In this document: positions 1-64,000 of the stretch, in pieces
Layout: every line of letters starts with the position of its first letter
Numbering within the stretch: the first letter of the stretch is position 1
Source of the DNA: Ascidia mentula
Taxonomy: Eukaryota > Chordata > Ascidiacea > Phlebobranchia > Ascidiidae
NCBI GenBank assembly: GCA_947561715.1
Contig: OX387202.1
Span: 19,419,001 to 19,483,000, forward strand
DNA: 64,000 nt
Reading direction: 5' to 3'
Program-made: the position numbers and the translations under genes
The notes under the pieces: model-generated
Told to the model about the DNA's origin: nothing
Database searches by the model: none
Seen by the model: the letters and a program-made list of their open reading frames with translations, nothing else

Positions 1-238
1 GTGTTTGCTGTTAAATGCAGCTGTCTTGAGCGTTGAGTCCGCCCCTAATTTCGAGCATGAACTACAGAACATGCTGAAGGCACACAGCTTTGTCGCTCAG
101 TTATAAAACATTTACAACTTACCTTTAAAAGTTGAAAACGTGAAGCTTTCATGGGGTTATATTTGTTTCTCCCAGAGCAATTAAATTTAATAAAAGTCAC
201 GTGACCGGTTTGTTCAATCAAAACGACCTTGTCAGAAC

Positions 239-578
239 TCAAGCAGCAAATTGTTGAACACGGAACGGAAACTCTGAACGGAGCAACCACTGCATGTAGT
301 TTGCATATTCTATATCCAATAAATTCGGCTTCAGCGATGCAGCATCGTGACCCTGACCTGATTCTGACCACTCCGCATGTTTCGTGATCGTAAACACTGG
401 AACACCAAAGGGAAAGGACACAGGCGGAGTTAAATCTTTCCTGCAGCGCTGAAACAAGCTTTCTAGCATCCTGCTGGACAACACAAGTTTTTCCTGACAA
501 TTCGTTACAGTACGCCTATTCGTAATCCTTCACAGTCTGATATTTTTCTAAAACACGGTCTGCTATTATTCTCGCCAT
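239..578 (-). CDS. Possible small or partial gene, unrecognised
   Basis: On the minus strand an ATG at 578 opens a short frame (MARIIADRVLEKYQTVKDYE, then stop). A splice-acceptor-like cag just before 496 is followed by a second open frame ending at 239. The second frame has a protein-like composition with a hydrophobic and aromatic patch (PVSFPFGVPVFTI) and ends RVQQFAA. The two pieces could be joined only through an implausibly short intron of about 40 nt, so the true structure is unclear. Upstream CRE-like sites and an X-box-like sequence could serve as its promoter. I do not recognise the product, and it may not be a gene. Confidence 0.22.
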
Positions 579-1092
579 CGCGCTGTTACGTTCGCACGTT
601 ATTTTGGTGGTTAATTCGCTGCAATTCAGTCACGTGGTAAACTCTACTTAAACGCGCTTGGAACAAATTAAACTTTACGCCTCCTGATTTTGCAAGCGTG
701 TGTTTCAATTAATCAATAATTCTGCTCACGGAGTTTTAAATTCAGTAGTCATTTGGCACGCTGCAATCCTTAGTTATTCAGGCGTGCAGAGGTTAAAGCC
801 CTGTGTGTTTAAATTAAGCATTGAGATATAGAAAACTTGTTTTTGGGCCGTCTTGGCCCTGTATAAGACGATTTGTAATTGCACACTATTAAACATTTTA
901 CCTTATTATCCTATTTTTTCTTTAACTGTTGACAATACTGGGGTTGGTTTATAGTTTGCCTGAGAAGCCAGGTAAAAAATTGCCAGGGCAAACTAATCCA
1001 GGCCTGCTTCCGTCACTTGTAATCCTTGGTTGTCAATAATACATTTTCGTTAAATGTGTTTCTGAAGAAAGCACACCGCATAAATTTAAACC

Positions 1093-1098
1093 TTTATT
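1093..1098 (-). terminator. Likely poly(A) signal of CCDC40
   Basis: An AATAAA hexamer on the minus strand lies about 190 nt after the CCDC40 stop codon (1286-1288). The position suits a short 3' UTR. It could also be a chance match in AT-rich DNA. Confidence 0.45.
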
Positions 1099-1150
1099 GT
1101 CAAAGCAGTTTTTTCTTAAAGGAGCAAAACAAGCAAGAAATTCTATACCA

Positions 1151-1200
1151 TGACGTCACAAAAAGTACACGGAACGTAAATGACGTCAAATGTGACGTAA
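1151..1200. promoter_or_regulatory. Cluster of three CRE/ATF-like sites
   Basis: Two perfect palindromic TGACGTCA sites (1151-1158 and 1181-1188) and a TGACGTAA site (1193-1200) lie within 50 bp. CREB/ATF factors bind such sites in animals. They sit downstream of CCDC40 and upstream of the weak left-edge gene candidate. No function is shown by the sequence alone. Confidence 0.35.
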
Positions 1201-1285
1201 CTGAGACCCACGCGCGAGCGCAAAGACAAATAATTTTGTATTACGCAATAAAACATGCACCACTCGTACTACTGCTACGTCACAG

Positions 1286-4200
1286 TTAAGTCGCGAAGTC
1301 GTCCTGGGGACCGTGTATGGTTGCTAGGCGACGAACCGCGTGCTGTGCGTGCGGGTAATCCTGGCTGACGCGGTCGATAATGTTGATCATGTGATGCATT
1401 CTGTCCTCCTGACGTTGCAACTGTTGTCATAGAAACAAGGTATTCCGTCATATTTTTTGCATAAGACACTGATGACGCTATTTAGCGAAATATATTTGTC
1501 TTGAGTAGGAAAGCTGACTGATTTTACCCTACGGAAATAAACGTTTCTATGCTGTTTGTGATATAAAGTACAAGAGGTAGAAACCGTTATAGCGATTGTC
1601 ACAGAATGTGAAATGATTCCCAGAATCAAATACAGAGGAGATTACAACATTGGAAACCGTGGTACAGGCCAGCAACCAAGTCATTCATTTAACGCACAAA
1701 ACCTTAATTTAAACGCCATGACTTCCCTTTCTACCGCGGTTCAAATTACCTCAACGTTAAGCGCATCTTCGGTCTGACAAACGGAAGTGTATTTTCCACT
1801 CTTGAGCGACTCCAAGTGTTTCACCTTCGTTTGTTTTGACACCAACTCATTCCGGTTCTAAACGACAGGAATTTTTTCGTAAACACTAATATCGAGCTTG
1901 AAAAAGTTTAGCAGACTTTGAAGTTTAAATTTTGAAACGACAACATTTTGTATTGAAGCGGGGACTTACCCTTTGTTTGAACTCATCCCAGCGCTCCACG
2001 TCGCCCTCTAGTGTGTCGATTGTGCCCTGCAGTTGTTGAACTGACATTTGTTTTTCTTCCAAATTTCGACCGATCTCCGACTGATTTTCGCGCAGCTGTC
2101 TGATGTCGTCATCACACGACGCCGCATCCTGTGTGACGTCATAAGAGTTACACAATTTGGCAGGTTTGGCAGGTCAGTCTCGAACCTATAGTTGTCCTTT
2201 GAAATTGTTTGTGTTTTACAATTAAAGAGCTCAGCTGTAGAATCTAATGTGTTTACAAACAGAACCAAGCCTTAAAACGAGAAAAGGCGAATTTCTGGTT
2301 GGACAGAATCGAGTTTTCGTTTTTTACTCGAACTTGCAAGATGTCATGACCCCCTCTTAAACATTTTAACTGTTAAAACCGTTAAAATTCTGCCCATAAA
2401 AAGTTAACGGTTTCCAACCACTTCATACCTTCTGTGTTTGCTTGATTTTCTTCTTCAGATCAAGAAGTTTCTTTTGGAATGCTCCCTTGGTTGGAGTTTT
2501 CCTGTCGAGTTTCGATTGAGCTTCACCCCGTGTTACGATTGTCTCCCTTCGCGAAACAACTTGTTCCATCTCCCTCATCATGATGTCTTGCTGCTTCATA
2601 AGTTGCGTGTACCGCACCTGAGGAAAGGCGGAGTGTAACTAAATGATGTGCATGCTTTTACACCAACATTGAATCCGAGAGGCTTTCCAGGTTATGTACG
2701 AGAAAGAATATTCACGCAATCTGTTGCACAAATTTTATTTGAAATCTTCATTTTCCTCAATATGACGAATACTTCATCACCAACGCAAATAACTGTTGGC
2801 AGTAGTGAGGTGCTATCTTTTTCACTACAATTTTGATGGCATTGTTTCGTGTAAAGGTGAATTATTACGTCACATACCTGCATCCGGTGTATTTCCGCTT
2901 TCATTGCCCTCATTTCACCTTGGCCGACTTCGGAGTCAACGGCAGCTCTGGTTTCCTTCGCAAGTTGTGTTTTCTTGTCCCACAACATAACTTGTCGTCT
3001 GAATGCAACAATTACATCATTATTAGATGGCCAGACACGACGTCCAGCCCGAAGCACAAGATTAAGCTGGGTGTTGCAAAGTTTTCCAGATACGTTGCAC
3101 AACACAACGCCGTTTGAAATCTGCAGGCTGCATTTTTTGGTGAGTAAACAGCAACAGGTCTTAAGCTATAAATGTTTCTTCAAGCGGCTTCTTGTTAGCA
3201 GTGGATCTGAAGTATGATTTGTGATGGAGATATATTTTTCTTAATATTCCGAACGTGTTATTGAAAAGGTCTGTGGCTAACCAGGAGAACCATGGAGACA
3301 GTGTGTATATAAAGGGTGCCAACTTAGTTTATGGCGTTCGTAAAATCAACTTACTCTGCTTCTATCAGGTTGTTAAGTAATCTCTCCTTTTCTTCTTTGA
3401 GGTCGTCAAGTTTGTGTTGCATCTGAATCGACTCCAACTCGGCCTCCTACGATGGAAAAGTGTAAATGATGTCTATGGGAAGCAACGAATTGCATGAAAC
3501 AAACGATGGAATCACACAGTTTAAAGTAAGTTTGTTCATTGGTGAGTAAACGTATTAATTACGTTTTTGGTAGAATAATTGCTGGGGAAACAGAAACATC
3601 TCGCCTCAATAGAAAAGCTGCATGTTTAAGTTGTTAAATTGGGGCGACTTTATTAAACCTACACACTTAATCGCCCCGACACAAAACTTAAGTTTTATTG
3701 TTAGTTTTGCCGAGATTTTAAATGCAGGTTAGTTAAATGTATTTAAACAAAACAACACAGATCCTCACAGCACCACAGACAGTAGCAACCGACAACAAAG
3801 TCAATACTAGTCCAAGACAGGTAAAATATAAAAAGACCAAAACCACCAGTACATGTGTATTTTATTTCTTTAAAGGGAAGTGGCACCACATTATAAATAT
3901 TTAACGTTCCACCCACCTTTAATTCCTGCATAAATTCGTTCTCCGTGAGCACATTTCCCTGCTCCAAACCCTCTTGTAACCCTTTCTCCTTGTTCAGTTG
4001 GACGTTGAGTTTAATCATTGCGTTCTGCATGTTCCTCACTGACCTGTTGATCTCGCCTTGTTCCTGCACTTGTTGCTCAATTTCACCTGGAGAGAAATTG
4101 GAATAAAATCTTGAAAACCAGTCTGTACTGCTATGATGTGGTGAACAACGGGTCTATTTTTGTGTGTTAATATCTTCAAAACGTGTGACAGACTATTCGA

Positions 4201-7200
4201 GTCAGTACTAATTTGATTTCAAAAACAGACATGCCTTATTTAAGTCAAATTCCGCATCAACTTGTCCATTCATTGAGCTTGAAAATAAAATGATTATAAT
4301 AAATTGTTTCAAAACGCCACACTTTCCCCATCGAATCCACACAGTTCACCGCATACCTTCAATTCGCAACTTCTTCTGAGTGAGAATAGTTCTCTGTTTC
4401 TTTAAGTTCTCAACATCAGCATTTTGTTGGTCTCTGTCCTTGCTTAGTTGAACAAGCTCGTGTTGTTGCCTCAACCAGAACTGTTGTAAGTCGGTGATTC
4501 CTTGTGAAGCCCCTTCAATTTGTTTGTTGAGGGAATTGACTTGGATTTCCAAGGGACCGATTTCTTCTCCCTGGTGAAAACAAACATTCCTTTTAGTTAA
4601 TGATCGTAATATATTTTAGGTTTTTCTTTATTTTTTTCGTATTATATTTTAGGTTTTCTTTTAATTTTTGTGGAACGTATTTCAGGTTCTCCTTTATATT
4701 TTTTCGTAACATATTTATAGTTTTCCTTTAGGTTTTTGCGCAGTTTCTCCATTAATTTGTTTAAACATACTTTAGGATTTCCTTTAACTTTTTAAGAAAT
4801 ATATTTTAGTTCTCTTTAACTTTTACGTCCAATTCGGAAACATAACATAGGTAAATCTTGATCATTATGTATGTATGCAATAAACAAATAGTTTTGCTTC
4901 TGTAAGTCTTTTTTGGTTTAAATGTAACCAGTTGCATTGAAAGATAAAACCGACTTTTCTTTAAATACAAAAAGAATTCCTTTTTTCCTGTCTGAATCAA
5001 AACAGCTGTAACTTACCCCACTAGTGGACACAAGTTGATCAAGTCGCTTGTTATATTGATCGATCGTCGTCTGTTTCCTCTCAATAACCGCGTTACGCTT
5101 GGACGCCTCCTGTTCCGCTCGACTGATCAACTCGTTCTTGGACCTGATGTCACGCTCCAGTTCCTCGCGCTCATGGTTCAGATGACGTATGCGTGACGAA
5201 CACTCAGAATGCTGGAGGGAGCATCTCGCCATTTCGTTCTCCACCACCGAGTATTCCGCTTCCTGTGACGTCATAATACCAATGTAATGGCGGTTGTGGC
5301 TGGACAATGAAACTAGAACGCATTTATTCACTTACCAGTTTTTTCTTTGTTTCCCGCATTTTATCGGTCATTTTAACAGTGTAGGTTTGAGCTTTATCGG
5401 CTGTGAGTTGTTGTTGGAGGTCTTTAAGGATGGCGTCTTCCAGCGCTACCTTCTCAACGTATTCCCGTTCTATTTGTTTCCTCAGGGCGTTAATTTCGTT
5501 CAGTTTCATTGAACGTTCCTGAAACACAGGGACTATCATTAAATTCTAGTGATCTGGCACAACACACATAACGGTGTTTAACAATAAAAACTTTCGAAAT
5601 TTAATTATTTGCATCTGAAGAATTAATACATACCATGGTACAGATGAAACTACAAACGAAAATAACTACCACGATAAACATACCGTGGTACTTTTGTTCA
5701 GGGCTTGTTCTGTCTCGTGTAGAGTTCTGCTGTACGTTCCGTATTGTTGTTTCAACGCATCTTGTTTAACCAAATTCCCCTTTATCTGTTTTTTGGTCAT
5801 GCCAATGTCCATATCGGTCTTGTTGAGGACCATGGTGATCGTTTCGTTGCGTTCCTCTTCTTTCTGGATTGACCTTTTGTAACCTCCTATCTCCGTCTCA
5901 AGGGACTTCACCTGCTGGCTTGCCAAGCTGAAAAGAGAATAACAATCTGTAACTACTTCATAGAAACACATTAATCGGGTTGAAGTGTAATGAATGCAAT
6001 ATAATGAAATAAGAGAACAATTTAAAACCACATAATTGTGCTTCCGTTTGACAATTTAAGATACTTCACCGACAAAGACACATCACGGAAGTAATTGGAA
6101 AACTACTAACGTTATCTTAAAATCAAAAGTAGGTCTCAGGAAATATTTAGGCTAAGCCTGGGAAGTATCAAGAACAACAAATACATTTATTGGAAGAAGC
6201 GTTTTTGATGAATTTATTATTCAGCTTTCACCAGTTCTTCCCTGGTAAGTTTGGGTTTTCCCAAGACAAAACATGTTGTTACCTCAATGCCTCCTGCATT
6301 GCTGCATGGGCTTCGTCTCTCCGCTTCATTCCAATCAAACTTGAATTCCACTGCTGGTAAAGTTGCTTTTTCTCTAGCTCAATTGCCTGCAAAGCACACA
6401 AAAAATCAGCTATTTTTACTCATTTTCACACCATGTCACTATAAAGTTTATCTTCAAGTCATTAGCTTGCATAGATACTTACCTATTCACTTTAATTAGC
6501 AAACTATTGGTTAAACTTTTGGTTTAATTTGTTTAGTTTAAATTTTTGCAGCTAGAAATTCTACCTCTATTTCTTCTCTTGCTTCACTCAAGGCTTGTTT
6601 GGCAGCAATTGTTTCTTCACCTTGGGCTGATTGTTGGGCTTCATACATTGCAATATTCTCACGAAGTTGGTCGACTCGCTCTGTCAGCAGCGCAACATGA
6701 AGATCCTAAAACACAACAATGCATTTATTTATAAAAACATTCAAGTAATTCATAGGTAAAGCTTGCAAACTTTCTCGAGACAAACAAGTAATATAAATAA
6801 ATTTCGAATTGATTTATGAAGGGTAAAAACATAAAAAATCTTCTACTTGTCTTGTGAAGAATTCTATGTGTGACATGTATTTAAACGAGACGGACTTTAA
6901 CTAGAATTTTTCCTGATATTTCCAGATTTTAGAGCTAAATTCTGCATCTGGAAGAAATGACGAAAAAATATCAGGGATTTCCAGTTTTACCAAAAAAAGG
7001 TCATCACCGAGATATCATAAAAATTTTTGGTTAAGGTCTAAAATTAGTTTAAAGTGACTGAAATAAACCTGTCAAGGGTTGTGGCTTATCAGATATGGTA
7101 ACACCTCAATGGAAGTTAGTAATAAAGTTTGCATTATTCCACACCTGCTGTTTTTTGTCCTGTTCCGCTTGACTAACTTCTACTTCAGCTTTTTCAGCAG

Positions 7201-9986
7201 CACGCTTCATAACAGCTATGTCAGATCTGATATCTTCCTTGGCATTCTGCATGTAGAACAACCTTGTTGAAAGATTCTCAACTTCAGTTTGAAGCTCGGC
7301 ATCTGCAAAAATATAAGCAAGTCTTGGAAGTTGCACAGGAATGAAATATAAATATAACCCAACAGCCCAACGGATGACGGTGATTTGTTGGTCACCACAA
7401 AGTGGAAGTCTTTGCTTGGCCGTTTGGTCAGCAAAGTTGTCTGATAGTCACACCAGCTGCACTGATCAGACCTTTTAGGTTGAAACAGTGGCTATCTGTC
7501 TGCAGCTTACACGATATAAATATAACATTTGATAGATATTTGTACAGTGAAAAGCGTATATGCTGGAAGGGTGATATGTGTATCAGAAAATGTGTGATTC
7601 TCATGACCTTAAACCAGTACTAGTTGCAATGATGCCTTAAATGCTTTGCTGCTTCTTTGAAATACACAACACTTGCACTAATTTTGTGTCACATAGATGC
7701 GCCTAAATGAGGGCCAGATTCTACCAGTAATAATGAGCTAATCTTACACCACACATGCATGTGTTTCATAATCAAAACTTTTTGCACTGTAAATAAAATA
7801 CAAGTTATCCTATGACTGAACAATACACTATCATCAGTCTCCTTTATACTACATATAAGCTGGAAAAACATGTTATTTTATTACAATATCTCAACCCTTG
7901 TAGACATTTTTATTGTTACTTACTCTTTTTGCGCTCCTTATTAGCGAGGGCCTGCACTTTTTTGTAATTGTCCCGAAGTTTATTCAGCACATCTTCATGA
8001 GATCGTCTTTTATCTGCTGACTCAGCATGTTTGTCGTGCAGTTGTTCAAGGTTGGCTTGTTGCCGTGCCAACTCTTGCTGCACGCCATATAAGGTGACGC
8101 CAACCTCTTCTCTCATTGTTTTCTTCCTCTTCAGGTCATCAATCTGTGACACACATCACAACAATGTAACACAAATATGCTTAAAATATGTTTTGTATAT
8201 TTCTGTTTGAACAAGACACCGAGGATGCCCTTGCATGTTCTGTCTGTTTTTTATTTTTGATAGTCGAAATTATACAGTATGTTATATTAGGCTCTTGTTG
8301 CTTCACTGCTCAGAATGATTATGTATATATGTCTTTTCATTTTCAGTGCGTTTTATTGTGTTACAAACCACATCTGAGACATTTGCCACACCTTGAGGTG
8401 TAATATTTTAAGGCTTGTGTCATGAACTTTAGAAACTTAGGACAATGCAAAACTGTCAAATTAGCATCAACCCAACAAAGAGTTAGCAATTAAATAACTG
8501 AGACATACCAACTCTTTGTGTTCCAATCTGGCCTTCTCCAGTTGTTTAGTGAGTTGATTCTTCAAAGCAGACTGGAATCTTTTCATGAGAGGATGATCAG
8601 GATCAAGAACCACAAGATCAGACTGGACTTCATCTTCTGGCTCTGAATCAGATTCCTACAGCAAATAGATTGCATAAAAACTTAATAAATTTTATATGTG
8701 TACAGTTTTATTGGTTGTAACAGCTTAAACATACTCATGATAGTGTGTATTTACTAAAAATTCCAATGTAAAATATCCAGCATTATGAAGTAACTTTCTG
8801 TAGCTTTCTTGCTTAAAGTAGAAATACATGTGCAGGCTCATAAACATTGGGATTCATACCCTTTCCATGTCGTCATCGTCTTCAGTTTCAGTGTCAATAT
8901 GACCAAGACCTTCACCCAAATTTCTCAACAGAGTACTTGCATCACCTACGTAAAAAGCATTTAATTTAAAACATATGCTGTGTTTTCTTGGTTAAAGCAG
9001 ATTAATCCAACTATATTGTCATTTGAATGTTTATCGCATAAACAAAATGTATATATGTCTCAGAAAGAGACATTGTAAGTTGCAACTTGAGCATAAAATT
9101 GACTTACATGTGGATAAATATTGCAAATTGTATACAGACTTCAAATATATATTAACTACTTTGAAGTGCAATACAGTGATAACATGTTACCTTGCGTAGC
9201 ACTGCTTGGTCTGCTGTGTCTGCCATCTTCTTCTCCACTTTCTGTTGGTGGAGGGCCAATATTTAGAGCGTCGACCGAGTCTTGCATGTCATCCAAAGTT
9301 AACTAAAAAACAACAACAAAAATGTAGCATTTTTAGATTATGACTGGACTTAATCGTACTCTTAAAGAAAAGATAAACATACTTCCATATGGATTTAATT
9401 TAATACAGTTTGTATTGCAGTTCCATTTCCTAACGTTGGCCAGCTTTGTATGCCTTTGTAGATTAAAAAAAATCATCCATATCAGTGTAAGTGTAATTGT
9501 TTTCACAGTATAAAGCAGTGTTGTGTGCCAAAATGTTTTAATAAACAATATATCACTTTGCGATTTATGCAAAGGATTTATTACGCCGATCTTAGATTGC
9601 ACAGATTCTTCACAGACAAACTAACAGTTTTATATGTTGTTGCGTTAGCTTTTGCGCAAATATTTGCTTTTGCACAGATTGCCAACAAAATAGTGAAAAC
9701 ATCATGAATTCTTTCCAAGTAGATGCCAATGTAGTCAGTTAATTAAGACATTTTTCTACAATCTTAAAAAAGTATGGAGATAGAAATACCTCTTGCAAAG
9801 CCTTTACAGTAACCTTAGAAACAGCTTTAGCCAATCCGGGTTGATCTTGGTCATCCCTGCAAATAACAACAAGTTTAACATGACACCAAATACCAAAACT
9901 TTGGGACAACGTTCAACTGTTTGCACACAATATTACTTCAACATAAGTTTCACAGAAATAAAATATTACCTTGGATTTTCCGCCAT
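1286..9986 (-). CDS. CCDC40: Coiled-coil domain-containing protein 40 (axonemal ruler), complete, 20 exons
   Basis: CCDC40 pairs with CCDC39 to form the 96-nm ruler of motile cilia, which positions inner dynein arms and the dynein regulatory complex. The spliced model is 966 aa, nearly all coiled coil after an acidic N-terminus ([11 protein letters not shown]). Stretches recalled from vertebrate CCDC40 include [59 protein letters not shown] and [13 protein letters not shown], in the right order. Exons, 5' to 3': 9970-9986, 9790-9856, 9191-9302, 8860-8945, 8509-8655, 7924-8143, 7145-7302, 6565-6705, 6283-6386, 5684-5927, 5336-5518, 5017-5262, 4357-4570, 3917-4086, 3355-3446, 2878-2998, 2429-2617, 1970-2128, 1750-1857, 1286-1408. 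Every junction is GT-AG and keeps frame; the total is 2901 nt including the stop. Human CCDC40 is longer (about 1140 aa), mainly because of a longer N-terminus. The start is the first ATG (MAENPRDDQ). Confidence 0.95.
4600..4825. repeat. Degenerate short tandem repeat in a CCDC40 intron
   Basis: In the intron between exons 5017-5262 and 4357-4570, a T-rich unit of roughly 40-45 bp built around TATTTTAGGTTTTCTTT recurs about five times with many changes. It looks like an old, decayed tandem array. Confidence 0.5.
7456..7506 (+). ncRNA. Hammerhead ribozyme relic (core mutated)
   Basis: Antisense to CCDC40, inside an intron. The order of elements is that of a type I hammerhead: stem I GCTGCA (7456-7461), core CTGATCA, stem II GACC/GGTT with a 5-nt loop, GAAA (7482-7485), stem III CAG/CTG, then TC and the stem I partner TGCAGC (7501-7506). 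The core reads CTGATCA instead of CTGATGA, which should abolish cleavage. The flanks resemble those of the motif at 21771-21816, so both are probably copies of one small retroelement. Confidence 0.6.
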
Positions 9987-12093
9987 CGTGGTGATATATC
10001 TTGTGTTTTCGCCTATTAGAGTTACAGCTTTACCGACCAACAAAACAGGTTTGAATTATCTCACCTGACTATTTGGGATTTTTTCCTCGTTGCTAGACAA
10101 CGCACGACCACTTGGAGCAGCAGAGCGTAAATATTTTTTATCTGTTGGGAAGTGATTTACTGCCGACCAACAGTGATGTAATATTGCTTCAAAGTACGCT
10201 GATGAAAGTCTTATTTTAAACTCTTTTTATCCAAGTATTGCATTAGCGCTCTATAAGGTTTGTAATAGGCATGTAATTGTAATCTTTGAGCTTTATCGAA
10301 ATGTTTCTTCATCTAATATCAAATTGTTCCCAGATCGAAACAATTTTCTATTTTTTGTAAAAATTGTTGGTTTAGGCGTGTAGCTACTACCTACTACCTG
10401 TCACATTACAAAACGGGTTTCCTTTTACAGTTAAAAAAATATTCCATAAAGTGAACAGCACGGACATCCCTGGATTGATTCTGATGCAACGAAAACAAAG
10501 GTACACTACAATCTCAGCATTCACAGCATTTGTGTATACATATTATATTTGTAGAGTTTTGTGCAAGTTCCGTATGTCAGTTATGGCAAACGTGCAATGT
10601 TTTTGACTAACCATATTGAAAAGTAAATGAAAAATATTAAGAATCATTCTGTTATTTACAAAGTGTACAAAGCAATAAACTCACGTGCACAATTTCTAAA
10701 TAAAAACAAGTGCAAACAAAACCTACAAAAGTGGCATTCTCCACTACAAAACAATGTATATGCAATCACAAGACTTTAAACAAACGGATTGTAACTAATT
10801 GTTCATGTACCAAAGCAGATTTAAATATCGTTTTTGTAATTTGAAGAGATAAGTGCATGCTTTCCATCATAAAAACGTGCATACAAAACTATCGTTTTAA
10901 TGCCGTGGATTTGAAAATTGTCAAGTGACAAATAATTGTTTACAAAAAATTTTTACAAAACAAACACAAATGGGTTTCGGACAGGATCGAAAAATAATTA
11001 ATTGAAAGCAAATTAAATAACATTTTCATACACAAACACACAACACACACACTAATAACAAAATAGGAAACATATGGCTTTGTATTTTTCCTGGGTGAAG
11101 AAGGGCTTTCAGTCTTTGGTGCCTAATGGGCGTCTAAGTTACGTGCAATTTATACAGTGGATTATAATAATAATAATAAAGTGGTTATACAAATAATTCT
11201 TCACAGAAATAGTGAAATGATACAAAATACTTCATATGAACGTGAGGGCGTACATTATGTTAAAAGCTAATTCAAAATAACATAGAAAATATGTCGATTT
11301 GTGTATAAAAAATCACAACAAATTATTCAACAACACTTTTTTGGTTAGATTGTTTCGGTGCGATTATTACAGTTGCTGTGCTAGACATGAACTTGATGGA
11401 AATGTGAGTTGTAATATAACAACTTAACACTTTGGACTTGCGATGCGTCGTGATCTTTGTGCAAAATGCGCATTTAAATACATTTGTGAAATGAAAAAAC
11501 ATCCACATTCACAGAAACGTATTTAAGATATACATAAGGTGGAAATCGTCCAGGGCCAGTTTGCAACAGAATGGACAATGATTCCCAGAATCAATCAACA
11601 AGCAAGAAAAAAACGTCTGCAGTAATTGACTTCTAGTAATTGAAGTAAAAATATCAGAGCTACCCATGAGCCACATTGCTCGCGGCAAAATCCTACCCCC
11701 ATGAAACGATGATTCCACAGAAGTTGAATCTCATCGTAGTTTAAAAATTACAAAAAATACGAAATAAAACAAGCATTACCCACGTAGGCCAGGGGTTCTT
11801 AACCATGGGCTTGAGATACAAATCAATGGTTGCCGATAAATAATGCATTAAAGCCTATATTATATGAGGATATATTCTTAAGACCGGAGCAAAAACTCCG
11901 GCACAGAGGAGTGCACGACCATCAGGTGATAGAGGGGGGAAGGGTCAAGAATTACTTGGTGGAAACGGAGAAGGTGAATCCTTTAAACGCCTGAATATCT
12001 CGAACATTTGTTTCATGGAATATTTTGTTTGTCTTGTGAGTCTCCGCGCTTGTCAGTTATCATAAGTTGGTTCATGTGATGAAAATATTCATT
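9987..12093. other. Intergenic region between CCDC40 and the death-domain gene
   Basis: AT-rich sequence with no convincing coding exon. It includes the CCDC40 promoter side (X-box at 10089-10101). The part near 12 kb is probably the 3' UTR of the minus-strand death-domain gene. I found no clear poly(A) signal for that gene. Confidence 0.6.
10089..10101 (-). promoter_or_regulatory. RFX X-box upstream of CCDC40
   Basis: GTTGCTAGACAAC fits the X-box pattern RYYNYY-N1-3-RRNRAC at every position. Its near edge is 103 bp upstream of the CCDC40 ATG. RFX factors use X-boxes close to start sites to switch on ciliary genes in animals, so motif and gene function agree. Confidence 0.7.
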
Positions 12094-15000
12094 TCACGGG
12101 GCCTGCATGTAATGATTGAGCAACTGATGGCAGGTTTTCGCTGTAGCGAGGAGCGCCGGGATGTGCGAGAGGAGTCCTCCGTACTCTTCCAGCTCCTCCT
12201 GCGAAAGGATCTTCTTCAGGTGATCCACATCCGTCGACTCCAATTCGCTGAAGTCGTATTTCGGATCCAACATCTTCTGCCAGATTTCTATGGATTGCGT
12301 CACGCGGTTTCTCAGCGGCGACCTCCGGTGGCTGCCAGTCGAGTCACGTGACCTCGCAGACGCCGACGTGTTTTCCGCCACCCGGAGCCAGATCTTCGAC
12401 GTGACGTCACGATGGATACGGTCCAGCGATTCCGTGACGTTGACGAATTCTTCTACGAGCTGTGCTGTGTCGGCGGCGTCGTTCTGACGTAGGTTAGTGG
12501 CGTATTTACGTAGATCGCTGACGTGGTGAATTTTTTCTATGCCGAGCTTGGAGGAACCTTTGAGCGCGTCCACCAGGCGGCGCAAGAGATCCTCATCGAA
12601 TTGCCTGTGGGAAAGTTGTGCTTGAAATTCATCATGACACAAATATTTCAAACTGTAAATTTTAAATCGTACGAAAATTGAAATATGTTAAAATTGGCCA
12701 GGATCGTTTCGTATTTTTTCCGTCGTGTGTGCACTGGTATCATCTTGAAATTATCATTACTGCGACACAATGCTTACTTGTAAGCCGTCTCAGCTTCTTG
12801 CGTTCTCTTCTGCAAATCTTCCATCGCTTCTTTGATGCCGAGGTCGTCGTTCTTCGTCTGTTTGTCGCCTCCGCTCGAGTCTGAGTAAAATTGATAGAGG
12901 TTTTGTTGCTGTTACTGCCAGGCATATTACAATTTAATAATTATTTAAATTTACAACGCAGCAATAGCTAGGCTGCATTGCCTGGACTGCCAAGCATGCA
13001 AACCTCATGAGTAGGCAGTGGGGCGATCCTGCCAATCATGCCGTTGCATGAAATATTACTGCGTTATTTAAAATTACGTTTAATTGTGCCAGATTATTAG
13101 AAGATAAAATAGTTTACTGGGGTCAAGATAAATCAGTCACTTTTTCCCGACAAGTCTAAGTGAGATCTAATAAATTAAGCCTCCGGTGAGGTTTGAACTA
13201 ACGACCCTGGGCTAACCAGGCCTAACACCTCTCATCCTTTAGTATCTGGTTTTCAGTCATTTCTCATTTTTCAAATTTATTGCCTCAAAACAAATAATAT
13301 TTAGAAACCTCCAGGACATTCTGGGGTAGGCGGAGGCGCTGATTGGTTCTCTGGGTCACGTGTGTCCAGTTCCCCATCAGTCAAACCTTCGACAGGGTTA
13401 TCGACCAGCTCGGCGCTCTCATCAAAAATAACGCCGTGAATGCTGTCGGATTTACCGGGAATTCGTGGCTTCTCACCCCGTGCAAGTGAGCCGCGAGGCT
13501 CTGGTCTTACAGTGCGAACGCTTGGCGCCAGCTCCACGCTGATAGATCGGCTTGCAGGCACGGAAGAAACGCGACTACAAAAGAAAACTGGGTTCTATTT
13601 GATATTTAGTTTTTTCAAACCTTCCTCGTAAATACAGGCAACAAAATGAAAACACCAAGTACACAGTGGCGAAAGTACAGTAGGTTTTAAACTTCTTCGT
13701 TTATGAAATCGTTTTATTCACGCAAAATCCCAGAAAACGTCACGAAAACTAATACCCAGAAAATGAAAGCATCGTTCAAAACGTCAGTGTTTCATCAAAA
13801 CGCTGTTATAATCAGTTGCTTACTTGAACTGAGAGTTGCTTTGCAATCCACTGAGTGGGTATCTGGGAGTCTGTTTGTAAGGCGCTTTTAAGCGGATAGG
13901 AGATGGAGCCCACGGCGTTACTCCCTGTTGCCGTCTAGTGATGGAGTGCGCGAGCCCTTTACCTCGGTGGGTAGCGCCCTGAAATCGAGTTCAACAAATT
14001 ACTAACACGCAAACAAGCGGGATTCGTAGCCAGGATATCCAGGGTTCAAAACCCGGTGTTGCCAAAAAGCAAACATGCAAAAGGCGCCAAAAAAAAACCC
14101 GCACACAATTTCCATACACAATAGAAAATGGCAACTTACAACTTTTGAAAATGAGGTCATGGTTCACACTATGGATTTAGATACGAAAATATACGCATAA
14201 CTCGGTTTTCCTTTAAAGTTATTGCATAATCTATAGCCCAGCCAGCATACAGTGCTTGGTCTTCTATGTTAATTCTTACCCGTAGTTGTTCAAAGCAAGC
14301 ATCCAAATCGTTCCGGTCAATACTGGTTTCAAGTGAGATCGCAAAAGCCCCCGACATCTTGAGAGCGTTGTCGGAAATCAGTTGCTCTTGGAATATATCG
14401 TTCAGATGACCTGTTGTAACAATTAACATATATCTGTATCCACAACATATACCATAGATACGTACTTATTCATATTGAAGCAAAAGCAATGCATACATTT
14501 ATATGGCAAGAAGAGATCGCCCCAATGCGAATACGTGTAAATATGCGGTCTCAGGGATCGTTACGTTCACTGACATCGGAGCCAAAACACTGCCAGTGAA
14601 GCTTATGATGTATTATGGCTATATATATAAGTTCAATACCATTGTGGTAACTTTCTTCAGCATTGTCCTACATGTTTTCAGGTAATTTAAGCTACACATC
14701 TGTGTATAGTTCTTCGCCAAACCACAACCGTGTGTTGATTATTCTTTGTTTTGTGTAATGCAGGCATGATTTATTAGCAGGCAAATCAAAATCTACGTGT
14801 TTCAATATTAGTCCAACATACCCGACTCAAAGTGGCTCCAAAGTGCTTTCAAGGCCGATGCTTTGTGCAAGTTTGTCTCGATTTTAATCGATCCTCGTCT
14901 CAACCTCTTCACCACGAGCCCGTCGATGGACTCCAAAGTCGCAACTACCGATAAAGCTTCCCTTGAACCGTTACCACTGCAAAATATGTAAAAATTCTTT

Positions 15001-18000
15001 CTGAAAACTTTCATTCCCTGAAATTGTTTAGCCCCTAAATATTTCTTTTTGCAATCTTTTATTAAAATAGCTTTTTGAAATAACACTGTATAGATTCGTT
15101 GAAGTTACAGAAAAAATCGAATCGATAGACCCCTGTAGACTGGTTATATTCATTTCATGTTGTCATCCATTGATTACAGAGTATTGACTACCAAGCATTA
15201 AACCATACCTCAGAAGATATTCGAATAGTTTGTTAGCAATCTTCTCCTGTACTTCTTCAGGGTGGCAATCTCTGTATATGTTGTTAGTGAGAGGAACGGC
15301 TGTTTTTATTGAAGTGCTGATATCCACTTGACCTTAACACAAGGTCAAATCTTTCTTATCAAGATTAACCATACAATATATCTTTCCAATATGTTTATTT
15401 TTACAATCAAATATTCGGCAATTTACTCAAACAATCCTTTGACATTCCTTTGCACCACAACTGTAATAAATCTTTCAAAGATATGAGGCGATCATGATCA
15501 ATAAGCTGCTGATAACACATAATGTTTCGACCAATAAGCTTTCATCAGTTTAGCAGTTTTTGTATTCCATAGAAATTGTTTACCTGATCTCTTGTGCGCC
15601 CCTAGTGCTCGTTTTTTCTTTTGCTGTTGTCCCTTCCCGGAAATAGTGGCCGGCCTTGAGGCTAAAATGAAACAAACGAATGAATATTATTTAAGTATAA
15701 AACACAATAAAAGGTGGACTCTGGAAAGCGCCTTATCTGAACGTGATCCAGTTTTGTGGTAATGTAAACATTGATAAAACCTATAGTTTACTGAGTTGTT
15801 GCAAATCAGGTAATTGTGAACATCATATAATTGACAATCACCAGTTGTCACGCCTTGTATTGTCAACACTGTGTTTCAGTGTGAATCTGGTCCAAGTGCG
15901 CACACTTTAGACTAAAAATAAGCAGGTGTCTTTTACATGAAAAGCTCCGCCGTAAACATGCCGAAATTGCTGGATCACAATCGCCCGGACAAGCGAATGT
16001 TGAATAAGAATAACCAGCTTAACAGACAACCCGACATTACTTCACAAAGGACATAGATTGGAGCTAATTCAATCAGGGTAAGCTAGCGAGGTGTAGGTCA
16101 CACGCTGGGCTAGATTCAAGCTTCCAAAACGAAGCTGGCAACAGAGGGGTGTTTACAACAGAAACACGATAGTTGAATCAAAGCAGTATGCGGCGGTAAC
16201 CTAAGAACCGAACAACCTGACTGATATCTGTTCCGCAGTATCGAGTTTCATACGTAGGGGCAGTGAAAGAGCCATAAACGAATGTGGCTCCGCAGCGATA
16301 TGAGTGAATATTTTTGAAACATCGGATGCTATTCTTATTGCGGACAGGTGAGCGGAGATGGCGATTGCGCAATAACAACTACGTTGAAGCCAATCACGTG
16401 ACATGACGTACGAATTCCTTCCTGTTTTAGAAGAAACATGTCTTGTTCATTTCTGTTTACCATAAAGACCCCCTCAAAAAACATCAAATCTCTAACATTT
16501 TGGTTTTGCAAATTGCGATTTTTTTGAGATAAAACACTGGCCCAGCACTTTCTGTAAGGATTGGCCCTGGTGACTGGCATTAAACCAAGTTCCCGCATGT
16601 TAACGATATTTCTGAACCTCACCCACCTTTCTTAGTGACTCTCACAGACCATGGTTCTCGGTGTTTCAGATTCAACTTGGAGCCTTGAATGGAGACGGAG
16701 GATGTGAGGTCGAACGAAGCGTTGGATGGAACTGACCGCGAGGGGTAAAATGCAACGGTTGGGGACCCGTGGAGAAACTGAGGCAACGGGATATCCGCAA
16801 GTTTCCACTGACCATGAGAGAGAGCCGACTTAGGGAGTTGAGGATATCGAGATTGGGGGCCAAGTTGCATCGCGTAATATTGCGTCTGGAGTGAAAGGTG
16901 TTTTCGAGTGTTGCTGGTTCGGCGCATGGCCAGGATGCGGCAGAAGGTTTTCACATCGCCTAAAAACATTAATACCAGATTATGACACAGGCATTCCAAT
17001 ACATTTAATCCCTAAGTTTCAAGCAGAATTAGTCACTTTTACCAGCATTGCGGAGCAAGTTCTGAAAAATCAAAACGGTGAGGTTTGAACTCACGACCTG
17101 GGCTTTCTAAACATATCTAAATCCTTATGTATTGCTTGCTTGTATTAACAAACTGTCTCACCAGCAAGAGATGTAGCCTGAACTTGCTGCAATGCCGCCA
17201 CCAAGCGGTCGAATGTGGCATTTCTCGGCTCGTCCTCAACCCAACAAAGCAAGCCGAGGGTTTTCTGCCGCTGGAGGTCGCAACCGCTTGCAGTAGCCAC
17301 GAGGTGGAGCTTGTCGGGATCGATGCGAAGCCAGTTAGCCATCCCCGACCATTCCACCTGGTGTAGTGGTGATTTGTCATACATTGGTGGGGTTTTAAAC
17401 CATAGCACTCTTTGTTCAATTACACTCAAACACGTGTCATCAACAACAGTCAAAACTTTACCCTATGGGTGTTGTTTTACTTTTGCTGTCAGGTATACTA
17501 TAATTTAAAAAGGACTGTTCATCTGGTATAAATTAATGTAATTTATTTTTCCAACGTTTCGTCTGCCATACAGCAAGGCTTCATCAAGATTTAACACAGC
17601 AATTCAAAGGTAAACCACACAACATTCAGGGTACGATTGTTAAATGTCACTATTGGTTTCCAAAGAATCTCATTCGCAGGTTAGGCTGATGATTCTGCCT
17701 TAAAATAAATGTGCCCGCAACACAGAAACCATCCCAATCGCGCTATTTTCAAAGAAACAGTTATTTTTTTTGCATAAAATAAATACGACAACCTTGAGAC
17801 CACAATTGCTGGCTCATAATCGAGGCTTTAGCATTTTGCTCAATGGCGTCAACTGATGCAAAAAATTAAACTGGGATTCTCCAAAGCAACAAACCTGGGT
17901 GAGTTCTCCTGTGATCTCATTCAACACCTCTTCCAGATTCTCACACTGATTCAGGGGCGTTTCCTTGGCTGAGGAATCTGTAACATCGTGGGTTGAAGTA

Positions 18001-20463
18001 AATAAAAATAAGAAAATGTAAATCAACCGTGTGGGCATCATTAAACCTATGTTTTGTTACAAAATGTTGTTTCATCTTTTCCACGTTCCACTGTACTTGT
18101 AACATTTCAGAAAGAAACAGAAAATGTAACTATAGATTTGTCAGAGACTTCCCATTGGAAACTAGGTCTTTTTGTCAGAGTTCGCATTGATTGGGACGCA
18201 ATGAGTCAGCGCATCTGCAACGACCACTGCCAGCCATAAACTTCCCATTACAGGTGTTTGCTTAGCAGGTGACCAGGAGAGTTTCTAGGAAATGCGAGGC
18301 CCGACTGGAATACAAAATAAGGAGCCTGTATTTCACCTAAATCGTATACCCACTCCCCCCCACACACATTCCGGTTCCTTCAAGCGCCCGAGTTTGTCCA
18401 ATGTTCCCGGGATGGGCTGCAAGTGACTTCTGCCGTTTCATTCGTCCCACGTCAAGGGGTTGTTAATAATAAGATAACACATCGTGTTTGCTTTTAAGCA
18501 GAATTTATCGATCTTAAAACTATCTCTGTACAGGTAATTTATAGGAACACCATTTTAGGTGTTTGCAAAGCCACTTTGCAAGTCGTAAAACAGACTGCGT
18601 CCGGTCATTTCCGGAGATATGTTGGGTCAGTCGTTAAATCTTCAACACAGGTTTAATCTTGCCTGTTATCGGAAGCTTCAGACACGACCACTGTTTCAAC
18701 CTACAATGCGACTCATTTACGCTCTACCTTTTTTATTGTATTTTTATGCAAGGTTTAATGTTGACGCTGCGGTGAGAAAATGACCCAGGTTTTCCGTGGG
18801 AACACCAGACCCACGAATTCACACAAACTTGTGAATGTCTAAGCGGTTTCTACTGACCTTTATACGGTTGCAGCGATGATAGGAGAGTCATCCTGTCGTT
18901 GTTGTTCCAGAACTTCCAGAGCAATAAGTTTCTTCCTAAAAGTCTTCGGAATTGAAACAAGTTTCTTTTTTGCTATTTTTCCATTTCTTTTTGCTCGCAA
19001 TTTTGTTACCGGCGTGGTTTTAGATCCTTAATGCTCACAAACCTGATCCTAATAAATTCCAAGCACTGGATGTAAAATTTACTGCTATTGTAAACTCCAA
19101 CGTTCACTTGGGAATCCACCAAGGCAAGTTAAAATGAATAGTTGAAAAGGTAAACGCTAACTACGAATGCTCACAAGGATGGGGCAGATCTCACGGTGTC
19201 ATAACATCGAGCGAAAACAACTTGTTCGTAATAGGAACTTATTATGTTGCTGTTGGTGCCAGACACATTGTATTTTACTTAACCTGCCTTTTGGCACAAT
19301 GTCGTCGGTGAATAAAAAAACGTGCCAGAAACAGATCCGATCAAATAAAGTAAACAGATCAATTAAAAAGTGCAAAATATACTTTGACGCAAAACTCACC
19401 GAAACATGATCAAGGAAAATTACCCTACCTTTAAAAGACCAAACGTTTAAGTGACCACGGGCCGACCTATGAGTCAAAACACCAGCAACTTCCTATTGTA
19501 ACCAACGCAAACACAGACAGAAACCAATAATATTTAATAAAAACTAAACAAATGCAAAACGATTTTGCTTGACAAATCAAAAGCCGATCTCAGTTATGTG
19601 CGTTAAAAACTTTTTTTACCAAATAAAAGATATACTTGTAGTTGTTGTGATTTAAAGTGGTTTACAAACAAGAAGTCTTCACTATCTGTTTTTACCAACA
19701 CTAACCAGCTTGTTTAAGAGCTGACAAGAACGAACCATTGCTTTGTTTTCCTCGCTTGTTTGAATAGTCACATTAAGACGTTGTGGTTGAAATTCTGGTA
19801 ATGGGGCTTCGACAGAAAAAAACAACCCCATTAGAGTGTTTGAACACAAGCAGTGAAAATTCCCGTGTTTCAATGGTAAACTCGTATAAGTAATCTGGTT
19901 GCTAGAAGGGTTTCACATTTGTCTGTTTCCTACAATATCGTTTCCAACTGGGATTCAGTGTAATTTACAAAACAAGTGATGACCAAAGGTCTACTCTTCA
20001 AATCAGAAAACTTGTTCTAAACAAAAATTCTCAACTTTCACCGCAAATTTTCAAAAATCTTGCGACGAACGAAAGCTATTAATGTGACAAAGTTTTAACT
20101 GCCTCCCTTTCAGCAAACACAGGTATAGCAGTGGATCACGTGATCAATGCCGTAAGTCCTTCAAACTCTTTGAGGTTCAGATACCACATAATAAAACATA
20201 AACTTACGTTAGCAAGGACATCGTGTGTTCACAATGTCGTCAACGACGGTTTAACGAAACCGCAAACAGGGATGTGAGATGTTTTGGTAATTCGGCCACA
20301 GCGTTATCAGTGCGAGGACCTCACACGACTCGTGTTTACAGAAGTTTGCAAAGTTTATCTTGAGTGATTCCGCCGCCAACGTTACGAGTCTGGCTTGTTT
20401 GATGTAAAACAACGGTAGTTTCGAAGCAACCCGGTGATGCCGAAAAATCAAACAAAGTTTCAT
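12094..20463 (-). CDS. Death-domain protein with a TRADD-N-like domain, 14 exons
   Basis: The spliced model is 805 aa. Exons, 5' to 3': 20340-20463, 19696-19806, 18858-18935, 17895-17977, 17162-17357, 16627-16959, 15584-15661, 15209-15332, 14822-14976, 14202-14410, 13824-13870, 13309-13574, 12778-12880, 12094-12604; all junctions keep frame. A death domain lies at about residues 113-193, seen in VEWSGMANWLRIDPDKL, the internal LLCWVEDEP with conserved Trp, and FDRLVAALQQV. Residues about 335-460 form an alpha/beta domain (RGSIKIE, then LKALWSHFESGHLNDIF across a splice junction) that matches my recall of TRADD-N-like domains in invertebrate death and NLR-type proteins. A Ser/Pro-rich linker and a helical C-terminus follow. 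The likely role is an adaptor in apoptotic or innate signalling. The first three exons are least certain, since other starts are possible. I cannot name a vertebrate orthologue. Confidence 0.72.
12985..13070. repeat. Dispersed repeat also present near 53940-53985
   Basis: The segment around CCTGCCAATCATGCC followed by GTTGCATGAAA and ATTACTGCGTT recurs at about 53940-53985 inside the HELZ2 gene with a few changes. It is an interspersed repeat of unknown family. Confidence 0.5.
13178..13245 (-). repeat. tRNA-derived SINE fragment
   Basis: On the minus strand the sequence GGGTCGTTAGTTCAAACCTC resembles a tRNA B box. Related copies occur at 17070-17110 (minus) and near 62600-62670 (plus). Confidence 0.5.
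17070..17110 (-). repeat. tRNA-derived SINE fragment
   Basis: The minus strand carries GGTCGTGAGTTCAAACCTC, the same B-box-like core as the fragments at 13178-13245 and 62600-62670. It lies just 3' of the exon encoding most of the death domain. Confidence 0.45.
17162..17977 (-). other. Death domain, encoded by two exons
   Basis: Exons 17895-17977 and 17162-17357 encode the six-helix death fold: helix 1 LEEVLNEITGEL, then EWSGMANWL, a spacer, LLCWVEDEP and LVAALQQV. The W-x6-W pattern and the Trp-containing fifth helix are typical of death domains, which make homotypic contacts in receptor and adaptor complexes. The call rests on pattern, not a profile search. Confidence 0.7.
17551..17587 (-). 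repeat. Hammerhead-like retroelement end (degenerate)
   Basis: The minus strand reads TGATGA, a stem-loop with GCC/GGC, then GACGAAACGTTGG. Similar GATGAAGCC...GAAACG sequences are common at ends of Penelope-like elements, which carry degenerate hammerhead motifs. A related copy is at 52874-52910 (minus), a looser one at 56347-56381 (plus). Confidence 0.4.
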
Positions 20464-21770
20464 TTTGCTTTTTTAATTTATTGAAGCAAGACTTCATGCC
20501 ACTGATATGTTTGCTTCGATAGCGACGATATAACACTGCCTTTAACTGACTTGCGATTTATGTTTACACATACCTGCATAATTAAACAAAGTCTAATACC
20601 TGGATACAAAATTTTATCTTGTCTTATAACTCACACCACAAACTATAAAAAAAACTTTTTTCGAATATTATGACACAGGAAAGTAACAAAAAATCACGAT
20701 TCCATAATACTATAGCTCGATAATTACACACGTATTGTGAATCGGTACAAGGTCATTTCCTCAATCAACTTTGTCTACAGGTGCAAAGTTCACGGAGTTG
20801 GTAACACCATGCATGGTTAAACCCCAAACACCAATTTTGTGACTGCGTTGTTTTCCATTTGAAACATTATCAACAAACACGAGACCACACTGGTTCGTTG
20901 CGACTCTACTACCTTCGACCACTGCAAGGTTACATAAGATGACAAATAACCCCACGAAACGTTAAATTACGACTATTTTTCTTTTGTATTTGTCCGGATG
21001 TGTTTGTGTTTTGAAGGCCTAACGAATGTATATTTTGTCACAAAATGTTCTGTAGCTCATGCAACCCTTCATATTTATATAACCCTTGATTTTGATGGGA
21101 AACCCACTCTCTCTCTGCCTCTACTACCCCAATAGAGATATTGAACTTGAAAACAAAAAAAAATCCAATTAACGACCAACAACCTGTTGTCAAATAACAA
21201 GAACCTCCGACTATCTATTGCAGTGTTCGCTTCTACCCGCCATAAAACCTGCTCGTGTAGAAAGGGAACAGATTTAGCGACAGACAACCTCCCGCTGAGG
21301 CCTGAGCTCTTTGGACGGCGACTAATTGATGCCACACAGATAGAGGTGCTCGCATTCCGCACCTAAATCCGAACAATCGTGCTACAGAGTGTTCAGGCAT
21401 TAAATTACCTCTGGAACAAGCTCCCGGCTCTGTCCAGAACAATGGAGCAAGCAGACCCTCCGATATTGCTCGCTCGTCTGCTCCTTCACAAATAGCGCGC
21501 CGTGAGCGTACTTTTCACCCCTGAGGCTTTCTGAACGAGCGGTTTTTTACGACTGAGCGATAAAACTACTGTTGTCCCCTCGGCACACGAAACTTCCAGC
21601 TTGAAACATTGTTGGTTAAAACATAAAACTACGCAACAACAAGATTAAAACGTTTAAGCAATTGAGCCAACAATCTTGTACCCAGTGGTTGAAGGCGACT
21701 GTATAGTCACCTCAAATTGGAAGTCTTGTTTTACTATTTAGCTGACAAGATCATTGTAAATCACACCAAG

Positions 21771-21816
21771 TTGCACTGATGAGACGTATTAGGTCGAAAC
21801 AGTGCCCTGTCTGCAA
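21771..21816 (+). ncRNA. Type I hammerhead ribozyme motif with intact core
   Basis: All parts are present in order: stem I TTGCA (21771-21775), CTGATGA (21776-21782), stem II GAC/GTC around a 7-nt loop (21783-21795), GAAA (21796-21799), stem III CAG/CTG around TGCC (21800-21809), then TC with predicted cleavage after 21811 and the stem I partner TGCAA (21812-21816). Stems are short, like the minimal hammerheads of small animal retroelements, which often act as dimers. A mutated relative is at 7456-7506. Confidence 0.7.
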
Positions 21817-22535
21817 GCTGACTATAAAAAAAAACAAGATTAACGCTTACAGTCGTCAAGTAAACATTAGTCTTGTCAACAAGCGTGATTCTGTATGCGT
21901 AACATTTAAGCTTAAACACGCAATCAAACCTCACTGTTCTACTGGTTACCACAGAAACAAGATACTCAACATCCAACAACGTGCTTCTGTACTACTACAT
22001 TACTACCAGTAGGTTTATAACAAAAATTACACTCTACAAATCACCAATACATAGCAAAGCCCAAATCACATGGTTCATAGGAACTGCCATCCTATACATT
22101 TAATTTATTGTTAACTATGCACAACAACGAAGCCAGCATTTATTACGGGAATATTACAGCGAAAACCCAATGACCTGTTGAGACTTGTTACCAAATTGAA
22201 CCGGCGAAATTGTGCGTTAATTCCTTCACTGGTAGCATTGTGAATACAACTTTGGTGGGAAGGGATTTATTAGAGGTTATTGTCAGTACAGTGACGTGAT
22301 TGTATATTTCGATGTGCATTCCTCCGTCTCCATATTATTACCCAACCAATCCAACTACACTCGTATAATCGACGAATAGATTTTGACTTGATAAAAGTTT
22401 CAAAGCTGTTTTAAAGGGAACACAGGCCCAAATTCATTTTTATAAACGATCAAGGAAATACTCAACTACTTTCATCCTTGCGTGACTTCCAAGTTTGCAT
22501 ATATTTCGTATATTCAGACTCTTTGCAATAAAAAT

Positions 22536-22638
22536 AAGTTTTTAATGGTCAGACAAACTTGCCACCTTTGAAATGCACGATTTTCACAAAGCAGATAACA
22601 CGTTATACAACCTTCTTACCACTGACCATTAAAAACTT
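22536..22638. repeat. Small inverted-repeat element (MITE-like)
   Basis: A perfect 17-bp inverted repeat (AAGTTTTTAATGGTCAG at 22536-22552 and its complement at 22622-22638) encloses about 70 bp. No target-site duplication is obvious, so the element type is unknown. Confidence 0.5.
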
Positions 22639-24071
22639 CTTTTGATCAACGCCATTAAACCATGCTTTAATGACGTTTGACGCCAGTTTTCGAACCCCAA
22701 GATATTTGACATCGTCACAAAGCACTCGATTCGCACCTCTGTGACGTAACAACGCACACGCGCTGCTTGTTGATCAAGGGACAGTATGAAGAGCAATGCA
22801 AACATTGGGATAGTTATCTTGCGTTGTTAGGTTGACATGAGGGGCCAGGAGAGCAAGTATGAACCCGGTCTATTCCTGCTTGCCATAATTGTGAGTGAAT
22901 GAGGTTTGAATCTGAAGGGCGAGACTTGATCGTTACCCTGGCTCCGGCAAACAACCATCACACTTTGGCGTCTTGGTGGAATTTTAAACCAACGGTCGTA
23001 TGGAAGAGTTGAAAGATCTTATATCTTTCCAATGTCTTCTACTCAGCTCGTTGCCTCCAAAAGTGGTCTATGTTTGCCTGGTTTTCGTGTAAAACCAATA
23101 CGAAATATTTTCGGCAAGTAACGATACAGGTTCTTCCCCGCCACCTGTCAGGCCGATAGCAAAACATGGCCGTTTAAATTTGCGGTTTCTCGGTATGGTT
23201 TGGTGGTAATTTAACAACCTACAATTTAAAAAGAACCCAAATCCGATTGATCGGTTGAAGACGGCATAATAAGGTTTTGATAACCAAACCAACATTATTG
23301 GTTTGGTCATGCCCAGCCATTACTTAGTCGACAAATTTATTTGTTGTCTCCAAATATGTACTTGAAGATTTTATGCCATTTAGTTACGTTGTAAGCACTG
23401 GGATACTAATCAGCTCCCAGAAACCGCGTGTTTGTTATTGCAGCATGTTTATTTCCGTCAGCAGAAAGCAAGTTTAAAGTTGCTGTTGCTGAAATGTAAG
23501 CGCCTGACTAAACAATTTTGAAATGGCGTCATCATGCGGGTACAGACTATGTGTAACAGCCACCACATGGTGGTGTTTCGACGTAACTAAAGTTTTTACC
23601 CTTGTTGTGTTGAGATCTGTGGTTGCGAATGTTCAGCTGGTTTAAAACCACAGGCGACATTTAATTTGGTTTAAATAGTTAGCAGATTTTGTTTTTTTTA
23701 GAATATTTTGTTCCAAATGCCAATTCTTAATGTAATTGATCTGCTTGTACATAAGTGATAATTTGTTTATCTAACGACTTTACGCTCAATAAGCAAATTA
23801 AATATAAGAAAGATCAAGAAAATTGTCGGACTTACGCCGCTACATTGTTGATGGGTACCTGACATATGTTCAGTCAAAGTATTCGCGTAAAGTACAATGA
23901 CATGAAAAGAAAACACGATTACTGTGGTTTAGCATTAAATGACGCAAGCTCTTTTCGAAAACAAAGCTTCGCGAGCGAGCGAGCGAGCAAACAAACGCAG
24001 TCAAAGCGTGAACTAACAGACCATAACGAGTGTATTTGTGGGGCTCAAGTTACACTGGTGGGAATAAGTCT

Positions 24072-24131
24072 GTAGACTGCGGATATCCAACTAGTTCAGA
24101 AATAGACTGCGGATATCCAACTAAGTTCAGA
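24072..24131 (+). repeat. Two-copy direct repeat of about 30 bp
   Basis: TAGACTGCGGATATCCAACT followed by (A)GTTCAGAA occurs twice in tandem. It may be a local duplication. Confidence 0.6.
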
Positions 24132-24706
24132 ATTTGATAATTATTAAAACCTGTAACCAGCGGCGGGGTTCCCTCACTAGCAGCATGCCATAGTAACCAT
24201 GGGAAATACACTATTCAAAGTGAAATATAGGCTTACACATACAATTGTTAACAACCAGTCCCAGCAGGTCAATCCCACCACTGCCCGTACAACAACGTTA
24301 AATCAAGCATATCATTCCCCACAAAAAAATCATTTAAATGCTAAGGCACGCCATATATAATGTACAGCAAAAGCGGCACACATCATTTACTGTTTTAGTT
24401 GAATCCAGTATTTAAACTACGAGGACGTGAGTTGAGTTCAAACATCAACTTTTTGGCAATAAACTTTTGCAAAACATGTCAAAAAACGATCAGTGAAAAC
24501 AGATAATACAACGCACACAAATGTCACTTAATATTAATGAATAAATATTTCGGAAATATCCAAGTTTCAATAGCCCACAAGGCCTGTTGCAGTATGTTTA
24601 CACAGAGAAAAGTTTTACCCAACCTCGTGATCGGTCGCACTGTGACGCAACAACGAGTTTAGTTTTGCGAAAGGGGATTTCCAAAAGGCGAAATCCAGTT
24701 CCCTCA

Positions 24707-24714
24707 TATTGTTT
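24707..24714. repeat. Left target-site duplication TATTGTTT
   Basis: These 8 bp directly precede the left transposon terminus and are identical to 40860-40867, which directly follow the right terminus. An exact 8-bp match at both predicted ends fixes the element borders. Confidence 0.93.
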
Positions 24715-27700
24715 ACCACCGTCATTTCGGCGAAATGAAATTTGGTTAAAACCGAAATTATTTCACGCATGAATAAACACGGCTTCAAACAATTGTGTTC
24801 AAACATAATAAGCATTAACTCACGAAAAAAACAAAAATGAGTTGTAATAACAAACATTTCAATCAGCAAGGTGTCCAATATTTGCAAAACAATATCTACA
24901 CTTTAAAATTGCAATTTTTGAACACCTATAAAGTACATAACAACGAAATGGGTTTGACTGCGGTGTCGCTGTGTGAATCCCAGCATTCGCGTATTTTCGG
25001 CGCTGCATACAAGTGCCAATTTAATGATGTTCCGGGCCATAGGATTTTTTAAAAATTGGTGTAGAATAGGCTCAGAACATATAGATCACATTACAATAGC
25101 GTTTTTTGAACACCTATAAAGTATATCGCAACGAAATGGGTTTGACTGCGGTCACGCTGTGTGAATCCCAATATTAGCGTATTTTCGGCGCTGCATACAA
25201 GTGCCAATTTAATAATGTTCCGGGCCATAGGATTTTTTAAAAATTGGTGTAGAATAGGCTCAGAGCATGTAGATCACATTACAATAGCGTTTTTTGAACA
25301 CCTATAAAGTATATCGCAACGAAATGGGTTTGACTGCGGTCACGCTGTGTGAATCCCAGCATGCATGCGCATTGTTCGTCAAAGGCTTTGACTCAAACAG
25401 AAGGCAGTGAGCATTTGCGGCGCTGCATACAAGTGCCAATTTAATAATGTTCCGGGCCATAGGATTTTTTAAAAAATGGTGTAGAATAGGCTCAGAGCAT
25501 GTAGATCACATTACAATAGCGTTTTTTGAACACCTATAAAGTATATCGCAACGAAATGGGTTTGACTGCGGTCACTCTGTGTGAATCCCAGTATTAGCGT
25601 ATTTTCGGCGCTGCATACAAGTGCCAATTTAATAATGTTCCGGGCCATAGGATTTTTTAAAAATTGGTGTAGAATAGGCTCAGAGCATGTAGATCACATT
25701 ACAATAGCGTTTTTTGAACACCTATAAAGTATATCGCAACGAAATGGGTTTGACTGCGGTCACTCTGTGTGAATCCCAGCGAACGCGTATTTTCGGCGCT
25801 GCATACAAGTGCCAATTTAATAATGTTCCGGGCCATAGAATTTTTCAAAAATTGGTGTAGAATAGGCTTAGAGCATGTAGATCACATTACAATAGCGTTT
25901 TTTGAACACCTATAAAGTATATCGCAACGAAATGTGTTTGACTGCGGTCACGCTGTGTGAATCCCAATATTAGCGTATTTTCGGCGCTGCATACAAGTGC
26001 CAATTTAATGATGTTCCGGGCCATAGGATTTTTTAAAAATTGGTGTGGAATAGGCTCAGAGCATGTAGATCACATTACAATAGCGTTTTTTGAACACCTA
26101 TAAAGTATATCGCAACGAAATGGGTTTGACTGCGGTCACGCTGTGTGAATCCCAGCATGCATGCGCATTGTTCGTCAAAGGCTTTGACTCAAACAGAAGG
26201 CAGTGAGCATTTGCGGCGCTGCATACAAGTGCCAATTTAATAATGTTCCGGGCCATAGAATTTTTTAAAAATTGGTGTAGAATAGGCTCAGAGCATGTAG
26301 ATCACATTACAATAGCGTTTTTTGAACACCTATAAAGTATATCGCAACGAAATGGGTTTGACTGCGGTCACGCTGTGTGAATCCCAATATTAGCGTATTT
26401 TCGGCGCTGCATACAAGTGCCAATTTAATAATGTTCCGGGCCATAGGATTTTTTAAAAATTGGTGTAGAATAGGCTCAGAGCATGTAGATCACATTACAA
26501 TAGCGTTTTTTGAACACCTATAAAGTATATCGCAACGAAATGGGTTTGACTGCGGTCACGCTGTGTGAATCCCAGCATGCATGCGCATTGTTCGTCAAAG
26601 GCTTTGACTCAAACAGAAGGCAGTGAGCATTTGCGGCGCTGCATACAAGTGCCAATTTAATAATGTTCCGGGCCATAGAATTTTTTAAAAATTGGTGTAG
26701 AATAGGCTCAGAGCATGTAGATCACATTACAATAGCGTTTTTTGAACACCTATAAAGTATATCGCAACGAAATGCGTTTGACTGCGGTCACGCTGTGTGA
26801 ATCCCAATATTAGCGTATTTTCGGCGCTGCATACAAGTGCCAATTTAATAATGTTCCGGGCCATAGGATTTTTTAAAAATTGGTGTAGAATAGGCTCAGA
26901 GCATGTAGATCACATTGCAATAGCGTTTTTTGAACACCTATAAAGTATATCGCAACGAAATGGGTTTGACTGCGGTCACGCTGTGTGAATCCCAGCATGC
27001 ATGCGCATTGTTCGTCAAAGGCTTTGACTCAAACAGAAGGCAGTGAGCATTTGCGGCGCTGCATACAAGTGCCAATTTAATAATGTTCCGGGCCATAGGA
27101 TTTTTTAAAAATTGGTGTAGAATAGGCTCAGAGCATGTAGATCACATTACAATAGCGTTTTTTGAACACCTATAAAGTATATCGCAACGAAATGGGTTTG
27201 ACTGCGGTCACTCTGTGTGAATCCCAGCGAACGCGTATTTTCGGCGCTGCATACAAGTGCTAATTTAATGATGTTCCGGGCCATAGGATTTTTTAAAAAT
27301 TAATGTAGAATAGGCTTAGAACATGTACATCACATTACAATAGCGTTTTTTGAACACCTATAAAGTATATCGCAACGAAATGGGTTTGACTGCGGTCACG
27401 CTGTGTGAATCCCAGTATTAGCGTATTTTCGGCGCTGCATACAAGTGCCAATTTAATAATGTTCCGGGCCATAGAATTTTTTAAAAATTGGTGTAGAATA
27501 GGCTTAGAGCATGTAGATCACATTACAATAGCGTTTTTTGAACACCTATAAAGTATATCGCAACGAAATGGGTTTGACTGCGGTCACGCTGTGTGAATCC
27601 CAGTATTAGCGTATTTTCGGCGCTGCATACAAGTGCCAATTTAATAATGTTCCGGGCCATAGGATTTTTTATAAATTGGTGTAGAATAGGCTTGGAACAT

Positions 27701-27946
27701 GTAGATCACATTACAATAGCGTTTTTTGAACACCTATAAAGTATATCGCAACGAAATGGGTTTGACTGCGGTCACGCTGTGTGAATCCCAGTATTAGCGT
27801 ATTTTCGGCGCTGCATACAAGTGCCAATTTAATAATGTTCCGGGCCATAGGATTTTTTATAAATTTGTGTACAATAGGCTTAGAGCATGTAGATCACATT
27901 ACAATAGCGTTTTTTGAACACCTATAAAGTATATCGCAACGAAATG
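24715..27946 (+). repeat. Left inverted terminus: unique tip plus 15-interval tandem array
   Basis: After the tip (24715-24919), the motif GAACACCTATAAAGTA marks unit starts at 24920, 25108, 25296, 25528, 25716, 25904, 26092, 26324, 26512, 26744, 26932, 27164, 27352, 27540, 27728 and 27916. Eleven intervals are exactly 188 bp and four are 232 bp. The extra 44 bp comes from a 60-bp cassette (starting GCATGCATGCGC) in place of a 16-bp one (GTATTAGCGTATTTTC) between the same flanks. Short-unit variants with GCGAACGCG at that spot also occur. Confidence 0.95.
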
Positions 27947-27949
27947 AAC

Positions 27950-28665
27950 TTGTCCTAGATGTATTTTTCTGAAATTTTGCTGAGAAACTTGTACTTTTCG
28001 ATGTCTTCTATATTGTCAGACAGGCGACTAAATGAAAACCAAATTTGAAACCCGTCAACAAAAACAATGGAAGCGATGAATCGATTGAACAATTGCTCCC
28101 TTTGGTTTGGCAAGGATTATTTTTTTTCTTCCCGCAGACTTCGATCGCATAACCCTTTAACTTCACTGATAGTAAAGTAAATTGGCAGGCCAGACAGCAG
28201 ACGTGATAAAACTTAAAGGGTCGTAAATTGAAACAATGGAACAAGGAACCGATTGAACAATTGTATCCTACGAAGTGGCAAAATTTATTTTACTTCCCAC
28301 AAGGTCCGAAACGTCAGAACTTGATTGATCAAGACGTGAACAAACTTGGAAGGACGCATATAAAAACAAAGGAAGCTGCGAACCGATCGAACAATTGTTT
28401 TGCGGAAAACTTTGGAAATTGATTTCCCTTCCCGCAGGTTTAGAAACGTAGCAATTGTTGCATCTTATGTGTTTCGATTTGTCCCCCGTTGGGCTTGACC
28501 GGTCCAGTCAAATCGCCAATTTACTTTTCGATCTGTCAAATCATTTTTTTCTTTTTTTGCGAACACCCTATTAAAACTCGTGTGTTTTTAAATTCTGTCA
28601 TAATATGAACAACTTACAACAAGTCAGCGAGTTGACTTTGAGAAGCTAGTTGTTATTTTTGCAGT
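27950..28665 (+). promoter_or_regulatory. Transposon leader with threefold repeat, likely promoter and 5' UTR
   Basis: Three diverged copies of a 135-168-bp unit precede the reading frame. Each has GATTGAACAATTG or GATCGAACAATTG (28083, 28251, 28385) followed by CTTCCCGCAG or CTTCCCACAA (28128, 28293, 28428). Repeats just upstream of a transposase gene can be promoter or transposase-binding elements. A strong acceptor-like TTATTTTTGCAG ends at 28664, one base before the ATG region, which suggests a 5' UTR intron or leader trans-splicing. Confidence 0.55.
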
Positions 28666-31600
28666 ATGGTCACATTCAGAGAAGTTATTTTCAAGATTTT
28701 TGTGCCATGTGTTGCTGGTAGCAATTTAAAACGCAGAGAGGTTGCAAAGGCGACCGACTGTAGTTTTCGTCCCTATGTTGGACAATGTTTTGGAGGTAAG
28801 CATGTCGTGGGTGAAAATTTGTTAAACCCCATGGCATGGATTTGGTTGTTACGCATTTTATTTTTTTTGGTCCAAGATTTTTTTTTCGTTTTATTAGCAT
28901 TTCTTGTGTTTTACACACTATTTATGTTGTACTGTTTGTGTGCTATTGGCACTGGCTACATATTTAGCGTTGTTCTGCATGCATTACTACATGTACCTGG
29001 TCCACACAGAATTTATGTTAGACTGTTTTCTACTTCTAATTGTGCTCACCCGAGGCAGCCTAATCTAATATATGGCATAAATTGCACCGGCTTACGCAGT
29101 CTAATACCATCGGGTAAGTTAATGTGGTGTGTAACGCGCACTGGTGGTTCCAGATTTGTAACTTCCGAAGACAAAATGAACCTCATTGCAAAGTATTTGT
29201 CCATGCGTGGTCGTAAAAAATTTAGTAGAAACCAAGCACAAGACTTTCTCAGCAACTGTAATCTTTGGGAGGGTTTGCATTCCAGGAAACGCGTGAAACG
29301 GCTTTTTAACTTTTGTCGTTCTTTTCGCACGGAAATTAATACTTTATTACGTAAATGTACTGGCTTTGAATCCACGCCGTTTAGAAAACAGAATATTTTT
29401 TTTAGTGCTGTGCCGTCACTGGTAAAACATTTACACAGATATCCAAACACTTCAAAATTGCCGTGTAAGGCGGTTAATGCCACGTTGAAGTCTTGCAAAA
29501 TTGCCCTAAGCACAAAAAACAAGCTTAAAGTGAACAGACTCTGGGTAATAGACCCGATGTTTCGACAATCTGTACAAGATTTGTATAACAGGTCAAAGGG
29601 ATTTAATACTACACCAGTCCCAGTATTAAGTAGTAGTACCCCTTCACGTTCTGAAGATCTTTTCTGCATTTGCAAAACCCCTTATGATGGTAGATTGATG
29701 GTAGAATGCGAAACATGCAAACAATGGTTTCACCCTAGTTGTGTTTTTACAAGTTTGTCTGTTCCCGCAACACTTTCTGAAAAACAATGGAAACGTTCTC
29801 GCCTCGTTTGTCCAGGTGTAAAACTTTCCTCACCACATAGCTATGAGCACATGTTGGTTGAAAGTGAAAGCATGGACGGTTTAGTTGGTGATAGAGACCC
29901 AAGTTTACCTTCCTCAAGCAAACGTTGTAAGGTAAGTTTGTCTCCTATATTACCGGATGTACCTATTTCTCCAATTAGAAACACACTGGATAATTTGTCC
30001 AGTGAAATAACCTCTGAAACTTCCCGTAATGTAACAGAAACGTTTGAGGACGATATGGCAACAATTGTATATCGTGATTTACCTTTTGATGAAAATGCTG
30101 ACGTTTTAAGTGAACTTGGGGGAATAAGTAACGAAACAAAGCAAAAGTTTCCGCACACAGCAGACGTCAATATAGATGGTGTGTTTGTTCTATCTGTGCA
30201 GGAATGGCAGTCATTAGTCAAAAATAGATCCGTCAACCATTTTGCTAACGATTTTTACATAGGAGTAACAATTAGGGAAATTCGCAAAATATACCCAGGC
30301 TGTGTTCCAAACGTGTCCAACAACTATCTTATGAGTTTTGATGGGGTAAAAGACATTACAAAGGAAGAAAAATGTTATAAAGAAGGTTGGATTAACTTTT
30401 ATTGCGGTCACCGCAGATGTGAAGATTGTGTGTGTGGAGTCAGGTTTGTAGTAACGTTTTGGTCTTTTGTTGATAAAGTTGAAGGAAGGGTTAAAATATC
30501 AGGTAAGCGTAACCACCTACCAGGCTGTAAGAAAAGTAGACGAATAACTGGAATAATGAGGATGAAACTTCGAAAGACATTGGTTCATCAAACCGCTGTC
30601 AAGCAGCATCGCACATTATTTAACACGCTTTATCCAGAAGAACGATGGCTGGGTGCCCATACGTACCTGCCTTCCCAATCGGTCTTGAACAATATAAAAA
30701 GCGAAACGTATCTCGGAACACGTAGAAGTAAGTTGTGGTTTATTAATTTGGATTGTTTGCGTGTCGTGTTGGCAAATCAAAATAAACCATTTATCAGGAA
30801 CATTCGTTTACACCCTCCAGAAGTAACGCTATATTCCAATGCACAAATAAAAATTTTTAATCAAATTTGTGCCTTTGATATTGCGTACTTGGATGCGACC
30901 GGCAGCGTGCTTCGACGCATGGAAAGTTACTCTGATTTTCAAATATATACATTACTAATTCGAAACCCTAATAAGGGTGGGACACCGCTTCCAGTTGCAA
31001 CTCACGTAACATCGAAGCATGATGCGGTAAACATCAGTCATTTTTTGGAAACATTTTTGTCGGATTGCCTCAAAATATGCAGCACCGTACGCAAACCAAA
31101 ACTACTTGTTATTGATGGCTCGTTCGCTATGTGGAACTCCGCTTTAAAGGCATTTTGTCACGAAACACGATTGACCTTTTACAACCGATGTTACCGTATT
31201 GTTACAGGAGTTCCGTTGAAGAATGACATGCAAGAAACTTTCGTGCACAATTGCTATAGCCATGCCATGAAAGCAGCTAAAGTGCTATGCAACAAGTATA
31301 GTGAAAATAAAAAACTCCTGAAAACATACTTGTATTGGATTAATGCATTTTTTTGTTGTGTAACTATTTTTGAACTAGATAGTATGGTGGAAAGTTTTAT
31401 AGTTTTAACCAATAACGAATCCACTTCATCATTAGTGGAACTTCATTTTAAGCGTTTAAAAGAAAAGGTATTTTCTGACCAAGCCGACTGCGACATAAAC
31501 GAAGGCGAATGTTTTGTTTCTAATTCCGATTTTGTTTACACATCCAAGCATTCAGATAAACTGCAAGAACGCCAATCACCTTTTTATCTCAGATATCGAA

Positions 31601-34503
31601 GCAAGCTTGACTCCTACTTGAAGTCGGATGTGTCCCAGAAGTTCAATACAAGTACCAGTAAAAATGTGTATTACAACCCAACATTTTGTGCACGTGTAAT
31701 AGAAATAATTTTGAGTAGAATTTGTGCTACATCAAAATTACTGCTGGGGGATTTATCCCGACATATAAACAAAGAAAAAACCACTTATCAACAGGAACAA
31801 CTGTTTAATATGTACTCAAGTAAATGTAACTTGTTAAAAAATTGTAAACATCAGACCATTTTACAGAACAATCAAACGCAAGGAATAATCGAAGAGCATT
31901 TTGGTGACCTGAAATCAAACATATTAGACGGAAAAAGAGTTGCGCGATTAGATGAATTTGTCATTAAATATCATGAATCAATACTAATTTTACAAAAATT
32001 ATTTGCAGATTCCATCACACATTTATATACCAAGCCTGGTAGACGTACAAATGTCACTTCGGATGCTGTCAAGCGTACGCAGGTGGTAGAATCTAAATTC
32101 AAAAAGAGAAAAAGAAAAGAGAAAAGTTTTTACTCTTCAGAAACGTTTTCTCAAAATCTGAAATACGCAAATAAGCCATGCGATTCCTCTCAAAAATTCG
32201 AAAAACTTATTGTCACCCCAGTTCTGCCACGTTTTACGTTTTGTCCAGATCACAGCGAAATTCATACATCGTGCAAGGATCTTGCTTACTATGTTTGGCA
32301 TCTTATTCCATTTACTCCCACTTCTATTTTTAATACAGCTTTAGTCACGCCTTCTGGTGAGTCACTGTCATGGTTGGATTTGTGTTCGCTTTGCAGTAAA
32401 CCTAGAGGTAAAACCTATATCTCTTTAACTCAAAATCCAATCAACACTCATAATGATGCAACGATTGGATGGTTAACGAATAATGTAGTAGATTGTTATA
32501 TTTCCAGAACAGTCAGAAATGCTAATTCCGTACACCCTGGTAAGTTTGGTTTTCTTTCAACCGTATTAGCAGGTGAAATACTGAGTGGAAAGAAGTTAAA
32601 AAACATACGAAGGGCATGCCATGGAATGTTTTTTGGAGAAAAATTGTGCGAAAATATTTTCATTCCAACATTGTTCGAGCGACATTTTGTGGTTTTATGG
32701 TTTAAACAGGTTAATGGAGAACTGATACTTTTTAATTCAGCTCCGGGGTCCAGCAGACAATTATCAAGTTTAATTAGGAAAAACTTGATACCGATTTTAT
32801 GCCTTTTCACAAGCAATGAAATCATACAGAAAAACAGCTCACTAGTTGAGCAGGAAGATTTGTCAAGTTGCGGCTTATGTGCATGTTTTACTGTTGACAC
32901 CATTACAAACTATGTACTGAAGGTAAGTGAATTGGAATTTGTTGTTGCGCGCTTTCGCATTTGGATGTTATACGCGTTAGTTGAAGACTCTGCAAGTTGC
33001 AGCGACAAAGTTGCACTATTTTTGAAGAAAAATAGTTTGGTCCAGCTGGGTCTCCCTAATGTTCACAACAACTGTTGGTTAAGTAGTCTGTTTCAAGCAG
33101 CCCAATGTTTATTTGATGAGATTCCAGTGGCCACCATCGGTGAAACTTTACGAGAAAGAATCGCTAACTTCATTTGTCGCCTCTATCTCAAACAATCAGA
33201 TAACAACTTGTACTTGCAGTTGGTCAAAGATGTATGTGGCGCACTTGGCTGGAAGTTGGGTCAGCAACAAGACCCAAATGAATTTTTAATGGTATTTGAT
33301 TTTAGCTCTATTTTAAAATACTGTAATCTTAACATGTGTTTTCAGTACAAAACATCTGCAACTTGCCAGTCCTGTGGTAATGTTACCGAGTCAGTGCAAG
33401 AACAATCTCTACTGACGTTGCCTGTTGCCGATAACATTGCTGACAATAGTGATCTGGCCACATACTGTGATGCTGAGTTTCGAAACACGGCATTTAGGAC
33501 ATGCCCCTTTTGTCATAAACAAGCTACCACAAATATGGAAGGCCAGATCACTGATGTTTCGAATATATTGTGTATTGGACTTCACAGAAATGTGGATGGC
33601 CACAAACGAAAGAGAAGAATCGTTCCAAATCAGGTTTTACATATTTCGCAACATTTCTCTTTTCAGTTAGTGTCCGTTCTCGTGCACATTGGAGACAGTG
33701 TAAGCTCGGGTCACTACGTGGCGTATCAATTTTGTGAATCTGGTTTAACTGAATTTGATGACGCAGTTTTAAAACACGTCACTTGGGCTAGTGTTAAAGA
33801 AAGAATTCTTACTGGTTGTTGTACATTATTTTACAAAAGAGTTAAATCTAACCTTCACGATCCTAACCAGCAACCAAAGATTGTAATTCGTCGGAAGCGA
33901 CGCCGCTTCAACGAAGAGGCAGCAAAATCAACCGAATGCCTGGTTTATAAAAATATTACTTTAAAACAACAAGTTAACGGTAAAGATGTTGAAATTTCGG
34001 AATTGGACGATTTATCTTCAGACATTAAAGATATCTACGATTTCGTTGCGAAACAGCTCAAAACAGTTCTTTTTCAGACGTTTGAACAAGGTCAGTTCCG
34101 GACAGATTGTTACCGCCTTTGTTTATGTTACCGGGAACACACTAAAAGCCTTATAATGTATAATCGAACTGTACGGCAACAAATATTATCGGCAAATGTC
34201 CATATGAACCTTTGGAGATTTGTAGAGTTCTCCTTTTGTCAACTCCTTATCCGACAACAACTCGTGGGGACACAAATTTTTCGAGAATCTATTGCTGATT
34301 TTGTGCTAAAACCTGAGTTGATCAGTAAACATACCATGTTGGGACATATAGTGTTGGACAAAAAGATAAAATCCAGGTTTATTTTGTGTCAAATACTCAA
34401 TTTTGAGGCAGAAATTCTGTACGTAATGAAATTTAATAATTTTACGTACGAAGATGCCTCTCTTAAGCTTGGTTTTCCTGCACTGATGTACAAAAATCTA
34501 TAA
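28666..34503 (+). CDS. Giant transposase polyprotein: PHD-like, DDE transposase, Ulp1-like and USP protease domains
   Basis: One open frame of 1945 codons fills the transposon core. Seen in order: a hydrophobic stretch at about 58-110; a degenerate PHD finger at about 333-383 (CIC, VECETCKQWFHPSC, but the last Cys pair is incomplete); a Cys/His-rich region at about 575-625 resembling FLYWCH/WRKY-type DNA-binding zinc domains; a DDE core with D743 (AYLDATGSVL), D817 (LLVIDGSFAMW) and E1076/E1077 (GIIEEHFGDLK), with a long insertion before the Glu as in Mutator-like enzymes; a Ulp1-like protease (H1340, N1357, Q1396, C1402); and a ubiquitin-specific protease (C1470 box, zinc CxxC pairs, H1683 box, D1698/D1699). 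About 200 residues follow without recognised domain. The enzyme probably moves its own element; the proteases may strip SUMO or ubiquitin from it or from host factors (inference). A donor-like AG|GTAAGC at 28796 could start an in-frame 102-nt intron removing part of the hydrophobic stretch. Confidence 0.88.
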   Translation: MVTFREVIFKIFVPCVAGSNLKRREVAKATDCSFRPYVGQCFGGKHVVGENLLNPMAWIWLLRILFFLVQDFFFVLLAFLVFYTLFMLYCLCAIGTGYIFSVVLHALLHVPGPHRIYVRLFSTSNCAHPRQPNLIYGINCTGLRSLIPSGKLMWCVTRTGGSRFVTSEDKMNLIAKYLSMRGRKKFSRNQAQDFLSNCNLWEGLHSRKRVKRLFNFCRSFRTEINTLLRKCTGFESTPFRKQNIFFSAVPSLVKHLHRYPNTSKLPCKAVNATLKSCKIALSTKNKLKVNRLWVIDPMFRQSVQDLYNRSKGFNTTPVPVLSSSTPSRSEDLFCICKTPYDGRLMVECETCKQWFHPSCVFTSLSVPATLSEKQWKRSRLVCPGVKLSSPHSYEHMLVESESMDGLVGDRDPSLPSSSKRCKVSLSPILPDVPISPIRNTLDNLSSEITSETSRNVTETFEDDMATIVYRDLPFDENADVLSELGGISNETKQKFPHTADVNIDGVFVLSVQEWQSLVKNRSVNHFANDFYIGVTIREIRKIYPGCVPNVSNNYLMSFDGVKDITKEEKCYKEGWINFYCGHRRCEDCVCGVRFVVTFWSFVDKVEGRVKISGKRNHLPGCKKSRRITGIMRMKLRKTLVHQTAVKQHRTLFNTLYPEERWLGAHTYLPSQSVLNNIKSETYLGTRRSKLWFINLDCLRVVLANQNKPFIRNIRLHPPEVTLYSNAQIKIFNQICAFDIAYLDATGSVLRRMESYSDFQIYTLLIRNPNKGGTPLPVATHVTSKHDAVNISHFLETFLSDCLKICSTVRKPKLLVIDGSFAMWNSALKAFCHETRLTFYNRCYRIVTGVPLKNDMQETFVHNCYSHAMKAAKVLCNKYSENKKLLKTYLYWINAFFCCVTIFELDSMVESFIVLTNNESTSSLVELHFKRLKEKVFSDQADCDINEGECFVSNSDFVYTSKHSDKLQERQSPFYLRYRSKLDSYLKSDVSQKFNTSTSKNVYYNPTFCARVIEIILSRICATSKLLLGDLSRHINKEKTTYQQEQLFNMYSSKCNLLKNCKHQTILQNNQTQGIIEEHFGDLKSNILDGKRVARLDEFVIKYHESILILQKLFADSITHLYTKPGRRTNVTSDAVKRTQVVESKFKKRKRKEKSFYSSETFSQNLKYANKPCDSSQKFEKLIVTPVLPRFTFCPDHSEIHTSCKDLAYYVWHLIPFTPTSIFNTALVTPSGESLSWLDLCSLCSKPRGKTYISLTQNPINTHNDATIGWLTNNVVDCYISRTVRNANSVHPGKFGFLSTVLAGEILSGKKLKNIRRACHGMFFGEKLCENIFIPTLFERHFVVLWFKQVNGELILFNSAPGSSRQLSSLIRKNLIPILCLFTSNEIIQKNSSLVEQEDLSSCGLCACFTVDTITNYVLKVSELEFVVARFRIWMLYALVEDSASCSDKVALFLKKNSLVQLGLPNVHNNCWLSSLFQAAQCLFDEIPVATIGETLRERIANFICRLYLKQSDNNLYLQLVKDVCGALGWKLGQQQDPNEFLMVFDFSSILKYCNLNMCFQYKTSATCQSCGNVTESVQEQSLLTLPVADNIADNSDLATYCDAEFRNTAFRTCPFCHKQATTNMEGQITDVSNILCIGLHRNVDGHKRKRRIVPNQVLHISQHFSFQLVSVLVHIGDSVSSGHYVAYQFCESGLTEFDDAVLKHVTWASVKERILTGCCTLFYKRVKSNLHDPNQQPKIVIRRKRRRFNEEAAKSTECLVYKNITLKQQVNGKDVEISELDDLSSDIKDIYDFVAKQLKTVLFQTFEQGQFRTDCYRLCLCYREHTKSLIMYNRTVRQQILSANVHMNLWRFVEFSFCQLLIRQQLVGTQIFRESIADFVLKPELISKHTMLGHIVLDKKIKSRFILCQILNFEAEILYVMKFNNFTYEDASLKLGFPALMYKNL
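32683..32871 (+). other. Ulp1/SENP-type (C48) protease motif block
   Basis: His1340 (RHFVVLWF), Asn1357 (LILFNSAPGS), Gln1396 and Cys1402 (VEQEDLSSCGLC) occupy the order and spacing of the Ulp1 family: 17 residues from His to the acidic position and 6 from Gln to Cys, as I recall for yeast Ulp1. The acidic residue is Asn here, which some cysteine proteases tolerate. The call depends on motifs and spacing only. Confidence 0.75.
33046..33840 (+). other. Ubiquitin-specific protease (C19) domain
   Basis: GLPNVHNNCWLSSLFQ matches the USP Cys box (GLxNLGNTCYxNSxLQ), with catalytic C1470. Two CxxC pairs (TCQSCGN and RTCPFCHK) form the zinc ribbon of the fingers region. VHIGDSVSSGHYVAYQF is the His box (H1683), and EFDDAVLKHV holds the third catalytic residue. 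The whole catalytic set is intact, so activity is plausible. Confidence 0.88.
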
Positions 34504-35620
34504 AATCCATGTTGTTGTGAATACTTTGTGTCGATTTGTGTTCATTCCCGTGACTGTATGTTTGTTGTATGAGACTTTTTAAAACTTCACCAACGTGAAA
34601 CCAAAAAAATATTTGTGTTGTTTGGGTCGTTGCATGCCTTAAGTTGTAGTAATCGTAATTATGCTGTGAATGTTTTGTTTTTGTGTTAATCTTATATTTT
34701 TTGCATTTGCCGCTAGGACAAACCTCTTGTACTTAAAATCGTTGGTGCGTTAATCAATGTAAGGCCAGATATGTTATTTTACCCAATAATTTTAAAGGCC
34801 GTGGTCTACTTATGCTAAAATCTTATTAGAACTTGCTTTAACTTTAAACTCCAACTTCAATCTGCCAAATAACTGTTTATTTGTTAAATCTTTAAAATAA
34901 ATCCACTACGGTTGCCGGAACCTTGACGTGGTGTAGTGGCTTTAAACAAATACCGGCAAGTGATACAATATGTTTGTAAAATTATTTTTGCACAAGCTTA
35001 TGTGACTTTAAACACAATTCAAAGCGTTTTTTACCGCCCAAAAGTATCCTTGTGTCCTTTTATTGAATGGTAATGTAAAATCATTTACATTAATTACAAA
35101 AATTTTGTTTGTAGTTTGCCAACCCACCGTCGTAGCAGCCCCACAAGTAGTGAGAAGCTGCAACACTATGGTTTCTAGCAAACGAAAAGAAAGATGAATT
35201 TTAAACAACTTACCTGTATCGCAACAGATGCCTCGTTGGAAGTGCGGCCGCACACAATGCCCCCAGGAATTTCTTAAATTTTTTTTTTTAATGATGCTAA
35301 ATAGCTGAGTATGCTGCGGACACACCATTGACGCCTTGTTAAATCCCCATTGGGCTTTGCTACGCCACACAAGATAAAGAATCGTCACTTAATCAATGAA
35401 AACGTTCACCCACATAATTCACTGTAATGTGATATCAGTTAAACGTCGACGTTGCCACTTAAAATTCATCCCACACATTTTCGAAACACGGACATATTCG
35501 AAAATACCTCCATTTATGTTTTGAATGATTTATTTTCGCAACATTTACATTGTTATGCGTGGGCGGAAATAAAAAAGGGGAGATTGTGATACTAAGAGGT
35601 ATATTTAATTAACATAACAT
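34504..35620 (+). other. Transposon 3' non-coding segment
   Basis: About 1.1 kb between the stop codon and the right inverted terminus, without a supported gene. AATAAA at 34896-34901, 393 nt after the stop, is a good candidate poly(A) signal for the transposase transcript. Confidence 0.6.
34896..34901 (+). terminator. Likely poly(A) signal of the transposase transcript
   Basis: AATAAA lies downstream of the transposase stop codon and upstream of the right repeat array. Confidence 0.5.
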
Positions 35621-38600
35621 AATCGTTGAGATATATTTTATAGGTGTTCAAAAAACGCTATTGTAATGTGATCTACATGTTCTGAGCCTATTCTACACCA
35701 ATTTTAAAAAATCCTATGTCCCGGAACATTATTAAATTGGCACTTGTATGCAGCGCCGCAAATGCTCACTGCCTTCTATTTGAGTCAAAGTCTTTGACGA
35801 ACAATACGCATGCATGCTGGGATTCACACAGCGTGACCGCAGTCAAACCCATTTCGTTGCGATATACTTTATAGGTGTTCAAAAAACGCTATTGTAATGT
35901 GATCTACATGCTCTGAGCCTATTCCACACCAATTTTTAAAAAATCCTATGGCCCGGAACATCATTAAATTGGCACTTGTATGCAGCGCCGAAAATACGCG
36001 TTCGCTGGGATTCACACAGAGTGACCGCAGTCAAACCCATTTCGTTGCGATATACTTTATAGGTGTTCAAAAAACGCTATTGTAATGTGAACTACATGCT
36101 CTGAGCCTATTCTACACCAATTTTTAAAAAATTCTATGGCCCGGAACATTATTAGATTGGCACTTGTATGCAGCGCCGCAAATGCTCACTGCCTTCTGTT
36201 TGAGTCAAAGCCTTTGACGAACAATGCGCATGCATGCTGGGATTCACACAGCGTGACCGCAGTCAAACCCATTTCGTTGCGATATACTTTATAGGTGTTC
36301 AAAAAACGCTATTGCAATGTGATCTACATGCTCTGAGCCTATTCTGCACCAATTTTAAAAAATCTTATGGCCCGGAACATTATTAAATTGGCACTTGTAT
36401 GCAGCGCCGAAAATACGCTAATACTGGGATTCACACAGCGTGACCGCAGTCAAACCCATTTCGTTGCGATATACTTTATAGGTGTTCAAAAAACGCTATT
36501 GTAATGTGATCTACATGCTCTGAGCCTATTCTACACCAATTTTTAAAAAATCCTATGGCCCGGAACATTATTAAATTGGCACTTGTATGCAGCGCCGAAA
36601 ATACGCTAATACTGGGATTCACACAGCGTGACCGCAGTCAAACACATTTCGTTGCGATATACTTTATAGGTGTTCAAAAAACGCTATTGTAATGTGAACT
36701 ACATGCTCTGAGCCTATTCTACACCAATTTTTAAAAAATTCTATGGCCCGGAACATTATTAGATTGGCACTTGTATGCAGCGCCGCAAATGCTCACTGCC
36801 TTCTGTTTGAGTCAAAGCCTTTGACGAACAATGCGCATGCATGCTGGGATTCACACAGCGTGACCGCAGTCAAACCCATTTCGTTGCGATATACTTTATA
36901 GGTGTTCAAAAAACGCTATTGCAATGTGATCTACATGCTCTGAGCCTATTCTGCACCAATTTTTAAAAAATCTTATGGCCCGGAACATTATTAAATTGGC
37001 ACTTGTATGCAGCGCCGAAAATACGCTAATACTGGGATTCACACAGCGTGACCGCAGTCAAACACATTTCGTTGCGATATACTTTATAGGTGTTCAAAAA
37101 ACGCTATTGCAATGTGATCTACATGCTCTGAGCCTATTCTGCACCAATTTTTAAAAAATCTTATGGCCCGGAACATTATTAAATTGGCACTTGTATGCAG
37201 CGCCGAAAATACGCTAATACTGGGATTCACACAGCGTGACCGCAGTCAAACCCATTTCGTTGCGATATACTTTATAGGTGTTCAAAAAACGCTATTGTAA
37301 TGTGATCTACATGCTCTGAGCCTATTCTGCACCAATTTTTAAAAAATCCTATGGCCCGGAACATTATTAAATTGGCACTTGTATGCAGCGCCGAAAATAC
37401 GCTAATACTGGGATTCACACAGCGTGACCGCAGTCAAACCCATTTCGTTGCGATATACTTTATAGGTGTTCAAAAAACGCTATTGTAATGTGATCTACAT
37501 GCTCTGAGCCTATTCTGCACCAATTTTTAAAAAATCCTATGGCCCGGAACATTATTAAATTGGCACTTGTATGCAGCGCCGAAAATACGCTAATACTGGG
37601 ATTCACACAGCGTGACCGCAGTCAAACCCATTTCGTTGCGATATACTTTATAGGTGTTCAAAAAACGCTATTGTAATGTGATCTACATGCTCTGAGCCTA
37701 TTCTGCACCAATTTTTAAAAAATCCTATGGCCCGGAACATTATTAAATTGGCACTTGTATGCAGCGCCGAAAATACGCTAATACTGGGATTCACACAGCG
37801 TGACCGCAGTCAAACCCATTTCGTTGCGATATACTTTATAGGTGTTCAAAAAACGCTATTGTAATGTGATCTACATGTTCTAAGCCTATACTACACCAAT
37901 TTTTAAAAAATCCTATGGCCCGGAACATCATTAAATTGGCACTTGTATGCAGCGCCGAAAATACGCTAATACTGGGATTCACACAGCGTGACCGCAGTCA
38001 AACACATTTCGTTGCGATATACTTTATAGGTGTTCAAAAAACGCTATTGTAATGTGAACTACATGCTCTGAGCCTATTCTACACCAATTTTTAAAAAATT
38101 CTATGGCCCGGAACATTATTAGATTGGCACTTGTATGCAGCGCCGCAAATGCTCACTGCCTTCTGTTTGAGTCAAAGCCTTTGACGAACAATGCGCATGC
38201 ATGCTGGGATTCACACAGCGTGACCGCAGTCAAACCCATTTCGTTGCGATATACTTTATAGGTGTTCAAAAAACGCTATTGCAATGTGATCTACATGCTC
38301 TGAGCCTATTCTGCACCAATTTTAAAAAATCTTATGGCCCGGAACATTATTAAATTGGCACTTGTATGCAGCGCCGAAAATACGCTAATACTGGGATTCA
38401 CACAGCGTGACCGCAGTCAAACCCATTTCGTTGCGATATACTTTATAGGTGTTCAAAAAACGCTATTGTAATGTGATCTACATGCTCTGAGCCTATTCTG
38501 CACCAATTTTTAAAAAATCCTATGGCCCGGAACATTATTAAATTGGCACTTGTATGCAGCGCCGAAAATACGCTAATACTGGGATTCACACAGCGTGACC

Positions 38601-40859
38601 GCAGTCAAACACATTTCGTTGCGATATACTTTATAGGTGTTCAAAAAACGCTATTGTAATGTGAACTACATGCTCTGAGCCTATTCTACACCAATTTTTA
38701 AAAAATTCTATGGCCCGGAACATTATTAGATTGGCACTTGTATGCAGCGCCGCAAATGCTCACTGCCTTCTGTTTGAGTCAAAGCCTTTGACGAACAATG
38801 CGCATGCATGCTGGGATTCACACAGCGTGACCGCAGTCAAACCCATTTCGTTGCGATATACTTTATAGGTGTTCAAAAAACGCTATTGCAATGTGATCTA
38901 CATGTTCTGAGCCTATTCTGCACCAATTTTTAAAAAATCTTATGGCCCGGAACATTATTAAATTGGCACTTGTATGCAGCGCCGAAAATACGCTAATACT
39001 GGGATTCACACAGCGTGACCGCAGTCAAACACATTTCGTTGCGATATACTTTATAGGTGTTCAAAAAACGCTATTGTAATGTGAACTACATGCTCTGAGC
39101 CTATTCTACACCAATTTTTAAAAAATTCTATGGCCCGGAACATTATTAGATTGGCACTTGTATGCAGCGCCGCAAATGCTCACTGCCTTCTGTTTGAGTC
39201 AAAGCCTTTGACGAACAATGCGCATGCATGCTGGGATTCACACAGCGTGACCGCAGTCAAACCCATTTCGTTGCGATATACTTTATAGGTGTTCAAAAAA
39301 CGCTATTGCAATGTGATCTACATGCTCTGAGCCTATTCTGCACCAATTTTTAAAAAATCTTATGGCCCGGAACATTATTAAATTGGCACTTGTATGCAGC
39401 GCCGAAAATACGCTAATACTGGGATTCACACAGCGTGACCGCAGTCAAACCCATTTCGTTGCGATATACTTTATAGGTGTTCAAAAAACGCTATTGTAAT
39501 GTGATCTACATGCTCTGAGCCTATTCTGCACCAATTTTTAAAAAATCCTATGGCCCGGAACATTATTAAATTGGCACTTGTATGCAGCGCCGAAAATACG
39601 CTAATACTGGGATTCACACAGCGTGACCGCAGTCAAACCCATTTCGTTGCGATATACTTTATAGGTGTTCAAAAAACGCTATTGTAATGTGATCTACATG
39701 CTCTGAGCCTATTCTGCACCAATTTTTAAAAAATCCTATGGCCCGGAACATTATTAAATTGGCACTTGTATGCAGCGCCGAAAATACGCTAATACTGGGA
39801 TTCACACAGCGTGACCGCAGTCAAACCCATTTCGTTGCGATATACTTTATAGGTGTTCAAAAAACGCTATTGTAATGTGATCTACATGTTCTAAGCCTAT
39901 ACTACACCAATTTTTAAAAAATCCTATGGCCCGGAACATCATTAAATTAGCACTTGTTTGCAGCGCCGAAAATACGCGATCGCTGGGATTCACACAGCGT
40001 GACCGCAGTCAAACCCATTTCGTTGCGATATACTTTATAGGTGTTCAAAAAACGCTATTGTAATGTGATCTACATGCTCTGAGCCTATTCTACGCCAATT
40101 TTTAAAAAATCCTATGGCCCGGAACATTATTAAATTGGCACTTGTATTCAGCGCCGAAAATACGCTAATACTGGGATTCACACAGCGTGACCGCAGTCAA
40201 ACACATTTCGTTGCGATATACTTTATAGGTGTTCAAAAAACGCTATTGTAATGTGATCTACATGCTCTGAGCCTATTCTACACCAATTTTTAAAAAATTC
40301 TATGGCCCGGAACATTATTAGATTGGCACTTGTATGCAGCGCCGCAAATGCTCACTGCCTTCTGTTTGAGTCAAAGCCTTTGACGAACAATGCGCATGCA
40401 TGCTGGGATTCACACAGCGTGACCGCAGTCAAACCCATTTCGTTGCGATATACTTTATAGGTGTTCAAAAAACGCTATTGTAATGTGATCTACATGTTCT
40501 GAGCCTATTCTCCACCAATTTATAAAAAATCCTATGGCCCGGAACATCATTAAATTGGCACTTGTATGCAGCGCCGAAAATACGCGAATGCTGGGATTCA
40601 CACAGCGACACCGCAGTCAAACCCATTTCGTTGTTATATACTTTATAGGTGTTCAAAAATTGCAATTTTAAAGTGTAGATATTGTTTTGCAAATATTGGA
40701 CACCTTGCTGATTGAAATGTTTGTTATTACAACTCATTTTTGTTTTTTTCGTGAGTTAATGCTTATTTTGTGTGAACACAATTGTTTGAAGCCGTGTTCA
40801 TTCATGCGTTAAATAATTTCGGTTTTAACCAAATTCCATTTCGCCGAAATGACGGTGGT
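35621..40859 (-). repeat. Right inverted terminus: 25-interval tandem array plus unique tip
   Basis: This is the inverted counterpart of the left terminus. The marker GTGTTC of each unit occurs 26 times from 35644 to 40649; 18 intervals are 187-188 bp and seven are 231-232 bp with the same 60-bp cassette. The unique tip is about 40655-40859. The array is 2 kb longer than the left one, so unit numbers have drifted independently, as expected from unequal exchange or replication slippage. Confidence 0.95.
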
Positions 40860-40867
40860 TATTGTTT
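40860..40867. repeat. Right target-site duplication TATTGTTT
   Basis: Identical to 24707-24714 and directly adjacent to the right terminus of the transposon. Confidence 0.93.
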
Positions 40868-42538
40868 GCAAGGTTTGTTGTAACAAAGGTAAGAAAAAGG
40901 AACTAGGTATTACTGGGACAATAGGGGCATTTAAACCTGGTCTTTGTTAATATAAAACACACCCCGACTTACGCTGTTTATTGAGAACGACATTAACTTC
41001 GTGCGCGCTGTCCAAAATATAAGTTACCGATAACATATTTAAAGTCTGTCTGATAACTAAAGAACTGTCCAGCAATTCTTCATCAATTTAATTCGTCGAA
41101 TATAAGTGCTAGCACGTATTAAAAGTGGTTAGGAAAAGCAATTAAGGTATGTATTCCCTTGTGAGTTATTCAATTTTAATTAGGACTTTTGAAATCTTCT
41201 GTTTGCAATGAGTATTTGTAAGAAGTGTTTTTAAATTTAAACAAGAAAGTGAAAGCTAATATGCTGCTCTATATTATGTGCAAACGTTACGAACACAACT
41301 ACGTCCATCAGTAGTGTTGTTACTACCCTGGCATGTTGTAATGTTTTACAATCTTGGTTGCAGCCCATCCTCAAATTGGACTGGTGATGGACACAGTCGT
41401 GTTCAAAAAGTTTGTACACAATGTACAGCAGAATATTACCTTTAGCTTTCTTGTTTAAATTATTAAGCTCCAAGTATTTTGCACCGAAGTATTTTTAAAT
41501 TAAAACCATATCTTACACCTTAAGAAGCGAGGTTAGCTCACGAAAGAGTGTAGCTTGTTTTAAGTGACCAGTCTGTCGCAAAAAAGTGCACCAGAATGCA
41601 CAAATAAAACCAAACTTTGTAGAATTATCAGTGCAAAGGTTTCATAGAAGCAAGCAAAGTTTTCATAATAGTATAAGCCACTTACTGCAATATAGTATTG
41701 GACACAAGAAGAAAAATAAGTTGGTAACTCTAATGCTATCCATTTATTCAGTGCTTTTTGTATCATCAATTGCAGCTTTACAGGATATGTTTTGCAAAAC
41801 AAAATTTGACAAAATCGCTGACTATCAATGTGGTCAACATTCCGGTTATTGCATTTGTCAATTGTCAGAAACAACATAAAACAACACTCAATGTAGCACT
41901 GGCTTAATGAATTAAAAATCAAGCATTTTGCTCGTATTGGTTGCATTAAAATGACTGTGTATTTGACAACTTTGGGCTGTGTGTTTTAAAGACCTATACT
42001 GTGATTCAGCTGAGACATTACAAACTACTGATCGACCGAAGGCTTGCCAATTTACATGAAATCTAACACACAGTCAAAAACACCTGTGAGGAAAATGAAA
42101 CTTTGTGTACAGACATTGGGTGGTGGCTAAAGCAGAAATTGAGTCTGTTTTACTGTCATAGGTTAATGTATATTAAAGTTTGAGTCATGAAAAACATTCA
42201 TTGCATGAAGATATGAAATTAATGTCTAACAAAATTTGTGTTTTCACAATCATTGTAAACAAATTGTTTAACATCACGATAAACTGTTCAATGATGAGAT
42301 ATTCACACAGTGGTGCAATATCAATATTTGTTAGTGTTTATTTAAGGGGGGATTTTAACCTGTACATGGTCCAAAGGTATGATGTTTACTGAGCAAAGGC
42401 AATCATTGAAACTGAGTCAATATTGCCTTTGAACAGCAATTTATTTCTGTCTGATTAAATTACATCCATAATAACACAACTTTGTCATTTTAGTTTTTTT
42501 AGCAAGTTTTTACATGTAGTGGCCACATAGTTTTCAAT
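40868..42538. other. Upstream region of the HELZ2 homologue
   Basis: No supported exon. A strong acceptor-like sequence (TTTTTTTTAG ending at 42502) lies 36 nt before the HELZ2 start codon, which fits a 5' UTR intron or spliced-leader addition. The small open frames here have no protein-like features that I recognise. Confidence 0.5.
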
Positions 42539-45500
42539 ATGTCGACACTACAACTTTTCATAAAACTTGAAACTGCCGAAAACACCAACAACAATAAAAC
42601 TGCTTTGCTTCCATTTCAACAAGGATTTGACAAGTTTTTCATTGACTTGAAAGATGCGTTTGACAATAAAACCAATCCAGTTTTCTTGATAAAGTTTGCA
42701 AAGGAAACAGATGTGCCGGCCATAGCTTTGTGTTATGCCCTTTACAAGGAAAATCTCACCCCAGGAGAAGTATCTTACAATGCCAACAATCTGGAAACCA
42801 TTGTTAATGTCATTACCATGGATACAACAGTTAACATGGTGCTGAATGAGATTTCCCAAAGGATAAAAAAAGAAGTCGTGAAATTGACTTCAAATCGTGA
42901 AAGCAACTTTCCATATGTGAAGGATTTAAAGTTTGAAATGTACGTCTATTAGTTTCTATAAAACTCCTGCCTGATGCTGACACTTTTCTTGTACATGCAA
43001 CCTTTGTTCAAAGGACATTAGGTCCTTTTTTACATTAGGTAAAACAGTTCAAACTTGTTTTCGTATCTCTTTCATTCCTTGTATAGAAAAAATCTCTTAA
43101 CACTTCAGACAGAAATTATTTATGTTTGTTCCATTTCAGAAAGAACGTTTTGATGGAAAAGCCCGAGGAGAAATCTGATTTAGGTAATTTTCAATAAAAA
43201 GAGAATTTTTCTCCCAGAAAATAGTAATATGGTCGTCTAATTCGATAACCCACAAGTCCATGATTTATCAATGCCCATGCTGTTTAATGTCATCATGTCC
43301 ATTGTTCAAGTGTGAAGCAACAAAATATAAAAAAAAATATAATATCACAGCTTGCTTAAAATAAATACATATTTTATTTTTACTTAAACTTAAATAGAAT
43401 GTATAATTAAGACAATAAAACTATTGATGACAAAACAACTTTCACAAAGCGTACAATTTTGCTGTTGGTTGCAGATGCCCAGTCTAGTTCTTCTGGCGTG
43501 TCCACACAACATGATGAACCCTGCTACCAACTTGCAGCTGAACTGGATTTGAACGATAAAAATCGACTCTTTCTAGCTTGCAAGAACTGCTATGCTTTGA
43601 AACCTCCTATAGTTATTCACCAACATAAAGGTACAATGGTTTTCACTTGTTTAACATTGCAACACAACCTTGTTAGGCATGTGTCTAATACGCACTCCAC
43701 ACATATATTTAATATATACAATTTACATATATATGTATAGCACATGGGTGACAAAAAATAATCTTATAATATAACAAAAAATAACGTTGACACAATTTTT
43801 CATGTAGATACCCAAGAGTGTAGTTGGTGTGAAAACAATGCCACAACCTTGCTTCACGAAGAAACATACACTGTAGATGATGATAAGTTTGTTGAATATT
43901 CTGTTGTCCGTAAATATGACGATGAACGCGAGGTGGAAGAATGCAAGTATGTTGTTGATGTGGTTGAACAAAGATCTGCTGTTTGCTGGCATTGTTACCA
44001 AATACCTAACAATTAAAAGCAAAATTTACATAAAAAACTAATACTAATGCTAATATTTACAACAGGGGTTTCAGGGACCATTATATTTGACTTATGGTGA
44101 AGTAATTAAATCTTGTCAAATAGGTTGATCCAAGTTAAATCAGGCATAACACTAAAACATTTCATGTTACCATTTTTTAACCTGAGTGTATACTTACAAT
44201 GTGTTGCCCCTTCTGTATAAGATAATAATGTATAAATTTTGGCGAATGATATTAATCTGCAATGTGTAATTAGGTAAATATTTTAAACTCAGAGTAATAA
44301 CAATACCAAGCACTTTTTAGTTTTGATTAGCAATTGAGATATATCCTAAATTGCATTATTGATGATGTACAACTTTATTGAAACTCTTACTGTACTGGAT
44401 TAATGTATTACTATGTAAACAAGGTTTCTACCAAGGTAGCATTGTCTGTATTTACTTATTATAACACAAGGTGACCTTGTTTGCAGAAACAACTTTTCCG
44501 CTTCTTGTATTGATGGTGACAACTGTCGTTATGCTCACAGCCCTGATGAAAAGAAATTGTGGGAATTTGTGAAGGAAAATTCACAAAGTTGGGATGAGTT
44601 AACTTCTATTATCTCCCAATGCTTTCCAAAGGGTAAATTGTAATTTCTAATTGTTCTGGAAACTGTTTAGATATATAAGACATTCTGCACATTCTGGGTT
44701 ACTCTTTGGCTTTCTCATCCTGGGTAATCACTAATTGACACAGACTGCTTGGTTTTGTCATATATGTTTGACTTAGTAGGTTATTTGGATTAATGAAATA
44801 GATAATTGGTGAAATCAATTTCTATCAGGCTGAGTGCAGTATGTAATATGCTTTGACTTGGGGTCTATTCATATGTGAGTTTGAATGTAAACTCTACATA
44901 AAAGGTCATGTACAACAAGTGGGGTTAAAAAAGGCTGAAAATGAACCTTCATCATTGTAATACCTTGTGTTATATTCTATCTAATTAAATAACACTGGAA
45001 AGTGTCAATCACATGAGCCATTTTAGAATGCTGAACAGGAAGTTGGGGGAAGGCAACATCCTTAGTCAAAATCCAGTCATTTTTTTGCCACCTGTTTGGT
45101 CATTGTAACCCACTATCAACACATTGTGAAGCCCATGCTATTTTGATGTCAGAAATGTATTAGTTAGAATCCAGTCATTTGCTTACCACCTCCTTGGTCA
45201 TTGTATGCCCAAAATACGTTGTTTGCACACACTTATGAATGCTTAATGATGGTTTATTAATTTATTGGAAACAATTCATTCAAAAGATTGTGTGAACAGT
45301 ACATACTCTGTTTTTATGGAAAAAATAGTATATCCACAATTTTGCATCACGTTTTCAAGAACTAAGTTTGCAATTAGAATATTGTTTTTTTTTCAGTTGA
45401 AACAACCAATGGAGTATTCCATTGTGCGATCTGTCGGGAAAATTTTAACTCTGGACAAGACTTTTCCCATCACTGCGACGGTTTGCAACACAAACAAATG

Positions 45501-48500
45501 TCTCGTTGTGTTGATGGGAAATTGAAGTGGAAATATAGATTACCACCTAATCTCAAAGCAGAGAACCATTATCTCTGTCATCAGTATGTTTGCTTCTTGT
45601 CATAAAAATACCTTATCTACACTGATACATAAATTATTATCTCCACAAAAGTTAGAGAAACGTATTTCTTTTCTTTTGACAAAATTTAAGAGCTTGTTGG
45701 TCGCAGTAAGTATTATTGCTCCTTTTTTCTTGACCAAAATTGTGTTTTTTTCGGTCCTTAGCATTGAAAAGGACAACGAATGTCCTGATGGTGATTCTTG
45801 CCCGAAAGCTCACTCACCTGAAGAACTTGATGAATGGAACAAGCGGGTGAAGATCATTAGGGACAAACAAAAGTATGATTCCATTAGAAATCAACAGTAA
45901 CTGTAAAAAATAAAGCAGTTTTAAAAATACAAAATTTTGATGTTGTACCTTTGATTGTATGACTTAAATGCATATTAATTATACTTACAACTAGCCACAA
46001 ATAAAGCCATCAGTTCTCTCATTTACTATCCCACTTCATTGCAGGTTTGCGAGAGAAAACAAGTTACTTTCATTTCCTGTACAAATATCCCAGGAGTTTG
46101 ATGAAAAAAGATCCACTGCATCGGTGGTAAGTGCAGAAAAATAATCAAACATATCATTAAGATCCAAAAAACGTAACGCGATTTTGTGCACCTTTGTGCA
46201 TAAAATTATTACTTGGGGCTTTATGAGATTTTGCCAAACAGCCCACTTCTCTTAGCTAGATTTTTATACATTGGTTGTGTTACATTTATGCTGCAACTAT
46301 GTTAATGTACATTGAATCCTAAGATTTTATTAGTAATGCGTATAATGTACTCACTAGTTTTATTGTACTTATTTCTATGCAGCTTTCAGAAGTAATGGAC
46401 GAAGTAAAATGCTCAGTAAGGCCTAATGTGAAGCACATACAGCATTGTCGAACAAATGGCATAGTGGAATGGCAGATAAAGCTCAACTCCTTGGATACAC
46501 AGGTTTGTATTTTTAATGATGTGTACTTTTGTATTTCAATCAAAACAAAAATGTTTTTAGGTATTTCTATTTTCAAAAATAATTGTTTTTTTCAAACAGA
46601 ACAAATTGAGTCATGTTGCATTGTTACAACGCCATGAAAATGATTTCTTCAAGTTTTGCAAAGTGAGAGGAAAGAAGAAAGGGCAGTTTACTTCCCATAT
46701 TGATTACACAATGGCTACAGATGATACAAACAATTTACTTCATGGAGTGGCAAAATTTCGAGTTAGTGCTGCATAATTTATTGTTTCCTTTGTAAAAACA
46801 TCAAAAAATTAACTAAGATTTCTATTTTTCTTCAAAATCTTTTTTTAAAATATTATGATAGTTTGTAAAAAAATCTATTATGAAAGCAAATTTTAGTTTT
46901 GAAAACATTCAATTAAAATCACTTTTTATCACCCACAATTCAGGTAAAATTCAGTGCTGCTCAACCAGGAACATTCTCTGATGTTTTGGTTTTTGAGTTT
47001 CGCAAATGCCCACGACCAGCGTTAATGGTTAAGTTTCAAGTCTTCGTTGGGGACAAAATTAGCTTTCTGCCAGAACGACCAAAACCATCGCAGCACATTA
47101 GCTGGGAGAACAGGTTACAGTTTTATTTCCTTTTTGATGTTTTGCAAAAATGATTGTAACTTTTTTTTCCATTCTCACAATCTTTGACATTTACTCATTG
47201 AACATCAATACTTTTTGCACAGTTTTGTTCCATTGTTCATTTCTTGAAAACATCGTTATGAAAATCCCTATTTTTGCCCGAAAACAGCTGTAAATGTTTT
47301 CTGCACTGAATACATTTCTCCTCCATAACTTATCAATTTGTGTTTTAGACCCATTGTAGATTTTAAATCTGAAAACCAGAATGAATTTGAGGGAATCATG
47401 AAGGAGCTGATCATAAAGTACAAAGCACCTGAGGTTGCACTTGATTATAAGGAAGATGGGAAAGATTTGGATTCAAAAAATCTCACAGCTGAAAATTATG
47501 TTGATGAAATGCACAGGTTTTTATACAGAGAGGAGGCAGCAAGGAAAAAGGCAATTTCCAAGTAATATTTACAACCTTTAATTTACAAGTACAAAATACA
47601 GCAGAAATAAAAAAATTAAAAATTACAGAAGTGGAATATGGGCTTAAACAGCAAGGTGTTTGCAATTTCTTAATATCTCCATTGCAGAGCCCACTGTTCG
47701 TGCCACATAGGTTTGTCAGAAAACTACTTCTCAATGAATGGAGGTTTATGTTTTACTGATGGAAAAGGTGGAATATTTGGGATATTTCAACTTCCAAGTA
47801 ACCTGACTCGTGATACTGATGAAGGATTGCTCATCCTTGAAAACTGTCAAATGGTGAGTTTAAACACAGTTTGGAGATTGGACAAACAGTAACTGCAACA
47901 TCATTTACCTGCATCGCACCAAACCTTTCAAACACAACCAAAGTTTCACTATAATGTTACTGACCTTATTTTGTTTGCAAGGTCCTTCTTTCAAAAACAG
48001 ACAGTGATGACAGTTCAACTGTATATGAAGCAAAGATTGAAACAGTGGCTGCAGATCATGCTGTTCTTAACATCAGTAAAAAGTAAGTTTTGTATTTACT
48101 GTATGCAAAAACTCTGTGCGTATAAGCAACATGTCTTTTGCAATACAATGAGGGGTGTTGTGTTAATAACGTTGTAAAGGGAAGTAATATAATTTCAGTC
48201 ACTTCCAAATCACACACATTTTGTGTTTTTTGTATTTGTATTTACTTCATATTAAATATATTTTCGTTTTTATAACTTCTTTTGGGACAAACCTTGCATT
48301 CATTGTTTCAGTTGCGTGGAAGCATGGAATCTGCAGACAGGTCGAGTCATTGAATGTGACGTTCAGTTTCAACTAGACAGGAGATTGTTTTGCATGAGCC
48401 ACGGCGCACTCGACCAACTTCCTGAACTGGGTCGACTCTCAATGGTTTGCCCAGAACCCTGTGACTTCAATGCGCCAGTCAAGCGGAACAGTGTTAAGTC

Positions 48501-49633
48501 ACGTGCATCACTGGACTTACAACAGGTGATTTTATGGGTTAATGAATAAAGTGACACTCATAGTATTCGTATGTATTAATCAGTGCATGACTAACACTTT
48601 ATTTCCATATGAATAATTTGTGGATTTCCACATAAAAATAACTGTTCATTTTCAACTGATGCTGCTGATAACGCTTGTTTCATCGTTGCTTTACAAAGTA
48701 TTGCAATCAACTTCATGATTTAGGTATTTTCTTTAAATGCGTGGGTTTGTTCAGTGTGTAAGCTAGAATGGCTTTACACAGCTAACAATGCATGGTGCCT
48801 TTGTTTACCAAAGTATTGATTTGTTTACTGAACAAGCATGAAACTTTCGATTTGTAAAATTTACCGGACCTTGGGTCATACATAATACTAGTAAAGAGTT
48901 TCAAATTTACTACAGTTTTCCAATACCGAGTACATCGCTTCTCATTAGAAATACGCACTGGGCTCAAATGCTGTCCATGAACTGTTTTCAGTACCTTTGG
49001 GCATTGAAAGGTTTTCTTTGGGTCAACACTGCTTTCATCAGTAGAATAAATTTGTTTTTGAACAAGAGTGAAGCATCTTATATATCATAACTTTGTACAG
49101 AACCGTGTCCTTGACCATCTGACGTCAGACAATGTAATCCACCCCTTGTTTGCTGTTGTTGGACCTTTTGGTACAGGAAAGACTTACACCATCAGCCAGT
49201 GTGTTTTGTATCTGCTTGAAAACGATCCTCGGTCCAAGATACTGATATGTACACACTCAAACACGTGAGATATTCATATCGTTTTTACACAAGACATTGT
49301 TATTGTTTTTTTTTCTTTGTTTGTTTGCTGTCTTTTTTAAGTCACTATAAAATGTTGTTTTAAAAGATGAGTAATTTTAAACCATGTGTTTTACAGTTGT
49401 TATTTAAATCCTAATGAAAGATTCAAAACCTGCAATAGTCAACCTCAATTAAGCAGTACTTAATTTTCGCAGTGCTGCCGACTTGTACATACAGAACAAC
49501 TTCACCGCAGACGAATGGGAGGGAAAAATCATCAGGGTTTATTATCACGACAGATCACTTAATTCAGTTCCTCTGGTAAGTTAACTTCCTTTTCAGTGTC
49601 TTTGGTAAAATAGTTTGTTACAATCCAAACACA

Positions 49634-49664
<31 letters not shown>

Positions 49665-52600
49665 TAGACTTTTCAAAAGGAAAAACAAATTAGTATCTCA
49701 GGTTTGAAACTTCATAGACTTATAAGCTAACGTTTATATGTCTAATTGTTACTGGCACCTTGCTATAATGTGAGAAAGAGTTGCTATTTCTCCATATGGG
49801 GGTAAATGTGTGAACACAGTCAATGCGTACACTGCCAGATGTGATTTTGAAACTAACTTTACAATCGTCGAACCAACAATGCCTGAAATGTTATGGAAAC
49901 CATCCACTTTTATCACAGGAATTATGCATACCTTTCAGTTGTGCTGGAACCTTAACATAATTACTATGGTCAGCGACATTTTGCTATGGCTTTTATATTT
50001 CAAGTAATTCATCACAGTATTTTGCAACACTAAAGTGTGCCCTGTCTGTCCCTAATTGATTATTTCCTGAATGACAGGAAGTGCACAGATTCTGTTTGAA
50101 GAATGAGGCAAGTACACAATTCCGTTACCCAAACACGAAGGAGATTCTCTCGGACAAAGTAAAGATTGTCATCACTACGTTCGCCACAGCTCTTGCACTG
50201 GGTAGACTTGCAACTGGTTTAACTGGAGCTTTCACCCACATATTTCTCGATGAAGCTGCTCAGGTATTTGGCCATTCTGCTCTGCTTCCATAAATCAATG
50301 CGAAAAATAGAAGTGTTGTGATGCATGGCCAACATAACACACAACATAATTATGAACAAAATCCTGTTCAACAGCAACTACACTTGGGTGCACACTTTGG
50401 GTGGTGGTATAGGAAAACAGTTTGTTAAGATTATAATTTCATGATATGCATTTCACTGTGTGTTGGCATCGCGTTTAAAGAACCAATGTTTTGTTTACTG
50501 TTGTTTATACGGAAAGCACATAATTTGTTACAATACCTTGCATCTTTGCAACCATGTCATGGCTGGATATTGTTCATTTACTTGGCTTTGTAAAGTAAAA
50601 ACTTTTCAAATAAAGTAAAAACATTTCTGATAAAAGCATAGTTTTCCAATATTATTGACACATTACAAATCCTAGAAGTTTTTTTTAATATGTTTGTACA
50701 GTTGTGAATTAAGTTACAATGTAAGCGCCATGTAAACACTATCTTTCCATGTAAACAGGCGATGGAATGTGAAGCGATCATTCCTCTGACCTTGGCTTCT
50801 ACTAACAACACCAAGGTGATTGTTGCCGGTGATCACATGCAGATTTCACAGAAGGTAAATCACGATATGTTAACGTGCACATGTTTGTTGACATCTGTAA
50901 CAAGGTATGATGCAATCGTTTCAGATGTACAGCAAGAAATTTGGCTCAGAGTCCCATTATACCCTGGTGGAACGGATGTACACAAGATACAAAACTTTCC
51001 CCCGAAACTTACATGATAGTCTTTATACTTTCCTCACCAACAACTACAGGTTACACAAGAAAACTACCTAATCTGCCTAAATATGTTAATATTTTTGAAG
51101 AATTGTATATATCCCAAACTATTTCGTTTTTAGATGCGTGCAACCAATATTGTATCTCATTCAAGAGGTTTTCTACAAGCCAGGTCTTCTGAAAGCTTGT
51201 GCAAACGAACAACTTTATTTGTCAGGATTGAATCCAGTGCAGTTTTATCACTTAAAAGGTACGGACATTGAAATATTCAAAACCTAAGCCCTTGATCTCA
51301 AAACACATTGCAAGATACTTGCAGAAACTGATGGCAACAAAATTATTTTGTAGTGGTCCTTTAATAAACTGACTTTAACGTGAAACATTTTGTTTCAAAG
51401 AATTAAATTGGTTGCGTTTCTAATACAAAGCGGTTGTATAACTTCCAGGAAAGTGCGTCGAAGATATTTCAAGCGGAGGTTTTTACAACATGGAAGAAGC
51501 CGAACGAGCTGTTTTCGTAGTGGATGACGTCATCAGAAATTCGAGGGGGGCTTTGGAAGAGAGTGACGTAGTGGTTGTTTCATCCTATTACACTCAGGTT
51601 ATTTGTTAGAAATTGCAGACAGACGAAAAACTATGATATGTAGTACGAAATTGTTTAACGAAATTGTTTAACGTTATTTTTACACCTAGTGTAAGCTGGA
51701 CACTTTGATCTGCTTTTGTGTTGTGCTGTCAGGTTACAGTTTTTTGATTTCGTTATTCTCTCACCTACAAACTATTCAAAGATTTTAAGTCAGATTTGAA
51801 AATTTCCTGGCTTGTTTGTTTCAGGTTAAATGCATTCGAAACCTGATGAGAGCTCAACGGAAATCCAGAGTGAATGTTCGTAGAGTGAGGGATGTACAAG
51901 GTATAAATATATCGAGTTTAGTTTTTTACATATTGGTCAACACCACAGTTGTGATTGCGAGAGTTTTTGTGTTCAATGTTCAAGTAACCACAAAGCCACC
52001 TCTGCAAAGTAATAGTGAAAGATAATGCGATTTTCGGCTGACTGGTGTGAAAAGGCAAACGAATCATAGCTAAACGAATGTGTTAGGATGTGAGGTACGT
52101 TTGTTTGTACATTTCAGGCCTCGAGTACAAGGTTGTAATCATGAGTTGCGTTCACTCTCGAACTTCACCTCAAGACACAACTGGTTCAAAATCTGGACTT
52201 CTCTCTGACGTAGGACTGCTCAACACCGCCATCACGCGGTCGAAAGTTGCTGTGATCGCCATTGGTGATGCAGTCACTCTGTGTTCTGTTGGAGGTTGCC
52301 ATATGAGATGGGATAAATATCTCAGAGTGAGTTCAGTAGGAATTTTGGTGCAGGTTGTTTCGTGGTATTTCGATATTAATCACAAACAATCATTTTTTAC
52401 TGTGGCAACCTGTTAGCTTGGACGCTACTGCGTTGAGCAACATTAAATTGTGTGTTGTCTTCAGTTTTGTGATCTGAACCGTTCTTTGTGGCCTCCAAAC
52501 GAGTCTTACCAACATATAAAGTACGAGGTGTATGCAATATCTCTGCTTAATCCGGACGCCCAGGGCTTTGTGCCGAGGAGACGAACTTCCCAGAAACCTA

Positions 52601-55600
52601 GACCTTCAGCATCTTCTGACATCCAACAATCGGCAGAAGACGTAACGAACTTCTTCATTCATGGTTTCGTAATTGTTTTGAGACAAACAATGCCTCTGAT
52701 GTAAAATCATGTGCAAACGTTTCGATTATGTTTGTAACCATTTTCAACGCACTAGAACAATATTATCACACAATATTTATTGGCACTAATAGTGCTATTC
52801 ATGCTTCCAGGCATAGTAAATAAATGAGAATTGTTCTTCCGACACACTATTTATGAGAGTTTTTTTATTGTAACCAACATTTCGTCCACCATACGGCGAG
52901 ACTTCCTCAAAGTTATGTCGCAACAATAATACAACAAGCGCATAAAACACAAAATCGCAAGAAAAACGTAAGAAAAGCACAGATAACATTGGCACTGTAG
53001 TTTTGTTCTTTGTTATAGTTGGTAGATGAACGATAAATGCTTTTAAAAACTCGTTTTTTTTATTTGTAGGAAGATGAATTTGTGGATTCCGACAGCAACG
53101 AGGATGACGACGACAATTACGAGCATGAAGTAGGTTTGCTTGGAAGTGGGGTAAAGATAAAAAAAAACAAATATAATTTTAAACGTCTGGGAAACGTAGA
53201 AAGTGGCAGACGACAGTGTCTTGTATAATCTTTCTGTTGGAAGAATAGAAATGTTATATTTGACTGATGGAACAGTCAATTGCTGTCTTACTCAAATAAT
53301 ATTACAGCTAATCGTTAGCTACTCTTGAGTTCCCTGGGTACTGATCCGTCGGTTAACACCTGGCAGCACAGGCTGATAAACTACCAACGATATTTTTTTC
53401 AGGATTCACTTGCCAGAGTCGACGACAAAATTCTGGACGATATTCTTGAGAAACAACTCGGTTATCGACCAGAAAATATCGTCGTGAAGGTCGACAGAAG
53501 CGGTTTGGAATATCTGGGAGCGATTAAGGACGATCCCAATGAACCGAAACCTGATCTCAGGTTTGCTTTATTGGATTATTCATAGTTCCGCCTTATAGAC
53601 GTAACGTTTCTGGCTTAGTTTTGATAGCAAACATGAAGATCAGAAAATAAAAAGTTTTTTAACGGTCTGATGTCGTTTCAAACGCTTAAAGACCTCTTGT
53701 TTCATTTATAACAGCGCCTTACTGTGGTATTTACCTTTTTTAAAAAGCCAACGCAAAGTACTATCATAAATACCTTGTAACCTCCAATAATTCCAAATCA
53801 AATCACCTTTATTTTGTGCGCGAAGTTCCTACGCATACGAACAACGACCGTGGTGCATAAATTGGCACCGATATAAACACAATCGAGTCAGGCGCTCATG
53901 GGGTCAAGTGGTTTACAGGCTTCGCAGCCCAGGCATTGCAAATCCTGCCAATCATGCCATTGCATGAAACATTACTGCGTTGCCCATGGAGTCAGATGAA
54001 ATACCACACAAAAAAAAGCTTCCATTCTAATGACCCTGCTTTTAACTTTCAGAAATCACTTTCGTAAAAAAACAGTCATCCACCAGAAGTTCACGTTGGG
54101 TCAGCTACAGGATCTCCTGATTAATCAGCCACAAAAGTACAAGCATTGCTACCTGAACATGCTGACCTGGTACTCGGCAGAAGCCATACTAAAGGAACCC
54201 GACGAAGATTTAAGCAGAATATCTTTGGAGACAAGAAGGAGTCTGGGTCGAGCTTTCAACAAAGATGAAGTTGTTGTTCACGTCATTCGGGTATCCGCTA
54301 ACAACCAAGCAATAAACTTACTTGAGCCATTTTATGCAAATAGTATATTTTATTCAAATTAATTTCCCACGTCCATCGTAGTTCCATTCGTCTCCTCAAT
54401 TTTGATAAACGCATTTATTCGGTTGCTAAGGGATGGATTCACGCAGCTCTGTAGGTCACATGCCTGGAATGCCGAGGGTTGTGAGTTTAAATCGCACCAG
54501 CGACTTGTTTTGTATAATGTTACAAATTTGTTATTTTTTTTGAAAAACAAACAAACAAAAGGCTTCTTCGTTTTTCAGATTCCAGGACGGCCTACAAACG
54601 GGAAGGTGATTGGAGTTCTGTCAAGGTAATTTCTTCTTAAAAGTTTAACTCCAATACTGAGTAACCACATAGGTCTTTCCTTTGTAGTGATGACATTTAC
54701 AATTTATTCAAAAGTTTTATATACGACCTATGTTTTACAAGGGTAAGTATGTTGAAAATACTTTGTTTCCAAATTATCTTAATTTTTCTTTAAACTTATA
54801 ATAGTATTGAGAGCTGCAGATTCAACACGTAAGGTCTCGTCAGTGCAGCTGGCTATATGACTGCCTGATATCCAAAACTGCTGAAGGCTCAGCGATCACC
54901 AAAACCATTATTAGAATACAGGAATTGTGTTAAACAGATACAAGGAACCCCGCAGTAGGGAGTTCGTATGCATTCCCGATCAGTACAACCCGATGTTCAT
55001 GTGTCCTGTGGATTACAAGGTGGCCAAGTTCATCGTCCATAGAGAAAAAGGCGCAAAGGCGGATAAAGTCTGTGTTTATCGTTTCACTGCCAAGGGTTCG
55101 TATTTCTACTGAACATTTTTTCAATTTTTTTTCTTTAAATGGGGTTGATTTTGAGTGTGAGGTTTTAAATACAATAGTCAAATACAATAACAGTTAACTG
55201 TATCGCAGGTATGTGAAAAATACCTGTTTGGTTTGATTTTCCCTCAGTGCCATAAACAATATCAGCCTCGATTTTAAGGATTATAGTACTGTTTGCAGAA
55301 ACATTGAAAAAGCTCTTCGAAGAACGTGTTGATCTGAATGCTTACACAAGAGGCGGCGGAAAGCTTTTCATCGTTAGATATCTGAACTGGAGTGAATACA
55401 GTTTGTACCCGTACGGATACGTGGCGAAGGTTATAAAGGCGGCTGAAGCTGAAAGATATTTCGCAATTGCCTTTGATCGTCCCACAGAACACAAGTTAGA
55501 CTCTTTTGAATTGTTTTATATCTTCCCAGATCTAATTCAAACAACATGGCCAAAGAAACCGATTTCACATTATAAAATTATAAAGAAGGCTACGCTTGTT

Positions 55601-58600
55601 GCTTTTTCTATTCCATCTTCGAAATTGTTTTAAGCATAGATAATGGCTGCGACTGTGATCTCATAATGTCCACAATATCGTAAAAATATCCCACTTTTAC
55701 TCCTACAGGCCCCAAATGGAAAAGAAGGCAGAAAAATTGGAAGATATCAACTCTGAAATAAGGAAAGATTGCACCAACCTTTATGCGTTCACAATCGACC
55801 CTTCAGGATCCAAGGATCTGGACGACGCTTTGAGCATTGCGAAATGTTCCCAACACACAAATTGCCACGTGGTATTTTTCCTTGTTCTTTTTTATATTCA
55901 TCATCTTTGTATTGATTTACCAACGTAACTTTATTTCAAACCCTTACTTCGGCCATAAATCTTAACCTGTATGCCTTCCTTCAATACATGTTGATCATTC
56001 ACATTACTTTCTTCTGTATTTCCTTATAATAGATCGGAGTCCACATCGCTGACGTGGCGTCGGTTGTTCCATTCGGGTCTGAAGTCGACAAAGAAGCGAG
56101 AAGACGCGCCACAACTTTCTACGATCCAGGTGGGCATGTCGTCATTGTAAAGAAAAAAATTGATAGTCTCGCTCGTTGCAAATTAACTTCAGTCCAGTTA
56201 TTTCTGTTATTAAAACCTCCAAAGAAACGAGTTGTTGATATGTAGGCCAATGATAGATATGCAAAAAGCAAAACGAATATTTTAATAGTCTGTTCTTCTG
56301 GCACATTAAAAACTTGTATTTGTTGGTTGTGTGCTGTACCAGTACCCTGAGGAAGCCTTGTTGGATAGCAGGCGAAACGTCGGTGAATACAAGTAACGTT
56401 TTAAAGTGCCAGAAGAACAGACTATTAAAAACTATTATACCTGGCAACAACATTATATTTGCAAAACGAATAGTTTGGTTTATATTTTTATTCTGTTTAT
56501 AAAAACCAAGGATTTATCTGTATGGCTGTGGATACGATATTATCAAAATGATTGGTAATATGTAGCCTGATGTTAGATATAGTTCATGCAAGCAAAAATA
56601 ATTGAAATTAAGCGAATATTTACTAACTCAATTGTTCCCCCAGTTTTAATATTGCATCCTTGAAATATGTTTCAACTTGCGAAAAATAATATCCTCTTTT
56701 ACTCAACCAGTTGTCTTCCATTGACTCGATTTCATTTTTTTCAGAAATAATGAGGGACAATAGAAAGAATTCTCCAATGTTGCCACGAATTCTAAGTTCA
56801 GACAAATGTAGTTTGTTGCCTGAAGAAACGAGACCGGCCATTTCCACATTCTTCCACACCTCAAAACCTCTTGATGTCTCCGACTCAGGTTCGTGTAAAA
56901 CTTACTGCTGATAAAAACAATTAACTACACAGGATCGGTGAACCAAGCCACTCTGGTAGGCTATTGATCGTTACCGTATCTATAGTTGCTGAGTAAAACT
57001 CTTAAGTCAATCTTTCAGAAAGCTCTGTTGAAAGTGTTAAAGACATCATAAAAACGAGCTGTCTGAAAGATTGACTTAAAAGTTTTACTCAGCAACTACT
57101 GCCACGCTTTGACAAAAAATGGGTAAATCAAAATTCTATGGTGTCATTTCATCCAAGTAAGTAACTTTTATGCCAGAACGTCTGTTCTTTTAAAGTTTAC
57201 AATGTCTGGCAGCAACAGGAGCACTATAAAATACCTGTCAACGATATTTGCAACTTTTTGACCTATTGTTTAGGGTTTGATGTTCCAAGACCTCAACTGA
57301 CAAAGATTCGATCGAGACGACAGATGAATTATAAAGAAGCTGAAGATCTTCTTCGGGAAGCGAGATCGAATCCTCAGGAGGATCTCTGCGAAGTATCAGA
57401 CAACACTTTGTCCCAACAACTATGTATGTGACTTTTATTTTTAAATCTTAAAAATCTTTGGGAAAGTGAACTTCATGTTCTGACGGTTCTTGCAAAGGGG
57501 TCCAAAAATATAAGGATTACGTTCCAAATGATTTTTTGACCAACTTAGAATAACTTGGCGTCAATTTTCTGCACACGTGCCCTTCCGTTGCTGCATATCA
57601 GTCCGTTACAATGAAGTTGAACTTCGCAAATATCTTCAGCTAATATGAAGTTCTTATTCCCAGATGAAATCTGGCGTTATTTGTTGGAGTTGAGATTCTC
57701 CCGTCTAGGAACGAGTGCCTTCCATCACCAACCCAACTCAAACAAACTTGATGAATTCTTTGATGAAGCTTCAGCTCATATGTTAATTGAGGAAGCCATG
57801 ATAACTCTCAACGCATGCACGGCAATGTTCCTTAGGAAGGAGGTTAGTTTGAACTCTTCTGGAGGCGTGAACGTGAAGGTTATGTTACTCAATATACAAT
57901 CACCTTAACTTTGTTAAATACGGGCAAGATGTTGGCGCACAAATTCCTTTAATCCAGTGATTCCCAATCTTTTTGTGGTTGCGTACCACTTGGAGGTAAA
58001 CAATTTCGACGCGTACCACCTGGTTGGGGTGTTACAAAGTAACCTAGTGGATGAAGTAACAAACATTTAATATCACTTACGATTTTTTAAACTCGAAACG
58101 CGTACCACCTAGAATGCCGCCACGTACCACCGGTTGGGAAACACTGCGTTAGACTTTTATGTACAGATAGAAAGTTCTTTGTTTATAACTTCTCATGTTG
58201 ACTGATAATCAAACGTTGTCAAACCATAGTTTGATAATTTATATTTTACCAATAGTGCCAATATACCAGAAAAGAGAGGTTTAGTGACGTAATACTGAGA
58301 ATTATAAATAAACATTTCATTTCAGAAAAGTGACTTTCTCCTGAGATGTCAGGATATTCCTCTTGAAGAAGAGTGGAGAGGTTGGAGTGAACGTTATCGT
58401 ACCCAGATTCGACTCTCCCTTGATCTTAAATCTTCCTCCAGTCATCTCGGAATCGATGAGTATTTTCTTCACAGCGAACCAATCACGAAACGCGTAAGTT
58501 GATTTGGGTTCAGGGGTTCCATCCTTCCAGGCACCCTAAGCACACCGGAATGCTTAATAGTGGGTCCAACAAGCAACACATCACCTTTAAAGTCAGCATG

Positions 58601-61600
58601 GAGAATGTTCGAAGTTTATTGTAACGATAAGACATGTTTTTTTTTTAAATTTTAACTTTCTGGATTTTTCATCTTTATAATCTCACGTCAAATTATTTTT
58701 GTCCCCTGCAGAAATTGAACGTGATGCCGATGTTGTTAAACAACATTAATGAAGCTATGCAGAGAGGCGACGTTGATTCAGCTTTGATTTACTTTTCTTG
58801 CGATCAACTCCAGCCTTCCATCTGTCCCGCCACCAACGGGTAATCGTTTGTAAATATTCCTAACAATATTGAATACAGGTAAATTATACGTAGAAATGTT
58901 ACCACATGACAAGGGTTAGGGTCGCTCTATCGCCCACTTCTCGCCTGGTTGCGATGCCGGTAAAATTAACGATATACAGGATATTAAACATACCTTTGTA
59001 TTGGGTTTAAATCTGTGTGTTTGAATTCATCATAGGGCCAAAAGTGGTTGCTACCGATTTTTCTATAACTTGACAATTTTACCCCAAAATCTTTGATCCA
59101 GTAATGGTTGCTTTCTATGGTTGATGTTTTGACCATGCGTGCCAAGAAACTGGATGAATGTAAAATGAATAATATTTGGCTAGTTCCCCTTTAAACGTTA
59201 CATTAAGCTCTGAACTGATTCGTATTGGAAGCAGCGAACATGGTTGCACTGTTTGCTGTAGTTGTACATCGGTCGAAGCAACTATTCTGCTGTTGCTTCC
59301 ATTATTACGGATGCGTTTCTTTGAAAAAACCAACAGTTTCAACTTAAACTAATTACTGGTTAACTACCGTCATGTGTTTGTTCAGATTTATTGCAATGCA
59401 AAAACCTGCAACGCTCAAGACCTCATCCACTTTGAGCGACCACCCAGCTTCATCCCATTCTCACTTTCAACTCCGTCTTCCGTTCTACTCATGGTGTTCT
59501 TCCCCTATCCGTCGCTACACAGATGTCATAGCCCAGAGAGAGATTATTAAAATATGCAAGAAAGGTGCCAACGATATTCGCCAAAACGGGATCGTCACGC
59601 TTGACGGAAGACGGGAAAAAGCAAATATCAACGAGTAAGAATTTTTATTGCAGTAAATTTTGGCCCGCGGTTACATTGATATTACAAATGGTGACGACTA
59701 CAGTACAATTGCTTGTTAATGAGCGATTGTTGTCAGACAACATATATACCAGTAAAGATTGTTGATTTCTTCGTGGTACTGTATCTCTGAATTAAATCTT
59801 TTCTAAATTGTATCGAAATTCCCTAAAATAGACTAGGTTTTCTGTAATTGTATTGTGAAAATATTGTAAGCCTGCTTATAGTATATACCTTAGGGTTTTA
59901 CATACAAGTAACCTGAGTGATTTGGTTCTTTGTCAACCGTACAGGCCTTACATCCCGCTACCACAAACCTTTGCCTGCAGTGCTTCGTTAAAATCGATTT
60001 TTCAACAAATTAGCTGACATCAATTCAAGGCCTCATTGAATTCTCAACGAGCAACGTTTTGCGTCTTTACAAAATTGCAGAGATTGAAATTGACCGCAAA
60101 CATGATTCAGATACTGCGCTCCGCTGTATAGAAAACATCTCAGATATAGTTACTAAACACACACTGACACACGGCAATAAGGCTGCAAAATAACGGATAT
60201 TTCTGTGTGTTTTTTTGAAGAATTTGCAAACAAGTGTCATTACGTCAGAGTGACGCAAAAGAATACGAAAGAGAAATGATGCGTTACAGTGTTGCCAAAC
60301 TCCTTCAAGATCAAGAGGAGAGATTTTACCAGCAGGCTTTCGTAACTGAGGTAAAAAAATAAATTTGTAGAACTTTAAGCTCCTGCGTCACTTCCGACGC
60401 TCATATTCATTGATTGCCGCTTTTCAAACTGAAACTGATTCACTTTTAAACCATTTGAAACTTCTGGGTCTGGGAAGCTGACACATGTCATCTGTGAGAC
60501 TGACAAGTGTCATCTGTGAAACTGGCACATGTTTTTTCGGGGTTTTTGCGTAAAAAATGTTTGTAAAATTTTGTTTGAAAAAGTATTTTCTAACATATTT
60601 GAATATATTGAATACAGTTTATAGAAGAACCCTTAACGTGGGTAATATTCTTAGCAAAATATCAACAACAAACGAATAAAGGTTAAACAAAACATTGGAC
60701 TGAATTATTAAATCCAACTGTTTACCAGATCACCAACAAAGGTATCCAGTTCATGTTGGTCAACAACAAAGGTTTAAGCAAAGCTTCGACTCACCTCGAA
60801 TATTCACCGCTGTTGACGAAAAGGTCGGTGTGGAAAGAAGCGGAGAATGTCAAGTCATCTCGACCTGGCGAAAAGATCTTGGAACAAAATGAACTCGTCT
60901 GGCATTTGCGGTAGGTGCGCGTTGGAAAGAACTTCACTAAAATCAAGATCCATCTATATTTGGAACTAAATCGCGATGTGATGAAAAAACTAACTTTTCA
61001 GGTGCTCCAAACTTAAACTTATTTACCACCGGCTTGTAAGGTGACGGACTTTTTGCTTGTGCCAATTTCAACACCTCCCACAATGCACTGGTAGTGATGC
61101 CACACATAATTGTTACGGCCAAATCAGTGTAACCACTGCATTTAACATACAACCTTCCGTATCAATCCGCAGAACACCGTGCCCGTTATGCTCAGGGTCG
61201 TAATCTCAACCTCACCAAGAGAATCTTTGCCAAAGTATTATCGACGTATTGTATTTTCAGGTTTTACGTCATACAAGGACAAGACAAAGGTTTTGTTCAT
61301 TCCCACTTTGACCGCACGGTGGTGCCAGTGAAGCCAGTCCTGGAACTTGTTAATTTTGTTTCGACCGCAATCAACTCCGGGTCGACTTTTGGAGACGTAA
61401 CAACGAATGAGATCAAAGAACATTTGAGAAGGTAAAAATGAAAACGAGTTTTCATTCTCTTAAACTTTGTTAAATTCAACACTTCGAGTTTATTTTGGTT
61501 CAAAATTTGTTGTCGTTATTGAAGTGTGTTGACCAGTCGTGTAATACAAGAAGCATCAAAAGGAGTACGAGTACCTTGTAAAGCTAAAAAAAGCTCTTCA

Positions 61601-63771
61601 ACCTCAATATCTGATTTTCCTGTGTGTGCACTAACTAACCTTTTTTTGCATTGTGCTCAGAGTTATCAAGACTCAGAGGAAAGAGCCAAGGTGTTCACGA
61701 AGAGCGGGCGGACAAAGCGGGCCTTGTTACGACACAAACTGCGACCGGAAGGAGAGCGGATGCGGCGACCACATGTCCTTCAGAACCAAGAATAACATAC
61801 GTCACGTACGTGTGATTTCTATGGCCGTTGATCAGGGATTTCCCCTTCTGGTGCAACTGAACCCGAAGATCCACAGAGGAATGTTGCAACCGACGGTTCA
61901 ACTTCTGTGTTTGGCGGATGATCTTGATGTTTGTTTAACTCACCAGAGCGACGCCGTGGGAACGTTTGCGTACGACGTGAAACCAGTGAACCGTGAGTGC
62001 GGGGATGTTGTTCCATACAAAGTGTTTTTAGTGGAATGTTTTGGGTTTATAACTCGCATGATTGTTAGCCATGCAAAGCGGCGCCGTGCGATCTTTCATC
62101 GCGTTAAATGTTTTACATTTCCTTAATAACAGCATCTTCCCGCCAAGCCCAAAGTCAGATATTGCTTAAAATGAAGTGTGTTGATTACGGTGGAAGAGAT
62201 CCATGGGTGGTCTGTCAGGTCAGCAGTGCATCTTGGCCATGTTGTACACTCTAATTCAGTGGTTCCCAAAGTGGGCGCCAGCGCCCCCCTGGGGGCGTTT
62301 GCAATTGTACGGGGGGCGCTAGGAAATAAATGACCGATTGGTGGGCGCTTGGTGACAGGGCAAATTTTCTCTTATAGCGTAAGTCAGTGTTTCCCAACCG
62401 GTGGTACGTTTACCACTAGTGGTACGCAACCGCATTCCAGGTGGTACGTGAGCACCTTCCCGTAATTTGCGGGTATAGTTCGAATTTAAAAATTTCGTTA
62501 TGTTTTTGTCTGTTCTGTGGGGCGTTGTTAAATGACTGAGGTGTTTTGGGGGCGGTGCAGAAAAAAAGTTTGGGAAACACTGCTCTAATTGCTGAGCTCC
62601 CGAAGTTCACTTGGTAGAGCGTTGGGCCTGCTAAGCCAAGGGTCGTGATTTCAAACCTCAAGGGAAGTTTGATTTTTCAAATCTTTATAGGAAAGAGTTC
62701 ATGGTCAATCGCACATTATTCCTTAAATGAACCAAATTATTTGCAGTGAAAGGTATGATTTACGACACAATGGAGGATTACGCCAACGCTTGGCTACCTC
62801 TTCTACGCTTGGATGGAGTTCATAATGCTGTGAAGGAAGCAATGTCTGTAACATATTCCGGCGTTGCAATCGCGTGGAAAACGCCTGGAGGTGAGAAGGT
62901 TTAGAATTGTTGGAACTTATTAGGAGTGTAATTTATCACAGTTTAGACAATTTGGACAAACAAATTTGCAGAATAAATGGCACTTTCATTTTTTGTCCCA
63001 GCTAAAAGTTACTTGCATGCCTCCGTTTTTCACATATTTTTTTATTTTTATTTGCCTGGCAGCATATAAAATATAATATGCCTGGCAGCAACATAATGTT
63101 TTTCACATAGTTTGTCAAGTTTAAATTACTTTCGAGATTAACTAGGACAAACATCTGATAAAGTGTTATTATTTTTGTGATGTCTCTTATAATCGACTTG
63201 CTTTCAGTTAAAGGAAAGTTTAGTTTGAACAGCCGTTTCTGTGATGAACGAATGATCGACATCCATCCTGACGGCTTCGTTTGCATTCGTGTGAAGAATC
63301 GACCATCTAGAAACAAAGGTAAAAAACTGTGCAAAGGAAAGTGTGGTGTTAACAACAATCTAGTCTAAATTGTCTTTCAATTCCTAGGGTGAAGCAGACA
63401 AAGTACGTTATCTTGCCTAACGAAAACCAATCTTAGAACAGTCTGCCATTATAGCGTTTTTTTAGTATTACATATTCTAGGGGGGTCAGATTGCCCTATT
63501 CGCCCGAAAGAAACCCTTAGGGTTATAGCAATGTAAATTATTGGCTCTGTACTTTGACCCCCTTGTGATATGGACTTGACATCGACGCAGGTGGACATTT
63601 TACTTGGGTCGCTCACGCCCTCATCACCAAAGTAAAAGATAAAAAAGATGTGCTGGAAATCTCCTTCAAGATCTGCAATTCCCTTCTGTCCAATGTTGAC
63701 GCCGAAAGTTCTGTGTATGCAAGCGATACTCTGTGGACGATAGAGCACATCCAACTGCAAGCACCACACAA
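42539..63771 (+). CDS. HELZ2: HELZ2 homologue (zinc-finger helicase with RNB exoribonuclease), 5' complete, 3' cut by window
   Basis: HELZ2 of vertebrates is a large interferon-induced protein that combines UPF1-like helicases with an RNase II-type domain and acts on RNA; it was also described as a nuclear-receptor coactivator. Here 48 exons give about 2,440 codons in continuous frame and the gene continues past the right edge, where a second helicase module is expected. The order is N-terminal region (ATG 42539), CCCH and C2H2 fingers, helicase, acidic linker, RNB domain and post-RNB region, as in HELZ2 and unlike HELZ, which lacks RNB. First exons: 42539-42939 and 43140-43183; the rest are listed under the module entries. 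The start is the first ATG of a long exon after a strong splice acceptor. Introns hold several mobile-element fragments. Confidence 0.9.
43475..48525 (+). other. HELZ2: HELZ2 zinc-finger module and pre-helicase exons
   Basis: Exons: 43475-43630, 43808-43946, 44487-44632, 45397-45583, 45762-45896, 46045-46126, 46383-46502, 46600-46761, 46944-47113, 47349-47561, 47688-47853, 47982-48082, 48312-48525. A CCCH finger (C-x7-C-x5-C-x3-H, ending CRYAH) crosses the 43946/44487 junction. A C2H2-like finger (HCAICRENF, then HHCDGLQH) follows, and a second CCCH (ending CPKAH) crosses 45583/45762. Such fingers bind RNA in the HELZ family. Exon 47349-47561 carries [16 protein letters not shown], the conserved stretch leading into the helicase in HELZ proteins. 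Confidence 0.85.
49101..52641 (+). other. HELZ2: HELZ2 first helicase module (UPF1-like superfamily 1)
   Basis: Exons: 49101-49264, 49473-49575, 50078-50263, 50759-50854, 50925-51049, 51134-51258, 51449-51597, 51825-51900, 52118-52326, 52465-52641. Visible motifs are Walker A GPFGTGKT, motif II DEAAQ (followed by AMECE as in HELZ), motif III GDHMQ, motif IV-like NNYR-CVQPIL across a junction, motif [11 protein letters not shown] and motif [11 protein letters not shown]. All ATP-binding residues expected of an active helicase are present. The usual LSP after GDHMQ is ISQ here. Confidence 0.9.
49629..49665 (+). repeat. TA/GA dinucleotide microsatellite
   Basis: A TA run followed by a GA run in a HELZ2 intron. 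Confidence 0.8.
52874..52910 (-). repeat. Hammerhead-like retroelement end (degenerate)
   Basis: On the minus strand TGAGGAAG, a short GTC/GAC hairpin and GACGAAATGTTGG follow the same plan as the copy at 17551-17587. It lies in a HELZ2 intron and the core has TGAGGA instead of TGATGA. Confidence 0.35.
53070..54290 (+). other. HELZ2: HELZ2 acidic linker and start of the RNase module
   Basis: Exons 53070-53129, 53403-53560 and 54053-54290. The first is a 20-residue acidic patch ([11 protein letters not shown]). The next two lead into the ribonuclease part and end with [14 protein letters not shown], which resembles the cold-shock-type segment before the RNB catalytic domain. Confidence 0.8.
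53940..53985. repeat. Dispersed repeat, second copy
   Basis: Matches the segment at about 12985-13070 (CCTGCCAATCATGCC then ATTGCATGAAAC). It lies in a HELZ2 intron. Confidence 0.5.
54430..54500 (+). repeat. tRNA-derived SINE-like sequence
   Basis: A tRNA-like arrangement in a HELZ2 intron: an A-box-like CAGCTCTGTAGG segment followed by a B-box-like GGGTTGTGAGTTTAAATCGC. It does not look like a functional tRNA gene. Confidence 0.4.
56280..56430. repeat. Inverted-repeat element enclosing a hammerhead-like core
   Basis: A 25-bp arm at 56280-56304 (ending TTCTTCTGGCAC) is repeated inverted at 56406-56430. Between them lies CTGAGGA (56347-56353), a GCC/GGC hairpin and GGCGAAACGTC, the plan of a degenerate hammerhead. 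It sits in a HELZ2 intron. Confidence 0.5.
56984..57097. repeat. HELZ2: Hairpin (MITE-like) element overlapping a HELZ2 splice acceptor
   Basis: Arms of about 35 bp (56984-57018 and 57063-57097) are near-perfect complements around a 44-nt loop. The right arm contains TTTACTCAG, whose AG at 57091-57092 is the acceptor needed for the exon starting at 57093, so the last five bases of the element would be coding. Confidence 0.6.
57955..58146. mobile_element. hAT-type MITE (imperfect ends)
   Basis: Begins CAGTGATTCCCAATC and ends GGTTGGGAAACACTG, the form of hAT inverted termini. The 8-bp flanks CTTTAATC and CGTTAGAC match at only 5 of 8 positions. GTACCACC-type blocks inside resemble the element at 62257-62582. 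It is in a HELZ2 intron. Confidence 0.6.
62257..62582. mobile_element. hAT-type MITE with exact 8-bp duplication
   Basis: Begins CAGTGGTTCCCAAAG and ends TTTGGGAAACACTG; both flanks are CTCTAATT (62249-62256 and 62583-62590). The 326-bp element has no coding capacity. A second terminus-like CAGTGTTTCCCAACC at 62385 suggests a nested or composite element. It lies in a HELZ2 intron. Confidence 0.85.
62600..62670 (+). repeat. tRNA-derived SINE head
   Basis: A-box-like TGGTAGAGCG (62612-62621) and B-box-like GGTCGTGATTTCAAACCTC (62641-62659) are spaced as in a tRNA-derived RNA polymerase III promoter. Same family as 13178-13245 and 17070-17110. It follows the hAT MITE directly. Confidence 0.6.
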
Positions 63772-64000
63772 GTTAGACTCTAGTTTGTTTGTTTTAAGTT
63801 GAAATTGAAAGGTTTAATTTTGAGTTTAAACTCGCCCCAAACAAATTTTCAGTTTTCAGTACACATATTTCTATTATTATGATCCAAGTCCATAATCCTT
63901 TAGTGGAAAACAAATTGAATATGCCTAGAAGGTTTACAAATCCACAAATAACCACAAGCCTCTGTTTAAAGTTTTATTGGAGCCCCTACGTAAGTATATT
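63772..64000 (+). other. HELZ2: HELZ2 intron running to the window edge
   Basis: Sequence after the donor at 63772 has no further supported exon before the window ends. Confidence 0.6.

Follow-up and report, generated by a model that had tools for sequence, protein, structure and literature searches.

What would a DNA transposon do with two proteases that act on two different protein tags? The question is raised by a single open frame in a 64,000-nucleotide stretch of the genome of the ascidian Ascidia mentula (hereafter the window), in which a preliminary description had recognized a DDE transposase, a Ulp1-like protease and a ubiquitin-specific protease (USP) behind a PHD-like finger. The presence of all three enzymes and the preceding finger in one 1945-codon frame is confirmed by profiles, by predicted fold and by divergent copies with identical domain order (Table 1). 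Our preferred reading, to which we assign a probability of roughly 55%, is that the frame belongs to an active or recently active family of cut-and-paste DNA transposons of the wider Mutator/IS256-like group, in which one protein unites PHD finger, DDE transposase, Ulp1 and USP and both proteases deconjugate in cis. Observed directly are elements complete with ends and duplicated target sites, numerous divergent copies that keep one domain order, catalytic residues left intact, and purifying selection on each domain in moderately diverged pairs.

Table 1. Features of the element and of the protein it encodes (window coordinates).
Feature	Position	Strand	Details
Left target-site duplication	24707..24714	.	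TATTGTTT, 8 bp; identical 8 bp at 40860-40867
Left terminal inverted repeat	24715..27946	+	Unique end (ACCACCGTCATTTC...), then tandem 188/232-bp units
Open frame of transposon protein	28666..34503	+	Single frame, 1945 aa
Hydrophobic, membrane-like segment	28846..28980	+	Residues about 61-105; Kyte-Doolittle 19-residue maximum 2.66
Thr-Gly-Gly, possible Gly-Gly cleavage site	29140..29148	+	Residues 159-161; TGG in 13/14 frames
PHD finger	29656..29790	+	Residues 331-375; Pfam PF00628 3.8e-7; PDB matches PHF2, SPP1
DDE transposase domain	30733..32040	+	Residues 690-1125; D743, D817, CxxH 863-866, E1076
Ulp1-like (C48) cysteine protease domain	32248..33033	+	H1340, N1357, Q1396, C1402
Ubiquitin-specific protease (C19/UCH) domain	33031..33900	+	N1465, C1470, H1683, D1699; zinc C1567/1570/1613/1616
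C-terminal region	33901..34500	+	No family match over cut-off; low identity among subfamilies
Right terminal inverted repeat	35623..40859	-	Tandem 188/232-bp units + unique end
Right target-site duplication	40860..40867	.	TATTGTTT

The frame is enclosed by a complete transposon of 16,145 bp (24715-40859), whose inverted arms measure 3.2 kb (left) and 5.2 kb (right), as expected of the long terminal inverted repeats (TIRs) of the Mutator-like (MULE) superfamily, and are up to 98% complementary in their aligned pieces. Against the genome (195.8 Mb, 79 contigs), the 201-base left end has 40 matches listed and the 188-bp unit 435 matches, those listed sitting at loci with element ends. The distance between facing ends ranges from about 1.3 kb to 31 kb; short relatives, too small for the gene, thus share the same ends. 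No Rfam family reached its gathering score in the window.

Target duplications of 8-11 bp are given as a MULE trait in the available text of PMC6446971. We read 100 bases per end at 10 further pairs of facing ends, and at 10 of the resulting 11 insertions (window included) a perfect 8-bp duplication was found, each different. hAT and P elements also make 8-bp target duplications. The one examined pair without a duplication is L059/L060 (C52:19844084-19846013). Separately, the same ends lie 31 kb apart at G000:C71:810486-841778, with the target duplication CAAATTTC and no transposase match listed there; this is perhaps a nested or cargo-bearing element.

The DDE region is predicted to adopt an RNase H fold with a helical insert and carries C-x2-H after the second Asp, a motif of MULE transposases. 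The predicted fold resembles the IS256, Hermes and P transposases at middling confidence (mean pLDDT 60.9). Neither a sequence-profile comparison with the PDB (no meaningful match) nor a search of a viral structure library (no match at E≤0.001) identified a counterpart of the DDE domain, and no transposase profile of MULE kind was found by Pfam in the window protein and 15 relatives (16 members), for which the profiles may be too narrow. No KDZ family occurs among Pfam matches at E≤10 for the window and its relatives, the Pfam profiles being the whole of the comparison with KDZ, and we do not assign the element to that group, whose mark is a CxC cysteine cluster. PHF2 and SPP1, to which the PHD finger is nearest, are H3K4me3 readers.

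In the window protein, Pfam cut-offs are reached by the PHD finger and the USP but not by Ulp1 or the DDE domain, which are supported by family profiles (SENP1) and by predicted fold, respectively. More specifically, the Ulp1 family profile matches SENP1 at 1.2e-5, and Pfam C48 is matched by 11 of 14 members at E≤10 (best 1.3e-4), the window member alone giving none. The Ulp1 residues W, H, Q and C, in the order His-Asp-Gln-Cys with a WL motif, are invariant in all 21 frames compared; the Asp position holds Asp in 11 and Asn in 10, the window being among the latter. The Cys, His and Asp boxes and the zinc ribbon of the USP are likewise invariant in 21/21 frames, and the domain has the fold of peptidase C19 (UCH). 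A model built from an alignment of the family (A2, below) is ordered over the Ulp1 region (pLDDT blocks of 72-94 over A2 residues 111-230), falling to 59 over residues 231-240, which hold the catalytic Cys. The matches listed from a fold search with the joint Ulp1+USP model were all USP-type chains. Of the checks proposed in the preliminary description, the Pfam search bore out PHD and UCH and gave no match to MULE, KDZ or, for the window alone, Peptidase_C48, and structure prediction upheld the USP fold and, with middling confidence, the DDE fold, leaving Ulp1 ordered except around its Cys.

The 800-residue query covering the DDE end, Ulp1 and USP has 72 matches in the genome, of which 22 run through 756 residues or more with no stop; four of these, window included, have 99-100% identity and 18 have 33-54%. 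We fetched 20 of the 21 other open copies, and the longest frame from each was aligned to the window protein. The alignments behind the profiles and models were A1 (16 rows; near-identical L009-L011 and partial L014 and L019 removed), A2 (18 rows; L009-L011 removed), A3 (14 rows; L009-L011, L014, L019, L024 and L025 removed) and A4 (12 rows). Scans of viral contigs with A1 and A2, and of prokaryotic genome contigs with A1, matched patterns but returned no relative outside this genome. The lowest identity to the window protein is that of L028, at 42% for DDE, 28% for Ulp1 and 26% for USP. The N-terminal part is absent from 5 of the 20 frames (L014, L018, L019, L020 and L024), and in L013, L016, L017, L021, L022 and L025 the first Met comes only after more than 400 open codons, which makes an upstream exon or an unusual start likely. 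Several N-terminal frames among L012-L017 and L021-L027 contain long amino-acid repeats with differing units, and a CFGC-like motif recurs. One copy, L016, is a mosaic: its DDE half resembles L017 (92-97% DNA identity over residues 630-1155) and its protease half resembles L015 (94-97% from 1230 on), with the switch near residues 1155-1305, indicating that lineages can swap their transposase and protease modules.

Pairwise dN/dS was computed per domain for 18 pairs, very divergent pairs with saturated dS being left uninterpreted. In pairs with dS of about 0.14-0.75, the ratio is 0.12-0.19 for DDE, 0.30-0.40 for Ulp1 and 0.21-0.39 for USP, values that show purifying selection on all three domains. 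Together with the conserved catalytic residues, this makes it likely that both proteases work as enzymes. In close pairs, nonsynonymous to synonymous changes in the USP stand at 5:0 (L021/L022), 4:0 (L021/L025) and 4:1 (window/L011), or at ratios of 0.58 (L012/L013) and 0.47 (L015/L016); the DDE of L021/L025 gives 1.22 on 6 changes. Constraint may have been relaxed recently: close pairs show none on the USP, but the change counts are small.

The preliminary description had proposed removal of SUMO and ubiquitin marks, for transposase stability or against silencing, and this remains plausible. We hypothesize that the transposase would cut and paste through the terminal repeats by DDE chemistry, and that the PHD finger could guide the protein to open chromatin. 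Both proteases would be active in cis, with the transposase itself and neighbouring chromatin proteins as substrates, Ulp1 taking off SUMO and the USP ubiquitin. SUMO-targeted ubiquitination is an established pathway, and joint action of the two would reverse SUMO-primed ubiquitination and silencing and might thereby let the transposase persist long enough to work. We prefer such reversal to an effect on silencing alone because reversal calls for just this pair of activities, a SUMO protease and a ubiquitin protease in the same protein. Weighing against the preferred reading are the Asn at the usual Asp of the window Ulp1, the missing Pfam MULE match, the pLDDT of the DDE model and the USP changes in close pairs.

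The rival that survives best, although we consider it unlikely, casts Ulp1, possibly together with the USP, chiefly as a maturation protease: a cut at the TGG near residue 160 would separate the transposase from an N-terminal piece of membrane-like character. Some viruses have Ulp1-type proteases that act on Gly-Gly sites. L028 is the sole exception to the TGG among the 14 frames that reach the region (window, L012, L013, L015-L017 and L021-L028; near-identical L009-L011 not counted), and the codons vary, placing the conservation at the protein level. The stretch upstream is under purifying selection, with dN/dS of 0.22-0.41 in 5 of 6 informative pairs and 0.65 in L022/L026 (three further pairs were too close or saturated). 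A counterpart of the hydrophobic segment is present in other subfamilies, its maximum lying between 1.80 and 2.74 in 8 of the 10 scanned frames that bear the TGG; yet L012 and L013 keep the TGG without such a segment (maxima 0.43 and 1.05). The TGG is also missing at that place from L028 and from two frames of the USP-less group described below, and since Gly-Gly is common inside the DDE domain too (residue 771, 10/13 frames), Gly-Gly alone proves little. Maturation would, moreover, leave the retention of two proteases unexplained. The context of the site is Leu-Val-x-Thr-Gly-Gly or similar, after the hydrophobic segment and before the PHD finger. A shade more doubtful is a scheme joining both ideas, a membrane-tethered, self-maturing transposase. 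Anchored by its hydrophobic segment, it would be cut after the Gly-Gly of a SUMO-like Thr-Gly-Gly by the Ulp1 (or USP) domain that it carries, and the freed PHD-DDE-Ulp1-USP enzyme, a two-tag deconjugating transposase, would strip SUMO and ubiquitin where it acts.

Less probable again is that the proteases act in trans once the DNA has been cut, on repair or checkpoint proteins of the host, which would favour survival of the cell. Repair is governed by SUMO and ubiquitin, as this reading would want. PMC2836005 suggests a comparable role for the Ulp1 and OTU domains that Ginger elements carry. The present data fit action in cis equally, and fusion to the transposase would favour local action.

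That the protease domains are functionless captured passengers is highly improbable. Mutator-like elements often acquire pieces of host genes (PMC6446971, available text), and the few synonymous and several nonsynonymous USP changes in close pairs point the same way; against this, the catalytic residues are invariant even at the 26-28% identity of L028, and dN/dS is 0.2-0.4 in moderately diverged pairs. A chimera, whether of the assembly or of separate genes, has practically no chance and is ruled out by the four near-identical copies at separate places with different target duplications, joined by 18 more open copies in the same order.

To place the USP in the history of the family, the genome was searched with the DDE domain alone, giving 81 matches that include five places at 27-29% identity. 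The two that were read (L061 and L062; C71) each contain a DDE domain, a Peptidase_C48 over the Pfam cut-off and a C-terminal PHD finger, with no UCH match, and a genome-wide UCH search (E cut 0.001) listed no match at any of the five. The DDE of L061 aligns with that of the family at an hhalign E of 4.7e-42. The USP may therefore be a later gain onto a DDE + Ulp1 + PHD ancestor, the alternative being its loss from the distant group. The L061 Ulp1 matches the family Ulp1 profile weakly (probability 1.6, E 0.031), so the two Ulp1 domains do not appear specifically alike, a score too weak to support their common descent. To ask whether the USP came from this host, five host USP stretches from a larger match list were scored against the transposon USP, the best being L064 (52.4 bits), which we take to be USP36-like. 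In a tree whose host side is only these five of the genome's USP matches, the 12 transposon USPs form one group (99/97), with a program warning of long branches.

Among described systems, Rehavkus, in the available text of PMC6446971, shares with our element the PHD finger in the transposase, a minisatellite and a MULE-like nature. It differs in that its target duplication is 9 bp, where ours is 8 bp, and in that its TIRs measure 26-400 bp, compared with 3.2/5.2 kb in our element, and no protease is mentioned for it there; its minisatellite precedes the 3' TIR, whereas tandem units build both kilobase TIRs of our element. Membership in Rehavkus is ruled out by duplication and repeat length. 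Closer in domain content are the Mutator (MuDR) elements of hydra and lancelet with Ulp1, and the Mutator transposases with PHD, cited in PMC2836005: these animal DNA transposons likewise combine DDE, Ulp1 and PHD finger, the set also found in L061 and L062, but no USP is mentioned for them in its available text, a comparison by description only. The same text describes Ginger1 elements with a C-terminal Ulp1 or OTU protease, one family having Ulp1 and PHD; their transposase is Gypsy-integrase-like, and the proteases in Table 1 of that paper are OTU or Ulp1, with no USP among them. Foldback-type elements (Tetris, Galileo, Tm1) have similarly long, internally repetitive inverted repeats, an architecture common to different superfamilies, but no protease domain is mentioned in the descriptions available.

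The preliminary description knew of no transposon with a USP domain. In this general form the statement gives way to two precedents. Trichomonas vaginalis XP_001314237.1, cited in PMC2836005, joins transposase_11 to a Peptidase C19; it is a single protein of another transposase family, with no Ulp1 or PHD mentioned in the available text. Helitrons encode VTD and OTU deubiquitinase-type domains, with VTD activity reported (PMC9741609), but they are rolling-circle elements without a DDE transposase, their proteases belong to other families, and Ulp1 is absent from the available text of that paper. No transposase with both Ulp1 and USP was found in the accessible parts of the open-access literature, and the accessible text of PMC13359780 and PMC12062965 held nothing further on such proteases. 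Novelty is thus limited by Ulp1 and PHD in Mutator, deubiquitinases in Helitrons and one Trichomonas transposase with C19.

Retention of a SUMO and a ubiquitin protease by a transposase over deep divergence would make both tag systems obstacles to, or tools for, DNA transposition, and suggests that the element edits the host protein-tagging system while moving. It would be a natural protein in which a histone reader, a DNA-cutting enzyme and two deconjugase domains come together, and its defined catalytic cysteines 1402 and 1470 make the role of transposon Ulp1-like domains testable.

Elsewhere in the genome, 87 Peptidase_C48 matches were found, several of them within frames some 600 codons long that occur at multiple places, and the host may commonly harbour further repeats with a Ulp1 domain. 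Beside the element, pieces of a HELZ2-like gene (AAA_12, OB_HELZ2 and RNB, split over several coding segments) lie at 52090-59635 (+) of the window.
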